From the NCBI GenBank assembly GCA_903813345.2, contig CAIIXF020000007.1, positions 11,537,730 to 11,601,729 on the forward strand: a DNA stretch of 64,000 bases. Reading direction: 5' to 3'. Below are positions 1-64,000 of the stretch, in pieces (within the stretch, counting starts at the first letter, position 1; every line of letters starts with the position of its first letter). This DNA comes from Owenia fusiformis. Taxonomy: Eukaryota > Annelida > Polychaeta > Sabellida > Oweniidae. The notes under the pieces were generated by a model that saw only the letters and a program-made list of their open reading frames with translations, was not told the origin of the DNA and ran no database searches. A program made the position numbers and the translations under genes.

Positions 1-473
1 TCCTTTGCCAACCACAGGGTGAGGATGACGTATCTGTTCTGCATGCGTTACAAAAGCACGATAATTCTCGCGTTTCAACAATATTATCGGAAACCCCTCT
101 CACAGCATTGATTCGAAAGGTACATGTACCTTGTACTGGTTTAAGTCCAGTCGCCCTATCTTCAATGTTTTAATAATGCGTTCTGGGATTTCTTGGATTT
201 TCATTTGTGTCCTGGCAGTTTCACTTTGAGACTCTGAGCGTTCCCTTCAGTCTGGCGTGTTTTGATTGTTTCTCTATACACTTGGCGTATGCGTGCCCTG
301 TATTCCCGGGATGCCTTGTCGTTCTTTTCTCTGATCCGTTGAAGAGCTTCAGCAGACAGGTTATTTCTCGGTGTATACGATGCTCGCTGTCGCAATCGTT
401 CTTGCTCTAAGTAGCCTTTGGTATCTTTTCTTTCTTTCTCTCCCTGTACTGTAGTCTTAGGGAACGACGACAC
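1..473 (-). CDS. Partial unrecognised gene, basic N-terminal segment plus Cys-containing segment
   Basis: Two open stretches on the minus strand, 473-201 and about 108-1, may be parts of one gene that runs off the window. The first encodes 90 residues, very rich in Arg/Lys/Glu/Gln, with helical heptad-like character around SAEALQRIREKNDKASREYR. The second is open to the window edge and contains a CFCNAC cysteine motif. A basic charged segment followed by a Cys-x-Cys-x-x-Cys region resembles lophotrochozoan multicopy genes of unknown function, but I cannot name the family. Whether the first open frame ends at its stop near 201 or splices into the second is unclear. It may be a mobile-element-derived gene. 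Confidence 0.3.
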
Positions 474-3336
474 TTCTCGGCGTTGGTGAGTGCCATATTC
501 TTATATCATCAGAAAGGTCTGATAAGTAAGACAGATATGTTAATGAGAGTGTGGGAAGTTATGCACATTAATAAAATGTCACAAAACTGATTATCCCAAT
601 GAAATATTTATTGTTTTACAATAATGGCAAGAAATACATTTCGTCTAGTGGTACACTGAACGAAACGTTTATAAATTAAGAAATATCGGGGAATGTGCAT
701 CTATATTTGTCAGTGATTTTATAAAACTATGAACTGCTCAATCATCCCAATTCTTGTGTCACATTACCATAGCATTTCAAAACAAACAGAATATGCATCA
801 TAAGTAAATAACATGATCTGCTTAATAGATTCAATTTTATTTATCACTATACGTTGTAATCACAATGAACAATATGTTCTAAATCCTTAGCTCGGTATCA
901 CTGTAAAATGCTACACATACAACAAAATAGTCATTTAATGAATGTAGGTTAATTCAACAAATATATAGCATTCGATTATACATGTGACCTACTTAATATG
1001 TGGATAGTATTTTGGAGTCGTATGTGGTGGAGTCGTTGATGGTCGTAAATATCTCAATCTTTACGTGGTCAAAGAATAACATCAATAAAGCGTATTTTTA
1101 TATTATCAATATATATTGAGACAAACCGTCAACACCATTACTTAACATTGAAACCTGATTTTGATTGAAAGCAGAGTGCAAAGACAACGTACTTGTGGAG
1201 TCGATGATGATTTTGAAAAATAGTACTTTACGTCGAAAAATACGTAACAAGCTAAATATGTTATATTCAAATGTATTTTGAAAATGTTTTACATCCGTTA
1301 ATAAGGCAATTTATATTTCAAGTGAAGTGAATGGGGGATTATCATGAATAGTGCAGAGGCTTCTCCACACCGTTGATTTCAAGCATGGTGTCGATGATGG
1401 TTCCTTCGAGGGCTACACATACTTAATGTCGATTTTCCAATAGTAAATTAGCAAATAAATTAATTCCAGCTAACGTACAATCGACACGATGCAGTCTTTA
1501 TGATGAAATTGTCAATTATCATAACAAAATACGTTCCAGAATATAAAAAAGTTACTGTCAATTAACATAAGGGTGATCGGTTACAAGGCAAAAAATGATA
1601 GTTTGGAATGTTCGACGATTGATAATGCGTTCAGCTTTTATAACCCTGAGATAAAAACTAAATGATAATTTGCAGGATTAAGAGACGTTTAATTTGATAC
1701 CAAATACTCATGGTAGAGCGTATATTAAATAGCGGAATAAAAACATATAGTCATGTAACATAAAATTCGTTATAATGAAAGGAATATGTGGCCTGAGTGA
1801 ATACGTATTTTTTACGATTTTTGCCTCCTTTGTTTTGAGAAAGGGGACAAATAATATCATTGAAAAATGTCTCTGGTCCCCCCGGTGTGAAAGAAATAAT
1901 GGTCCGCCAGAGATTATGGTCCCCCTTTTTAAAGGCCCTTACTGGCCCTGATGTGTATAAGATAATAAGGGAAAGAGTTGTATTTAGGTCACCACATAAA
2001 TCAATGGAGAGTAGGACCATAATTTGATAGAACTTCCTACCCTTTTACACCTGTTATAAAGACGTATAAACGTCGGAGGAAATTGTTATTTTCATCATTT
2101 TCACCAAGCTCAAGGTCAATTTGTATCCAAATATTTCACCAGTATGTCAATTCTTCCATCGGATCCGGTTACTGAAAAGTTGTAGTCAGTTACGAGGAAA
2201 TATATATCCAGCAGCTCCATTAATCGAGTAAGAATTCACCACTTCAGCAACCGGGTCGTTATTGGACGTTAACACAATGCAACTAAGACGTTATGAAATT
2301 CGCCAGATAACGTCCCGGTTGCCCTTTTCAGTAATTTTTCCATCCTCTGGAATATAACACCATTGTTTCGTATGGGGAATGGAGGCGAACCTCACGTAGA
2401 ATTCACCTTTTTTATCTTGAGTCAGTAGTTTCAATGCTTTTTTTATATCGTGACGCATTTCTTCTTTCGCTTCTTACATCAATATGCACCTCTTTGTATC
2501 TGCATTTAAGAAAATCAAAATTAGATAGCAGCTTGGCAAGATCGTGTGTTAAGAATAAACGAATACAATCAAATTTTACCAGCACCACAGTCATTTGGAC
2601 ACTTTATAGGCTTTCACTACTATTGACTTTCATTTTTAATATGTGAAAAATATCAGCTTACATGATATGGTGTATTTTTTAATGATTGCATTTAATTTGC
2701 TGACATGAATAAAGTCTAAAAGGTGATCGTATAAAGTGTGAAAATCTAGCTACATATTATACAAGGCTTATAATGTTTTGTAAAATCAAGAACGTAGCCA
2801 CTGGCCAGGCACGAGACAGGCGAGGTTACAGAATTATATTAATAAAACTATGTACAACTGTGGAAATGAAGTCCAATATGGTTGTATTATATAATCTAAT
2901 TCATCCTAATTTTGCCTAATCTATTAGATTTGACTTGTAAGACAACGCATCCATTTTAAGATCCTGGTTCAGTACTTTGGAAAAGCCATGCAGCATCAAT
3001 ATTTTTGCCATATATGGGCACGTCGTGATACAAAATTCGAATCCAAACAGCCGCCATTTTGTTCACTTCAACATTTGAATCGTGAATTTTGGTCTTATTA
3101 CCTTACGAAAAATTCCAAAACTCACAAGAAATGATCGAGATATTGGTTCGAATCTTTTGAACTGTTTAGTTTGAATTTATAGTCGGTTATAATTTCAGAA
3201 ATAAACGACACTTCGACGTTTTACATTGTTGGAAAATATCGAGTTTCGATCCAGGGAGCCAATCCTCCTTGGATAAAGCCAAAACAATGCACCGGAAGTA
3301 AAAACAGGGGCGTCGACGTTGCTCTCCGTGCCAAAT
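474..3336. other. Intergenic or intronic AT-rich stretch, no gene seen
   Basis: I see no convincing exon in these 2.9 kb. A dispersed repeat lies at 1885-2049. If the solute-binding-like gene splices at its last visible donor (3358-3359), its final exon should lie here, but I could not identify one. Confidence 0.5.
1885..2049 (+). repeat. Dispersed repeat, copy 1 (second copy at 34612-34766)
   Basis: About 160 bp here align with 34612-34766, in the same orientation. Shared landmarks are ATTATGGTCCC, CCCTTACTGGCCC, TAGGTCACCA and CCTACCCTTTTACA, with scattered differences. The second copy lies in an intron of the beta-lactamase-like gene. The family is unknown; it is probably a short non-autonomous element. 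Confidence 0.7.
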
Positions 3337-6300
3337 CTAGGAATTCAACACATACTTACCATAGTTCATACATAGCTGTTCCTGCATTCCACTCATGGCG
3401 TAGTCCATGAAGCATTTGTCCCACCACGACATATCAACGTCCTTCCTGGTCATCATTGCCAATCCACCATGTGTGCAGTCGAACGAGTCAGTAATTTTTA
3501 CCAATCCATCTGTTCCATCACGTCCTTCGGGTAGGAGGGCCACGTCAAACTGAATAAAGGAAACACAACAATTGATGGGAATTCATTTCAACAAGTTGCG
3601 TTCTTCATAACAACACGGTTACAATATTTAAAAATCAAAATACCTCTCTTTGATTAAATGAAAGCATGTTTTTTAACAAATTTCGCTCGAAATTTCGTAA
3701 CCTTTCTCAGAACTCAAAGATTTCCCGACCACTGTAATATTTTTTGAAAAAAATCCTATACTTTTCCAGGTCGGAGAAAGCACATCTCAGTGATCGCTTC
3801 TTTATAAGGTGTTATAAGGTGGTATCTGTAAAGTTTATAACTGTAGTACCTCTCTGTTGGTAAGCTTCTCCAGGACGGTCGTCCAGTCTCCGTCAACGTA
3901 GACTACACTGGATGGATCTAATGTGTCCGAACCAAAGAAAGCATTACGCCGAGCACATAACGCGTCCATATAATATGCGGCTCTGAACCCTGGAAAAGTA
4001 CTAAACATGTAAACTAACACCAGAAGCACGTAATGAGTAGCAACCCACTCCAAAACGTATACCCACCTCAAACAATTTTATAGTGTATGAAAAATAATCG
4101 AAATGCTTTTTACGTTTTACCCTGCGTGCAAAGTCCAGTTATAAACTACTCAAAACAAAGCTCTCTTTTAAGAAGCGGAGTCGAACGAATGCAAAGGGTG
4201 ATTACGTTTCCGCATTTTCTGAAGCATGTTTTCTTACCCACACTTGCTGGAAAGATATCGGCCACCGTAGTGATTCCAGAGTCGGGATGCGCGTACAACG
4301 CTGCCATAGTAGCTGTCATGAAGGGCCTCGTAAAATTCAATGTATTCATCCTTGAAATAGTCCGTCCCCACCCAACACAAGCATCGAAGTGACGATCATT
4401 CAAACCTGTTAAGAATTGTCGAGAATTGATGAAAACGCCGATTTAAGAGCTTCGCATACTTAAACTTTTAATGACCTATTGTGCATTTCCTTCTTCTTAA
4501 TAGCATATTCAAATTCAGTGAAAAGCACAATTCATGCAGTTATGTTATTTAAATCATTTTCCATGAATTTTTCAATTTTTCTAAATTGATGTGGGCCAAA
4601 CCTCCATTGATGGACTGTTACAATTACAATTCTTTAAAACCTTGGTGGTTTATTCGTTCAAGAAACAAAGGTTTGGTATCGATATGGGGAACTGAATTCA
4701 ACAATGTTTTTCTTTTAAACCAATCATTGAAAACATTCTGTAAAAACACGGTATTTTATGTAAATGTTGACTGACTGACAACAATTTAAAGCGAAAATTA
4801 TTTAGAAATATTTTATATAACTGTTTTTGTTAACATTTTTTGTTTTTTTTGTGCAATTGTTTTTGCTCCTTTCTACCAATTCTTAAGAATGAAATAAAAT
4901 GTCTTTCCGAACCTCGTTGGAACAAAATAGCATATACAACATGGTTTTAGACCTCTCAATATCATAGTTATACAAAGGAATTTTTGGTTGATTTTAAAAA
5001 AGTATTCAAAAAATTAAAACAAAATCCCCCCAAATAGATAAAAATCAAGATAACCCTTTTATTTCATTAACAAGATACTTTTTTAAAATCAACCAAAATT
5101 TCCTTTGTACAATTACAATATTGAGAGACCTAAACATGTTGTTTATGTCGTTTTGTTTCAATGAGGTTCGGAATTTCACAGATGTTTCATTTCACTCTGG
5201 AAACATGACACCAAGAACAAATCAAGTGTTTGATGTGTTTTCTAAAACAATATAGATGAAAGTATATATATTTTTCAAATTATATTGTTACCATTCAAAA
5301 GATGACCATTAAATCGACGATGTGTTAAATTTTTAGATTTTTTATGACTGGTTTAAGAGAAACGTGTGTTCAAAAAGTTCTCCATATCGATACCACTCCT
5401 TTTCATGATTAATCAGCATTAAAAGGGTCATCTAACAGTAGCTTATGCCATTTGAGTTTTAGACAGATTCAACAAAACATTTTGGTAAATCATGAAATAA
5501 GCGACTACTTATTGCAAGTTGCAAGTTTTTACCATTGAAGCCTATGGCAGTTTGGTCCAGCCAAAACAAATAAAAACAAGTGCTGACATCTTTTTATTGA
5601 GCTTAAGACTGTATTTTACATGCATGCGGTGCTAGTGAATTGCATAATATTTTAATGAGGTCTCTCCCCAGGCATCACTAAAAGAACAATAAGCCACGCA
5701 GTGCAAATTACATGCTCATGTGTTTTTACAAAAATAGCTTATCCAAGCGCACCCACACTCACATAATGTTTTGAAAGATACCACGGTTTATTGCCGTGGA
5801 ACTCCTGCGGTGCACTAGCAACGAGCAGACGCGATTGACAGACACGAGCAGCCGGCAAGGTTGCCACAGCGTAATTAGCGGTTTAAGTGCGCTTGGATGA
5901 ACTGCTTTTGTTGAAAAAGTGTGAGCATGTAATTTGCAACGTATGGGCTCATTTTTCTTTTTCATGATACCTAGGGGGAAATTTATTAAATATTATGCAA
6001 TATACTTGCGCCGCGGGCAGTTCAAAAACGCAGTCTTATTCAGCTATATAGCAACTCACTTATATTAAAAAAAACTTACTATTAGCTTCTGGATTGGGTA
6101 TTTAGGAGATTCACATTGTATCAAGTGATTTAGTTATGTGTGTATATGTACCTCGAGATGACATGTCACTGGCATCATAGCACCGCTCGGCATTGTCCCC
6201 AAGGAAGACAGTGTCACATTTCATGTCACACATGTGACATACATCTTTTATCATTTCGTACATCATACCAACTGCTTTGCCAGTGTATTTGTCCCTATCA

Positions 6301-7919
6301 TCACAAATACAAGCAATTTAATAAATTGCATATTTTTATCTCCAATCCTAGGAGTAACGTTTTAATTGTATATTTTTCTCATATCATTTGTTGGTATGCG
6401 TATTCTGTAAACAATCTGAAAGGTTCATTGCTCATAAATACAGTGAAAGAGTTTTGGATAGATTTGTCCACAAAAGATGAATTTGGATACATGTATATAC
6501 AAATTGAGAGTGGTGAGAGTGACATTCAAAAATCCAATACCATCACCAGTATAGGTCTTTATAAGATCTTATTTTTTGAAAAGGACAGTTTCAATCCAAC
6601 CTCTTATAGGTCTGATTCTACTTTGATGTACATTCCCCTCCATACTTTTGACAACATGAAGTTTTCATCGGAAAGCTTAAGTTTGCCCATTACATATTTG
6701 GGGAATTTATGACAAATGATGACTTTTCTCTAAATTGCCAAACACAAACTTATGATTCAAAAGGGGACTTCCTAGTGCCAAACTTATTGAGGGGAGTGTA
6801 GATCATTCCCATTTCTTGCTAAGTGAATTGGTTTCCATGAGTTGTTGAATTGATATTTGCTATTTTGCTATTGAGAAATGAAGAAATTTAAGATTTCCCA
6901 TTACGTTTGGAGGTATTGCAACAACAGTTCATAGCTGCTATTAATACCAAAAGCTGGTATAACATTATAAGGCAACAAGAATTACAAAGCATCAATATAT
7001 CTCATAACAAGAAAATAAATATTGTTGAAAGTTATGGCACAACACTTCTTTGTGGAATAACATTTTACTTACACAGACGAATACGGGAACCAGTTCCCTT
7101 CTACCGCAAACAAATAGGTCCTGAAATTCATAAAATAATTCAACTTTGCTTAGATAGATAGTGCAAGTTCATCTAAATAATACATTTTGCATTGATTTGT
7201 TTCTCTGACATTTCAACATGACTGTAATGTGAATATCATAATCAAGGTATACCAATTAAACATCATTTTGGCGTATTGCATACTATCCTTATTACGAATG
7301 GAACTAGCTGTACTTTTTGATTTCAATTTTTCGTGATTTAAGCCAAAGTATTTTAATTGAGATAATTTCACATTTATTTTCACAATAGGAGATTTAAGCC
7401 AAAGTATTTAATTAACATAATTTCACATTTACTTTTCATATGAGAGCTCGATTTAAGCCAAAGTATTTTAATTCAGATAATTCCACATTTACTTTTCCAA
7501 GAGAGCTCGCGATTTTAGCCAAAGTATTTTAATATAGATAATTTCACATTTATTTTCACAATAGAGTCCGCGATTTAAGCCATTTTAATTAACATAATTT
7601 CACATTTGTTTTTCATATGAGAGCACGATTTAAACCAAAAATCTTCAGATGGAACACAATGCCAGTCACTTTCTTGTCCATGGGGAGTAAGAACATCCAG
7701 TTGACTTTAACATGACATGTTAACAATCTCCCTGTATACTACCAAGTAATGGACGTAATTCTCCACTTACTTATCCATGTCCTTTTCGCTCATTTTCTCG
7801 CCATCTGGCATCACGACCTCTCCCCCACCAACTCCGGGTGTACTGCTAGGGAAACAACCTCTAATAGATGCTGTTCCTAAAACAACGAAGAAGAGCATAA
7901 CTTGCAGAGAGAACGCCAT
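3337..7919 (-). CDS. Secreted solute-binding-like protein (SBP_bac_3 / type II periplasmic-binding fold)
   Basis: Five exons on the minus strand: 7919-7771, 6294-6152, 4405-4238, 3989-3850 and 3549-3337. All junctions are GT-AG and all phases agree, giving 270 residues. Residues 1-21 (MAFSLQVMLFFVVLGTASIRG) are a signal peptide. The rest follows the amino-acid-binding SBP_bac_3 pattern: YTGKAVGMMYEMIKDVC (the G-x-x-x-D-hydrophobic start); FDACVGWGRTISRMNTLNFT then RPFM (the usual D-x-x-x-x-x-x-x-I-x-x-R-x-x-x-x-x-F-x-x-P-[YF] run); a VADIFPASVGFRAA hinge segment; EKLTNREFDVALL; and a late GGLAMMTRKD with an amphipathic end. Extra cysteines fit an extracellular protein. The stop at 3339-3337 directly follows a perfect donor-like GGTAAGTAT at 3360, so the true C-terminus may lie on a further exon. 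It is divergent from the beta-lactamase-like gene, 2.57 kb away. A TATAAG-like box lies about 60 bp upstream of the ATG. The ligand is unknown. Confidence 0.75.
4119..4201. repeat. Tiny MITE-like repeat with ACCCT termini (second copy 51222-51290)
   Basis: The sequence begins ACCCTGCGTGCA and ends TGCAAAGGGT, so its ends form short imperfect inverted repeats. A second copy lies at 51222-51290 with the same AAGCTCTCTTTTAAGAAG core. This copy is in intron 3 of the solute-binding-like gene and slightly overlaps the spliced-out side of exon 3. No transposase is encoded. Confidence 0.5.
4640..5420. repeat. Fold-back (inverted-repeat) element in an intron
   Basis: Segment 4909-5011 is the imperfect reverse complement of 5070-5172 (for example TTGGTTGATTTTAAAAAAGT against ACTTTTTTAAAATCAACCAA). 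Further out, 4650-4746 pairs with about 5320-5420 around GGTATCGATATGG. The whole can fold into a long hairpin with internal bulges. It sits in intron 2 of the solute-binding-like gene. Confidence 0.7.
7331..7633 (+). repeat. Tandem repeat, ~62-bp unit, about 5 copies
   Basis: The unit is built around GATTTAAGCCAAAGTATTTT followed by AATTTCACATTTA. It repeats five times with small changes, the last copies being the most degraded. It lies in intron 1 of the solute-binding-like gene. Confidence 0.8.
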
Positions 7920-9239
7920 TTTGGAAACTGTTCCGAAAACACTGGATAACCGGTCCACAGAGGTGAATATAAGAGGCTTATAGAGTACGAGTGCACCGGA
8001 CCTTGTTTTGTTCAATTAGTTTTGGCCGAATACCATAAGTCTTACACTTTGAATGCCTATTGATATTTCGACTTGAATGCCCCTTTAAATCGTGGGATTT
8101 GGATTATATTTTGAATGGCTACTTGAAATAGTCCATTATGTCATTGAACTAACTGCTTGAAAGACAAATTCTTTCTATTTATAATAATTTGCACACTATA
8201 ACCGATTTTTCCAAGATCAGTGGGATTGGAATTCATCCATGAGACAAACATTTCCTTTCACACAAATATCTAGTAAATTGAGAATTTCTTTACGGTATTT
8301 TGAAGTATCTTATGGCGGTTAAAATATCTATCAGCAAGGCATAAGTGAAATGACCAGTACCATTAGTTATGTTTCAAAGTTATCAGCTGAAATCGCTCGA
8401 TGCCCGGACAGATGCACTTTTGCAACTTGCATTAGACTCGAAGAATATGCCAAATTTTGTATTGACATTCTATCATTGATATTTTACACTAAACAGTGCA
8501 CTGTCACATTGGCCACATTGGCCACCATCCTTCTTGTCTTGCATACTATGTGTTAAACGTACACGGTCTGTAAATTTGATGTCATCTACTCTCTCGACAG
8601 ATTTTGGTATCATTCGTATACCATTTCAACTTTAGGCTGGGTATAAATCAATGTTATACACCCCCCAAATTTCACGGTATTTAGCAATGCGATAGAAAGA
8701 TGGCATTGTTGTTTGCATTAATTATCCATTCATTTGTGATAGGATTTTCAAGCATACGCCATCTTTTAATCCAAGAGTTATTTAAAACATACACTTTGTG
8801 AAAAGTGGTAATTCACTTTTTTCAATCTCTGAACTTCAAATGCTGTTTTTCTATGCAAGTAATTTTTCTTCACATCAGTATTATCCCAAATAAAGGTTTT
8901 TATCATATTTGATTGACTGTGTGAGTGACATGTCTCAAATAATATTTTGTCCTTTTTCCATCAAAAATAGGCGCATTGCCTGTTTAATAGGACGGGAAAT
9001 CAGGAATTTCTCACTCCTTATCTGCCATCTATATTCATTATCATTCGAAGTAGTACTTTCAAAAGACAAATCTTCATTTTCCGATAATTTTCACATTGAT
9101 CCAAAAACACAAATACTAAACCTATCATCTTGATATTATTCAATCAATCCCATGATGATAGCAGAGAAGTGTATGGTTGTATCCGCAACGTGACCTTGAT
9201 GATAGAAATGGAATGGTATACGGTAGACAATTCACGATT

Positions 9240-9326
9240 CACGAGTATAAGTTATTGAATGATTTGAAGTGCAATACAGGATATATTCTGCTCGAGAAAT
9301 TCCGTATTGGAACGAGACGAGAGTAG
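9240..9326 (+). repeat. Dispersed repeat (second copy 53300-53373)
   Basis: TATTGAATGATTTGAAGTGC and the following 60 bases (TATTCTG..CGAGAA..., GTATTGG.AC.AGAC.A) recur at 53300-53373 in the same orientation. At the second site the repeat touches a minus-strand LINE tail, so both may be LINE 3'-end debris. I see no coding sequence here. Confidence 0.5.
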
Positions 9327-9384
9327 ATGACATCAAATTTATTGCAACCCAAATCATTCAATAACGTTTTTATCGTGTGATCCT

Positions 9385-9476
9385 CTGTATTGCTACTGAG
9401 ATTGTTCCCTCCGTACCAATATTTTCTGTATTGCGACGGAGATGATCAACGGGGACAATCTCAGTAGCAATACAGA
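9385..9476. repeat. Short inverted repeat (hairpin)
   Basis: CTGTATTGCTACTGAGATTG at the left is the reverse complement of CAATCTCAGTAGCAATACAG at the right, with about 45 bp between. It can form a ~25-bp stem. It lies in the divergent intergenic region. Confidence 0.7.
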
Positions 9477-9666
9477 TTGGTACAGTACAAGAACTGACCA
9501 ATCAGAAGGCTTCATTTTACAGATCATACGATAATATTGTGTATTGTACATCGCAGGCGAGATTGGAGGCACATTGTTACTAATTCATATGATACGATAT
9601 GATTGATGATACGAAGAGTTTCAATGGATGACTACGAGTTAGGGCGTCCCAAGGATTTTTCCAAGG

Positions 9667-9712
9667 GGGGGGGGGGGGGTGAGGGGGGGGGGGGTGGGGG
9701 TGGTCTACATTT
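9667..9712 (+). repeat. G-run block
   Basis: Runs of G up to about 13 long, broken by single T or A. The stretch could form a G-quadruplex on the plus strand. It is also the kind of tract where assembly length errors are likely. Confidence 0.6.
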
Positions 9713-10489
9713 CCTCCTCCTCCCTTCTCCTACCAGGGATTGGCTCAAAAAGGGGTGTGTGGTTGAACACAACGCCATGTGTGTCGATGATATAATACGC
9801 TTATTGATAATGCCTGGATATAACAACATTATTGAGGTATTTTGTGTAGAATAAACCCCATGTAGTTTGGTCTGCAAACAAAATGTGGGAGAAAACAGTA
9901 GAATATCAACCTAAAACTTGTTTTATATTTGCCTGGGGATACATTTAACTAAGATTTGGTTTAGAATCATTGACAATGAACACCTTACATTTTATCATTA
10001 AGAGATAACAAGTTGAGGATCCTTGTAGTCAAATCGCATCTTGGTGTCAAGATACAATGAAACTAATGAGCTCTTTGGGATACTCAAAATACAATACACT
10101 TATCCTTTGATACCAAAGGTATACATGTTTTAAAAACTGTCCATTGTTTTTTAATTTCAAGTACCATCATAATATATGAACTCTAACGATTTTACATTTT
10201 ATCTTCATTAGTAGGACTAATCATATGGGAATTCGCACGGTATGTAGGATTGTTTAAATCATTATATATTTCATTAATTTCATAAGAATTATAGTATCAC
10301 TGATGTAGTCATTGTATTAAGAAAGCACGCCAAATCTTTAATCTGGATATTATGTAGATCAAAAAACTAGATGTAGATTGATGAAATCTAAATAAAATTT
10401 AAATACCAGAATTGAATAGATGAATATATCAACACAGAGGCATCGTATTTTGAAACAGTCTTATTATTTCGTTTTCAGAAAAATAAACT

Positions 10490-13400
10490 ATGACGATTAA
10501 ATATTGGATATTTCTTCTGTTTACATACGTATCAGGTATGTCAGTTTAGTTGGTAATATCATTCCATATCTTACCATACCCTTTTCTCAAATTTACTTAA
10601 CTATGCATGATCAACTATGAATATTTAAGAAAGTATGTGTTAGTGTGTTTTCTTTGAGCCAAATACTTCAACAGTGTAATATTTTGTAAAAGTGGGTGTG
10701 GCACTCCTCAATTGAATCGGACTTCCTTCCCAAAACACACTTTGGAGAATATAACATTTTCTTGAGCTCCAGAATCACTCAGTCATGATATATATTTCAC
10801 ATTTTGAAAATAAAAATTAAGGGTGAGTGTCCATCATTTACAACATTGTCATCCTCCTCCATAGCTTTGGCAACCGGAAGTTCGCTATTGAATCGCGTGG
10901 GTGATTACAATTGTCATTTCGGAACGGGACAGCATCTTTTCCATTCAATCGAGGCTGGCCCATGCAGCCGAAGGTAAGCCATACAACCGAATTTTGTCCA
11001 TTCAATCTGACGGAGAATGCCGAGCCTCTCTTTTTGACCAATTAGAGAAGTCCTCTTCACATTCGTGGTACCCTCGGCCAACTTCGTTTGCAAAGAAAAT
11101 CTTTGGCAATCTCCGGCTTTTCTTGAGGTATCTTCGGTTGCAAGCCAAAAGTTGACATCCATTTCCGAACAATAAAAACTATAAAAACAAAGAAAATGAA
11201 GATTCAAACATTAACAGGTTTAACATGCTATCATTTGAAGACTTCTGGTTTCCAAAATTATTGAGGGGAGTGTACTAAGTTGAACAATTAACACAATTTG
11301 AAATTTTGTCATTTATGCCAAATCAGACAGCTGAATATGAGAGGCTAAAACTGTTCAAATATTGTTGAATATATAGGGTCATGATTACACCAAACTTGAA
11401 CAAAAATTGCACACACTGATAGTTAAATCCTCAAAACCTTCATACATGGAGACTTTTTCAAACTTCAAATTCGCCATTTTGATCAATCGATTGTAGTATT
11501 TCGATCCTCACCCACTTTAACAGGATACTTCAGATCCTGTTTCAACTTTAGAATAAAGATATAATGTGCATGATTGCAATCACAATCGTGCATAATGCAT
11601 TTCATTCAGCTCTTCAAGAGTGGAGCATGAACAAATGATTATTGTTTTTGGGAAGATATTTGATCCCGTGGCATTTTATTTAAGGATACTCCGCGCATTG
11701 TAAGCTGAATCATTCTATTGAAGGTGTTGTTTCCAAATCTTTGCATGTCCGCGAAACGGCAATGCAAAGGTCGGGCCTCAAGTTTTTCACACATTGCAAA
11801 ATATTTTCTACGAAACCACCTAAAAGATACAAAATCACTAAAAGAACATATTTTGCATATTGCAAGGTTCAAGTTGGCAAAGTATCAATTTCAATCTAGA
11901 GATTAAAGTTGTCAACGACCTTGGATGAAATGATTGGTAATATAATGCACTGCAGTTATATGAAATACTGTGTTCGGATTGGCTAGAATCGGACACACCT
12001 TGCCTAGGTATGTGTATATGGGGAATATTGCATTAGGTTAATATTTAGCTTCGTTTAGTGTTTGTGTCTCTTCACCAGTGTTAACTGATAAATAATTTGA
12101 GATTTATTTTCATGAAATCAAGCCCAAACGAACAAAGAGCTGGTAATCAACAATCTGGTCCCATTTGAGGAATATGTAGATACACCAGGGAGGGAGCGTG
12201 AAACTCAAACGTTACAACAGCGAATGGAGAAATGGTTTGTTCCGAGTGTTTCCATTGCCGTCATCAACAACTACCAGATTGATTGGTCTGATGGGTTCGG
12301 ACTGGCACAGCCAAGTACGATCTTTTCGTCCTTTGTTCAGTTTTCTTGCCTGCGGCACTATTCTAATGAACCTAAAGCACAAGTGAAATTCCCAAAAGTG
12401 AATTACTACTTTCTATTAATTAACTCATGTTAAACTAAAAAAAATCAACAGCAACAGAACCTTACACGTATGGCCTGTGTGTATCAGTGTATGAATTTTA
12501 TTGATGATTTTCATTAATTCGTAGGTGCTGGTGCGAATGATAATACGCTTTATCAGGCTGGCACCCTCAGCAGCTTCGTATCTGCAATCGCCACCCTGGC
12601 TCTTTCTCAACAAGGTCGACTAGATCTAGAGGCTGATGTCAACACCTTGCTTGGGCCGTCTTTTAAGGTAGCAATTGATAAATAAATGTTATCGTATATC
12701 GTTTAGAAAATAATGATGGTTTGTGACTGTTAAATTTTCACATCTCAAATTATCTGATATTTTAATTCATGATTTGAGTTAAGAAAGATGGCGGTTAACC
12801 TAAATTGAGCTGCTTTTGATGCTCGATGCAATATTTATTTTAAGGTCCAGGTGCAATGTTCAATGATCTTGTCAGAAAAATCATCAACGTTTGTAATTCT
12901 TACTTGTGTTAAGCCCCTGTCCCTTCCAACAACGCAGAAGTTCACAATAGGGAGGTCGTGAGACTGGATACCGGGCAAGAACATGCTGTATTTATCATAA
13001 AATCCTTTTATTTTCAGATTAAATATAACGACCAACAAAAGGATGGTGTAAAACTAAAACATTTGCTTAGTCACAATGGCGGAATTTCTGAACTTGAATT
13101 TGAAGGTTATCCACAAGTAAGTCTTAGCATGTCAAATTGTAACAGTAGCTAATCTTGACTAGATATAGTAGAAACGCTCTAAATCTTCATTGTTCATTTT
13201 TTACTTTCCTTTGTAAAATAGATAAAGAATAAATTAATATGATATTAAATGGTATATCCTCATCAGGACAAAACTAGCAATAAAGTTCATCACTTTTTTA
13301 GTCAATTAGTCAATTGCCGACTTTACTTGAGACGCTAAGGGGTGAATCACCAGCTAATAATCTACCAATTGAAGTCGAGGAAGATTTTTTGGGTTTCGAA

Positions 13401-16400
13401 GGAAAGCCTGTTCGTCAAGGTACGTGTACTACTCATACGAGGCATGATCAGAATGTTTCTTATGATAATTGATTCGGAAAGCTGTATACCTTTAAAACAT
13501 TAATCTTAAATCAAAATTTCTAACGAGATTTAATATCATATTGTCATTCCATTGTAAGTTTCATTCAGGTTTTAGCCACATATGACAGTCTCTATACTGA
13601 TTTACGTCTATTACATTCTATCTGGGCTTGTAAGGGCCACTACATAGGTACCCGTATAGATATCTCGAGTGTTATTGACATTTCGGCTTATCTCTACTAA
13701 TCCACTCGAGTTAAGCCTTTAAGTCAACAAACCGACCCTTCGCTAACCCTAAGGCCCGATAAGAGGCTTCCTAGCCCCCGAAAATCGACCCTATTTCCCT
13801 CCCCCACCACGCCCCTACCCTGGGTATAGTTAGGGGTGAAGTCTTCTAGGCCTAACCTAACCCCCCTAAACACTTTGGCGCGGGTCCCATCTCTCTAGCT
13901 CTCCCCGTTCGGGAGATAGAAATCGGGCTGTCGGAGCCGCTTTCTTTGATCTCGCCGACACCCCCCTCCCTCGCATATTCAGGCAATTTCAGTTATACCC
14001 TTACTATACTCCTCCATTCTTAACCCTAATCGCTATAACGGATAAAATCGGTTTTTACCGAACCTAACATTATAATAAAAAGTAGTAGACTGATTTCACG
14101 TCAAAATTCTCATGATACCACACAATAATTGTAAAATAAAACTCCCTAATAAATGATGTCTTTCATTTGTCGAAATGTAGCCACATCCCCACATTCTAAC
14201 TTCTGTGAAGTTTTACGTTTTAAATCATATTGTCTGTGCCTGCATGTATTCTTAGCTCAAAATAGTGGCTGGATTTTACGAACTGTACATTCGATATGTA
14301 CATTAAATCAAAACTTGTAATCATAATAGCATAGTAGTCTACTAACATTTTCATTCAATAATGACATAACAATAATATGTTTTTAATACATAAACAACTA
14401 TATTCTGATATATTTTGTTTTTGTTTTCAATATTCTTGATGATTAAGTTAACTATCTTATCTAGCATAACTATAAACAAATAAGTTACACTACATAGTCT
14501 CTTTGAAAGGTGCAACTTTGAAAAGTATCAGAATGTGATCTTTGGATTCTGATCTGCATATCCGAAACATAACGCTTGACCAAACCATCGTTCAATTTGC
14601 GTATTTGAACAGAAGTCTGGTAATATATCTTCTACACTTCGATCTGCCCTTGCACCATTGTACAGAAATGTATATGGTGTATTGTCCACACACTGATGAA
14701 TCCAAGCTTTGAAGTCTAACTGCAGTCGAGATAATTTTCCTTTTTAGCTCTTTGCAAATGTTTCGAAATCTGAGTTGTAACAGTAATAAGACGGTGCGTG
14801 GCCGTAGGAATCTACAAAATACACGTTTCTTCTGCTATCTCGCTATCTCTGGGTACTATAAAGAGGCACCAATGTTGACCCTCTTGAGATGTTTTGTCTG
14901 TATTACTAACTAATATCTCGCACTTTGGAGCATTGTGTAGGACTAAGCTACGTAACTCATCGCTACCAAACACTCCGTAATGTTTATTTTTGGTTAAGTT
15001 ATTGCTTTTCAAAATACAATTAATCTCCTCCGTGTTCATTTCGTCGTTAAATCAGTTGAATATAACCTTTCTGGACTTGTCTATTTCGAAGACTGTGGGG
15101 AAGACACGAACTGAAATGTTATCTTCGATACTGAGTTTACATGGTTAAGACTTACAAAGTTCAAGCAGTCAACTTATACCAATACTGCGTTGATTAAATG
15201 TAGTTTCCCGTCCATAATCAGGCCCGTAAGACACTTTTCTCCAAGGGGGGTGCGGTTTTTAGCTTACTAAAGAGAATATAAAATTGTCAATTTTTTGCCG
15301 CGTAAATCAAATCGCGTAAGTCAGATGGGGGGGGGGGGGGCTCAGTTACTCTCTATATTGGTTTGGAATTAACAAATGCAACTTCCAAACGTTCCAATTG
15401 TTTTGTGGGGGTCGTGACGAGTGGTCCACTCCCCCTAGAAATTTTACAGTTTTGAGATGCTATTTGGTGCTTTCTGGGCACTTTCAAAGTGTAAGTTTCC
15501 AAGTAGTACGCCTACACCACGGGAATAAGAGTTGAGTGAATAAAAACCGAGCATTCAGGGGGGTCTGGGGTCCTTTCCCAGGAAAATTTTGAAATTTGGT
15601 TGTATTTGGAGCGAATTTGCAACCATCTGGTACGCCTGTGCGTTATGAGTCAATAAGAAAAATGTGAATTTTTTTTCAAATTCTTTTGGGGGTGTCAAAG
15701 AGGATGAGAGGGTAAGTGGGTTGGGGGCCAGTAGGGGAGCAAGGAATATTTTCTTTTGTTTTGTGGGGGATCTGAGGTGTGGCTAACTCTCCTAGAAAAT
15801 TTTACAATTTAAAGATGATATTTGGTGCTTCTGGACACTTTTAAAGTGTATTAGTCAATAAAAACATTGAAAAACAAGCACATCAAATTTTGGGGTTGTC
15901 AATGAGGGGGGGGGGGGGTGCCAGAGGGGGAGGTGGGGCTGGGGTGCCAGAGGGGAGCAAGTGTTTGTCCACCATATCAACATTTACAATATCAAGGTGC
16001 TTTTCGATGAAGTTTGGGCACTTTAAAAGTGTCTGTGCCTAAAAGTGCCTATTTCCCAAGAAAATTTTACAATTTTAAGGTGCTATTTGGTGCTTTCTGG
16101 GCACTTTCAAAGGGGGTGTTAGGGGGGGGGGGCTGCCAGAGGGGGAGGTGGAGTGGGGATGCCAGAGGGCGAGTAAGTGTTAGTCTTCCAGAATCGTTAA
16201 CTTTATCAAGGAGCTATTTGATGATGTCTGGGCAATTTAAAAGTGTCAATACATAAAACAAAATCAGAACTTTTCCATTGTTTTGTTTGGGGTGTGAGGG
16301 GTGGCCCACTCCCCCTAGAAGATTTTACAATTTTACGACGCTATTTGGTGCTTTCTGGGCACTTTCAAAGTGTATGAGTCAATTAAAGAATTTGAGAAAA

Positions 16401-19400
16401 TCACAATTTTTTTGGGGGGAGGGGGTCAAGGGGGGGGGGGGCGCCAGAGGGAGGGGGGTTATGCAAGTGCAAGATGCAAGAGGGGGAGCAAGTCCCCCAG
16501 AAACACTTACTATATCAAGGAGCTATTTGATGATGTCTGGGCACTTTGAGAGTGTCTGAGACAAAACACTAAACTTTTCCATTGTTTTGTGGGGGGTGTG
16601 AGGGGTGGCCAATGCCCCTAGAAAATTTTACAATTTTAAGATGCTATTTGGTGCTTTCTGGGTACTTTCAAAGTGTATGAGTCAATGAAAAAAAATTACA
16701 AAAAAAAATATTTTTCAAAAAAAATTATTTTTTTCAAAAAATTTTTTTCAAATTTATTTTGGGGGGTGACAAAGGGGGGTGCGGTCGCACCCATCGCACC
16801 CCCCCCCATCTGACGGCCCTGATAATGACCATTATAATAAACCCATTTTCTCAAAACGCAAAGAACCATATCCTAATTGTGTTTTGTATTTTTATCGACT
16901 TTTTCATGTTTACAATAATCTTCACTAATTTAAGTATTAATAACAAATTTAATCCGCACATTCTCTTCGGAAGCTGTCAGAAGGTGATCTTTGCCTTTTT
17001 ATCTGCATATTTGAACAGAAAGTTTAACCAAGCCATCGTTCACTTGGGTATTTGTACTGAAGTCTGATTATATATCTTGTACAGACCTGCCCTTTCACCA
17101 TTGTACCGAAAATATATCAGTATTGTTCACATACTTAAGACAAGGCATACTGAAGTTGAGACAACGTTTCTTTGTAATCTCTTCGTAAATGTTTCGAAAT
17201 CAGAGTTGTTATAAGACGGTATGTGGCGGTATGAATCTATAAAATAGACGTTGGACATTCCTCGCCTGTTCTTGTAGATAACATACTGTGCGTGTACATC
17301 GAAATTAATGCTATTGTTAAATATTCGGCCCAAATATGTAGAGTGCTTAACGCTTTCAAGGAAAGTTGTCATTAAAAGTGAATTGCATATTGGATTTTGA
17401 GAAAAAAACAATTGTTATCTTGAAAGTGTTAACAATAAGGTGATACCTCTTACAGAATTTAAATAGACAATTTGACATTCTTTCAGCCCAATCTTCAATA
17501 TTTGAATATAAAATTAAACCACCAGTCCAAAGTAAAAGATTTATCTGTTGACAATCAATTTAAATTTTACACTCTTTTGCTAAATACTGTGACAAATCGT
17601 CAAGGAAGTGGTTGAATAAGTAATTACTTAGCCCTGCATTATGTCGGCATATGTCTCGAAAGTAGGGGCGATACCATCTTTGAGTTTCAGACAAGTTTTC
17701 GATTTTTATCCATTCTGAAAATGATTATGAAACTAGTTGAATTAGGTCGTATATCCAGTTTGCATGGTTTACACATTAAACATATTAACATAATCGAACG
17801 CTTTTCCGAAGTCAATCTTAATTCGTTATACTAGTTTCTTTTACTCGTTTATAGTGAGATATATGAGTGCGTAAGATAAATAAAGTGTGCTTTGTCTTAT
17901 TTAGATTGCGTCGACAACATTGCCTGTGTAAGCTTAAACATCTATTACTCTATAATTATCAGGATCAAACGTACTAGTATACAACCTTGCTTAGAAATAG
18001 TTTATAACATGCCTATTCCCCATTCATTTGGGTAATATACACTTAGAAAAACATGATTTAAAGAATGGTGATATAGTCCATGGTATGAAATCTTTAGGAC
18101 GTCTAATAAAGGAGCTGGCAGCACACTATAGCGCAGCGATATTTGAACTAACATTAACATACCTACATATGTTCCCTAATAATTTTTATAATAACCGTTT
18201 AATATACTTCCAGCTTTCAGGCTGAATTATGCCTGCCATTAACAGAGGTAAAATGAAATCCCAATTTTTCCCAATTTGGAGTACACAATGCAACAGAAAA
18301 TAATACAAAATGATTTTAAATATATGATTTAGGTTTCTAAGCTATAAATTTGAGGTTATTTTTCTTATCGATACCAAGAAATTATGTAATCAGTGTATCG
18401 ACGCTTTGTATTGTTTCTCAGGTATTAATAAGATAAATGTTACAAATGAATCATTTTTATATTAGAATGACAAATGCTTATTAGATTATGCTAGTTTTTC
18501 ACAAAATGGGTCTCAGTACGCTTTGAGATATGGACTTTTATTCAGCGGTGAACATTATCAATAAATGAGGGCATATTGCTCTTCCTTGAATAATTGGGAC
18601 TACAGCTAAATTATATTTCTCGTAGTTAGATATAGCTCAGTTGCTTATAAAACAACCATCAAGACTTGGTCGAATTCATGAATAATTGAGAAAAATCGTT
18701 ATCATTATCTTCCTAAAATCTGATTGTATCCAGCGGTAAGGTCAAAGAAGAAACAGCCACCAGAAAACTTGATGATAGCCACAAGTAATGTCGCGGAAGA
18801 ATTGTAAGGCGTTCGATTGCATATGTCTCTAATTGATTATTACACATGCCCTTGGAATATATGAACATTCCAATAACTCTGTAACATTTAATTAGATATA
18901 TATCTTATTCATTTTTGTATTATGTTTTATAAAACATGAACAATAATTTGTTGTTAAACTCCTTGCAATTATATGGAAAAATTCTGGTAATAAAATGTTT
19001 CAAATGGTAGGAAAACTAATATGTTCCCAATCATAAATTACCTAAATATTCCACACAATTCTGTTGAATCGGCTTGGCTCATATTTGAAAATTCAAACAA
19101 AATCTGAAAAATACACTTGCGTAATTACATTAATCAAACACCGACATCTACAGTAAAATCATAGTATATGTTTACATTATGATAATCAATTTTTTGCTCG
19201 TATGCTTAGAATAACGGTCTGTGTCTTATAAAATGTATAAAAGTTCGAATCAAAATATTTACGTTTTTTGACCCCTTGTGTTGAAAGACATTTTTCGACC
19301 CGAAAGCCGGAACTTTTTCAGCAAATGGTATTTTTAAAGAATCAAGACATATACACCTTCATAAATGTTGGTTCAAATGTTGCTGCGCTATAGTATATAC

Positions 19401-22400
19401 AGGGTGTCTCAAAAAATGTACCCAAAAGTATATCGAGAGCACAGATAAACCAATCGATATTTTCAGACATTTTTTGCATGGTCATGTAGCCAAAACATGA
19501 AAGTTTTCTCCCCAATACACAATATTTATTTCAGTCTTGTCTTTTTGATGCTTTAACTCTTTACCTTTTACACTACATAATCGATATAACCTCATATTTC
19601 GATGACAGACTGTATCCTTAATGCTACATTGTTCATCAAATTTGATAATAATTCCGGTGGAATGTTTTGGATTTCTCTTTGGATGTTTCCCTTAAGTTGT
19701 TCTAGGTCTTTTTGCTTGGAATAAGCATTAAAACACTCCTTCAAATAGCCACAGAGAAAGATGTTTGAGGATGACGATGACAGAACAAACACAGATAATC
19801 AGGTCAATTATCGGCAAATGATTCAGGAGTTACCTTCCAGAGTATGGCAGGCTAGCCTGGAGACCAAATCATATCCAAATGAAAACACAGTGGTCTCAAA
19901 TTGATACACAAACAAAAGCTACACTAGAATCCCAAGCAATGCAGTTTCTTGAAACTCTGACCTCTCTATATAATGGGGGCTATAAGACATTGTGAGGGCC
20001 TCCCTATTCACCATATTTGACGGCCCATACTTTTTTCTCTGAGGCTATTTGAAGGACCATTTTTATGCTAAACCCAAGCTAAGAGACCAAGAACAACTTA
20101 AGACCAGCATCCAAACAGAAACAAAAACATTCCACCAGATATATCAAATGTGATGAACAATGTAGTAGTAAGGATGCAGACTGTCATCAAAATATGAGGT
20201 TACATTGAATATGTGGTGTAAAAGGTAACGAGTTAAAGTATCAAAAAGGCAAAACTGAATTAAAAACTGTTTATAGGGGAAAAACTTTCATCTTTTATCT
20301 TCAAGACCATGCAAAAAATGTCTGAAAATATTGAATGGTTTGTCTACGGTGTTGATATACTTTTGGGTACATTTTTTTGAGACACCCTATATATATTATT
20401 CGGAAATCATACCATGAACTAATATCAGGAATGAGTGATTTGCAGTTTTAATAATATTTGAGGGTAAACCATCAATTATTCCAGCAGCTTTATCATAATT
20501 TATACTCTATTTAAAGCCATATACACTTCAGCTTATTCTTGAATCTTGTTATTTCCAATATTGTCACTCAATTTCATTTGTGTACTTGAACTACAAACAC
20601 CAAACTTGTCTCTGCTCGTTTACAATGATGTAACAAAACTAGATAAATTGTTTTGCCAAATAATAGAATATGGTATTTAGTTGTAAACGCAATGAATCAT
20701 TGTAAGTTGGGCAATAAAAAAACAGTGGGATAGTGATGGGGAATGGGTGGTTTTCGAAAAATGCAGTACAAAATAACTCCCGTATTCTTCAATGTCAAGT
20801 AATAATCAGAGAAAGAAACGTATAATAAATACTAAATGTTCTTTCACATAAATTAAATGTATATAGTCCGTTTGTCATTTTCTGAACGTATGAATTTGTA
20901 AAAAAGACGATGTTTTATTTTTAGAAATCACCACAATAAGGGTTTTCTGAAGCGATTTAGCAGGGTTGCCAAAAAAGTGATTATCTTTAATATTTTGAAA
21001 AGTAAGCATAGAAACATCACAATTTTTGTGTCTAAACCCAGGTTTTCAGGGTCAGGGAATAAGATGAAATTATTTTTAAAAAATCAAGATTAGAACACTA
21101 ATTTTATTCTCTATGCAAAATAAGGACAGCCATTATCGAAATAGTGATAACCTTCAATATTTGTAAACTTAGTACAGTAGAATGACAATATTGGTGTCTA
21201 AAACTAGGTTTACAGGCTCAAATACTAAGGTGAAATGATAAAAATATTTAAACGAAAATAATTGTGATCATGCAAATTAGGACGGCCATTATCGAGTTAT
21301 TGATTATCTTCAATATTTAGGAGACTCAGCACAGTAGCATCACAATACTGGTGTCTAAATCCAGGTTTTCAGGGTCAGGGAATAAGATGAAATTATTAAA
21401 ATCATGATCACAGCACTAATTTTATTCTTAATGCAACATAAGGGCACTCATTATCGGAATAGTGATAACCTTCAATAATAGTACAGTAGCAGTACAATAT
21501 TGGTGTCTAAACCTAGGTTTTCAGGGTCAATAATAAGATAAAATGATGAAAAAGTATTTAAACGAAAATAATTGTGATCATGCAAATTAGGACGGCCATT
21601 ATCAAGTCATTGATTATCTTCAATATTTTGTAGACTTAGCACAGTAGCATCACAATACTGGTGTCTAAATCCAGGTTTTCAGGGTCAGGGAATAAGATGA
21701 AATTATTAAAATCATGATTAGAGCACTAATTTTATTCTTAATGCAAAATAAGGGCAGCCATTATCGGAATAGTGATAACCTTCAATATTAGTACAGTAGC
21801 AGCAAAATATTGGTGTCTAAACCTAGGTTTTCAGGGCAATAATGAGATGAAATTATGAAAAAGTATTTAAACGAAAATAATTGTGATCATGCAAATTAGG
21901 ACTGCCATTATCAAGTCATTGATTATCTTTAATATTCTGGAGACTCGCCACAGTGGCACCACAATACTGGTGTCTAAACCTCGGTTTTCTGGGTCAAAAA
22001 ATAAGATAAAATGATAAAAAATATTAAAACAATAAATATTGTGATCATACAAATTATGGCGGTCATTATGAAATTGTTGATTATCTTCAATATTTCGGAG
22101 ATTAGTCAATAAAGCATCACAATACTGGTGCCTAAACCCAAGGTCAACGAATAAAAGGTAAATTAACAAAAAAGATTAAAACAATAATGATTGTGATTAT
22201 GCAAATTTAATTAGGGTGTCTATTATCGAATACTAAGAATAAAATAACATCACAATTGTTATCTATTTTACTAAACTCAGGTTCTCAGGATCGGAGAATA
22301 AGATTAACTTACATAAATAGGATTTGAAGAATAGTTATTTTGTTCAAGCAAATCAAGGCGGTCATCCATTTATTGATTTTTATTTTTTCAATATAGTTTA

Positions 22401-25400
22401 TTTCAGTTTCTAAAGTAAGTACAGATACAGCAGTAGTAAATCAATTACAATCTTATCATATTCCATTTGTTTTTAAAAAATACATTTTTACGTACATAAA
22501 TTTCGAATTTTAGAGTTTTAACAATTCCTTCAAAATTTCGTTTTATTCCATTATTTAATTCTTGGATGTATGCTTTATAGATCACAAATGTTACAATACT
22601 AATAAAATAGTTCAAAAATGCAGTCTGGTTGTCATTTTCATTATAGCCTATTATCAACTTTCTATATGTTATCTTTAAACCTGATATGTTAAAGATATGT
22701 TTCCAAACATTTTGGGAGAGTGTACATGTGAAAAGCAAATGAAAGAGGAGGTTATCTTCTATAAAGAATTGTATAAATCTAAAGCTTGCACTAACGAAAA
22801 GCTTGTTACATACTTTAATAGCATTAATTTTCCAAAAATATTAGATAAAAATGACAAAAACCTTTTGATTGGAAAAGTAACAAATGAAGAATGCTTAAAA
22901 GTGACAACAAATATGAAGTTAAATATATCTCCTGGGTCAGATGGATTTACATCTAATTTTTACAAGTTCTTTTGGCAGGATGTTAATTTGTATGTTATAA
23001 ATGCTATAAATGAATCCTATGAAACTGGCATACTGCCACCATCTTTTAGAAAAATTATAATTAGTTTACTTTTTAAAAAAGGAGATAGGGAACTTTTGAA
23101 AAACGTTAGACCTATCTCACTCTCTAATACAGACTACAAAATACTAGCTTTTATTTTGGCAAAGCGAATGCAAAAAGTAATTGCAAAAATAATTGGGTCT
23201 CAGCAGACTGCCTATATAAATAATCGTTTTATTGGAAATAGTTGTCGACTTACGCTTGATATTTATGAATATGCTGAAAATTTTGAAAAAGAGGGCGCTA
23301 TTTTATTCATTGATTTTAAAAAATCTTTTGATAGTATCGAGTGGAATTTCATCTTTGAAACATTCAAAAAATTCAATTTTCCTGAACAGTTTATTAAGTG
23401 GATAAAAATACTCTATGTAAAACCTATGGTAACTATAAAACAAAATGGATGGTTTTCTGAAAATATACACATGCAAAGATCCTGTCGGCAAGGCTGCCCA
23501 GTATCTGCTTTGGCATTTATTATGTGCACAGAGGTCCTTGCACTTAAAATAAAACAGAATATTAACATAAAATGCATTGAAATAAACAATAATGAATATA
23601 AACTCTCTCCATATGCGGATGATGCTAATTTATTTTTAAAAGACAAAGATTCAATATTGCAAGCAATTCAAACGATTCAATCATTCTCTTATGTTTCTGG
23701 ATTAGAACTAAATATAGACAAAACTGAAGGAATTTGGTTAGGGAGAAGTAAAGTGAATGAAAATAACTTTGCAAATATAAAATTTAGCAATGCGCCGGTA
23801 AAAATTCTTGGCATTTTTATTGGACATGATAAAGACAAATGTTATGAGCTAAATTGGCTGAACAGGATAACAAAATTAGAGAAAGTATTAGATTCTTGGA
23901 AAAAGAGGAATTTAACATTAATTGGAAAAATAACAGTGATAAAATCAACCGCCCTTCCAAAATTGATTTATGCAGCATCAATACTTCAATATGATAATGA
24001 AATTGTAAAAAGAGTGAATACAATAATTTATGAATTCCCTTGGGATGGAAAAGATAAAATAAGGCGAACTTTTATTATAAATTCATTAGAAAAGGGTGGA
24101 CTTAACATGATAGACTTTGAATCTCAATTGCATGCTCTGAAAGCTGCTTGGATTCCAAGGTTATATGATAGAAAACAAATGATGAATAAAATACCATATC
24201 TCTATTTTGATAATATTGTAAATGATTTTGATGTATTATTGGAAATGAATAGTTTTGATTTGCAATACTTTCAGAAAATACCAATTTTTTATCAGCAAGT
24301 ATTATGTGCTCATGCCAAATGTAAAGACAAAAAAAATCTTGAAAATATGAAAACATGTGATATCCTGCAAGAGACTATATGGGGTAATAGTTTGTTAACT
24401 GTAAACAAAAAAACTCTGTATTTTAGAAATTGGATTGAAAGTGGTATTGTCTATGTAAAGGATCTAATAATAGAGGATACATTTAATGATACCAACCACA
24501 GGAAAAACAAAATTGGATATCTGAATTTTATCAAGTTAACTCAAGTATGAATATTGCAAGAGGTTTTATTGATGTCAATAAAGCAAAATACACAAACATT
24601 CCAAATTACAGATTGAAAGCAAGTAATGTTTTATTCCAAATTAGAGATCAAAAATCAAAATTCTTTTATGACATTTTGAAAAATAAGCAATCTGAAAAAT
24701 GGTTCATGAAAAAGAAATGGGAACGTGAATTTTGCTTCTTAAATAATGAAACCTTCGATGAAATAAATTGGGAAAACTTTTTTTTTACAAAGATAAAATG
24801 TAAAGAAAAGAAGATAGCTAATTTCAACTATAAGATTATAAACAACATCCTTCCTAGTCTAAATGACTTACATTTATATGGAAAAAGTGAAACATATAAT
24901 TGCAGTTTGTGCGGAGAAGTATGTACATTAAAACATTTGCTTTTCACATGTACACTCTCCCAAAATGTTTGGAAATATATCTTTAATATATCAGGTTTAA
25001 AGATAACATATAGAAAGTTGGTAATAGGTTATAATGGAAATGACAACCAGACTGCATTTTATTAGTATTTTAACATTTGTGATCTATAAAGCATACATCC
25101 AAGAATTAAATAATGGAATAAAACGGAATTTTGAAGGAATTGTTAAAACTCTAAAATTCGAAATTTATGTACGTAAAAATGTATTTTTTAAAAACAAATG
25201 GAATATGATAAGATTGTAATTGATTTACTACTGCTGTATCTGTACTTACTTTAGAAACTGAAATAAACTATATTGAAAAGAAGAAAAAAATCAGTAAATG
25301 GATGTCCGCCTTGATTTGCTTGAACACATTTGCTTTGGCCACCTTTTATCTCTAAGGGGAACCCCATGCTATATTAACCCGCAAAACATGCAACGATAAC

Positions 25401-28400
25401 AAGAGCAAAAAAGAAAACATGTGTCATTTGCAATGAAGCAGTTACAAGGGGTGATGAACAAATACTTCTCTGCTTAGTCTCCGAACTATATATTGAAGAT
25501 TATCAATAAATGGATGACCGCCTTGATTTGCTTGAACAAAATAACTATTCTTCAAATCCTATTTATGTAAGTTAATCTTATTCTCCGATCCTGAGAACCT
25601 GAGTTTAGTAAAATAGATAACAATTGTGATGTTATTTTATTCTTAGTATTCGATAATAGACACCCTAATTAAATTTGCATAATCACAATCATTATTGTTT
25701 TAATCTTTTTTGTTAATTTACCTTTTATTCGTTGACCTTGGGTTTAGGCACCAGTATTGTGATGCTTTATTGACTAATCTCCGAAATATTGAAGATAATC
25801 AACAATTTCATAATGACCGCCATAATTTGTATGATCACAATATTTATTGTTTTAATATTTTTTATCATTTTATCTTATTTTTTGACCCAGAAAACCGAGG
25901 TTTAGACACCAGTATTGTGGTGCCACTGTGGCGAGTCTCCAGAATATTAAAGATAATCAATGACTTGATAATGGCAGTCCTAATTTGCATGATCACAATT
26001 ATTTTCGTTTAAATACTTTTTCATAATATCATCTCATTATTGCCCTGAAAACCTAGGTTTAGACACCAATATTTTGCTGCTACTGTACTAATATTGAAGG
26101 TTATCACTATTCCGATAATGGCTGCCCTTATTTTGCATTAAGAATAAAATTAGTGCTCTAATCATGATTTTAATAATTTCATCTTATTCCCTGACCCTGA
26201 AAACCTGGATTTAGACACCAGTATTGTGATGCTACTGTGCTAAGTCTACAAAATATTGAAGATAATCAATGACTTGATAATGGCCGTCCTAATTTGCATG
26301 ATCACAATTATTTTCGTTTAAATACTTTTTCATCATTTTATCTTATTATTGACCCTGAAAACCTAGGTTTAGACACCAATATTGTACTGCTACTGTACTA
26401 TTATTGAAGGTTATCACTATTCCGATAATGAGTGCCCTTATGTTGCATTAAGAATAAAATTAGTGCTGTGATCATGATTTTAATAATTTCATCTTATTCC
26501 CTGACCCTGAAAACCTGGATTTAGACACCAGTATTGTGATGCTACTGTGCTGAGTCTCCTAAATATTGAAGATAATCAATAACTCGATAATGGCCGTCCT
26601 AATTTGCATGATCACAATTATTTTCGTTTAAATATTTTTATCATTTCACCTTAGTATTTGAGCCTGTAAACCTAGTTTTAGACACCAATATTGTCATTCT
26701 ACTGTACTAAGTTTACAAATATTGAAGGTTATCACTATTTCGATAATGGCTGTCCTTATTTTGCATAGAGAATAAAATTAGTGTTCTAATCTTGATTTTT
26801 TAAAAATAATTTCATCTTATTCCCTGACCCTGAAAACCTGGGTTTAGACACAAAAATTGTGATGTTTCTATGCTTACTTTTCAAAATATTAAAGATAATC
26901 ACTTTTTTGGCAACCCTGCTAAATCGCTTCAGAAAACCCTTATTGTGGTGATTTCTAAAAATAAAACATCGTCTTTTTTACAAATTCATACGTTCAGAAA
27001 ATGACAAACGGACTATATACATTTAATTTATGTGAAAGAACATTTAGTATTTATTATACGTTTCTTTCTCTGATTATTACTTGACATTGAAGAATACGGG
27101 AGTTATTTTGTACTGCATTTTTCGAAAACCACCCATTCCCCATCACTATCCCACTGTTTTTTTATTGCCCAACTTACAATGATTCATTGCGTTTACAACT
27201 AAATACCATATTCTATTATTTGGCAAAACAATTTATCTAGTTTTGTTACATCATTGTAAACGAGCAGAGACAAGTTTGGTGTTTGTAGTTCAAGTACACA
27301 AATGAAATTGAGTGACAATATTGGAAATAACAAGATTCAAGAATAAGCTGAAGTGTATATGGCTTTAAATAGAGTATAAATTATGATAAAGCTGCTGGAA
27401 TAATTGATGGTTTACCCTCAAATATTATTAAAACTGCAAATCACTCATTCCTGATATTAGTTCATGGTATGATTTCCGAATAATATATATAGGGTGTCTC
27501 AAAAAAATGTACCCAAAAGTATATCAACACCGTAGACAAACCATTCAATATTTTCAGACATTTTTTGCATGGTCTTGAAGATAAAAGATGAAAGTTTTTC
27601 CCCTATAAACAGTTTTTAATTCAGTTTTGCCTTTTTGATACTTTAACTCGTTACCTTTTACACCACATATTCAATGTAACCTCATATTTTGATGACAGTC
27701 TGCATCCTTACTACTACATTGTTCATCACATTTGATATATCTGGTGGAATGTTTTTGTTTCTGTTTGGATGCTGGTCTTAAGTTGTTCTTGGTCTCTTAG
27801 CTTGGGTTTAGCATAAAATGGTCCTTCAAATAGCCTCAGAGAAAAAAGTATGGGCCGTCAAATATGGTGAATAGGGAGGCCCTCACAATGTCTTATAGCC
27901 CCCATTATATAGAGAGGTCAGAGTTTCAAGAAACTGCATTGCTTGGGATTCTAGTGTAGCTTTTGTTTGTGTATCAATTTGAGACCACTGTGTTTTCATT
28001 TGGATATGATTTGGTCTCCAGGCTAGCCTGCCATACTCTGGAAGGTAACTCCTGAATCATTTGCCGATAAGTGACCTGATTATCTGTGTTTGTTCTGTCA
28101 TCGTCATCCTCAAACATCTTTCTCTGTGGCTATTTGAAGGAGTGTTTTAATGCTTATTCCAAGCAAAAAGACCTAGAACAACTTAAGGGAAACATCCAAA
28201 GAGAAATCCAAAACATTCCACCGGAATTATTATCAAATTTGATGAACAATGTAGCATTAAGGATACAGTCTGTCATCGAAATATGAGGTTATATCGATTA
28301 TGTAGTGTAAAAGGTAAAGAGTTAAAGCATCAAAAAGACAAGACTGAAATAAATATTGTGTATTGGGGAGAAAACTTTCATGTTTTGGCTACATGACCAT

Positions 28401-31400
28401 GCAAAAAATGTCTGAAAATATCGATTGGTTTATCTGTGCTCTCGATATACTTTTGGGTACATTTTTTGAGACACCCTGTATATATACTATAGCGCAGCAA
28501 CATTTGAACCAACATTTATGAAGGTGTATATGTCTTGATTCTTTAAAAATACCATTTGCTGAAAAAGTTCCGGCTTTCGGGTCGAAAAATGTCTTTCAAC
28601 ACAAGGGGTCAAAAAACGTAAATATTTTGATTCGAACTTTTATACATTTTATAAGACACAGACCGTTATTCTAAGCATACGAGCAAAAAATTGATTATCA
28701 TAATGTAAACATATACTATGATTTTACTGTAGATGTCGGTGTTTGATTAATGTAATTACGCAAGTGTATTTTTCAGATTTTGTTTGAATTTTCAAATATG
28801 AGCCAAGCCGATTCAACAGAATTGTGTGGAATATTTAGGTAATTTATGATTGGGAACATATTAGTTTTCCTACCATTTGAAACATTTTATTACCAGAATT
28901 TTTCCATATAATTGCAAGGAGTTTAACAACAAATTATTGTTCATGTTTTATAAAACATAATACAAAAATGAATAAGATATATATCTAATTAAATGTTACA
29001 GAGTTATTGGAATGTTCATATATTCCAAGGGCATGTGTAATAATCAATTAGAGACATATGCAATCGAACGCCTTACAATTCTTCCGCGACATTACTTGTG
29101 GCTATCATCAAGTTTTCTGGTGGCTGTTTCTTCTTTGACCTTACCGCTGGATACAATCAGATTTTAGGAAGATAATGATAACGATTTTTCTCAATTATTC
29201 ATGAATTCGACCAAGTTTTGCTGGTTGTTTTATAAGCAACTGAGCTATATCTAACTACGAGAAATATAATTTAGCTGTAGTCCCAATTATTCAAGGAAGA
29301 GCAATATGCCCTCCTTTATTGATAATGTTCACCGCTGAATAAAAGTCCATATCTCAAAGCGTACTGAGACCCATTTTGTGAAAAACTAGCATAATCTAAT
29401 AAGCATTTGTCATTCTAATATAAAAATGATTCATTTGTAACATTTATCTTATTAATACCTGAGAAACAATACAAAGCGTCGATACACTGATTACATAATT
29501 TCTTGGTATCGATAAGAAAAATAACCTCAAATTTATAGCTTAGAAACCTAAATCATATATTTAAAATCATTTTGTATTATTTTCTGTTGCATTGTGTACT
29601 CCAAATTGGGAAAAATTGGGATTTCATTTTACCTCTGTTAATGGCAGGCATAATTCAGCCTGAAAGCTGGAAGTATATTAAACGGTTATTATAAAAATTA
29701 TTAGGGAACATATGTAGGTATGTTAATGTTAGTTCAAATATCGCTGCGCTATAGTGTGCTGCCAGCTCCTTTATTAGACGTCCTAAAGATTTCATACCAT
29801 GGACTATATCACCATTCTTTAAATCATGTTTTTCTAAGTGTATATTACCCAAATGAATGGGGAATAGGCATGTTATAAACTATTTCTAAGCAAGGTTGTA
29901 TACTAGTACGTTTGATCCTGATAATTATAGAGTAATAGATGTTTAAGCTTACACAGGCAATGTTGTCGACGCAATCTAAATAAGACAAAGCACACTTTAT
30001 TTATCTTACGCACTCATATATCTCACTATAAACGAGTAAAAGAAACTAGTATAACGAATTAAGATTGACTTCAGAAAAGCGTTCGATTATGTTAATATGT
30101 GTAATGTGTAAACCATGCAAACTGGATATACGACCTAATTCAACTAGTTTCATAATCATTTTCAGAATGGATAAAAAATCGAAAACTTGTCTGAAACTCA
30201 AAGATGGTATCGCCCCTACTTTCGAGACATATGCCGACATAATGCAGGGCTAAGTAATTACTTATTCAACCACTTCCTTGACGATTTGTCACAGTATTTA
30301 GCAAAAGAGTGTAAAATTTAAATTGATTGTCAACAGATAAATCTTTTACTTTGGACTGGTGGTTTAATTTTATATTCAAATATTGAAGATTGGGCTGAAA
30401 GAATGTCAAATTGTCTATTTAAATTCTGTAAGAGGTATCACCTTATTGTTAACACTTTCAAGATAACAATTGTTTTTTCTCAAAATCCAATATGCAATTC
30501 ACTTTTAATGACAACTTTCCTTGAAAGCGTTAAGCACTCTACATATTTGGGCCGAATATTTAACAATAGCATTAATTTCGATGTACACGCACAGTATGTT
30601 ATCTACAAGAACAGGCGAGGAATGTCCAACGTCTATTTTATAGATTCATACCGCCACATACCGTCTTATAACAACTCTGATTTCGAAACATTTACGAAGA
30701 GATTACAAAGAAACGTTGTCTCAACTTCAGTATGCCTTGTCTTCAGTATGTGAACAATACTGATATATTTTCGGTACAATGGTGAAAGGGCAGGTCTGTA
30801 CAAGATATATAATCAGACTTCAGTACAAATACCCAAGTGAACGATGGCTTGGTTAAACTTTCTGTTCAAATATGCAGATAAAAAGGCAAAGATCACCTTC
30901 TGACAGCTTCCGAAGAGAATGTGCGGATTAAATTTGTTATTAATACTTAAATTAGTGAAGATTATTGTAAACATGAAAAAGTCGATAAAAATACAAAACA
31001 CAATTAGGATATGGTTCTTTGCGTTTTGAGAAAATGGGTTTATTATAATGGTCATTATGGACGGGAAACTACATTTAATCAACGCAGTATTGGTATAAGT
31101 TGACTGCTTGAACTTTGTAAGTCTTAACCATGTAAACTCAGTATCGAAGATAACATTTCAGTTCGTGTCTTCCCCACAGTCTTCGAAATAGACAAGTCCA
31201 GAAAGGTTATATTCAACTGATTTAACGACAAAATGAACACGGAGGAGATTAATTGTATTTTGAAAAGCAATAACTTAACCAAAAATAAACATTACGGAGT
31301 GTTTGGTAGCGATGAGTTACGTAGCTTAGTCCTACACAATGCTCCAAAGTGCGAGATATTAGTTAGTAATACAGACAAAACATCTCAAGAGGGTCAACAT

Positions 31401-34400
31401 TGGTGCCTCTTTATAGTACCCAGAGATAGCGAGATAGCAGAAGAAACGTGTATTTTGTAGATTCCTACGGCCACGCACCGTCTTATTACTGTTACAACTC
31501 AGATTTCGAAACATTTGCAAAGAGCTAAAAAGGAAAATTATCTCGACTGCAGTTAGACTTCAAAGCTTGGATTCATCAGTGTGTGGACAATACACCATAT
31601 ACATTTCTGTACAATGGTGCAAGGGCAGATCGAAGTGTAGAAGATATATTACCAGACTTCTGTTCAAATACGCAATTGAACGATGGTTTGGTCAAGCGTT
31701 ATGTTTCGGATATGCAGATCAGAATCCAAAGATCACATTCTGATACTTTTCAAAGTTGCACCTTTCAAAGAGACTATGTAGTGTAACTTATTTGTTTATA
31801 GTTATGCTAGATAAGATAGTTAACTTAATCATCAAGAATATTGAAAACAAAAACAAAATATATCAGAATATAGTTGTTTATGTATTAAAAACATATTATT
31901 GTTATGTCATTATTGAATGAAAATGTTAGTAGACTACTATGCTATTATGATTACAAGTTTTGATTTAATGTACATATCGAATGTACAGTTCGTAAAATCC
32001 AGCCACTATTTTGAGCTAAGAATACATGCAGGCACAGACAATATGATTTAAAACGTAAAACTTCACAGAAGTTAGAATGTGGGGATGTGGCTACATTTCG
32101 ACAAATGAAAGACATCATTTATTAGGGAGTTTTATTTTACAATTATTGTGTGGTATCATGAGAATTTTGACGTGAAATCAGTCTACTACTTTTTATTATA
32201 ATGTTAGGTTCGGTAAAAACCGATCTTATCCGTTATAGCGATTAGGGTTAAGAATGGAGGAGTATAGTAAGGGTATAACTGAAATTGCCTGAATATGCGA
32301 GGGAGGGGGGTGTCGGCGAGATCAAAGAAAGCGGCTCCGACAGCCCGATTTCTATCTCCCGAACGGGGAGAGCTAGAGAGATGGGACCCGCGCCAAAGTG
32401 TTTAGGGGGGTTAGGTTAGGCCTAGAAGACTTCACCCCTAACTATACCCAGGGTAGGGGCGTGGTGGGGGAGGGAAATAGGGTCGATTTTCGGGGGCTAG
32501 GAAGCCTCTTATCGGGCCTTAGGGTTAGCGAAGGGTCGGTTTGTTGACTTAAAGGCTTAACTCGAGTGGATTAGTAGAGATAAGCCGAAATGTCAATAAC
32601 ACTCGAGATATCTATACGGGTACCTATGTAGTAGGGCCATGTGCAAAGGGACTTTATGGACAGGGGCAATAACAGTTTTCAAGCTATATATATGACACAC
32701 CTTATTGAGTTGTTGATAATGAGCACATGCATACATGTATTGAAATGTTGCTATATGCCATTCAGGTGTTGAGGAGGACTACTCATCAGGCGCATATGCT
32801 GTACTGCAGCAACTCCTCAAAGACCAGACGGGTCAGGATTTCAAACAGTTGGTGCAAACCGAGGTAGTTAGAATTGCTTAGGTTGTTGCAAAACTCAAAC
32901 ACAGGTTTGATCACAAAATAATGGATTGATGATAAATGGAAAGAGGAGGGAGGGATATATCAATGTGACAAAAAGAATTCCTTAAAAAATGCCTTAATTG
33001 AATTATTTTTCATTTACCATTTTATGATTTAGGTTTTAGGTAAAGCAAGTATGTCGTCAAGTACATTTGATATTAAAAGTCCGAGTAATGCTTTTGGCGT
33101 GGCTTATGGTTATGACTGCATCAGTGAAAGGGACACCGTCGTACCAGGTAAACAAATCAAACAGCATTCATACAAATCTACAATATGTGTTACATAAATG
33201 CTCTTTGGCGTACCTTAGTTTTTCGTTCATTTGGTTTTCTTGAATGGATTTATTTCAAGTTCTTCCCATTCGTGTTTGTCTTTACTACCCTATATCATAC
33301 AAGAGTAGTATTGTGGCGGACCAATTATCTCAGCTATTATATATTTCAGGGAATTGGTGGAATTTCCCCGAATCTGCTGCTCAAGGTCTTTGGACAAATG
33401 TGAAAGATCTTGCCAACCTTGTCATCAACATTGCTGGTGGCAAAAGCTCAAGACCTGGGTCTATTTTAAGTAAGTTGAATCTCAAGAGCTGGCATCTACT
33501 TCCCTGTGAAGTATACCAATGGCTCTGTTATGTCCTGTCATGATCATAGTTCCACATGACCTTCGTTTATACTGGTACTTATTAGTTGGTCCGATCACGG
33601 GTTTCAGGGAAATCTTGTAAATCAAGAAATATGTTTATTTATCCATACCGAAACAATTTTCGTATGCGGTGAATTGTTGTTGTCGAATCTCTAAAAAAAT
33701 TAAAACACACTAATGCATTATCACAGATGCAGCTACAACTGCTAAAATGCTCACTAAACAAACGAGGAAAGGACAGGGCAATCCACCTGCTAATGAAAAC
33801 GGCATGTTCGGAATTGGCACAGAAGTAGTCGATGGGCAGAACGGAAACACGTGGTTTGTGAATACCGGATATAGTGAAGGATACTGTAGTGAAGTTATAG
33901 GAAATACAGATGGCCGTGGATTAGTTCTTATGTCCAACCAGGATTGTGCACGTGGCCATTTTCTACTTGGGGAAATATTCCGTGCTGTGGCACAGGTTTA
34001 TAATTGGCAGGATGCCATAGGCAACTCGAAAATCGAATTCAACAAAAGGTAATAAAGTCAGACAGTCTTCAAATAATACAATTTCTAATTGTACTGCTCG
34101 TAGCTTCATTTCCACGGTGAAAATGTTTATGTTAAATATAATAGTTATCTGGTGATGGATGATGGGCTCCCTTGCCATTGTTATTTCGTCAGGTGGGTTT
34201 GATCATTGCTATGGGATTGCATTTTGTTATTCCGTTTTCTAGTTGAGTTATTTTGTTTTTCCCATGGCCAATGTGATTCCTTGTTAATACTGTATATTCG
34301 TAATTTGCCTTTTGTTAGAATGCAGGTCAGGCCAGCCCCGCCCTCTCCACAACCATGGGAAGGTAATTATGTGATTGATGACATCCAGGTTCCACCACTT

Positions 34401-37400
34401 CTAAAGGGTATACTGGAGGATGTTGTTGGGCGACCTATCACAAAAGACGACCTACCATTTCAAAATGTTTATGTTACATCATCAATGATCCAACCTGATA
34501 AGCACTTATGCAGTATGTACATATATCCATGTGCAAGGCCTGACAAAATTGGCAAGTAAGTATTTGATCAGATATAGGTTTTACGAACATTTCCATACCG
34601 GCGTAAAATAAATTATGGTCCCCTGGGGATTATGGTCCCTTTTCCTTACAGCCCTTACTGGCCCCGACTGTGTATAAATAATAGGGAAAATAATTGTAAT
34701 TAGGTCACCATATAAATCAATAGCGAGTAGGACCAAAATCTGATAGGACCACCTACCCTTTTACATCGGCCTTTTCATTTAGAACTTAAGGGTGAGACAA
34801 TCCACCAACTTCGGGATACATCATGTTCCAGGTACTGCACAGTCCTTACTATATGGCAAGTAACACGTGCTAAACTAGGAGATATCACTTTTATCCCCGA
34901 TGGACCAAATGGGTACAAAGCTGAATTTTTCCTTATGCCTACAGATTTTGGTGATATAATAGGCCATGGGCATCGAACAGGTTTGTTACAAAGTCTTTTC
35001 ACTAATCCTGGGCATCTTAGAGATTAAACTAATCTAAACTAAACTATATTCACGTTATTTACACGTGTACTCTTTTGGGTTGCTTTAAGATATATTACAT
35101 GGATGTTCTTAATTCATGCCTTTCCTGCTTTATGCCCATCTTTCTTTCTTGCTATTATCTGAATTACCACTTTCTTAAGGTGGAGCTCCTACCAGAGGCC
35201 CACCAGGTGGAACTACTCCGTCACCAGGTGACCGTGACAGGAATAAAAACCTCGTGATTCACAACCTCTTACCATTTGAACACTATGTGGACACCCCAGG
35301 GAGGACAGATGAGACCCAGAATCTCGAACAGAGAATGCAGAAGTGGTTCGTTCCGGGTGTATCTATTGCCGTTATCAAAGACTATCAAGTTGACTGGGCT
35401 GATGGATTTGGAATGGCACAGCCCGGTACCTATTTTCTTATTCATTATTGCATGCATTGGTCATATTGACACGGACCAGTGATAGCTCATTCTTTTTTTA
35501 AAAATAGGCATCAGGTTTACGTTTAATGAATTACTGAGACTAGGGATATGGGCATAAACTCAGCGATGTACTATCAACGGTCATTCATATAATCTTTATT
35601 TATTCCAGGGGTATCTGCAAGTGCTGACACTTTATACCAAGCTGGTACACTCAGTAGTTTTGTGTCTTCAATCGCGGCATTGTCATTAGTGCAAAAGGGT
35701 CAACTTAATTTAGAGGCTGATGTTAACACACTTTTGCAGAATTTTAAGGTAATTCGATGGTAGTTATTAAATGACCACTTTTGAGTAGTTTTGTATGTGT
35801 ACGACATCTGACCTGGATCTCCAGCAATTTTAGTAGCACCGTGTAAGCAAATGCACTTTTGGAAACATTTCTGAACAAACTTGAGATTTATCATTAACAT
35901 GAATATTCACCATTTCGCTTACAGATGACTTACAATGGCCAACAAAAGGACGGTGTAAAACTAAGACATATATTGGCCCACAATGGTGGAATTGATATTG
36001 ATGAATTTGATGGATATAAGCAGGTATAACAATAAACCGCCAAACATACAGAAACAGACCTAATCAGTATAACACATAATAGTGCAATACATGTTATATT
36101 AAAGGACATTATTAAAACGAGTGATGCAAACCAAGATAAGTATTTAAAATACTGGAAGCGGCCACGTTATATGAGCGACAATTTTACCCAACATTTCCAT
36201 ATTGATTTTACACTTCATTTTTCAAGTTGTAAATAAAGTCCATGGTTATTCCAGTTAAGTCAACTGCCGACGTTAATGCAGACTCTGAATGGGCAATCAC
36301 CTGCGAATAACCAGAAGATAGGAATAATGGAGGACTACCTGAGCCTTGACCCAAAGCCGGTTGGACAAGGTTAGATTACACAGACCTTGAATTCACACTA
36401 AATGAAGTAATTTTTGCAACGAGTCCAAAGCATACAAAACATAGTCTATCTTAGTATCAAGGCTTGAATCTTTGAGGCTGTAAAGAATAGTTGTGTCGAA
36501 GGTGTATCAGGTTGAGCGAAATTACCAGGCAGCCTTTTTATTTTCAGGAGTTGAAGAGGATTATTCTTCAGGAGGGTTTGCAGTTTTACAACAAATTCTC
36601 GAGGATCAGACAAGCCAAAGCTTTGTTGATTTAGTACAGAACGAGGTATATCTGTATAAAGACCTGGCATTTTGTTGAACCAGTATATGGGACAAACAAT
36701 ACACGTTATAGGGTTGAAGAAAGGATCAAATGACAGATATCAAAATCAGAATCATTTTTTAAATTCCTACGTTTCAGGTATTTGGCAGGGCTAGAATGGT
36801 GTCCAGTTCGTTTGAAATCAAAAGTAGCCAATATGGCTTGGCTTTTGGGTATGACTGTGTCAGTGATAGAGACACTGTCGTGGAAGGTAGCCTGATTTAT
36901 ATCTAGCTATTCTGAATTATCAACACTAAAACATGCAATTTTATTTTATCGTCGTTTTATATATAGCAGCATTTGAATGTAAAATTGTGTTGAGAACTCT
37001 ATTGTAAGCGCAGACTGGACATATGAAACTATAATTCTGTATTTCTTTTAGGGAATTGGTGGAATTTCCCAGAATCTGCTGCTCAAGGTCTCTGGACAAA
37101 TGTGATAGATCTTGCAAAATTGGTGATTAACATTGCTGGTGGTAAAAATTCCATGGCTGGGTCAATCTTGAGTACGTTTTCACATAATCTTAATTACTTG
37201 ATGTACTGTAGTACATAGGCATGAATTGAAATACAGGAGTTGTAACTGTTTTAAAATGCTGAATTGTTAACTATGAATCTAAAAACTCGTCTTCTTTTGA
37301 TCCAAGGAAATATGCATATTTATATATATAAATTAATGCAATAAGTAGAATTATGATAAAAAAGTATATTTTAGATCCTTCGATTACTGCTCAGATGCTT

Positions 37401-40400
37401 ACAAAACAAACTAAGCAAGGTCAGGGAAATCCACCAGCTCTTGAAAATGGAATATTTGGTCTGGGAACGGAAGTCGTCGATGGCCAGAACGGAAACACGT
37501 GGTTTGTGAATACCGGATATAGCGAGGGGTACTGTAGTGAAGTCATAGCCAACACGGACGGACGAGGTCTGGTTATGATGTCCAACCAGGATTGCGCTCG
37601 TGGACATTTCCTACTTGGGGAAATATTCCGTGCTGTCTCAGTAGTCTATAACTGGCAAGATGCTATTAACAACCCAAACATAGAATTTAATAGCAGGTAC
37701 CATAACATTTTCAAACTATAATATATCTTATGTTACTTTTAGCATTAAGAATACATAAAATACATGTATGCTGTTTGCGTTTAGAATGCCCGTAAAACCC
37801 GCTCCATCATTTCAACAACCATGGGAGGGGAATTATATGATCGTCGATATACAAGTCCCCGAGCCTCTAAAGTCTATCATTGAGGGAATCGCTGGACGCC
37901 CTATAAAACGTGAAGATCTACCGTTCCAGAATATATATGCCTCCACGACAATGATTCAGCCAGATAAGAACTTATGCAGCATGTACATCTACCCTTGTGC
38001 AAACCCTGATAAAATTGGGAAGTAAGTGTAAACACTGTCTTAAAGTTGGTCATATATTAAAAATATATTTTGAGATTGAGATAGAATAGTGTTTTGCTGT
38101 ATTGTGTAAGTTAAATAATTTGATATGATTTAATACAATTTGATGATTTGAGCATTTCTTACTTGGTGTTCGACTAGTGGATATACTATATGCCAAAGCA
38201 ATAATTTATTTAGGTACTGTACTGTCCTGACTATATGGCAGGTCGTGAACGCCCAGTTAGGAGACATAACCTTTATACCAGATGGTCGAGGAGGGTATAC
38301 AGCAGAGTTTTTCCTCACAGATACGGAGTTTGGTGACACAAAAATTCATGCAACTCGAACAGGTAAACCTTTCGAACAGTCTAGGTTATACATGCATGGT
38401 GTCCCCTATGGGACGTGGGGATGTTATCGAATATTCTGTCCGTCATCGTATCAACGCTAAAGCTATGGCGTTGTATGCGGTGTTGGGTTTGTTATAGAGC
38501 ATGCTGTATCCTTTGTAGGCTCTGCAACACCTCCTCCCAGCTTAACTACACCCTCACCAATAGATCGAGAAATGAACAAACAGCTTGTGATACAGAATCT
38601 CCTGCCATTTGAACACTATATCCACACACCTGGAAGGACAGATGAGACACAAACTCTTGCACAACGAATGGAGAAATGGTTTGTCCCTGGTGTATCTATA
38701 GCTGTCATCAACAACTACCAGATTGACTGGGCTGATGGGTTTGGAATGGCACAGCCTGGTACGATAATACATTAAATGATATCAAGGTTACTTGTATGGA
38801 CTATTCCGCTACTGGTGTGAACATTTATCTGACCATGTCCTATTATGACATAGTTAGTCCCATCATTGATTTACATATTTGTTTTTATCATTAAAAACTT
38901 CCCTATATTAATTTAATCAGAGAATATGAAGGTCATTTACCAGGAGAGCATAATTTCTTTCACACGATCGGTATTTAGTGTTCCGATATTATCAATGTAC
39001 AAATAGCAAGATTTGGAAAATAGAGACTCACATCTCAATCAAAATTACATGTTAACTTTTTTTCTTGTTGGCGATTTCAAAGATATATTGATGTGGGGCT
39101 GAGAAAAAGATCTTTCAAAGATGATGTCTATTTGAAAATGAAACCCAAACATAGTTTCAGACCCAAGCCCTTTCTCCGAATCTATCCTTTGTGACAAAAC
39201 GTGATGTATATACATGTATATGTGTTTGTCTCAGGTGTCCCAGCCTCTGCTGACACCATCTATCAAGCTGGTACGTTGAGCAGTTTCGTGTCTGCAATCG
39301 CCACCTTGTCTCTTGTGGAACAAGGTCAACTTGATCTAGAAGCTGATGTTAACACTCTCTTACGATCATGGAAGGTAATAATGTCAAGAATTCCAACTTT
39401 TAGTCTGATCTTATATGTGCAATCCACAATTTTCCGAAATAAATATCAAACTAAATGTTAAATCTTTATATTCCTCTGTTTCGATGTCTGAGCCAGACGA
39501 ATGGGTGTAGTTAGTCATTCAACCCATTTAAGTTTTCCCTTTAGGTATCACAAAAAAGAACATTTTTTTGTTGTTAAAAGCATGCGACCACGTAATTTGC
39601 GCAACATGACTTTTTGTTCTTTGCTTGATACCTGGAAGAATTATTATTACCTATTACACAATGCACCACCGTCGCGGGTGATTCAAAACGTAGCCTAGAT
39701 CAAAACCGTCAAGGTACGAGTGTATCGTACAAAACACCAAACGGACATGAGATGAAGGATGGAGCTCAACGAACGAGGTGAAGGCTCTCTTGCCTTCAAT
39801 GAAAAATTTATTTTGTCTTTTTAGATGACCTACAACAACCAGCAAAAGGATGGCGTGAAACTTAAGCATCTACTGGCCCATAATGGCGGCCTTACTGTTC
39901 TGGAGTTCGATGGTTATCAACAGGTAACACCTTATACCTGAAAAGTCAGTGATGAATCTTATAAGCAGCGATTGTCTATCTCTGCGGCTTTCCTTCTCAT
40001 CTGCCGTTAAATATAAGAGACTACATCTGGTATAACTGCACTTTGTGAATCATTGGGTATTGAAGCCAAAGGTCAAAGGCAAACGCTTTATTAAATGAGT
40101 GTTTGAAGGTTGAAGACAATGTGACAGAATGTCAATGTCACGCTTCTGTGTTAATGTCACCAGGAAAGCTATGGAGATTCTGGTTGCCAAAACAGTCAAA
40201 GAATAACAACCAAGATATTATCCACGGTGATTTGAATAATTATTTTCCAGTCAAGTCGGATGCCAAACTTATTGCAGACTCTGAATGGTCAATCTCCTGC
40301 TAATAATGAGAAAGTTGCAGTTTCAAACGATCTGTTAGGGTTTGGAGACCAACCATTAGGACAAGGTGAGATTGTAAATAAAAAAGAAAGCGCTTAAGGT

Positions 40401-43400
40401 AACAGTAAAATTAATCAAAAGTATAAGAAATGGCAGCCATATTTTTTTTGATAAAGTCACAAGATTTTGGATCTGTTTTCCTTATATGTGAATGCATTTC
40501 CTGACTAAAGAATCATGTCAAAGAAAACATCACATTTAAACGCATTTCATAACTATGAATTGGAGGTGCTTGGGTCCCCAAAGCTAGCATGAAGACTGTG
40601 ACGCGAGGCTAATTTTTGAAAGTTTCAAGGAGTAGCCTTGCAACAGTCACACATTTGCAAGAATCCAAAATTTCCACAAATCATTTTAGCTTACCAAGTA
40701 ACATCGAAGGAGCATGGAAATGTGCACTTCTTGTATTATGTTAGAGTATAATAAAACTCAAACCATAGTTTCATGCTCCTTTGATGTTCCTTGGTAAAGT
40801 AAGTCTTTTGGAGTACAAATGTGACACCGAAGCACCCATACTCCTTGAAGTTTTCAAAAATTAACCTCACTTCACAGTTTTCATGTTAGCTTTAGGAACT
40901 CATATGAAAAATACGTTCATGTGTGATGTTCACTTTGACATGTCTCTTTAGTCAAGATATACATTCATATACAAGGAAAACAGATCTTAAAACCATGTGT
41001 CTCAATCTAAAGATTATGGCTGCCATTTTTTGTACTTTAGATTTACTTAGCCTTCACCTCAAATTATATTTTCGTGTCATTCTCACAGAATTATTATTAT
41101 CTCTATGCATTTGTCAGTTATGACACACGACCTTTATCAATAATTTGGATCTTGTTTGAGGAGGCGTGCTTAATCATTGTTTACAGTACATGGGTAATAC
41201 AACATACATGCATACCATATATTTGTAAGTATTTTTATATTTAGGAGAGCAAGAAGACTACTCTTCGGGAGGTTATGCTGTTTTGCAGCAAATTCTCGAA
41301 GATCAAACCAATCAGCCTTTCAAGCAATTGGTACAAAGATTGGTAAGTGATATAATCCAATATTTTGACATCCAGTGCGAAGTAACAAAACCAAGAGCAT
41401 AATGTTAGAAATGTTTAACGTTTAAACATTTTTGGGACTTGTCTGTTTTGACCTTTGATTCATACGTGTTTAATTTAGCGATTGAACATGCTCTTAGGAG
41501 TGGAGGTTAAGGTATCAATACTCAGTAACTCAACTTGACGATTAGTTTATGAAATCACGCCTTTATGTATTACAGGTCTTGGATAAGGCGTCGATGCGAT
41601 CTAGTACATTTGACATAAAAAGTCCCAGTAATTCATATGGTATTGCATATGGCTATGATTGCCTCAGTGACAAGGACACTTTAGTCCCAGGTGAGCTACC
41701 TTTTAAAAAAGTAATGTTACACTATGTTACTTGTACTTGTATATATTTACATTCTTGTTGTAACTTGCATTGATCCTGCTGTATACTTTTCCCTATACTT
41801 TATTGAAAAAAACTTGGCATTGTAGATTCATTGAAAGCATCGACAAATAAATTAACAAATCCAAACTTTGTTTCCTAGATTATATTACAGGATTTTGGAT
41901 TATGTCATTTTCAAATGTCATATTTTAGGCTGTGTTGTTTATTTTCATGTACTGAATTTAGGAAAATGGTGGAATTTCCCCGAGTCTGCCGCCCAAGGCT
42001 TATGGACCAACGTAAACGATCTTGCCAACCTTGTTATCAATGTTGCTGGTGGTAAAAATCACATGCCAGGCTCAATCCTGAGTAAGAATAACAGTTATTC
42101 ACAGGTGTAACAGTTACAACGTATAAATAGCTCTTTCTTGATACGACAACATAAAGAAATATATAATCAGTATCAGCTAACATCACTTTAAATTAACGAA
42201 GTGTCTGGAGAAATGCTAAAGAGCCTTAAAATTTAAGGATCTTTAGCCGAAATGCTAACGAACCTTAACATTTAAGGCTCTCTAGCCTAATGGGTTACCA
42301 AAATGCTTTAGAGTTTTAAAAGTTAAGGCTCTCCAGCCATGGCCTTAAATTAATTCCATTGTGTTATTTTAAATAACATTGTTTCTTGTGTTGTATGCTA
42401 TTGACTTGAGGGATGAAATTGAAAGATGCACTATGTGCACGTGGTGACTCTCAAATTAACTCTTTAATTTGGATTTTGATTGGAAATTTTTTTATTTAGA
42501 TCCTACCTCAACAAATAATATGCTTACAAAACAAACTAAGAATGGTCAGGGCAATCCCCCTGCTACCGAAAATGGCATGTTCGGATTAGGGACTGAAGTA
42601 GTCGATGGTCAAAATGGAGATACCTGGTTTGTGAATACCGGATATAGTGAGGGGTATTGTAGTGAAGTTATAGCCAACACAGACGGACGAGGTTTGGTTG
42701 TCATGTCCAACCAGGATTGTGCTCGCGGCCATTTCCTACTTGGGGAAATATTCCGTGCTGTATCGGTCGTTTACAATTGGAATGATGCTATTGATAACAC
42801 AAATATAGAGTTCAATAGAAGGTAGATATTTTGTTTTACAAATTATTGATTCATATCAAGGGATCTTATTCATTTTCCTTTCGAACAAACTCATTTTCTT
42901 TCTGTTTTTTTTGCATTTTGATGATTTTCACATAACATGGCTCTATTATACCCCACTGCTATGCACAAATCTAATTCTGAGGCTATTTCTAATTCTATTT
43001 TAGAATACCTGTATTCCCTCCTCCCAAAACAAAACAACCATGGGAGGGAATGTACTCCATCGTTGATATAGAAGTTCCTGAACCATTGAAGTCTATTGTT
43101 GAAGGAATTGCTGGGCGTCCCATCAAACGTGACGATCTACCATTCCAAAATGTCTATGCCTCAACCACAATGATTCAACCAGATAAGGCGCTGTGTAGCA
43201 TGTACATCTATCCTTGTGCAAATTCTAATAAAGTTGGAAAGTAAGCAAGATTGTAAAATCATCAAGAATTCTCTCATATTTTACCTGGAAAAATAGAATC
43301 TGAACATTGGCATACCATCAAGTCTGTCTATGATCCATCAGAAGGGAACACGAATCAATACGTTGACAATGACTACAACTAAACTACTTTGATGATGTTA

Positions 43401-44737
43401 TTGTAGGTACTGTACTGTTCTGACAGTCTGGCAAGTGGTCCAGGCACAGTTAGGAGACATCACATTTATCAAAAATGGCAATGGATACAAAGCAGAATTC
43501 TTCCTAACTGACACTGACTTTGGCGACATTAAAATTCACCTCACACGAACAAGTAAGATTCAATGTATTTAATAATTATTCTGCCCGATTCACACTTTTA
43601 TTACTTAAAAGGTATGCATAGGCAAATTTATTACCTTAAAAGGAATGTGTAGGCAAATTTATTACCTTAAAAGGTATGTGTAGCCATTGCAAATTCCGTC
43701 TGTATAAATGAAAATGATGCGATGGCATATAGTCTCTTATCAACAAGAATTCAACTCCAGGAAATTAGTATTGTAATACTATAATTCAAGGAGGATTGGC
43801 AGCCAGAATGCAACATCGATATTTTCCAACAAAGCTGGCGTCATTATTGTCAGACATTTATCTGACGTTAAATCACACTTGTAGCAACATAATAGAATGA
43901 GCTGTGTTTTATTTTTGAGAATGAACAGTTGTAACAAAGAAGAGTGAATTATTTTTCTATTGTTTTTTTAGAATGCACACTTGGCACTCTATCACAAACC
44001 AGTGTGGCACAAAAGAGGATTGACAGTGTTTGATATTTTGTCAAGTTTCCATCATTTAAAAACAATATAAAAATGTACATGTACCATGTACCAGGAGCCC
44101 TGTTGCAGTTTGCATGCTTCGCAGTTTGAATAGTCAATACAAAAGAAATCAAACTCTCCAGATTAGATCATAGACCATTTAACTTTAATAGACCATTTGC
44201 CTTCACTAAGAGTCTGTGTATGATTAAAGTTAGACAATGCATTCGGATTAGATTTTATAAGAAATAATAGCCTTGGGCCTGCGGCTCGCAGGTTAAAAAA
44301 TCGAATCCTCATGCATTATCCTTAATTTAAATTCGCAATTAGCAATCAAAATATTTAAACTAATATCTTGATCATTTCTTGTTTGTTCCATTTTTTTGTT
44401 AGGTAATAAAACTAAATCTCGAGATTCAAAGTCTGAAGTGAGAAAGATCGAGAAATGGCGGCTGTTTAATTTTGAATTTTGTACATGGCAACGATGACGC
44501 AATAACACCATATATGGCAGAAAATTGGAATTGCATTCTGGGATCTAATCCTCCTTGACTATAATTGTATATTTAATGTAAATGAAAATAGCCAATTATT
44601 TTAAATGATCTATTGTGATACAATAATTATTGGAGTTCACTCTATTTTGTACAGGCCAGGGAGTTGGTGCAGCCTCAGCCAAGTCAGCAACTGCGATATT
44701 CATAACATTTACATTGGTTATACTCGGATTTTTATAA
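10490..44737 (+). CDS. Secreted three-unit beta-lactamase/S12-like protein with C-terminal GPI-type tail
   Basis: I reconstruct 32 coding exons with consistent GT-AG junctions and phases, giving about 1662 residues. Exon 1 (10490-10535) encodes MTIKYWIFLLFTYVSA, a signal peptide cut before Gln. Then come three ten-exon units (12123-34980, 35180-38362, 38519-43552), each a beta-lactamase/penicillin-binding-like domain plus a ~130-residue Cys-containing C-terminal module. The last exon (44655-44737) encodes a small-residue stretch and a hydrophobic end with no cytoplasmic tail, typical of a GPI signal. In all three units the Ser-x-x-Lys catalytic motif reads GTLSSF, the Tyr-x-Asn motif reads YSS, and the KTG/HTG box reads NTG, so enzymatic activity is doubtful. 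The closest known relative I can suggest is oyster gigasin-6 (from memory, unverified). One intron, between exons 4 and 5 of unit 1, is 19.3 kb because of the Polinton fossil. Confidence 0.85.
13639..14130 (+). repeat. Left terminal inverted repeat of the Polinton-like fossil
   Basis: The outer ~500 bp are unusually GC-rich for this window between about 13730 and 13980 and mirror 32140-32632. Motifs such as CTAACCC and CCTAACC occur but are not a telomere array. The repeat continues without a clear inner boundary because the whole arm is mirrored. Confidence 0.8.
14482..15039 (-). pseudogene. Protease-like remnant of the Polinton-like fossil, left arm
   Basis: The longest open stretch (75 residues) contains a GQHW box, the His-Trp signature of adenovirus-type cysteine proteases carried by Polintons. 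It is a broken fossil. The mirror copy is at 31233-31790, and the 75-residue open stretches of the two arms are identical. Confidence 0.6.
15219..16821. mobile_element. Non-autonomous DNA transposon inserted only in the left arm
   Basis: This 1603-bp block is missing from the mirror position in the right arm (about 31053), which reads straight through CCGTCCATAATGACC. The block begins CAGGCCCGTAAGA and ends TCTGACGGCCCTG (imperfect inverted ends), and is flanked by a 5-bp duplication ATAAT (15214-15218, 16822-16826). Inside are degenerate tandem units of about 250-350 bp, with G-rich runs and the recurring CTATTTGGTGCTTTCTGGGC. No transposase is seen. The CAGGGCCGT-type ends recall hAT, but hAT makes 8-bp duplications, so the superfamily is open. 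Confidence 0.75.
16955..17290 (-). pseudogene. Second protease-like remnant, left arm
   Basis: A more decayed, partial duplicate of the neighbouring protease-like remnant, in the same orientation, sharing motifs such as IDSYRH and NNSDFETF. It abuts LINE-derived sequence. Broken. Mirror copy at 30590-30925. Confidence 0.5.
17290..17820 (-). mobile_element. Decayed LINE reverse-transcriptase fragment, left arm
   Basis: In the minus direction, out of frame in places, one reads pieces typical of CR1/Jockey-type reverse transcriptase: a KTCLKLKDGIAPTFET-like segment ending in QG, then a segment like NCLFKFCKRYHLIVNTFK, then STYLGRIFNNS. Several frame breaks and stops separate them, so the fragment is old. 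Mirror copy at 30060-30590. Confidence 0.55.
19401..20388 (-). mobile_element. Mariner-like fold-back element, left arm
   Basis: The ends are AGGGTGTCTCAAAAAATGTA and its reverse complement, in a TA-rich target. Each half carries the 3' end of a mariner-type transposase (CGYLKECFNAYSKQKDLEQL, then IPPELLSNLMNN), once on each strand, so the element is itself an imperfect inverted dimer of a transposase 3' end. The halves differ clearly, so the dimer is old. It is non-autonomous. Mirror copy at 27491-28477. Confidence 0.75.
20930..22340 (+). repeat. Tandem array, ~155-bp unit, left arm
   Basis: GGTGTCTAAA.CCAGGTTTTC recurs at about 155-160-bp spacing (near 21030, 21190, 21350, 21500, 21658, 21810, 21967, 22127), each followed by AATAAGATGAAATTA-like sequence and TGATTATCTTCAATATT. 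Two sub-types alternate, giving a ~310-bp higher order over part of the array. Mirrored at 25550-26950. Confidence 0.85.
22391..22739 (-). mobile_element. L1/Tx1-type LINE 3' tail, inverted copy at the left edge of the loop
   Basis: Encodes on the minus strand a 97-residue C-terminal piece (TCTLSQNVWKHIFNISGLK...) of the same LINE found intact in order at 24938-25280. It stays in frame across a point where the right copy has lost 11 bp. By eye the 150 bp next to the loop differ at six sites from the right copy, while the next 200 bp differ at about one. Confidence 0.8.
22740..25280 (+). mobile_element. L1/Tx1-type LINE, 5'-truncated, with reverse transcriptase and zinc-knuckle tail
   Basis: The main frame (22740-24550) encodes reverse transcriptase: SPGSDGFTSNFYKFFW, RPISLSNTDYKILA, QTAYINNRFI, LFIDFKKSFDSIEW, CRQGCPVSALAF and the catalytic box YADDANLFL. 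A second frame from 24547 carries YNCSLCGEVCTLKHLLFTC, the Cys/His motif found after L1-type reverse transcriptases. One frame slip lies near 24547 and an 11-bp deletion breaks the tail near 25062. No endonuclease domain is seen, so it is 5'-truncated. The first ~15 residues of the long frame (22697-22739) come from the inverted tail and are not part of the natural protein. Bases 22740-24937 are the single-copy loop of the palindrome. Confidence 0.88.
25281..25545. repeat. Extra ~215 bp in the right arm, bounded by a direct repeat
   Basis: AAATGGATG.CCGCCTTGATTTGCTTGAACA occurs near 25297 and again near 25509. The left arm has it once (about 22340-22372) and lacks the sequence between. Either the left arm lost one repeat and the spacer, or the right arm gained it. 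The 200-bp spacer resembles nothing else here. Confidence 0.65.
25550..26950 (-). repeat. Tandem array, ~155-bp unit, right arm
   Basis: Mirror of 20930-22340 with the same number and order of unit sub-types. A 100-residue chance open frame across it is identical in both arms, showing how little they differ. Confidence 0.85.
27491..28477 (+). mobile_element. Mariner-like fold-back element, right arm
   Basis: Mirror of 19401-20388. The 66-residue transposase-tail open frame is identical in both arms. It inserted into the Polinton-like fossil before the palindrome formed. Confidence 0.75.
30060..30590 (+). mobile_element. Decayed LINE reverse-transcriptase fragment, right arm
   Basis: Mirror of 17290-17820 with the same conserved pieces (DGIAPTFET; FCKRYHLIVNTFK; STYLGRIF). 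It was aboard before the arms were duplicated. Confidence 0.55.
30590..30925 (+). pseudogene. Second protease-like remnant, right arm
   Basis: Mirror of 16955-17290. The duplication of the protease-like module is therefore older than the palindrome. Broken fossil. Confidence 0.5.
31233..31790 (+). pseudogene. Protease-like remnant of the Polinton-like fossil, right arm
   Basis: Mirror copy of 14482-15039 with the same GQHW box and identical 75-residue open stretch. It is a broken fossil of the adenovirus-type cysteine protease family used by Polintons. Confidence 0.6.
32140..32632 (-). repeat. Right terminal inverted repeat of the Polinton-like fossil
   Basis: Reverse complement of 13639-14130 with only rare differences. 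It is followed directly by the right copy of the AGGGCC target duplication at 32633-32638, and then by unique intron sequence leading to the next host exon at 32766. Confidence 0.8.
34612..34766 (+). repeat. Dispersed repeat, copy 2 (see 1885-2049)
   Basis: Lies in the last intron of unit 1 of the beta-lactamase-like gene, in the same orientation as the copy at 1885-2049. It ends about 65 bp before the acceptor. Confidence 0.7.
35180..38362 (+). other. Unit 2 of the beta-lactamase-like protein (10 exons)
   Basis: Exons: 35180-35425, 35609-35748, 35925-36023, 36255-36369, 36548-36645, 36778-36886, 37052-37171, 37375-37696, 37785-38021, 38214-38362. The first exon adds a Gly/Pro/Thr linker (GGAPTRGPPGGTTPSPGD) before the domain. 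Exon lengths mirror units 1 and 3 (99, 98, 120, 322, 237 and 149 bp recur exactly or nearly), so the units arose by tandem duplication of the whole ten-exon block. The sixth exon is two codons shorter than its counterparts. The catalytic region again reads YQAGTLSSFVSS, and the tyrosine box EEDYSSGGFAVL. Confidence 0.87.
40430..41035. repeat. Fold-back element, ~285-bp arms, in intron 4 of unit 3
   Basis: About 40432-40715 is the imperfect reverse complement of about 40750-41033. Paired landmarks are GGCAGCCAT with ATGGCTGCC, GGAAAACAGAT with ATCTGTTTTCC, and GTGCTTGGGT with ACCCATAC. The loop is only about 35 bp. It accounts for most of the 879-bp intron, against 178 bp for the same intron of unit 2. 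No coding capacity. Confidence 0.8.
42211..42338 (+). repeat. Short tandem repeat, ~43-bp unit, 3 copies
   Basis: The unit is AAATGCTAA(A/C)GA(G/A)CCTTAA followed by ATTTAAGGCTCTCTAGCC, in the intron before the 322-bp exon of unit 3. The third copy is the most changed. Confidence 0.7.
43596..43683 (+). repeat. Short tandem repeat, ~33-bp unit, about 2.5-3 copies
   Basis: TTATTACCTTAAAAGG then TATGTGTAGGCAAAT repeats with few changes in the final intron of the beta-lactamase-like gene. Confidence 0.75.
44655..44737 (+). other. Last coding exon: GPI-type C-terminal signal
   Basis: The exon encodes SQGVGAASAKSATAIFITFT followed by LVILGFL and a stop. Small residues (GAAS) fit an omega site, then a hydrophobic run ends the protein with no basic or cytoplasmic tail. 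This points to GPI anchoring rather than an ordinary transmembrane helix. The splice acceptor is TTTGTACAG. Confidence 0.75.
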
Positions 44738-45757
44738 TGGACAATTTGATAATGCAATAAACCGTTTTGGTATCTTTATGTAAATATGCATATTGTAGAT
44801 CTAGTGTAGATCTAAAAACAACACTATAAATGTCAGTCCAAACAATCGATTGAATCAGCTGTGAAAAAACAATTAAGTGTTATTGATATTCTTGTGGGAA
44901 GATTCAATTTCAATGCAGTGACGAACATATTAGAAGCTTATCCACATGTATGATACATATATTATTACCACATATGTACCACCACAATAACGAACTGTTT
45001 TATCTGTCCTTAACTTATTTGGTTCGAAAATCTAAAACAAATAATTGAAGATGTAATCTCATCAACAAGTGTTATAATGACTAAAATGCATTCATTATCA
45101 CAGGCGAAGGGGACAATGTGATAATGAAATTAAATTAATGAAATAGAATTCAATTAAAAGTACAAATTGAAATATTATCTGAGTGTGTATTTTAAACACC
45201 AAGATCCAGTTTAATTTCTTCCGTTTCTTCTATGTATTTTACAAGATAACATGCCTCTTATGTAAATATGTTGTTAGTTAAATAAAGTTTAAATTAATTT
45301 TTTTTTGTATTAATTGGTGTGAAGTAAGGCCATATGCAGCTCAGCTATTGTCGTACTCATTCATTTGTTTGGTATCTCCTTTATTGTATTGTAAATATTG
45401 CAAACAATTTCTGATGATTGGCATGTTGAAATGGAAGCATTATTTTTGCATAGATTAATGGTAATACAATTAGACAGATGACACATCCTGATGTATGTCG
45501 TATTCAAGGGAAATGTCATTCTTACAACTAAAATAATTCTTGGATGAATAAAAAATACGATGATACAAAATACTTATATGCTAGTAAAAAACAAAATTTA
45601 GTTCTTGATAATATGTACATGCATCCACCACGATGGCCTTATATAAGTGTATTGTATTTAGGTACGTTCTGACCCCTTCCTCCAAGAGGAGGTACGCAAT
45701 AACTTGTATATAACGTGTATAGGGTGAATTGATATATATTATCCCAGGTCTGAAATT
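44738..45757. other. Convergent intergenic region / 3' UTRs
   Basis: Lies between the ends of the plus-strand beta-lactamase-like gene and the minus-strand PPPY membrane-protein gene. It holds the AATAAA at 44756 and, for the minus strand, a TTTATT (AATAAA reversed) at 45380-45385. No gene is seen. Confidence 0.5.
44756..44761 (+). terminator. Polyadenylation signal AATAAA of the beta-lactamase-like gene
   Basis: A consensus AATAAA begins 19 bp after the stop codon. It is close, so a second AATAAA-like site further down (for example near 45281) could also be used. Confidence 0.5.
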
Positions 45758-46455
45758 CTATTGATGCCGTCCCTGTGTTTGGGCATAAGGAGGTGGTCTT
45801 GTCTGAGTGTTATCTATCTCAATCAGATTATGATTAACCTGTGCTGCTTGTGGTACACATGGCACAGTGTCATATGTGGTGGAACACCGCCTCCCTGGTC
45901 GCTCGTTAGGGGGAGCCATCGCTCCATAACTGGCCACTGGTCGCCCGCTCATCTCCTCGTATTCCTTCATTATCCTGAAGTTATGGTCATACGTTGATTT
46001 GATTACAAGGAGACCCGGTTGGACCTCTTGGGCAATGATAAACCTCTGTGTTTCATCCGAATCTTGGGAAGAGCTTTTAGTCTCGTTGCCAGAACAATAG
46101 TTCCATATGATCCATATGCAGATAAGAAGGGCCAAGAGAACTCCTAATATCAGTAGAACATTACTCAACTTGTGGCCAAGTATCCTATAGGTAAAATCAA
46201 ACATACATTAAGTATGGATACTTGTAAAAGAAACATTAAGGCAACTTCATAAAAAGAAACATTGTACATCATCAGTTTATAATAGATCAATAAAACCATT
46301 GTCATTTTCTAAAAGAAACATTAGGCATTGTCATTTTATAAAAGAAACACGGTGAGGATATCTAATGAGGATATGAGTATGTAATATTGTAATATTATCA
46401 ACGTAACTTACTCTTCATCTAACAGACTCTGCTCAGTTCCAAAGTATCCAGCCAT
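45758..46455 (-). CDS. Small single-pass membrane protein with PPPY motif
   Basis: Two exons on the minus strand, 46455-46412 and 46184-45758, joined GT-AG (donor GTAAGT, acceptor CCTATAG), give 156 residues beginning MAGYFGTEQSLLDEEILGHK. A 20-residue hydrophobic helix follows (about residues 24-42, VLLILGVLLALLICIWII). The rest is a hydrophilic, probably cytoplasmic tail with a proline-rich end containing PPPY at about residues 145-148, a WW-domain (NEDD4-type ubiquitin ligase) binding motif. No signal peptide is seen. The first exon replaces the eight residues that a single-exon reading would add. I do not recognise the family; PPxY-bearing membrane adaptors are a general analogy only. Confidence 0.7.
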
Positions 46456-46987
46456 TTCAAAATATTGTAGAATTTGACAAATTTATTAGCTGTATGCTCC
46501 TGTGGCGTTAGTTTTATATATCGGAGTTTCTTTAAGTCAAAACATCTTTGAATATTTATGTCTGGCTTTCTAGTCTGGTAGTCCGATGTATACGTGTGTT
46601 AACAATAAATTATTGTTGATGAAATAGTTGTTTGCCACATAATTTTTGATACTCTAAAACCGTACTAGTATAAATGATATTGTTTCTGAATATGTACAGA
46701 TAATCCTGAATCCTAAATTGAGAAATTCAAAACGATAATTGTGCGTCTACCATATTGCAATTATAACATTGTGCTGAAATAAATTATGCTGGTTTTATTA
46801 ATTCGATCGATTTCGTTTAGAATGAGTCATATTAAACTTTTTCCAGATGCAACAGATGGTTGCAATAGCATGATGCTTCCACCCCTATGTTGTTTTCTAA
46901 TTCATAGATGAACTCTTCTAATAGAACAAAAACAATTATTTATGCAGATTTGTGTATTCTTATAAAGGGGTGATCAACATTCACGTA

Positions 46988-47380
46988 CGCAGTACAACAC
47001 TGGGACTATACCAAATTAAGAGTGACAGTTGAACGCGCGGGGTATGGTACAACACGAGGGTGATTAAATTGAAGAAAACTGATGTTTCTTATCGTTTCAG
47101 ATGTAAATGTCTGTAACAATATCCGAGATAGTGAACTTGACAGTGAATTTCATAGTGAACTATACCGTATACTACATTATGAGTTTGTGAAGGTTTAACT
47201 ATGAAATTCACTGTCAAGTTCACTGTTTAGGATGTTGCTAAAGACAAGAATATCTACAAACTAGACCAGATCTTTAGGAAACGATGAAAACATCAGTTTT
47301 CTCAAATGTCATTACCCTAGTGTTGTACCATACCCCGTGCGTCATCTGTCATGCTTAATTTGGTACAGTCCCTGTGTACA
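46988..47380. repeat. Fold-back element
   Basis: The left arm (TGGGACTATACCAAATTAAG, GGGGTATGGTACAACAC, AAAACTGATGTTT, GTGAACTTGACAGTGAATTT) is mirrored on the right (AAATTCACTGTCAAGTTCAC, AAACATCAGTTTT, GTGTTGTACCATACCCC, CTTAATTTGGTACAGTCCC). The arms are about 170 bp with a short loop near 47175. No coding capacity. Confidence 0.8.
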
Positions 47381-47539
47381 ACATAATGGTATTCTATTTA
47401 TTGCAATTATCTTACTCAAAACACGGTGGTCTGTCTGCTTGTCTGCCCATCCATCCGCCCGCCCGGCCGCCCGTCTGTTCGGATATCTCTGTCCGGACAT
47501 CTCCTAGACCTTGGGCCCTCATACTTGTTCAACTAAGTG

Positions 47540-48245
47540 TGTCGATGGGCATTCTACGATGGTCAGAGGTCAAGGTCATTCTAAGGTAAAAAGTCAATAT
47601 CTAGGTTGTGGCTTTTAAGACCATTGCTCTTGACGACCCACGATTAGATGACTCGAGGTCAAGGTCAACTATATAGGTCAAGGTCATTCCAAGGTCAATA
47701 TCTTGGTATTTGGCGTTTTAATGCATTTGGGAGCTGGTGTGACCCTTGTCGAGCCATGATTAGGCGATCTGACGTAAAGGTCACTCTCAAGGTCGATATC
47801 TAAGTATTTGTCGTTTTAAGGACCTTTGGGACTGCTGTCATTGGGGTTGCTGTGACCCTTGGCCATCAATGATTAGGTGAGGTTAAGGTCAATTTTCATG
47901 GATCGGGGTCATCTCAAGGTCAACGATCAATAGCTAAGTAATTGGCATTTTAAGGACCTTGGGGCTGATGTTACCCTTGGTGACCCATGATTAGGTAACC
48001 TTAGGTCAATGTCATTCCTAGATCAAAGGCCAATATCTTGGTATTCGATGATTTAAGGTCCTTCGGGCTGCTGTGACCCTTGGTGACCAATGATTAGGTG
48101 ACCTTAAGTCAAGGTCAATGTTTATGGGCCAATAGCATATCATGGTCAATATCAAAATACCTGGCGTTTTAAGAAGCTTGGCGACCCAGATTAGGTGACT
48201 TGAGGTCAAGGTCATTCCAAGGTCAAACGTTCATATATAGGTATT
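47540..48245 (+). repeat. Tandem array (~100-120-bp unit) dense in AGGTCA half-sites
   Basis: About six degenerate units carry GACCCATGATTAGGTGACCT, then GAGGTCAAGGTCATTCCAAGG, then a GTATTTGGCGTTTTAA-like segment. The GATTAG marker recurs near 47644, 47758, 47871, 47990, 48091 and 48190. TCAAGGTCA, the monomer site of ERR/FTZ-F1-type nuclear receptors, appears about five times by eye. The array is probably repeat debris; regulatory activity is not shown. Confidence 0.75.
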
Positions 48246-49237
48246 TGGCATTTTTAATTTTCCGGATTAACCTCGTCTTTTATGACCAACTCATTTAAAT
48301 ATAAATGTAAAATAGTAGGTTAATCTGGTAGCCGACTGGCGTTAGTTGCATTCGCGAATACAAGCTCAGATCATGATAAAAACCATGGCCTTGACCTCTG
48401 TTTTGATTTCAAGATTACTAGGTGTTTTACTTTGCTAATGTTTTTTTTCAATTTAATGTCAACGTCTTCCACCAAATCAACGCTCCAATAGAGTCGTTCT
48501 TGCATAGACGGGCAAAACAAGAAAAAATAGAATGCCAAAATGTTTGCTCTAATAATGATTTTCTGATTTGCTTTACTCCAATAGTTTTTAATTGCTTTGA
48601 TGATTGCCCCCATTGACGACTTTCAGCTCCGTTCTGGTATGAACGTATATACGACAATAAGAATATACAGGGGCCTTCTGTAAAACATGAATAGTACTCG
48701 GATATTCTGCCATTTTATTTCTTTTCAAGAATAAAAACAATTGATGTCTATTTACCATATTTGGAGTGTCACGAGCCTCTCCACTCTATGCATATGTTCC
48801 TAGCAATATATTAACACTTCCCTGGCATACTAAAATTCCCCATTGGACTGTTTTAAAGCATGTCGACATGTCTATATGATCTGAAAAATGTGTGTGAAGT
48901 GAACTGACTCTGCCCCTATACTGTCGCAATTGTTAACTTCTCTATTTTTAAAAGTATATATAGTCTAAATATAGTAATAAGTATCACGCTTCTGGTGACG
49001 TCTACAAATAGCAATGTGGTTGTTATGCATGTGATATTTGACTAAAATAATGATTAGGGGGTTTCCTTTGGAAATATCGGTGTAATTAAACTCCAATAAT
49101 AGTTCTGATTCCTGATTGTTTCAGAACTCAGATGCCATTTGTATCATATTTCGGTCATAAAAATTACACATCATTGGTCATATTTTGCGTTAACACGGTT
49201 ACAAGGATTTGATATAGAGAGGAAGTAAATCGTCGAG

Positions 49238-50227
49238 ATGTTGGATTTATGGCAGTTGATATTAGGGATCCTAATAATTATTTCGTTACTAACAGTTGTT
49301 TTAAATATTTTAGTAGTGATTGCGATAGTGACAACTAAAAAGCTTCGAACAGTTACTAACATGTACTTGGCATCCTTATCATGCGCAGATATTTTGGTCG
49401 GATTCATTGTGATGGGTGCGATGACTGTTTATACGATCTTTGGTTATTGACCCCTGGGCAGTACTGCCTGTACCATCTGGGTGTTGTTTGATTTCTGCTG
49501 CTGCAGTGTTTCTATGTTGCACCTTGATGTCATCGCGTATCAGCGTTTCAAAGCCATCAACAACCCTTTGGAATATCACGCTGAGGAAAGGAAAACTTAT
49601 AAGAAGTCATTGAAACACATTGCCGCCGTTTGGGCCATCGGAATTGTGGCCTGGCTTCCTGCTATATTGTACTTCAGAATAAAGAGTACATTTGATGAAG
49701 ACATTGACGAGATGGATTGTTATTTTTTACCATCCAACGCTTACGTTATCACTCAAGCGTGTATCGTTTATTTTATGCCCATCATCATCATGGTATATTA
49801 TTACTCCAGAACTGTTCATATGTTCATGGGGTCCAAGCTTTCAAAAACATTTTCAACACATTCAACAATCAGAGAGGGAAATGTCACCGCGAATTTGGAA
49901 ACTAACACGGTTAGCCTCCAAGCGTTCCTTCAGAAACGCGTACAACAGGAAAAGCGCATCGCCAAAATGTTGGGATTAGTTATAGTGTGTTTCTTAGTTT
50001 GTTGGTTGCCTTTCTGTTTATTTTGGCCCATAAGCGCATTTTGTCCAGATTGTATCCCATCGAAAGCCTACGAAGCATCATACTGGATGGCTTATATCAA
50101 CTCAACACTAAACCCAATTCTTATATTCACGATGAACAAGGATTATCGCAAGGCTCTGAGGAAAAAAACGGGGACACAGAATGAAATTGATCCCAGTGTA
50201 ATCACAACAATGTCAGGCACTCTGTAG
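49238..50227 (+). pseudogene. Intronless aminergic-type class A GPCR with one in-frame TGA
   Basis: A single 330-codon frame runs from ATG 49238 to the stop at 50225-50227, with one internal TGA at 49448-49450. The protein has TM1 with LNILVVI; TM2 with LASLSCADILVG; a FGY-stop-PLGSTACTIW loop; TM3 with a retained ligand-site-like Asp in LFDF; YQRFKAINNPLEY in place of S-x-DRY; TM4 AWLPAIL; TM5; a short third loop; TM6 CFLVCWLPFC; and TM7 YINSTLNPILIF in place of NPxxY. It most resembles muscarinic or histamine-H3-type receptors. The TGA replaces the near-invariant Trp of extracellular loop 1 (TGG to TGA is one base). It could be a recent pseudogene, a null allele or a sequence error. Both the DRY and NPxxY motifs are also atypical. 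Confidence 0.8.
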
Positions 50228-50482
50228 TGTTCAACCATTTATGATCTAAAATAATGAATCGCACACATGGATATGGTATTTTGGATTTTTATTGAATTAC
50301 ATACCAATTAAGATTGAAGACGTTTCATTCGCACGTTAATTGAATGAATATGTAAAACATAATTGTCCAATGTCGATATTATCACTTCGAAACGAATATC
50401 TAACTTATATCTAGCCAACTGGCACTGGATGATGTACAATAGTTTGTTATGACATTTTGAATCAGAATAACGTCATGTACAG

Positions 50483-50521
50483 TATATCTGATTCTCTCCA
50501 TTAAAGAGAGAATCAGATATA
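50483..50521. repeat. Perfect 16-bp hairpin, 7-nt loop
   Basis: TATATCTGATTCTCTC and GAGAGAATCAGATATA are exact reverse complements around CATTAAA. It lies about 260 bp after the GPCR stop, so it might fall in that gene's 3' UTR. It has no T-run like a polymerase III terminator. Confidence 0.85.
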
Positions 50522-50574
50522 GCGAGCAGGCCAACAAAAAATTGTTTCAATTTTACCCTTTTTACACTACACGC

Positions 50575-51160
50575 GGCATTCCAAGACGTCTTGACTAAAA
50601 CGTTTTAGAAAAATTATGTTTAGTTTACACCACCATTTTCAAGACATCTTACGAAATATGATTGAGTTTACACCTGTTTTTCTTAAACGTCTGAGAGAGA
50701 TATGTAGGTATACATATAAAATAAAATAAGCAGTTCAGTACTGGTTGAAGGATGGTTCAGTCAATATAGCTATTGCTTTCCCGCTTCTATACTTTGTACT
50801 AAAGAATGCATCGGTCTCACAAAAAGATGTCCTTAAGACAGCATTGTAAAAAGCATGAAAGAGAGCAGGAAGATTTTATGCATAAATTAGGATTATGATA
50901 AATCGCCAGGAAAATAAGTTCTTCTCAATGATTTTGGGATGATATTGGGAACAAGGGATAAGACAAAAGAAAGGACCATTCGACATATGTAAATGGAAAG
51001 TTTCAAAGTTTCGTTCGGCGCAATGCAAAAAAACGGGCTAAGAGCTCTTAGCTAAAAACGATGGATTTACACTCACTTGTAAAACGTTTTAACGCTAAGA
51101 CGTCTTGGTTATGACTAGGGTCCTAAAACGTTTTAGCTAAGCGCTCTTAGGCGAGAGCTC
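50575..51160. mobile_element. MITE-like element with palindromic modules at both ends
   Basis: AAGACGTCTT and CTAAAACGTTTTAG, each self-palindromic, occur at the left (50583-50592, 50595-50608) and again at the right (51097-51106, 51123-51136), with TTAGTTTACAC- and GATTTACACTC-like segments nearby. GAGCTCTTAGC-type repeats add to the right end. No coding capacity. Boundaries and target duplication are unclear. Confidence 0.45.
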
Positions 51161-51221
51161 TTGAGAAAATTAGGGCTCTAACTAAATCCAACAAATATTC
51201 CTGGCTCATGTCATTATGTGT

Positions 51222-51290
51222 CTACCCTGCGTGCAGAGTCTAGTTAAACGAAGCTCTCTTTTAAGAAGTGAAGTCAAACGAATGCAAAGG
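51222..51290. repeat. Tiny MITE-like repeat, copy 2 (see 4119-4201)
   Basis: Begins CTACCCTGCGTGCAGAGTC and ends AATGCAAAGGGT, sharing the AAGCTCTCTTTTAAGAAG core with the copy at 4119-4201. It lacks about 13 bp of that copy. Confidence 0.5.
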
Positions 51291-52097
51291 GTATTATGTG
51301 TCATGTCTATTTTCTAATAATCCCCGAAGTGCACATTTTATTTCAGGAAAACTAAAGATTTTTACAATTATGTATTATTTACCTATAAGAACATTTTCAG
51401 CCATTTTTGCACTTTGAAACAATATTAACATCACCAATTTATAGCATATCGTGAATCTTTTGGGAGATACATTGTATTGTGTTTGAGATTGTTAGGAATA
51501 GATTGGAGAGGTCAATTGTACACGTTGCTTGTGATTTTGTAACCCCTATAGATCTGATTCTGTCTTTAAGATCGGAAGAACTGATTAATGACCAAACAAA
51601 TATAGTTCATACAATGAGATGAAAGGGAGTAACAATGTCGATATTTTCATCATTAAGTCGAAATAAAAGTTGACCAAATACATTAATATCTAGGCAACGA
51701 GTATACCCTTTTCTAAATTTTAATTAAATAACTGATACTATTTGATCTCGATCATGAAAATTGGTTTAGATGTTTATCGTCCGTGCATCATCTTCATCCG
51801 AGCTTTAAACATTACTAAATATGGGAATAAGCGAAGCCAAACCATAAACTAATAAAACCAAAGTAATAATGGTACTTGTTACACTATCGGGTTAGTCTCA
51901 CTGAGCATTTTTGTAGTCCGAATGTTAGCTAAAAAACTATGTCCAGACTCAGGCCTCCTAGACTTCCACTCATTCGGTCGTCAGTTCCCACCTCGCTGGC
52001 CCCGAACCACGTTCTCACAACGCGAATATCGATGCTTAAGTCGCAAACCAGCAGTTCCCCTCTCCCCGAACTTACTTCTCTCGCGCATTGAGTTCCT

Positions 52098-52134
52098 ACA
52101 TCGCGAACCAAACAGTTATTGTGGTTCGCGATGT
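52098..52134. repeat. Perfect 13-bp hairpin
   Basis: ACATCGCGAACCA and TGGTTCGCGATGT flank an 11-nt loop. It sits in a GC-richer patch with other TCGCGAA-type motifs. Confidence 0.8.
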
Positions 52135-52690
52135 TGGTGCATCGACCGATCTCTTCAAAAAGGGAATTGAAAACGCCAGGGTTCAGAAAAAACATATGTC
52201 TGTAAATCTAGAAAGATACCTGTCTATTATGTACCAGTAGATATAGTATAGTATAGAATAGATCGTCACGAATTTATAAAAGGGAGATATTTATAAGTCT
52301 CTCTGTAAAGAACATTCGTATAACGGGAAGAAGGAACAGTTCTTCAGGGCAAGTTTTGAAAAAATGTTCACGAGAAAAAATGAAAATTGGTAACATCCTG
52401 CAGGGGTCAATGTAACAATTTAGGAAAGCTTACGCCTTTTCTTTGCAGCAAGTTTTTTGAAGTTCTAACTTACACTGTGACTTAGGGGGGACGTCCAACC
52501 CTTCACTAAAACATTAATCGGAATGTATTTTTATTGTATCGATCCATTGTAGTCATGTGTAGTGTATTGTATTTTGAAATGTAAGAAAAAATGACAAAGA
52601 AAATATACATGTATATTATAAATATATTTTTACCTTTTTTATTTGAAAAGAGAAAAGTTGCAAAGTACAAATAAGTCATTAAAAAAAGAA

Positions 52691-52762
52691 GGGCTCGTCC
52701 GGGATTCGAACCCGGGACCTCTCACACCCAAAGCGAGAATCATGCCCCTAGACCAACGAGCC
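52691..52762 (-). tRNA. tRNA-Pro (anticodon TGG)
   Basis: 72 nt on the minus strand. The acceptor stem is GGCTCGT/ACGAGCC with discriminator C, the B box is GGTTCGAATCC, the T stem CCCGG, and the anticodon loop CTTTGGGTG places TGG at the anticodon. The anticodon stem has one G-U wobble. No intron; the CCA is not encoded. A run of seven T follows the 3' end (TTCTTTTTTTAAT), a polymerase III terminator. The sequence matches the common animal tRNA-Pro body closely, so it looks functional rather than SINE-derived. Confidence 0.95.
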
Positions 52763-53034
52763 GCCATGTATTGACATTGTCATCATTAAATTTTTATTAT
52801 GGGCGTGGAAGGCCCGTGGGTGGCATATAAAATATAACAGAAAACTATATGATTTAAAATGTCTAAAAAGTCTATTTCAAAATCTGATACATTTGTTTTG
52901 TGTAATACTATATTTATTATTGGATTACATTAATAGCTATCAGCTAATACAAAATGTTTTCCATACACATTATTTAATGTTATCATTGGTAAAAAAGGGG
53001 GGGGGGTGCACCATTGGGAGGCATAAGATCATTT

Positions 53035-53328
53035 TTACAATCTTCGTGAATGAATGAAGTATCGATGGAGTTCTTCGAATAACAATTTGTTTTCCTCGTC
53101 AGAAAGAAAAGTACTCCCATTGAGAATAATGTTAGCTTTTTCATGATTTGTTGACAAACTAATCTGATACATGTATCTCTGCAACAATTGACTAACTATC
53201 TGACTTACTGGGTAACACCCAAACTCAACTGAGTGAGTGTGTTTTACCATATAAGGAATATAAAAGGATATAATATAAGCAGAGCATGGACTACAATAAT
53301 ATAAGTTATTGAATGATTTGAAGTGCAA
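53035..53328 (-). mobile_element. LINE C-terminal fragment
   Basis: The frame ends ILNGSTFLSDEENKLLFEEL followed by HRYFIHSRRL, the usual end of CR1/L2-like LINE proteins (a short helix then a basic S-x-R-[RF] tail). Only the last ~50 residues are convincing. The plus-strand repeat 53300-53373 overlaps its start. Confidence 0.45.
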
Positions 53329-53373
53329 TCAAGATATTCTGTGCGAGAACTTTTGTATTGGGACTAGACAAAG
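53300..53373 (+). repeat. Dispersed repeat, copy 2 (see 9240-9326)
   Basis: Shares TATTGAATGATTTGAAGTGC and the following segment with 9240-9326. An open frame here reads NDLKCNQDILCENFCIGTRQ, but no domain is recognised. Confidence 0.5.
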
Positions 53374-54629
53374 TAAAAATGTAATTCTGACCTGGCTTCT
53401 AATCAAATCAATAAGTAATCTAAAATCAGTTCAAGTACCATTCAACCTACACACCCTAGATATAAAACTGTCACACTTTGGCCGATGGACTTTAGCACGA
53501 AAAGATTCATATGACGACTTCCTTGAGAACATGTTTGGCTCTCGAAAAAAGAAAAAAGAGTTAAACAAATACACAAAGCAAGATGTTTTATTTACTGAAT
53601 TAATGCATCCTGCTTTTCTGTATTTTTCAAGTATTTCCTGTTTTACTATTTCTAATTTTGAATAAAGCGGTTTTAGCATAAAATTAAATAGTCTCATAAC
53701 TTCCATCTAAAGTCATGGTGAGTAGATTAACCCAGGCGATTTCTCCTCTGATTGTACAGGGAGTTATTTAGGATCTCCCCGTAAAGTTTTACGAGATACA
53801 ACTGATCATAAGTATTTAATCGGTCGAACTTAGACCTGTGTACCTTTAATCATTCTAGATCCAGACTGGATCCACCATCAACCAAAACTACACATAGTGT
53901 CAACCAAAAATTGCTAAAGACGCTTCGTCGCTTTATGTCCTGTTGCAGAACCTCTGTTTTCAATGCTTTGAAATAGTAATTTAGACAGTCCTTGATTTGT
54001 TTTTACGAATTTAGCTAAATCCGTTGGAACTTTAGTAAGTTATGGCAGAGTTAAACAGGGGTCCTTTTATGAGCAAAAGTTCTATCAAAAATCCAATTTA
54101 GAAATTCACTATTAGATGCTATCTTTATAGGTAACTACTAACATTTTTACTAGAATTAAAAACATAATATGGCCATTTATTGGTTAATTTTGGCTATACT
54201 CAGGTCAATCACTTTAAGTATATGAAAGTAATTAAGAGTTTAATCAAGGGTCTATTTTTGATTTATTTTTAGATTTTAGACACATTTTTTTGTTTCGTAA
54301 AAATCTTCACTTTTAATTTTTAGAAATCCATAGTGTCATGCAAATCTTTACTCGAAAAGTGTTTAGACACATTGAGAGAGTTTGAGATTTTCTTTAAAAA
54401 ATATTTTGTAACTAATTTTTTAACTAATTATATGTTTTTGAAAACGTTCTCGCTTTCAACGGATAAAACAATTTTAACAATAATGAGATGTCATTAAATT
54501 CTTTAAAAAACAAGAAAACAAAATTTGGCCTTATTGGCTACATTCTAGATAAAAATTGTTTTTGATTTTTACCACCAAAAAATGTGATGATAACCAGTAG
54601 GAGGATCAAAGATTAAAAAGAAAAATCTG

Positions 54630-54926
54630 ATGGTAACCAGTAAGAGGATCAAAGAAAAAAGGAAAATTAAATTAAAGTTTATTGTCTTCAGAATTAACAC
54701 AGGCGAATGGGAGGGAATACCGTTGAGAGATAGGTTTTGTGAGAGCTGCTATGAGGAAATTGAAACGCTTGAACACTTTGTCTTAAAATGTAGACTGCAC
54801 AATAGGGCTACATTAAATACAATTCTTGATGGAATACCAAACATTAGTGCAATGTCAAATTCAATGAAACTGCGAGCTCACTTCGGGGGAGACAACTGTA
54901 TTAACGAAAGTGGACTTAACGTGTGA
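54630..54926 (+). mobile_element. LINE C-terminal zinc-knuckle fragment
   Basis: The open frame contains FRINTGEWEGIPLRDRFCES then CYEEIETLEHFVLKC. This C-x-x-C...H...C pattern after an FRxxTG start is typical of the region after the reverse transcriptase in CR1/L2-like LINEs of aquatic invertebrates. The reverse transcriptase itself is absent, so this is a truncated copy. Confidence 0.65.
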
Positions 54927-55549
54927 GCACTATTATACAGAACACGTACCTCGCCCGGACTGGAGTCAATTAGATTTACTTGGGGTAGCTAATAGCTATA
55001 GGCCTAGTATAAGTTAATAGGTACATATAAACAGGCTGTCCCCTACGATGAGTGTGTCATGAGCACCGTGAGTGACTAACGGAACGTCAGTTATCTCAGA
55101 ATACAGGTGTATTTTCATAAGGAAAGTTTTATTTTGTCAAAACATGTATACACCCTTGGTATACGCAGCTAACGAAAATTGACCGGTACGGGTCAAAAGC
55201 TGGACCGGTACGGGTTAACGGTTTTATTTGAATTTAAAACAGCCATAACTTGCTCAATATTGACTTCCTCGTGTCTAATTTGAAATATATGATGCCTCCC
55301 GATGCTTTTAAGTACCCCAATTTTTTACAGATTTTTAAACGGACCAAAACTCTCTAAATGCGCATTTATGCTATTTTCTCTCGAGAACGACTGTCTCATT
55401 TTCACGATAACTTTTATTTAGTACTTCTAACATATACGATCTATTTTTCCCCATCAAGGTATGATGTAAATGACATGCTATTTACATCTTGTGAGTTTGA
55501 ATGACGCACGTTTGATTTTATAAAAAATGCCAAACTTTGTGACAACGAA

Positions 55550-55628
55550 TTTCCTCCTGCTTGCAGCGAGAAGACGGACCGGTTCGGGGCAATCTGCTTG
55601 CAGCGAGAAGATGGACCGGTTCGGGGCA
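55550..55628 (+). repeat. Short tandem duplication with ACCGGTTCGGGG
   Basis: TGCTTGCAGCGAGAAGA then (C/T)GGACCGGTTCGGGGCAAT occurs twice in a row with one difference. Related GGACCGGTACGGG motifs occur twice at about 55175-55215. Both lie in a GC-poor background. Confidence 0.7.
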
Positions 55629-56666
55629 ATAGCTGATGAAATTCTTTAATAAACGTAGCTCCGCACCCAATATTTAGAGGGGGCTCATATCTGAAGAATA
55701 TTTCCGAATTTTTATAAAATCACACAGATACTGCCTGGCTTCCAAAAATAATTTGCATGGGTAGTGTATCTTGAACACCATTTTTTATGAATGCTGGGGA
55801 CGCGGTATTAAAAGGATAGTCTCAAAATATAAAGGTCTGGGAAATGTTTAAGGCATACTGCGTCGCTATAAAATGAATTGCACTACTATTTTCACAATTT
55901 TATTGATATTTGGTGTCAAATACACATATCTTGGTATATTTGAAGTCCCAAAACGGCTTAGTTTCAGAAATACCCCAATTCTAAATTCAAAAATGACCGT
56001 TAGCTCCGCACCCTCCGCTCATTTGCGCCGCACCCAATATTTCCCACAGGCTCTGTCTGCATAGGGTGAATACTGTAATATATAATTATTATATTATCTC
56101 CAATCAATGGAGGGAAAATAAATCTAATAATAATCTGATGACTACAACATTTGATAACCTATATTTCATTTTTTCTGATATTGTAAGGTTCTAAATAATT
56201 TATCATATGTCATATAACTGTGAATATCGTGTAGAAATCCTTTTGAAAATATTTTCAAATAATACTTAGAAGTCGCCCCTTGCTGAAATCCTCCATAAGT
56301 TAAAAAAACTCCAAGCGATTTGCTTTGAAAACAGGAATCGGTAGAGCAATATCAATACTAAAGGTTCCAAGTAATAAAAATTAGGGTTCTTCGACAGGAC
56401 ATATTTCTGGATTTTCTGGGGTTTTGGTGCACATGTTATATATCATAAGTGCCCGCCTGTCCTTTTCAATGGGAGAATTTTGCACTTTTGTTTAAATAAT
56501 CTAGATTTACTCATTCGTGTATATCATACAAGATTTACCAAACCAAAGCTACGCTATAAACACAAATTCGCTGATATCTTTACGGAGAATAGATAACGAG
56601 TTCACTTGACCAGTTTTATCATCTCGTTAATAGTCCAGGATTAAATGTGATTTCAAAACTTGTATT

Positions 56667-59600
56667 TTAAGAGTTCATCATTTTGAAGAACTCTTCAAAT
56701 GAAATCTGTCCATCCCCGTTAATATCAACGGCAGCAACCATCGCATCAATTCTACTATCTGGTAAGGTGTCTTTACCGATTCCACTTTCCCTAAAGAACT
56801 GCCTGATTTCGTTACTGGATAGATCACCACTTTTGTCTTTGTCAATTTTGTCGAACGCCTTTCGAAGACTTGCTTCGCTGAAATGCCAAAGAAAATAGGT
56901 CACAGCTGCACTCAATATCCTTTACTGAGTCGTTATAAATTAAGAGTTATGCACAATTGATAATAATCATGGAGTGATTATTGCATAAACCTTTGTCCTT
57001 AGGTATTACCAAGTGAAAGGAGCACGTGGGTTATCGCAAACAATTTCAGAAGGTTATATCTTGGATTATGACTATTTTCTGACAATGAAGACAAGTTTAT
57101 CTTTTAGATCAATTCATTATCTCAAAGAAAATTATGCACAGTAATAATAAATTCAAACAAACTCGGAGATATTTAACTAGCAATTAACCCATCAACTCAC
57201 TTTTTCAAAGATGTTGACCCCATTTTCACCAAAAATGCAATCATTTTTTACAATGTTTAATGCATTACTATTCTTTATTTTGATGTATCAAATAGTTCTT
57301 AGAAAAACGTAATTGCATTGTGTTCCCCATGTTATTTCTCCATTGAAAAATCTCATGCTATCCATTGGTTTCAGTTCATTTTAGTCATCCAAATTGAATA
57401 TCTTTAAAGTCCTTTTAGGAAATCGAACATTTCTCAAAGCACATTCTAATTATGCTTTCAACAATATAATAATAGGTTGCATTTTTGGTGAAAATTAGGT
57501 CAACATTTTTGAAAAAGTATGTTGATTGGTCCATTGCCCTTCAATATCACTTAGGTCTGATTTACTAAATTATCATTATATATACTTTTCTTGAAGATAA
57601 TGAATGGATCTAAAAGATCACCCATGTTCATGATCAGAAAATATTCATAATTCAAGTTAGAATCGTTTGCAATTGTTTGCGATAACCTACGCGCTCCTTT
57701 GAACCAAATCCGTCAACTAGTATTTGAATTAAATACATTATTACGAAAAATAGTGGCCATTTTGAAATGATATTTAGATGATCATGATCATCAGGTTATT
57801 CAGTATTTAGGAGAATTACAAAGCTTCTAATATAACGTAAAATATTCTTTTTGTCATTCATTATGAATGACATTCATACATATTTTTTCTTTTTGTCATT
57901 CATTATCTCTATCGCATGAAGACCATTGTGATACGACGTCAGATACTGTACATCGCGGCATTTTACTGCATTTTTACATGCGTACTTACTTTTAAAACCG
58001 CAATATCTCGACAGCAAAATCATATTTTTCTACAATCTTTCGTCATCAGTTGAACACGTATGTCCATGAAATATTTTGCCTATCAGAATTCCAAATAACT
58101 GATTTGGGACTTTTTAAATGAGAATCACGCAAGCCGTATTATGCGACTTTCTATGCTAAAACCGGGTGTGGACTGTAACATTTTGAAGAAAAATGATTTT
58201 AATTTTAAACGAAAAATGGAGATAACCTTTTCATTTCTTAACGGATCTTTCTCAAATTTTCACAATATTTAAATTCACCATTTTGGAAAAGACAAACAGA
58301 TTCTGTGTGATGACGTCATAATATAACAATGCTAACTTAACGCTTATATTTATGCAAAAAAAGTGTGGACAGGCAGAATTTCGTACCAACAAGATATATA
58401 TTTTGGTCAATTTAACATTAAATCGTTTGAAAGGTGAATTATTCTTTTTTGATTCCTGAAAGGCATATCATATTCTATATTTTTATTAAAAAACTATATC
58501 ATTTCGATTAAAATTCAGTCTGTAAGAAGCATAAATTGAAAGAAATATGAAGTGAAGCCATGTGAAAAATTCACAAAATTACGTTTCATTTTTTGAGTTC
58601 AAATATTTCTAATTAAGGGATAAACATTCAAAACTTTCCAATGTTTCAGCATGTTCTTTAAATATATCCTTTACTACATACAATTAATTTCATTTAATTT
58701 GAACCAGTATATATTGAGATAGACATCATTTTATCACCGCAACCCCAAGTGAAGCCTTTACAAAATAAGGCGTTACGCCGTTAGCTAATTATATGTTCTC
58801 CTTTATTATTCATTGCTTTAAATAAATAAAACTTAATATTCGAGTTAAAAATAAATTACAAATAATGCATTTAACAATCCTAAATATCCTCCCGTCTGTG
58901 TATATCAGTTGAATATGACAAGGGGCACTGTAAAAGAGTCTAGAAAGACGGTGCGACAACGAGAGCGCAGGGCCGAAAAGCGCGACAAAGAAGAAAACGG
59001 GTAGCGTTTGAAATGTCTACTTTCTGGTGATTCTAATTCTGTATATCGTGACACAACCTTTTTGAATATAGAATTGTATTGAAGCGCACATTAATCTGAA
59101 CAAAACTTGAAGTTTTTAAGAAGATTCAACGAATTTTAAAACTTCTGCAATTACTTAGAGGAGCATTGCGCACATTTATCGCGTAAATCTAGTTGCATTT
59201 TGTCGGTAAAATGAACAATTACAATGTTACGCCGTGATGTACAGTATCTGACGTCGTATCTATAAGATTTATAGCTTGTTAAATCTCTGTAATTGACAAT
59301 AATAGAATAATGGGACTTTAAAATTAAAATCCCAACTCAAGAAGTAATAGATCCATTCATTCCATATTTTATTTCTCAAATCTCAGAAGCTTGAAATATC
59401 ATCTTCAACAATAAACTAGACACAGACACAAGTGTTCACCAGAGAGAAGATTTGGAGTTTTTAATTGAAGTACCGATGTGTTTTGGAGTCCAAACATTTG
59501 ACTCAAATAATTCTTTAGAATGTGAGAGTCCCTGAAACATTTTTCTAGTTCTTCAAATAAAAAAAATTATCTGTAATACAGTAAAACCTGTGCACACTGA

Positions 59601-60749
59601 CATTGACATTGTTCACTATAGGTATAGTGTTCACTAGGCCTAGGTGTTCATTATAACAGGACACGCTCAAAATATTTAGATTTTAAATCAATATATAATG
59701 TTGAAGTAAGAAAACTCCTAGGTCAAGGCTATACAAACAAACTCTAGCAATACTTTCTAAGCTTTACTAAGAAATATAAATCATTAGGTCGCAGTTAGGT
59801 TTTACCACTTGACATACTCAGGAATGTAAAAAGTTTTAAGAGTTGCAACGAACTCGAGATTTTTTCACCAAGCACCTTTAGGTGCAACACGGCTCTGGCT
59901 TAGTATGGTTTAAAGGGATCGAAAATAGCCATCATGGTGACCATTGGTTTGAAATGACTTGAATGAAATGCCTCTTGATGGTATTGTCTCGGATTGTGAT
60001 CATGGAAAGTGAATGGGGTGGGGGCATTAGGCATTGTTTCTTTCTTACATCAGATCATAATCCTGGATAGTTGAGGTTTGTTCCCTATTATGAGTTGTGC
60101 ACCATTAGATGTTTTTTGAGAACTTGTCATGTATAAGAAGTTCTCTACTAAAACGTGTAATTCTTTGCTGATCTCTCTGGTATGGGACATACGGCAGTCT
60201 ACCTCCCAGAAAGGCGTGAGGATTTCCCTCGACCTTTGTTCCAGGAATTGTGATTAAAACACTTCTTAGTGTACCTGGGAGAAATATGATCAAATGGTGC
60301 TCTTACGTATGTTTTTTCTTCGGCTTCGTTTGGAATATGGCTAAGAATTCTTCCCATTCTACTTCACCGTTACCATCGGTATCAATCTGTTTAACCAATT
60401 CCTAAAATCGAAACATACATTCTGCTGTACAAAAGGGCTCCATTGAATTGTGGATAATTCCATTCATATTCACGGATGCATTGTATCAATACTTTGGATG
60501 AGAGTGGTAGTCCTAATTCAAAGACTAGAATACAAGACATTGGCAGCTTCCTACGTCATAATGTAAAATCGTCTATCAATAGCGAGTCATTTACAAACTT
60601 ACTTGTACTTCTTCATCTGAAGGCCTGTGACCAACTTCTTCCAACGCCACCTTTAGTTCACCCGAAGAAATAGATCCACTGCCATCCCGGTCAAGCCTAT
60701 CAAACACCTTCCTGTATCTAGCTATCTCAAGCTTAGACAATCCGGACAT
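56667..60749 (-). CDS. Calmodulin-like protein with four EF-hands
   Basis: Three exons on the minus strand: 60749-60603, 60401-60307 and 56877-56667, GT-AG with consistent phases (0, then 2). They give 150 residues, about calmodulin length. The four calcium loops are all canonical: DRDGSGSISSGE (residues 20-31), DTDGNGEVEWEE (56-67), DKDKSGDLSSNE (93-104) and DINGDGQISFEE (132-143). Each has acidic residues at positions 1, 3 and 12 (position 3 of loop 4 is Asn) and Gly at position 6. The central linker KPKKKH is basic, unlike the acidic central helix of true calmodulin, so this is a calmodulin/troponin-C-like paralogue, a cytosolic calcium sensor. The 3.4-kb second intron carries a fold-back element and a TIR element. 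Confidence 0.9.
57010..57703. repeat. Fold-back element in intron 2 of the calmodulin-like gene
   Basis: GGAGCACGTGGGTTATCGC at the left pairs with GCGATAACCTACGCGCTCC at the right. Further in, TCAAAGATGTTGACC pairs with GGTCAACATTTTTGA and CACCAAAAATGCAA with TTGCATTTTTGGTG. Arms are about 225 bp, loop about 240 bp. No coding capacity. Confidence 0.8.
57930..59260. mobile_element. Putative non-autonomous DNA element with 30-bp terminal inverted repeats
   Basis: GATACGACGTCAGATACTGT then ACATCGCGGC at 57930-57959 is matched in reverse at about 59231-59260 with one mismatch. The 1.3-kb interior lacks a transposase. A 29-codon Arg/Lys-rich open frame (MTRGTVKESRKTVRQRERRA...) at 58915-59004 is not recognised. 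I see no clear target duplication. It could instead be two separate palindromic sites. Confidence 0.5.
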
Positions 60750-61600
60750 GTTGAACGTATACGTATTGGATCAGTTGGGTATATTGTGTAATTGCCCAAG
60801 AGAACCTTTTCAATTGTAATTTGTGAGGTCATGTTCAATATTGAAAACACTTATTCAATCGTATATTTCAATGATTAAGAACCCCCTTATAAATTTCGCA
60901 AGCACTTTAACAAATCAGTTAAAGGTTTTATGTAATCACGCCCGGTATATCGGAAGAAATCAACTGAGGGGGATGCGGCGATTTCTGCTTGAACCGAGAC
61001 TCTTCTAAGATTGAGATGAAGTAAAAAGCCGTAACGTCACCAACTTTCAAAAGTCAATGTTATTGCTATAAATAAGGCAGCAATGGTCTACACGACCTGT
61101 AATAAATATTTGTAAGGGACGTTATAATCACAAAACTAATGTCATTACTGGCTTTTTAAAGGTTGTTACCCTACGTAGTATAAAGATAATTGAAAAAAAA
61201 TTAAAATTGTGTCTATTATAATCATGTATCATATATATGAACCCCCCCCCTCCGTTCAATCCCCCTCCGTTCAATTTTAATCATTTTCGATTATTTTTTA
61301 TAACATATGGTATATAATTTAAAAAGCCAGCAATGTTATTCCTTAAAAGATCTCATATCTTAGAATTGTCTATCAGTCCAAAAAGACCTAGAAGCCCTAA
61401 CATATTTTACCTTCTTTGATTTGCTCGATGCAATAGAACAACGATATCAAATTATAAGGAAGTGAGCTTGCCACTTTCGTTTATTGCAAAAAGTAGCCTC
61501 TGTAACAGCATGGTAATATGAGCATGGTAAATACAAGTCACATTTAAGTACAAATACTGGATGAGCGTGGTGTAAAAGTGGTTTTGAAAAGTAGCAAATT
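60750..61600. other. Upstream flank of the calmodulin-like gene
   Basis: Presumably contains the promoter of the minus-strand calmodulin-like gene. A C-run block lies at about 61242-61252 with a short duplicated TCCGTTCAATCCCCC. No gene seen. Confidence 0.4.
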
Positions 61601-61609
61601 CTCTTCATG

Positions 61610-64000
61610 TAGGTTATTTGTGGTTTATTATTCTACATTGATTCTGAAAACATTGGTGTCTAGTTTTTCAGCGTTTTGGAAAATATGCAGATTTATACCC
61701 CCCTGGTGTAATTTTTCCAGGTAATCATGTAATTATCATGTCCTTTCATTATGACAAGTTTCATGAAAGTTGATTAACTGGTTGCTATGGAAATGGTGAT
61801 CATATGTTAAAAAAGTACACATTTTCGTCAAAATGTAAGATACCCCATGAGACAAAACACATATTATTTTCATGAAATTGGGAGGAATCACCAAGAAACC
61901 ATTTTAGAAAGCTTATTCAGAGTTTGTTTGATAATATTAAATCAACTGCTGTTTTATCTTATCCACACAGTGAAGTCTATTGATGATGATTATATGGCAA
62001 TACAAGTAAATTAAGAAAGGGGACGGGCACTTTTCCAAAGAATTCTTTATTTGTGTTCAACTTTTTGAAGAAAATAGATAACTATTTGTCCTGAAGTTAG
62101 TAGATATTATTCACATCATTATGATTGACTATCATGGACAATTTCATCAGTGTTGGATTACTGGTTACTATGGTATGCAGATTTATACCCCATTGGTATG
62201 ATTTTAAGGGGGGTACAATGAAAGCCATATATAATTCTTAGAATATACAGCCAATCATCTTGATGTTTGCAGGTAATCATCTACTTATAATGTACAACCA
62301 CTATGACAAGTCTCATTAATGTGTAACAATTGGTAGCTATGGTAACAGAAATAATTTATAAAAAAGTACACATTAAGGAGGTACTATGCATGATTCCTAG
62401 AATATTCAATTAATCATCTTGATATTTATGGGTATTCATCTGGTTATCATGTCCTACCAGTATGACAAGTGCCATCAATGGTGGTCAATTGGTTGCTATG
62501 GTAACAGAAATCATTTGTTAAAAAGTGCACATGAAGGGGGTACTATGTATAATTCCCAGAATATTTGATCAATCATCTTGATATTTACAGGTAATCATCT
62601 GCTTATCATGTCCTACCAGTATGACAAGTGCCATCAATGTTGGTCAATTGGTTGCTATGGTAACAGAAATAATTTGTTAAAAAGTGCACATTAAGGGGTA
62701 CTATGAAAGCCATGTATAATTCCTTAAATATTTAATCAATCATCTTGATATTTATGGGTAATCATCCGTCTACATGTCCTACCAGTATGACAAGTTTCAT
62801 CAATGTTGGTAATTTGGTTGCTATGGTAACAGAAATCATTTGTTAAAAGAGTACACATTTTCGTAAAAATCTAAGACTCATCAACTTTTAACATTAAAAA
62901 CATAATATTTTCATCATTTTGGGAGAAATAAGCATGAAAACATTTCATAAAACTTATCACATTTCATCAATCACAACAGTGGACGTTTTATTGCCATCAC
63001 TGGTCATCAACGGACATGTTTTACACTCAGAGTAATACATGCTCTTGTTCTCAACTGTTTTATGTCTGCTGTTTTTTTCAACTGTTCGTTGCTTTTAGAA
63101 TTCATTAAGAAGCTTTTCCAGTATTTTTAATTGGGTGTAATAGTTGCATATATCTCTTAGATTGTTTATTACAAGTGACCACTTGTTGATGGCAAAATAG
63201 AGCCAAATTGGCCAGACCAACCCATTCCACCTGATGATCTCATAGACATATAGTCACAAAAAGATTGCAACGGATGGTTTAACAGAAGTAGACATTGAAA
63301 GATCTATTAATGAGGATTTTGAGGCAAATGATATAAAATATGACTAAGTGAGATCAGCTCATAAATTACTATGTCCCTACGCATAATGTGACAGCCGCAT
63401 TCTGCATAGTTTTATTATCATAAGCAAATACAATGCATCAAATGGCCCAGATGAAATATCCATTGATTAAATATTATCAGACATACTCAAAATAGGTTTT
63501 GTAAAATGTTTTCGTGCTAATTCCTCCAAATATGATGAAAATGTTCAATATCTTAGGGTGTGTCTTAAAATTTTACGAAATGTGTACTTTTTTAACAAAT
63601 AGATTTCTACCCACATTTGACCCACATTGATGAAACTTGTCATAATGGAAGGACGTGATAAGTAGTACATTGTCTGTAAATATCATAATGATTGTTTTGA
63701 TATTTAAGGATTTATATATGGCTTTCATAGTACGCCCTAATGTGTACTTTTTAACAAATGATTTCTGTTACCAGATAGCAACCATTTGCCCCGCATTTAT
63801 GAAATTTGTCATAGTGTAAGAACATGGTGAGTAGATAATAATCTATCAATAACAAGATGATTGGTTAGATATTCTAGGAATTATATATGGGTTTCATAGT
63901 ACCTCCCTTAATGTGTACTTTTGAAAAAAATGATTTATGTTACCATAGCAGCCAATTGTTACACATTGATGAAAATTGTCATGGTTGTAAGACATGATAT
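61610..64000. repeat. ~165-bp tandem array that reverses orientation, running off the window
   Basis: GGTTGCTATGGTAACAGAAAT followed by TTAAAAAGTGCACATTAAGG recurs near 61791, 62162, 62333, 62492, 62650 and 62817 on the plus strand (about 160-185 bp apart or a multiple). The same unit then appears reversed near 63600, 63770 and 63940 (for example TTCTGTTACCAGATAGCAACC). TATTTTCATCATTTTGGGAG near 62905 likewise pairs with sequence near 63530. The spacer about 62950-63500 has no gene. It looks like one end and the turn of a large inverted repeat. Confidence 0.75.

Follow-up and report, generated by a model that had tools for sequence, protein, structure and literature searches.

A palindromic member of a putative Polinton-derived element family in Owenia fusiformis and its possible origin by end recopying

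Described systems and the mirrored element

The closest described relatives of the element treated here appear to be the Polintons (Mavericks), with which it shares 6-bp target-site duplications (TSDs), terminal inverted repeats (TIRs), a size near 18 kb and, as remnants within its family, an adenain-like protease. It differs from them in its ACTACATAGG ends, in TIRs of 3-3.65 kb, in belonging to a family where neither PolB nor integrase was found, and in having palindromic derivatives. According to the available part of one source, vertebrate Mavericks have AG/AGT end motifs and TIRs of 46-1447 bp (PMC8097293), and a second source, also available in part, counts the adenovirus-like protease as one of the best conserved genes of Polintons (PMC6431247). 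Galileo, a P-superfamily element of Drosophila, similarly has long, dynamic TIRs, both of which take up nested transposons as well as sequence from inside the element, but it has 7-8 bp duplications (6 bp in 6/6 copies here) and a P-superfamily transposase, and in the available text its recruited ORF segments run from 69 bp to over 500 bp, with no whole half element among them (PMC4168063). A Bari1 variant of D. rhopaloa is alike in having one long identical TIR at both ends, but is described in the accessible text as a putatively autonomous Tc1-mariner element with a TA target (PMC4877112). Teratorn, a fusion of Herpesvirus and piggyBac, differs in its ends and genes. Symmetrical defective genomes of protein-primed viruses (e.g., adenovirus) contain one end twice, inverted, and so have two valid termini; they are virus DNA, whereas the present case is a chromosomal insertion. 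To our knowledge, Polinton-type replication and the upkeep of like ends have so far mostly been inferred. No palindromic Polinton was described in the titles and abstract openings found by a Polinton literature search, mostly outside subscription journals.

The window analyzed is a 64,000-nt stretch of Owenia fusiformis DNA (GCA_903813345.2, contig CAIIXF020000007.1, forward strand, 11,537,730-11,601,729), and coordinates of the window element are positions within it. A and B denote the two different halves of a full element, inside the TIRs. The window element (13633-32638, about 19 kb) is broken, and has the A half twice, in mirror image (Table 1). With a probability of roughly one half, it would be an A-A product of a family that is small, non-autonomous and derived from Polintons, its palindrome having been made by end recopying prior to integration.

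Structure of the window palindrome

A sequence-only reading of the window had described a giant palindrome with mirrored arms, and this was borne out by self-BLAST, in which 13639-22741 and 24934-32632 are inverted copies. Identity is 99.8% between 13639-15218 and 32632-31054, 99.77% between 16822-22377 and 31058-25502, and 93.8% in the innermost part (22341-22741 against 25326-24934); arms of such length and identity did not arise by chance. The same reading had drawn both outer ends from one terminus, with a 6-bp AGGGCC duplication around the whole, and this also held, the termini being ACTACATAGG...CCTATGTAGT. The inverted local score of the 300-bp flanks was 18, while 200 shuffles averaged 19 and reached at most 30, and the palindrome therefore ends at AGGGCC, with no continuation past it of the kind the reading had named as counting against itself. 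The host flanks are unduplicated, and a genome search for an empty site matched only these two flanks.

Alignment of the arms gave 10 mismatches and five 1-2 bp indels over the outer ~7.1 kb, with 8 of the mismatches falling inside the family TIR and 2 in the adjoining 3.5 kb. The innermost 364 bp, with 8 mismatches, one 1-bp and one 11-bp indel, are more diverged than the outer arms (odds ratio 16, P 8e-7), bringing the mismatches to 18 in all; the count omits 13633-13638 (duplications), 16818-16821 (insertion edge) and 22742-22745 (past the junction). The 11 bp present in the left-arm LINE piece are kept in family copy E3 and absent from the right arm and from copies E5, E9b and E9a. The reverse transcriptase frame of the loop was considered as a gene of the element itself and rejected, as it belongs to a dispersed LINE family.

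Long inverted repeats are known to cause assembly trouble, and a folded contig could be suspected here. The one-sided 1.6-kb insertion, the 214-bp and 11-bp indels, the 18 arm mismatches, the unduplicated host flanks, and a second palindromic copy with its own one-sided LTR insertion (described below) together make such an artefact very unlikely.

Table 1. Features of the window element, in window coordinates.
Feature	Position	Strand	Remarks
Left target-site duplication	13633..13638	.	AGGGCC (6 bp)
Left arm = A half	13639..22741	+	TIR, A-side sequence, 364 bp of LINE 3' end
Family TIR	13639..18847	+	~3.6 kb, not counting the 1.6-kb insert; family boundary at 18847
Outer adenain-like protease remnant, left arm	14594..15045	-	broken
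1.6-kb insertion	15219..16821	.	left arm only; ATAAT at each edge
Inner protease remnant, left arm	17014..17255	-	broken
Nested 1.3-kb dispersed repeat	18080..19394	.	cut by TIR boundary; mirror 28486-29800; left coordinates derived via arm alignment
A-side minisatellite	20978..22207	.	~310-bp units; mirror 25672-26901
LINE 3' piece, left arm	22378..22741	-	
Palindrome junction	22738..22741	.	4-bp microhomology AATG (22739-22742 under another overlap reading)
Loop = nested LINE body	22742..24933	+	RVT_1 8.4e-31
Right arm = inverted A half	24934..32632	-	
214-bp segment	25289-25502		right arm only
Inner protease remnant, right arm	30625..30866	+	broken
Outer adenain-like protease remnant, right arm	31227..31771	+	broken; 1.2e-20 to open C10 relative
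Right target-site duplication	32633..32638	.	AGGGCC

Family anatomy and affiliation

A genome search recovered five full copies beyond the window copy, six in all (the window copy, E12 on C12, E5, E9a, E9b and E3), ranging from 17 to 24 kb, with six inverted pairs of exact termini and six perfect 6-bp TSDs (6/6). The sequence-only reading had raised the matter of whether other copies are palindromic or two-ended, and both kinds were found. Four copies have two different halves, A and B, within TIRs of ~3-3.65 kb; the window copy is A-A, with no B half and its halves joined at the nested LINE; and E12, at C12:14435415-14459681, is the opposite product, B-B, with 5-bp junction microhomology. Each palindrome was found once. 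The inner junctions of both lie at the nested LINE with 4-5 bp of microhomology each, the termini of both copies are intact and the 6-bp duplication of each is perfect, and their arms are about 5.1 kb (E12) and 7.5 kb (window). E12 has an 8.1-kb LTR insertion in one arm only and, in its left arm, a ~595-bp one-sided insertion at 5094-5688 followed by ~88 bp more of arm; the 5094-5688 insertion and the ~88 bp past it were left out of counts. Around five isolated terminal fragments (C3:26.78, C6:5.32, two on C308, and C9:15.16 Mb), pieces of ~9.9 kb or 9.5 kb were searched and contained no second end. Genome repeat searches scored best candidates only, and repeat copy numbers are lower bounds. 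A 113-aa frame located centrally in E5 was compared with a 1468-aa C10 frame (1422 aa compared) and dropped, the likeness covering 71 aa only and having no relevant Pfam name.

Broken adenain-like protease remnants are present in 12/12 TIRs, i.e., at both ends of all six copies; the alternative that these TIR frames were LINE pieces was rejected. Adenovirus proteases top the solved-structure ranking for the protease profile (2.7e-4), followed by SENP8 (0.0026). Protease relatives with open frames lie on C10 (33.55 Mb) and C11 (28.49 Mb). Each taken alone, the TIR protease fragments and the C10 relative matched no relevant Pfam family, and PHROGs and single-sequence solved-structure searches yielded nothing relevant. 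The protease of a Polinton-type element on C9 scored 21.5 bits against Peptidase_C5 (cut-off 21.3), and matched Peptidase_C48, the Ulp1 family, almost as well (0.00045, just under cut-off). Among 24 frames of this C9 element searched against the six copies, protease and nested reverse transcriptase alone matched at E <=0.01; ATPase and capsid frames among the 24 were not assigned. None of 11 genome matches to PF03175 (PolB) fell inside the six copies and tblastn with the C9 frames found no PolB there, nor did the rve-like C9 frame, used for the integrase, have a tblastn match in them (rve score of that frame 5.4e-6, below the Pfam cut-off). All 12 ends (12/12) have ACTACATAGG and lack the AG/AGT repeat motif as given for vertebrate Mavericks, while the Polinton-type element, at C9:25.12 Mb, ends in AGTAGT and was rejected as direct parent because its ends differ. 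The Polinton-like character claimed by the sequence-only reading was thus upheld in part, in the adenain-like protease remnants, and not in PolB, integrase or end motifs. The window element is at most a probable Polinton-derived non-autonomous relic.

These same observations bear on an unlikely alternative, that the family belongs to another superfamily, as an ordinary foldback-type (cut-and-paste) DNA transposon in which the protease is captured or nested; this is compatible with either route of palindrome formation discussed below. It would account for ends unlike both the Maverick motifs and those of the C9:25.12 Mb element, for TIRs above the vertebrate Maverick range as given in the available text (PMC8097293), and for PolB and integrase not being found in the six copies. 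The near-equal Ulp1 match of the C9 protease agrees with it as well, Ulp1-type domains having been found in Ginger1 and other transposons (PMC2836005, from the part available). Against it stand protease remnants in both TIRs of 6/6 copies, the 6-bp TSD, the 17-24 kb size, and the first rank of adenovirus proteases in the profile search together with the conservation of such a protease in Polintons (PMC6431247, likewise in part).

Likely end homogenization and proposed formation of the palindromes

In a tree of TIRs, the two TIRs of one copy are sisters in 5/6 copies, E9a being the exception, and differences between copies are 1-3%. Copy-private deletions occur at both ends (about 566 bp in E9b, 211 bp in E3). 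Mismatches are confined to the inner part in three copies: E12 has 0 in 1-3291 and 8 in 3292-4944 (polarity P 0.0007), E9b 0 in 1-2325 and 9 in 2326-3018 (P under 5e-6), and E3 0 in 1-3125 and 3 in 3126-3395 (P 0.0003). E9a has the opposite distribution, and E5, with two mismatches, both at 3609-3610, was left out of these tests, which used mismatches and excluded indels. As a control, divergence between copies was not lower in the outer TIR, the first 500 bp excepted (first ~2.8 kb, six left ends). In the window copy there is no polarity over the outer 7.1 kb (P 0.8); the polarity seen over its whole arm (P 0.009) comes from the innermost 364 bp.

In the preferred reading, recopying before integration, one end would have been recopied from the other, in most cases inward from the tip. 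A palindrome with two valid ends may have arisen where such copying, or the repair of a linear intermediate after breakage, overran the TIR into the unique half; end joining of two same-side halves would be another route to such a product. The stage judged more likely for this is the one preceding integration, when the element would be a linear copied intermediate, and an integrase supplied in trans could then insert the palindrome like an ordinary copy, after which the arms would act as one very long TIR. Against this reading stand the failure to find PolB or integrase in the six copies and the single occurrence of each palindrome, so that no palindrome is directly seen to have transposed.

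The sequence-only reading had taken the outer duplication to mean that the palindromic form itself integrated. This does not follow, since the duplication would also survive if identical TIRs already at the site underwent gene conversion or gap repair; a duplication around a palindrome is not, alone, proof that the palindrome was the inserted form. Formation in place is a real though less probable alternative: repair after excision or breakage of an older A-B copy would have been abortive, a gap repair that switched template within the TIRs, copied A in place of B and ended in microhomology end joining. It would retain the TSD of an older, normal insertion and account for the 4-5 bp microhomologies and unequal arms. 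Galileo offers a parallel, its TIRs recruiting internal sequence, and repair abortion, slippage and template switching being named as sources of defective copies in the available text (PMC4168063). In the window copy, moreover, divergence in the extension does not exceed that in the TIR (2 vs 8 mismatches, P 0.11; 4 vs 11 with indels, P 0.12), and with this excess in the TIR and no outer polarity, conversion in place agrees equally well with the window copy. Two observations oppose it. The E12 arm is more diverged past the TIR (6/1523) than within it (2/3570, P 0.011; 3/3570, P 0.025, when a mismatch at 1583, at the LTR insertion edge, otherwise excluded here and from the polarity test, is restored), the reverse of what fresh conversion started in the TIR would leave. 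The piece innermost in the left arm of the window copy, which kept the 11 bp, derives from a diverged lineage, and the right arm's sister chromatid was not its source. The E12 comparison favors a palindrome that would predate the last homogenization of its ends; on this point the window copy is neutral.

The mirrored A-A and B-B copies suggest that one end is enough for such an element to restore itself. It is tentatively proposed, with less confidence than recopying itself, that the two may be chromosomal fossils of symmetrical defective genomes. These would have arisen while a linear Polinton-type element was copied extrachromosomally from its ends, when one end was lost and rebuilt from the other, and with two valid identical ends they would have integrated as readily as the parent. 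If so, the history of end repair in a protein-primed mobile element could be read from them. Protein-primed replication, which the sequence-only reading had offered as the source of the inverted dimer, gained no support. Co-evolving ends, inward polarity in three copies, both half-palindromes and intact duplications amount to a natural experiment on end repair, and the family also bears on whether Polinton-type elements pass through a linear copied form.

About the same divergence separates the two arms of E12 (8/5093) and the LTRs of the element that lies in one of those arms (3/1978; P 1.0), and thus the palindrome need not much predate that insertion. Lastly, the family TIR boundary runs through the nested dispersed repeat, in keeping with a TIR that had earlier grown inward.

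Palindromic and two-sided copies of the family

Self-comparison of the window bore out the giant palindrome with mirrored arms described in the sequence-only reading, resolving it into three inverted pairs: 13639-15218 with 31054-32632 (99.8% identity), 16822-22377 with 25502-31058 (99.77%), and 22341-22741 with 24934-25326 (93.8%). The single terminus claimed for both outer ends was found on each, and the claimed 6-bp duplication is present at 13633-13638 and 32633-32638. The palindrome does not run past these sites, as the host flanks outside them have no inverted similarity, and a genome search with the two flanks joined matched solely the flanks themselves. Differences between the arms comprise a 1.6-kb insertion, 214-bp and 11-bp indels, six indels of 1-2 bp and 18 mismatches, which would not be expected from an assembly fold. 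Dense direct and inverted repeats also appear in the self-comparison at the right window edge (62204-63999).

Searching the 498-Mb genome with the 492-bp terminus gave 17 matches, of which 12 make up six inverted pairs with spans of 17-24 kb; all 12 exact genome matches to the 16-base end are the ends of these pairs. Each of the six full copies has a perfect 6-bp duplication. On contig C125 the 16-base terminus, with 2 mismatches, occurs 13 times at a spacing of about 7-15 kb, which suggests an unrelated tandem array.

Full family copies and a separate Polinton-type element of the same genome (window coordinates for the window copy; contig:position for the others)
Feature	Position	Duplication	Ends
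Window copy	13633-32638	AGGGCC	
E12	C12:14435415-14459681	CACTTT	
E9b	C9:30730169-30751959	GAGGCA	
E3	C3:15437142-15460286	ATGATC	
E5	C5:16651004-16669345	TCCGTT	
E9a	C9:2315199-2332353	AATGTC	
Polinton-type element	C9:25120136-25138822	GGAGTG	366-bp TIRs, end AGTAGT

Use of the terminal repeat to look for other copies, proposed earlier as a check, revealed four copies with two halves and one further palindrome, E12. In E3, E5, E9a and E9b, terminal inverted repeats (TIRs) of 3.0-3.65 kb, sharing one inner boundary (window 18847/29033), enclose two unlike interiors, A and B. The A interior matches the arms and loop of the window copy, in which both sides are A and B is missing. Both sides of E12 are B: its left end follows E5 inward from the B terminus, and its right half goes back along the same B. 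The E12 arms are about 5.1 kb, one being split by an insertion of 8.1 kb whose 1978-bp direct repeats (LTRs) differ at 3 positions. Palindromes are thus two of six copies, of opposite polarity. Symmetrical defective adenovirus genomes provide a comparison for such copies; in the passages on adenovirus incomplete particles that were covered, left-end DNA is mentioned and symmetry is not.

The A side contains a nested LINE that is dispersed through the genome, and the 621-aa reverse transcriptase (RT) frame in the loop (RVT_1, 8.4e-31) was therefore rejected as one of the element's own genes. On the LINE side of the window junction, E9b and E12 read ...GATAATG and then LINE, the inverted arm would run on as ...CAAATG/TTTT, and the letters in common are AATG. 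At the E12 junction LINE sequence joins inverted B sequence, with ATAAA in common. The innermost left LINE piece of the window copy keeps 11 bp that are absent from the right arm, E5, E9b and E9a, and are also kept in E3 and one dispersed LINE copy; we infer that the two arms were initially of different lineages, being homogenised later up to 22377.

Probable copying between ends and the origin of the palindromes

In a tree built from the first 1540 bp of each of the 12 TIRs, both ends of a copy pair up in five of six copies. Over this length the two ends do not differ in E12, E9b, E3 or E5 and differ at 2 positions in the window copy, while left ends of different copies diverge by 1.3-3.0%. 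E9b and E3 have private deletions, of about 566 bp and 211 bp respectively, each of them present at both ends of its copy. In three copies the mismatches between ends are found inward: E12 (0 in 1-3291, 8 in 3292-4944, disregarding one at 1583 that borders the LTR insertion), E9b (0 in 1-2325, with one deletion at 1033, and 9 further in) and E3 (0 in 1-3125, 3 in 3126-3395). The two in E5 are both at the TIR boundary. In the window copy the outer 7.1 kb has 10 mismatches and no polarity (P 0.8), the innermost 364 bp has 8, and whole-arm polarity gives P 0.009. Between copies the outer TIR is not slow, the first 500 bp excepted (1.3% divergence, versus 1.8-2.9% in the remaining bins to 2.8 kb); the identical tips are therefore explained not by slow evolution but by one end having recently been copied from the other. 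That the TIR boundary of the family sits within a 1.3-kb dispersed repeat fits earlier TIR growth by the same process. E9a is the exception in the tree, its ends lying in different clades 1.7% apart, and also in its mismatches, 30 of the 36 falling at 636-1638; this copy resembles an inter-lineage recombinant.

The outer duplication had been taken to mean that the palindromic form itself integrated, which the duplication alone cannot decide. In-place formation by conversion that began in the TIR would predict a divergence beyond the TIR no higher than that within it. The E12 palindrome has the higher divergence beyond the TIR (6/1523 mismatches versus 2/3570 within it, P 0.011; counting the mismatch at 1583, 3/3570 and P 0.025) and therefore seems older than the last homogenisation of its ends. 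The counts for the window copy, 8 in the TIR and 2 in the extension beyond (P 0.11), are neutral or lean the opposite way to E12.

Relation to Polintons

The description "Polinton-like" holds in part. Cysteine protease remnants occur in both TIRs of all six copies, those in the window being two per arm and interrupted by stops or frame changes. At C10:33.55 Mb lies an open 198-aa relative that matches an E3 fragment (59% over 82 aa), the window (1.2e-20) and, in a single comparison, the protease encoded by the C9:25.12 Mb Polinton-type element (2e-9). Against solved structures the protease profile found adenovirus proteases first (2.7e-4) and SENP8 second (0.0026).

The C9:25.12 Mb element has an open PolB frame of 1485 aa, an integrase-like (rve-like) frame that scores 27 bits (5.4e-6), under the cut-off of 32.6, and a protease at 21.5 bits against the Peptidase_C5 cut-off of 21.3, with the Ulp1 family close behind. 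However, no PolB was found in the six copies, nor any match to this rve-like frame, and the family ends differ from those of the element. Among 24 frames of at least 120 aa from seven loci around PolB hits, only the protease and a nested LINE RT have matches in the six copies (E <=0.01). Because it has protease remnants, yet other ends and neither PolB nor an integrase-like match, we call the family Polinton-derived and non-autonomous, not a Polinton. Its TIRs of 3.0-3.65 kb are longer than those given for vertebrate Mavericks (46-1447 bp, with AG/AGT end motifs; PMC8097293).

At C9:15.166-15.168 Mb a Polinton-type PolB relic survives as collinear fragments, roughly 2 kb away from a family-TIR fragment of 95 bp and on the outer side of the latter, so that the link to the family is only suggestive. 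A long open frame with a cysteine-rich tail at C10:32.84 Mb (1468 aa, 1422 aa read) matches nothing relevant in Pfam; E5, E9b and E12 each carry a 71-aa relic of it in their middle.
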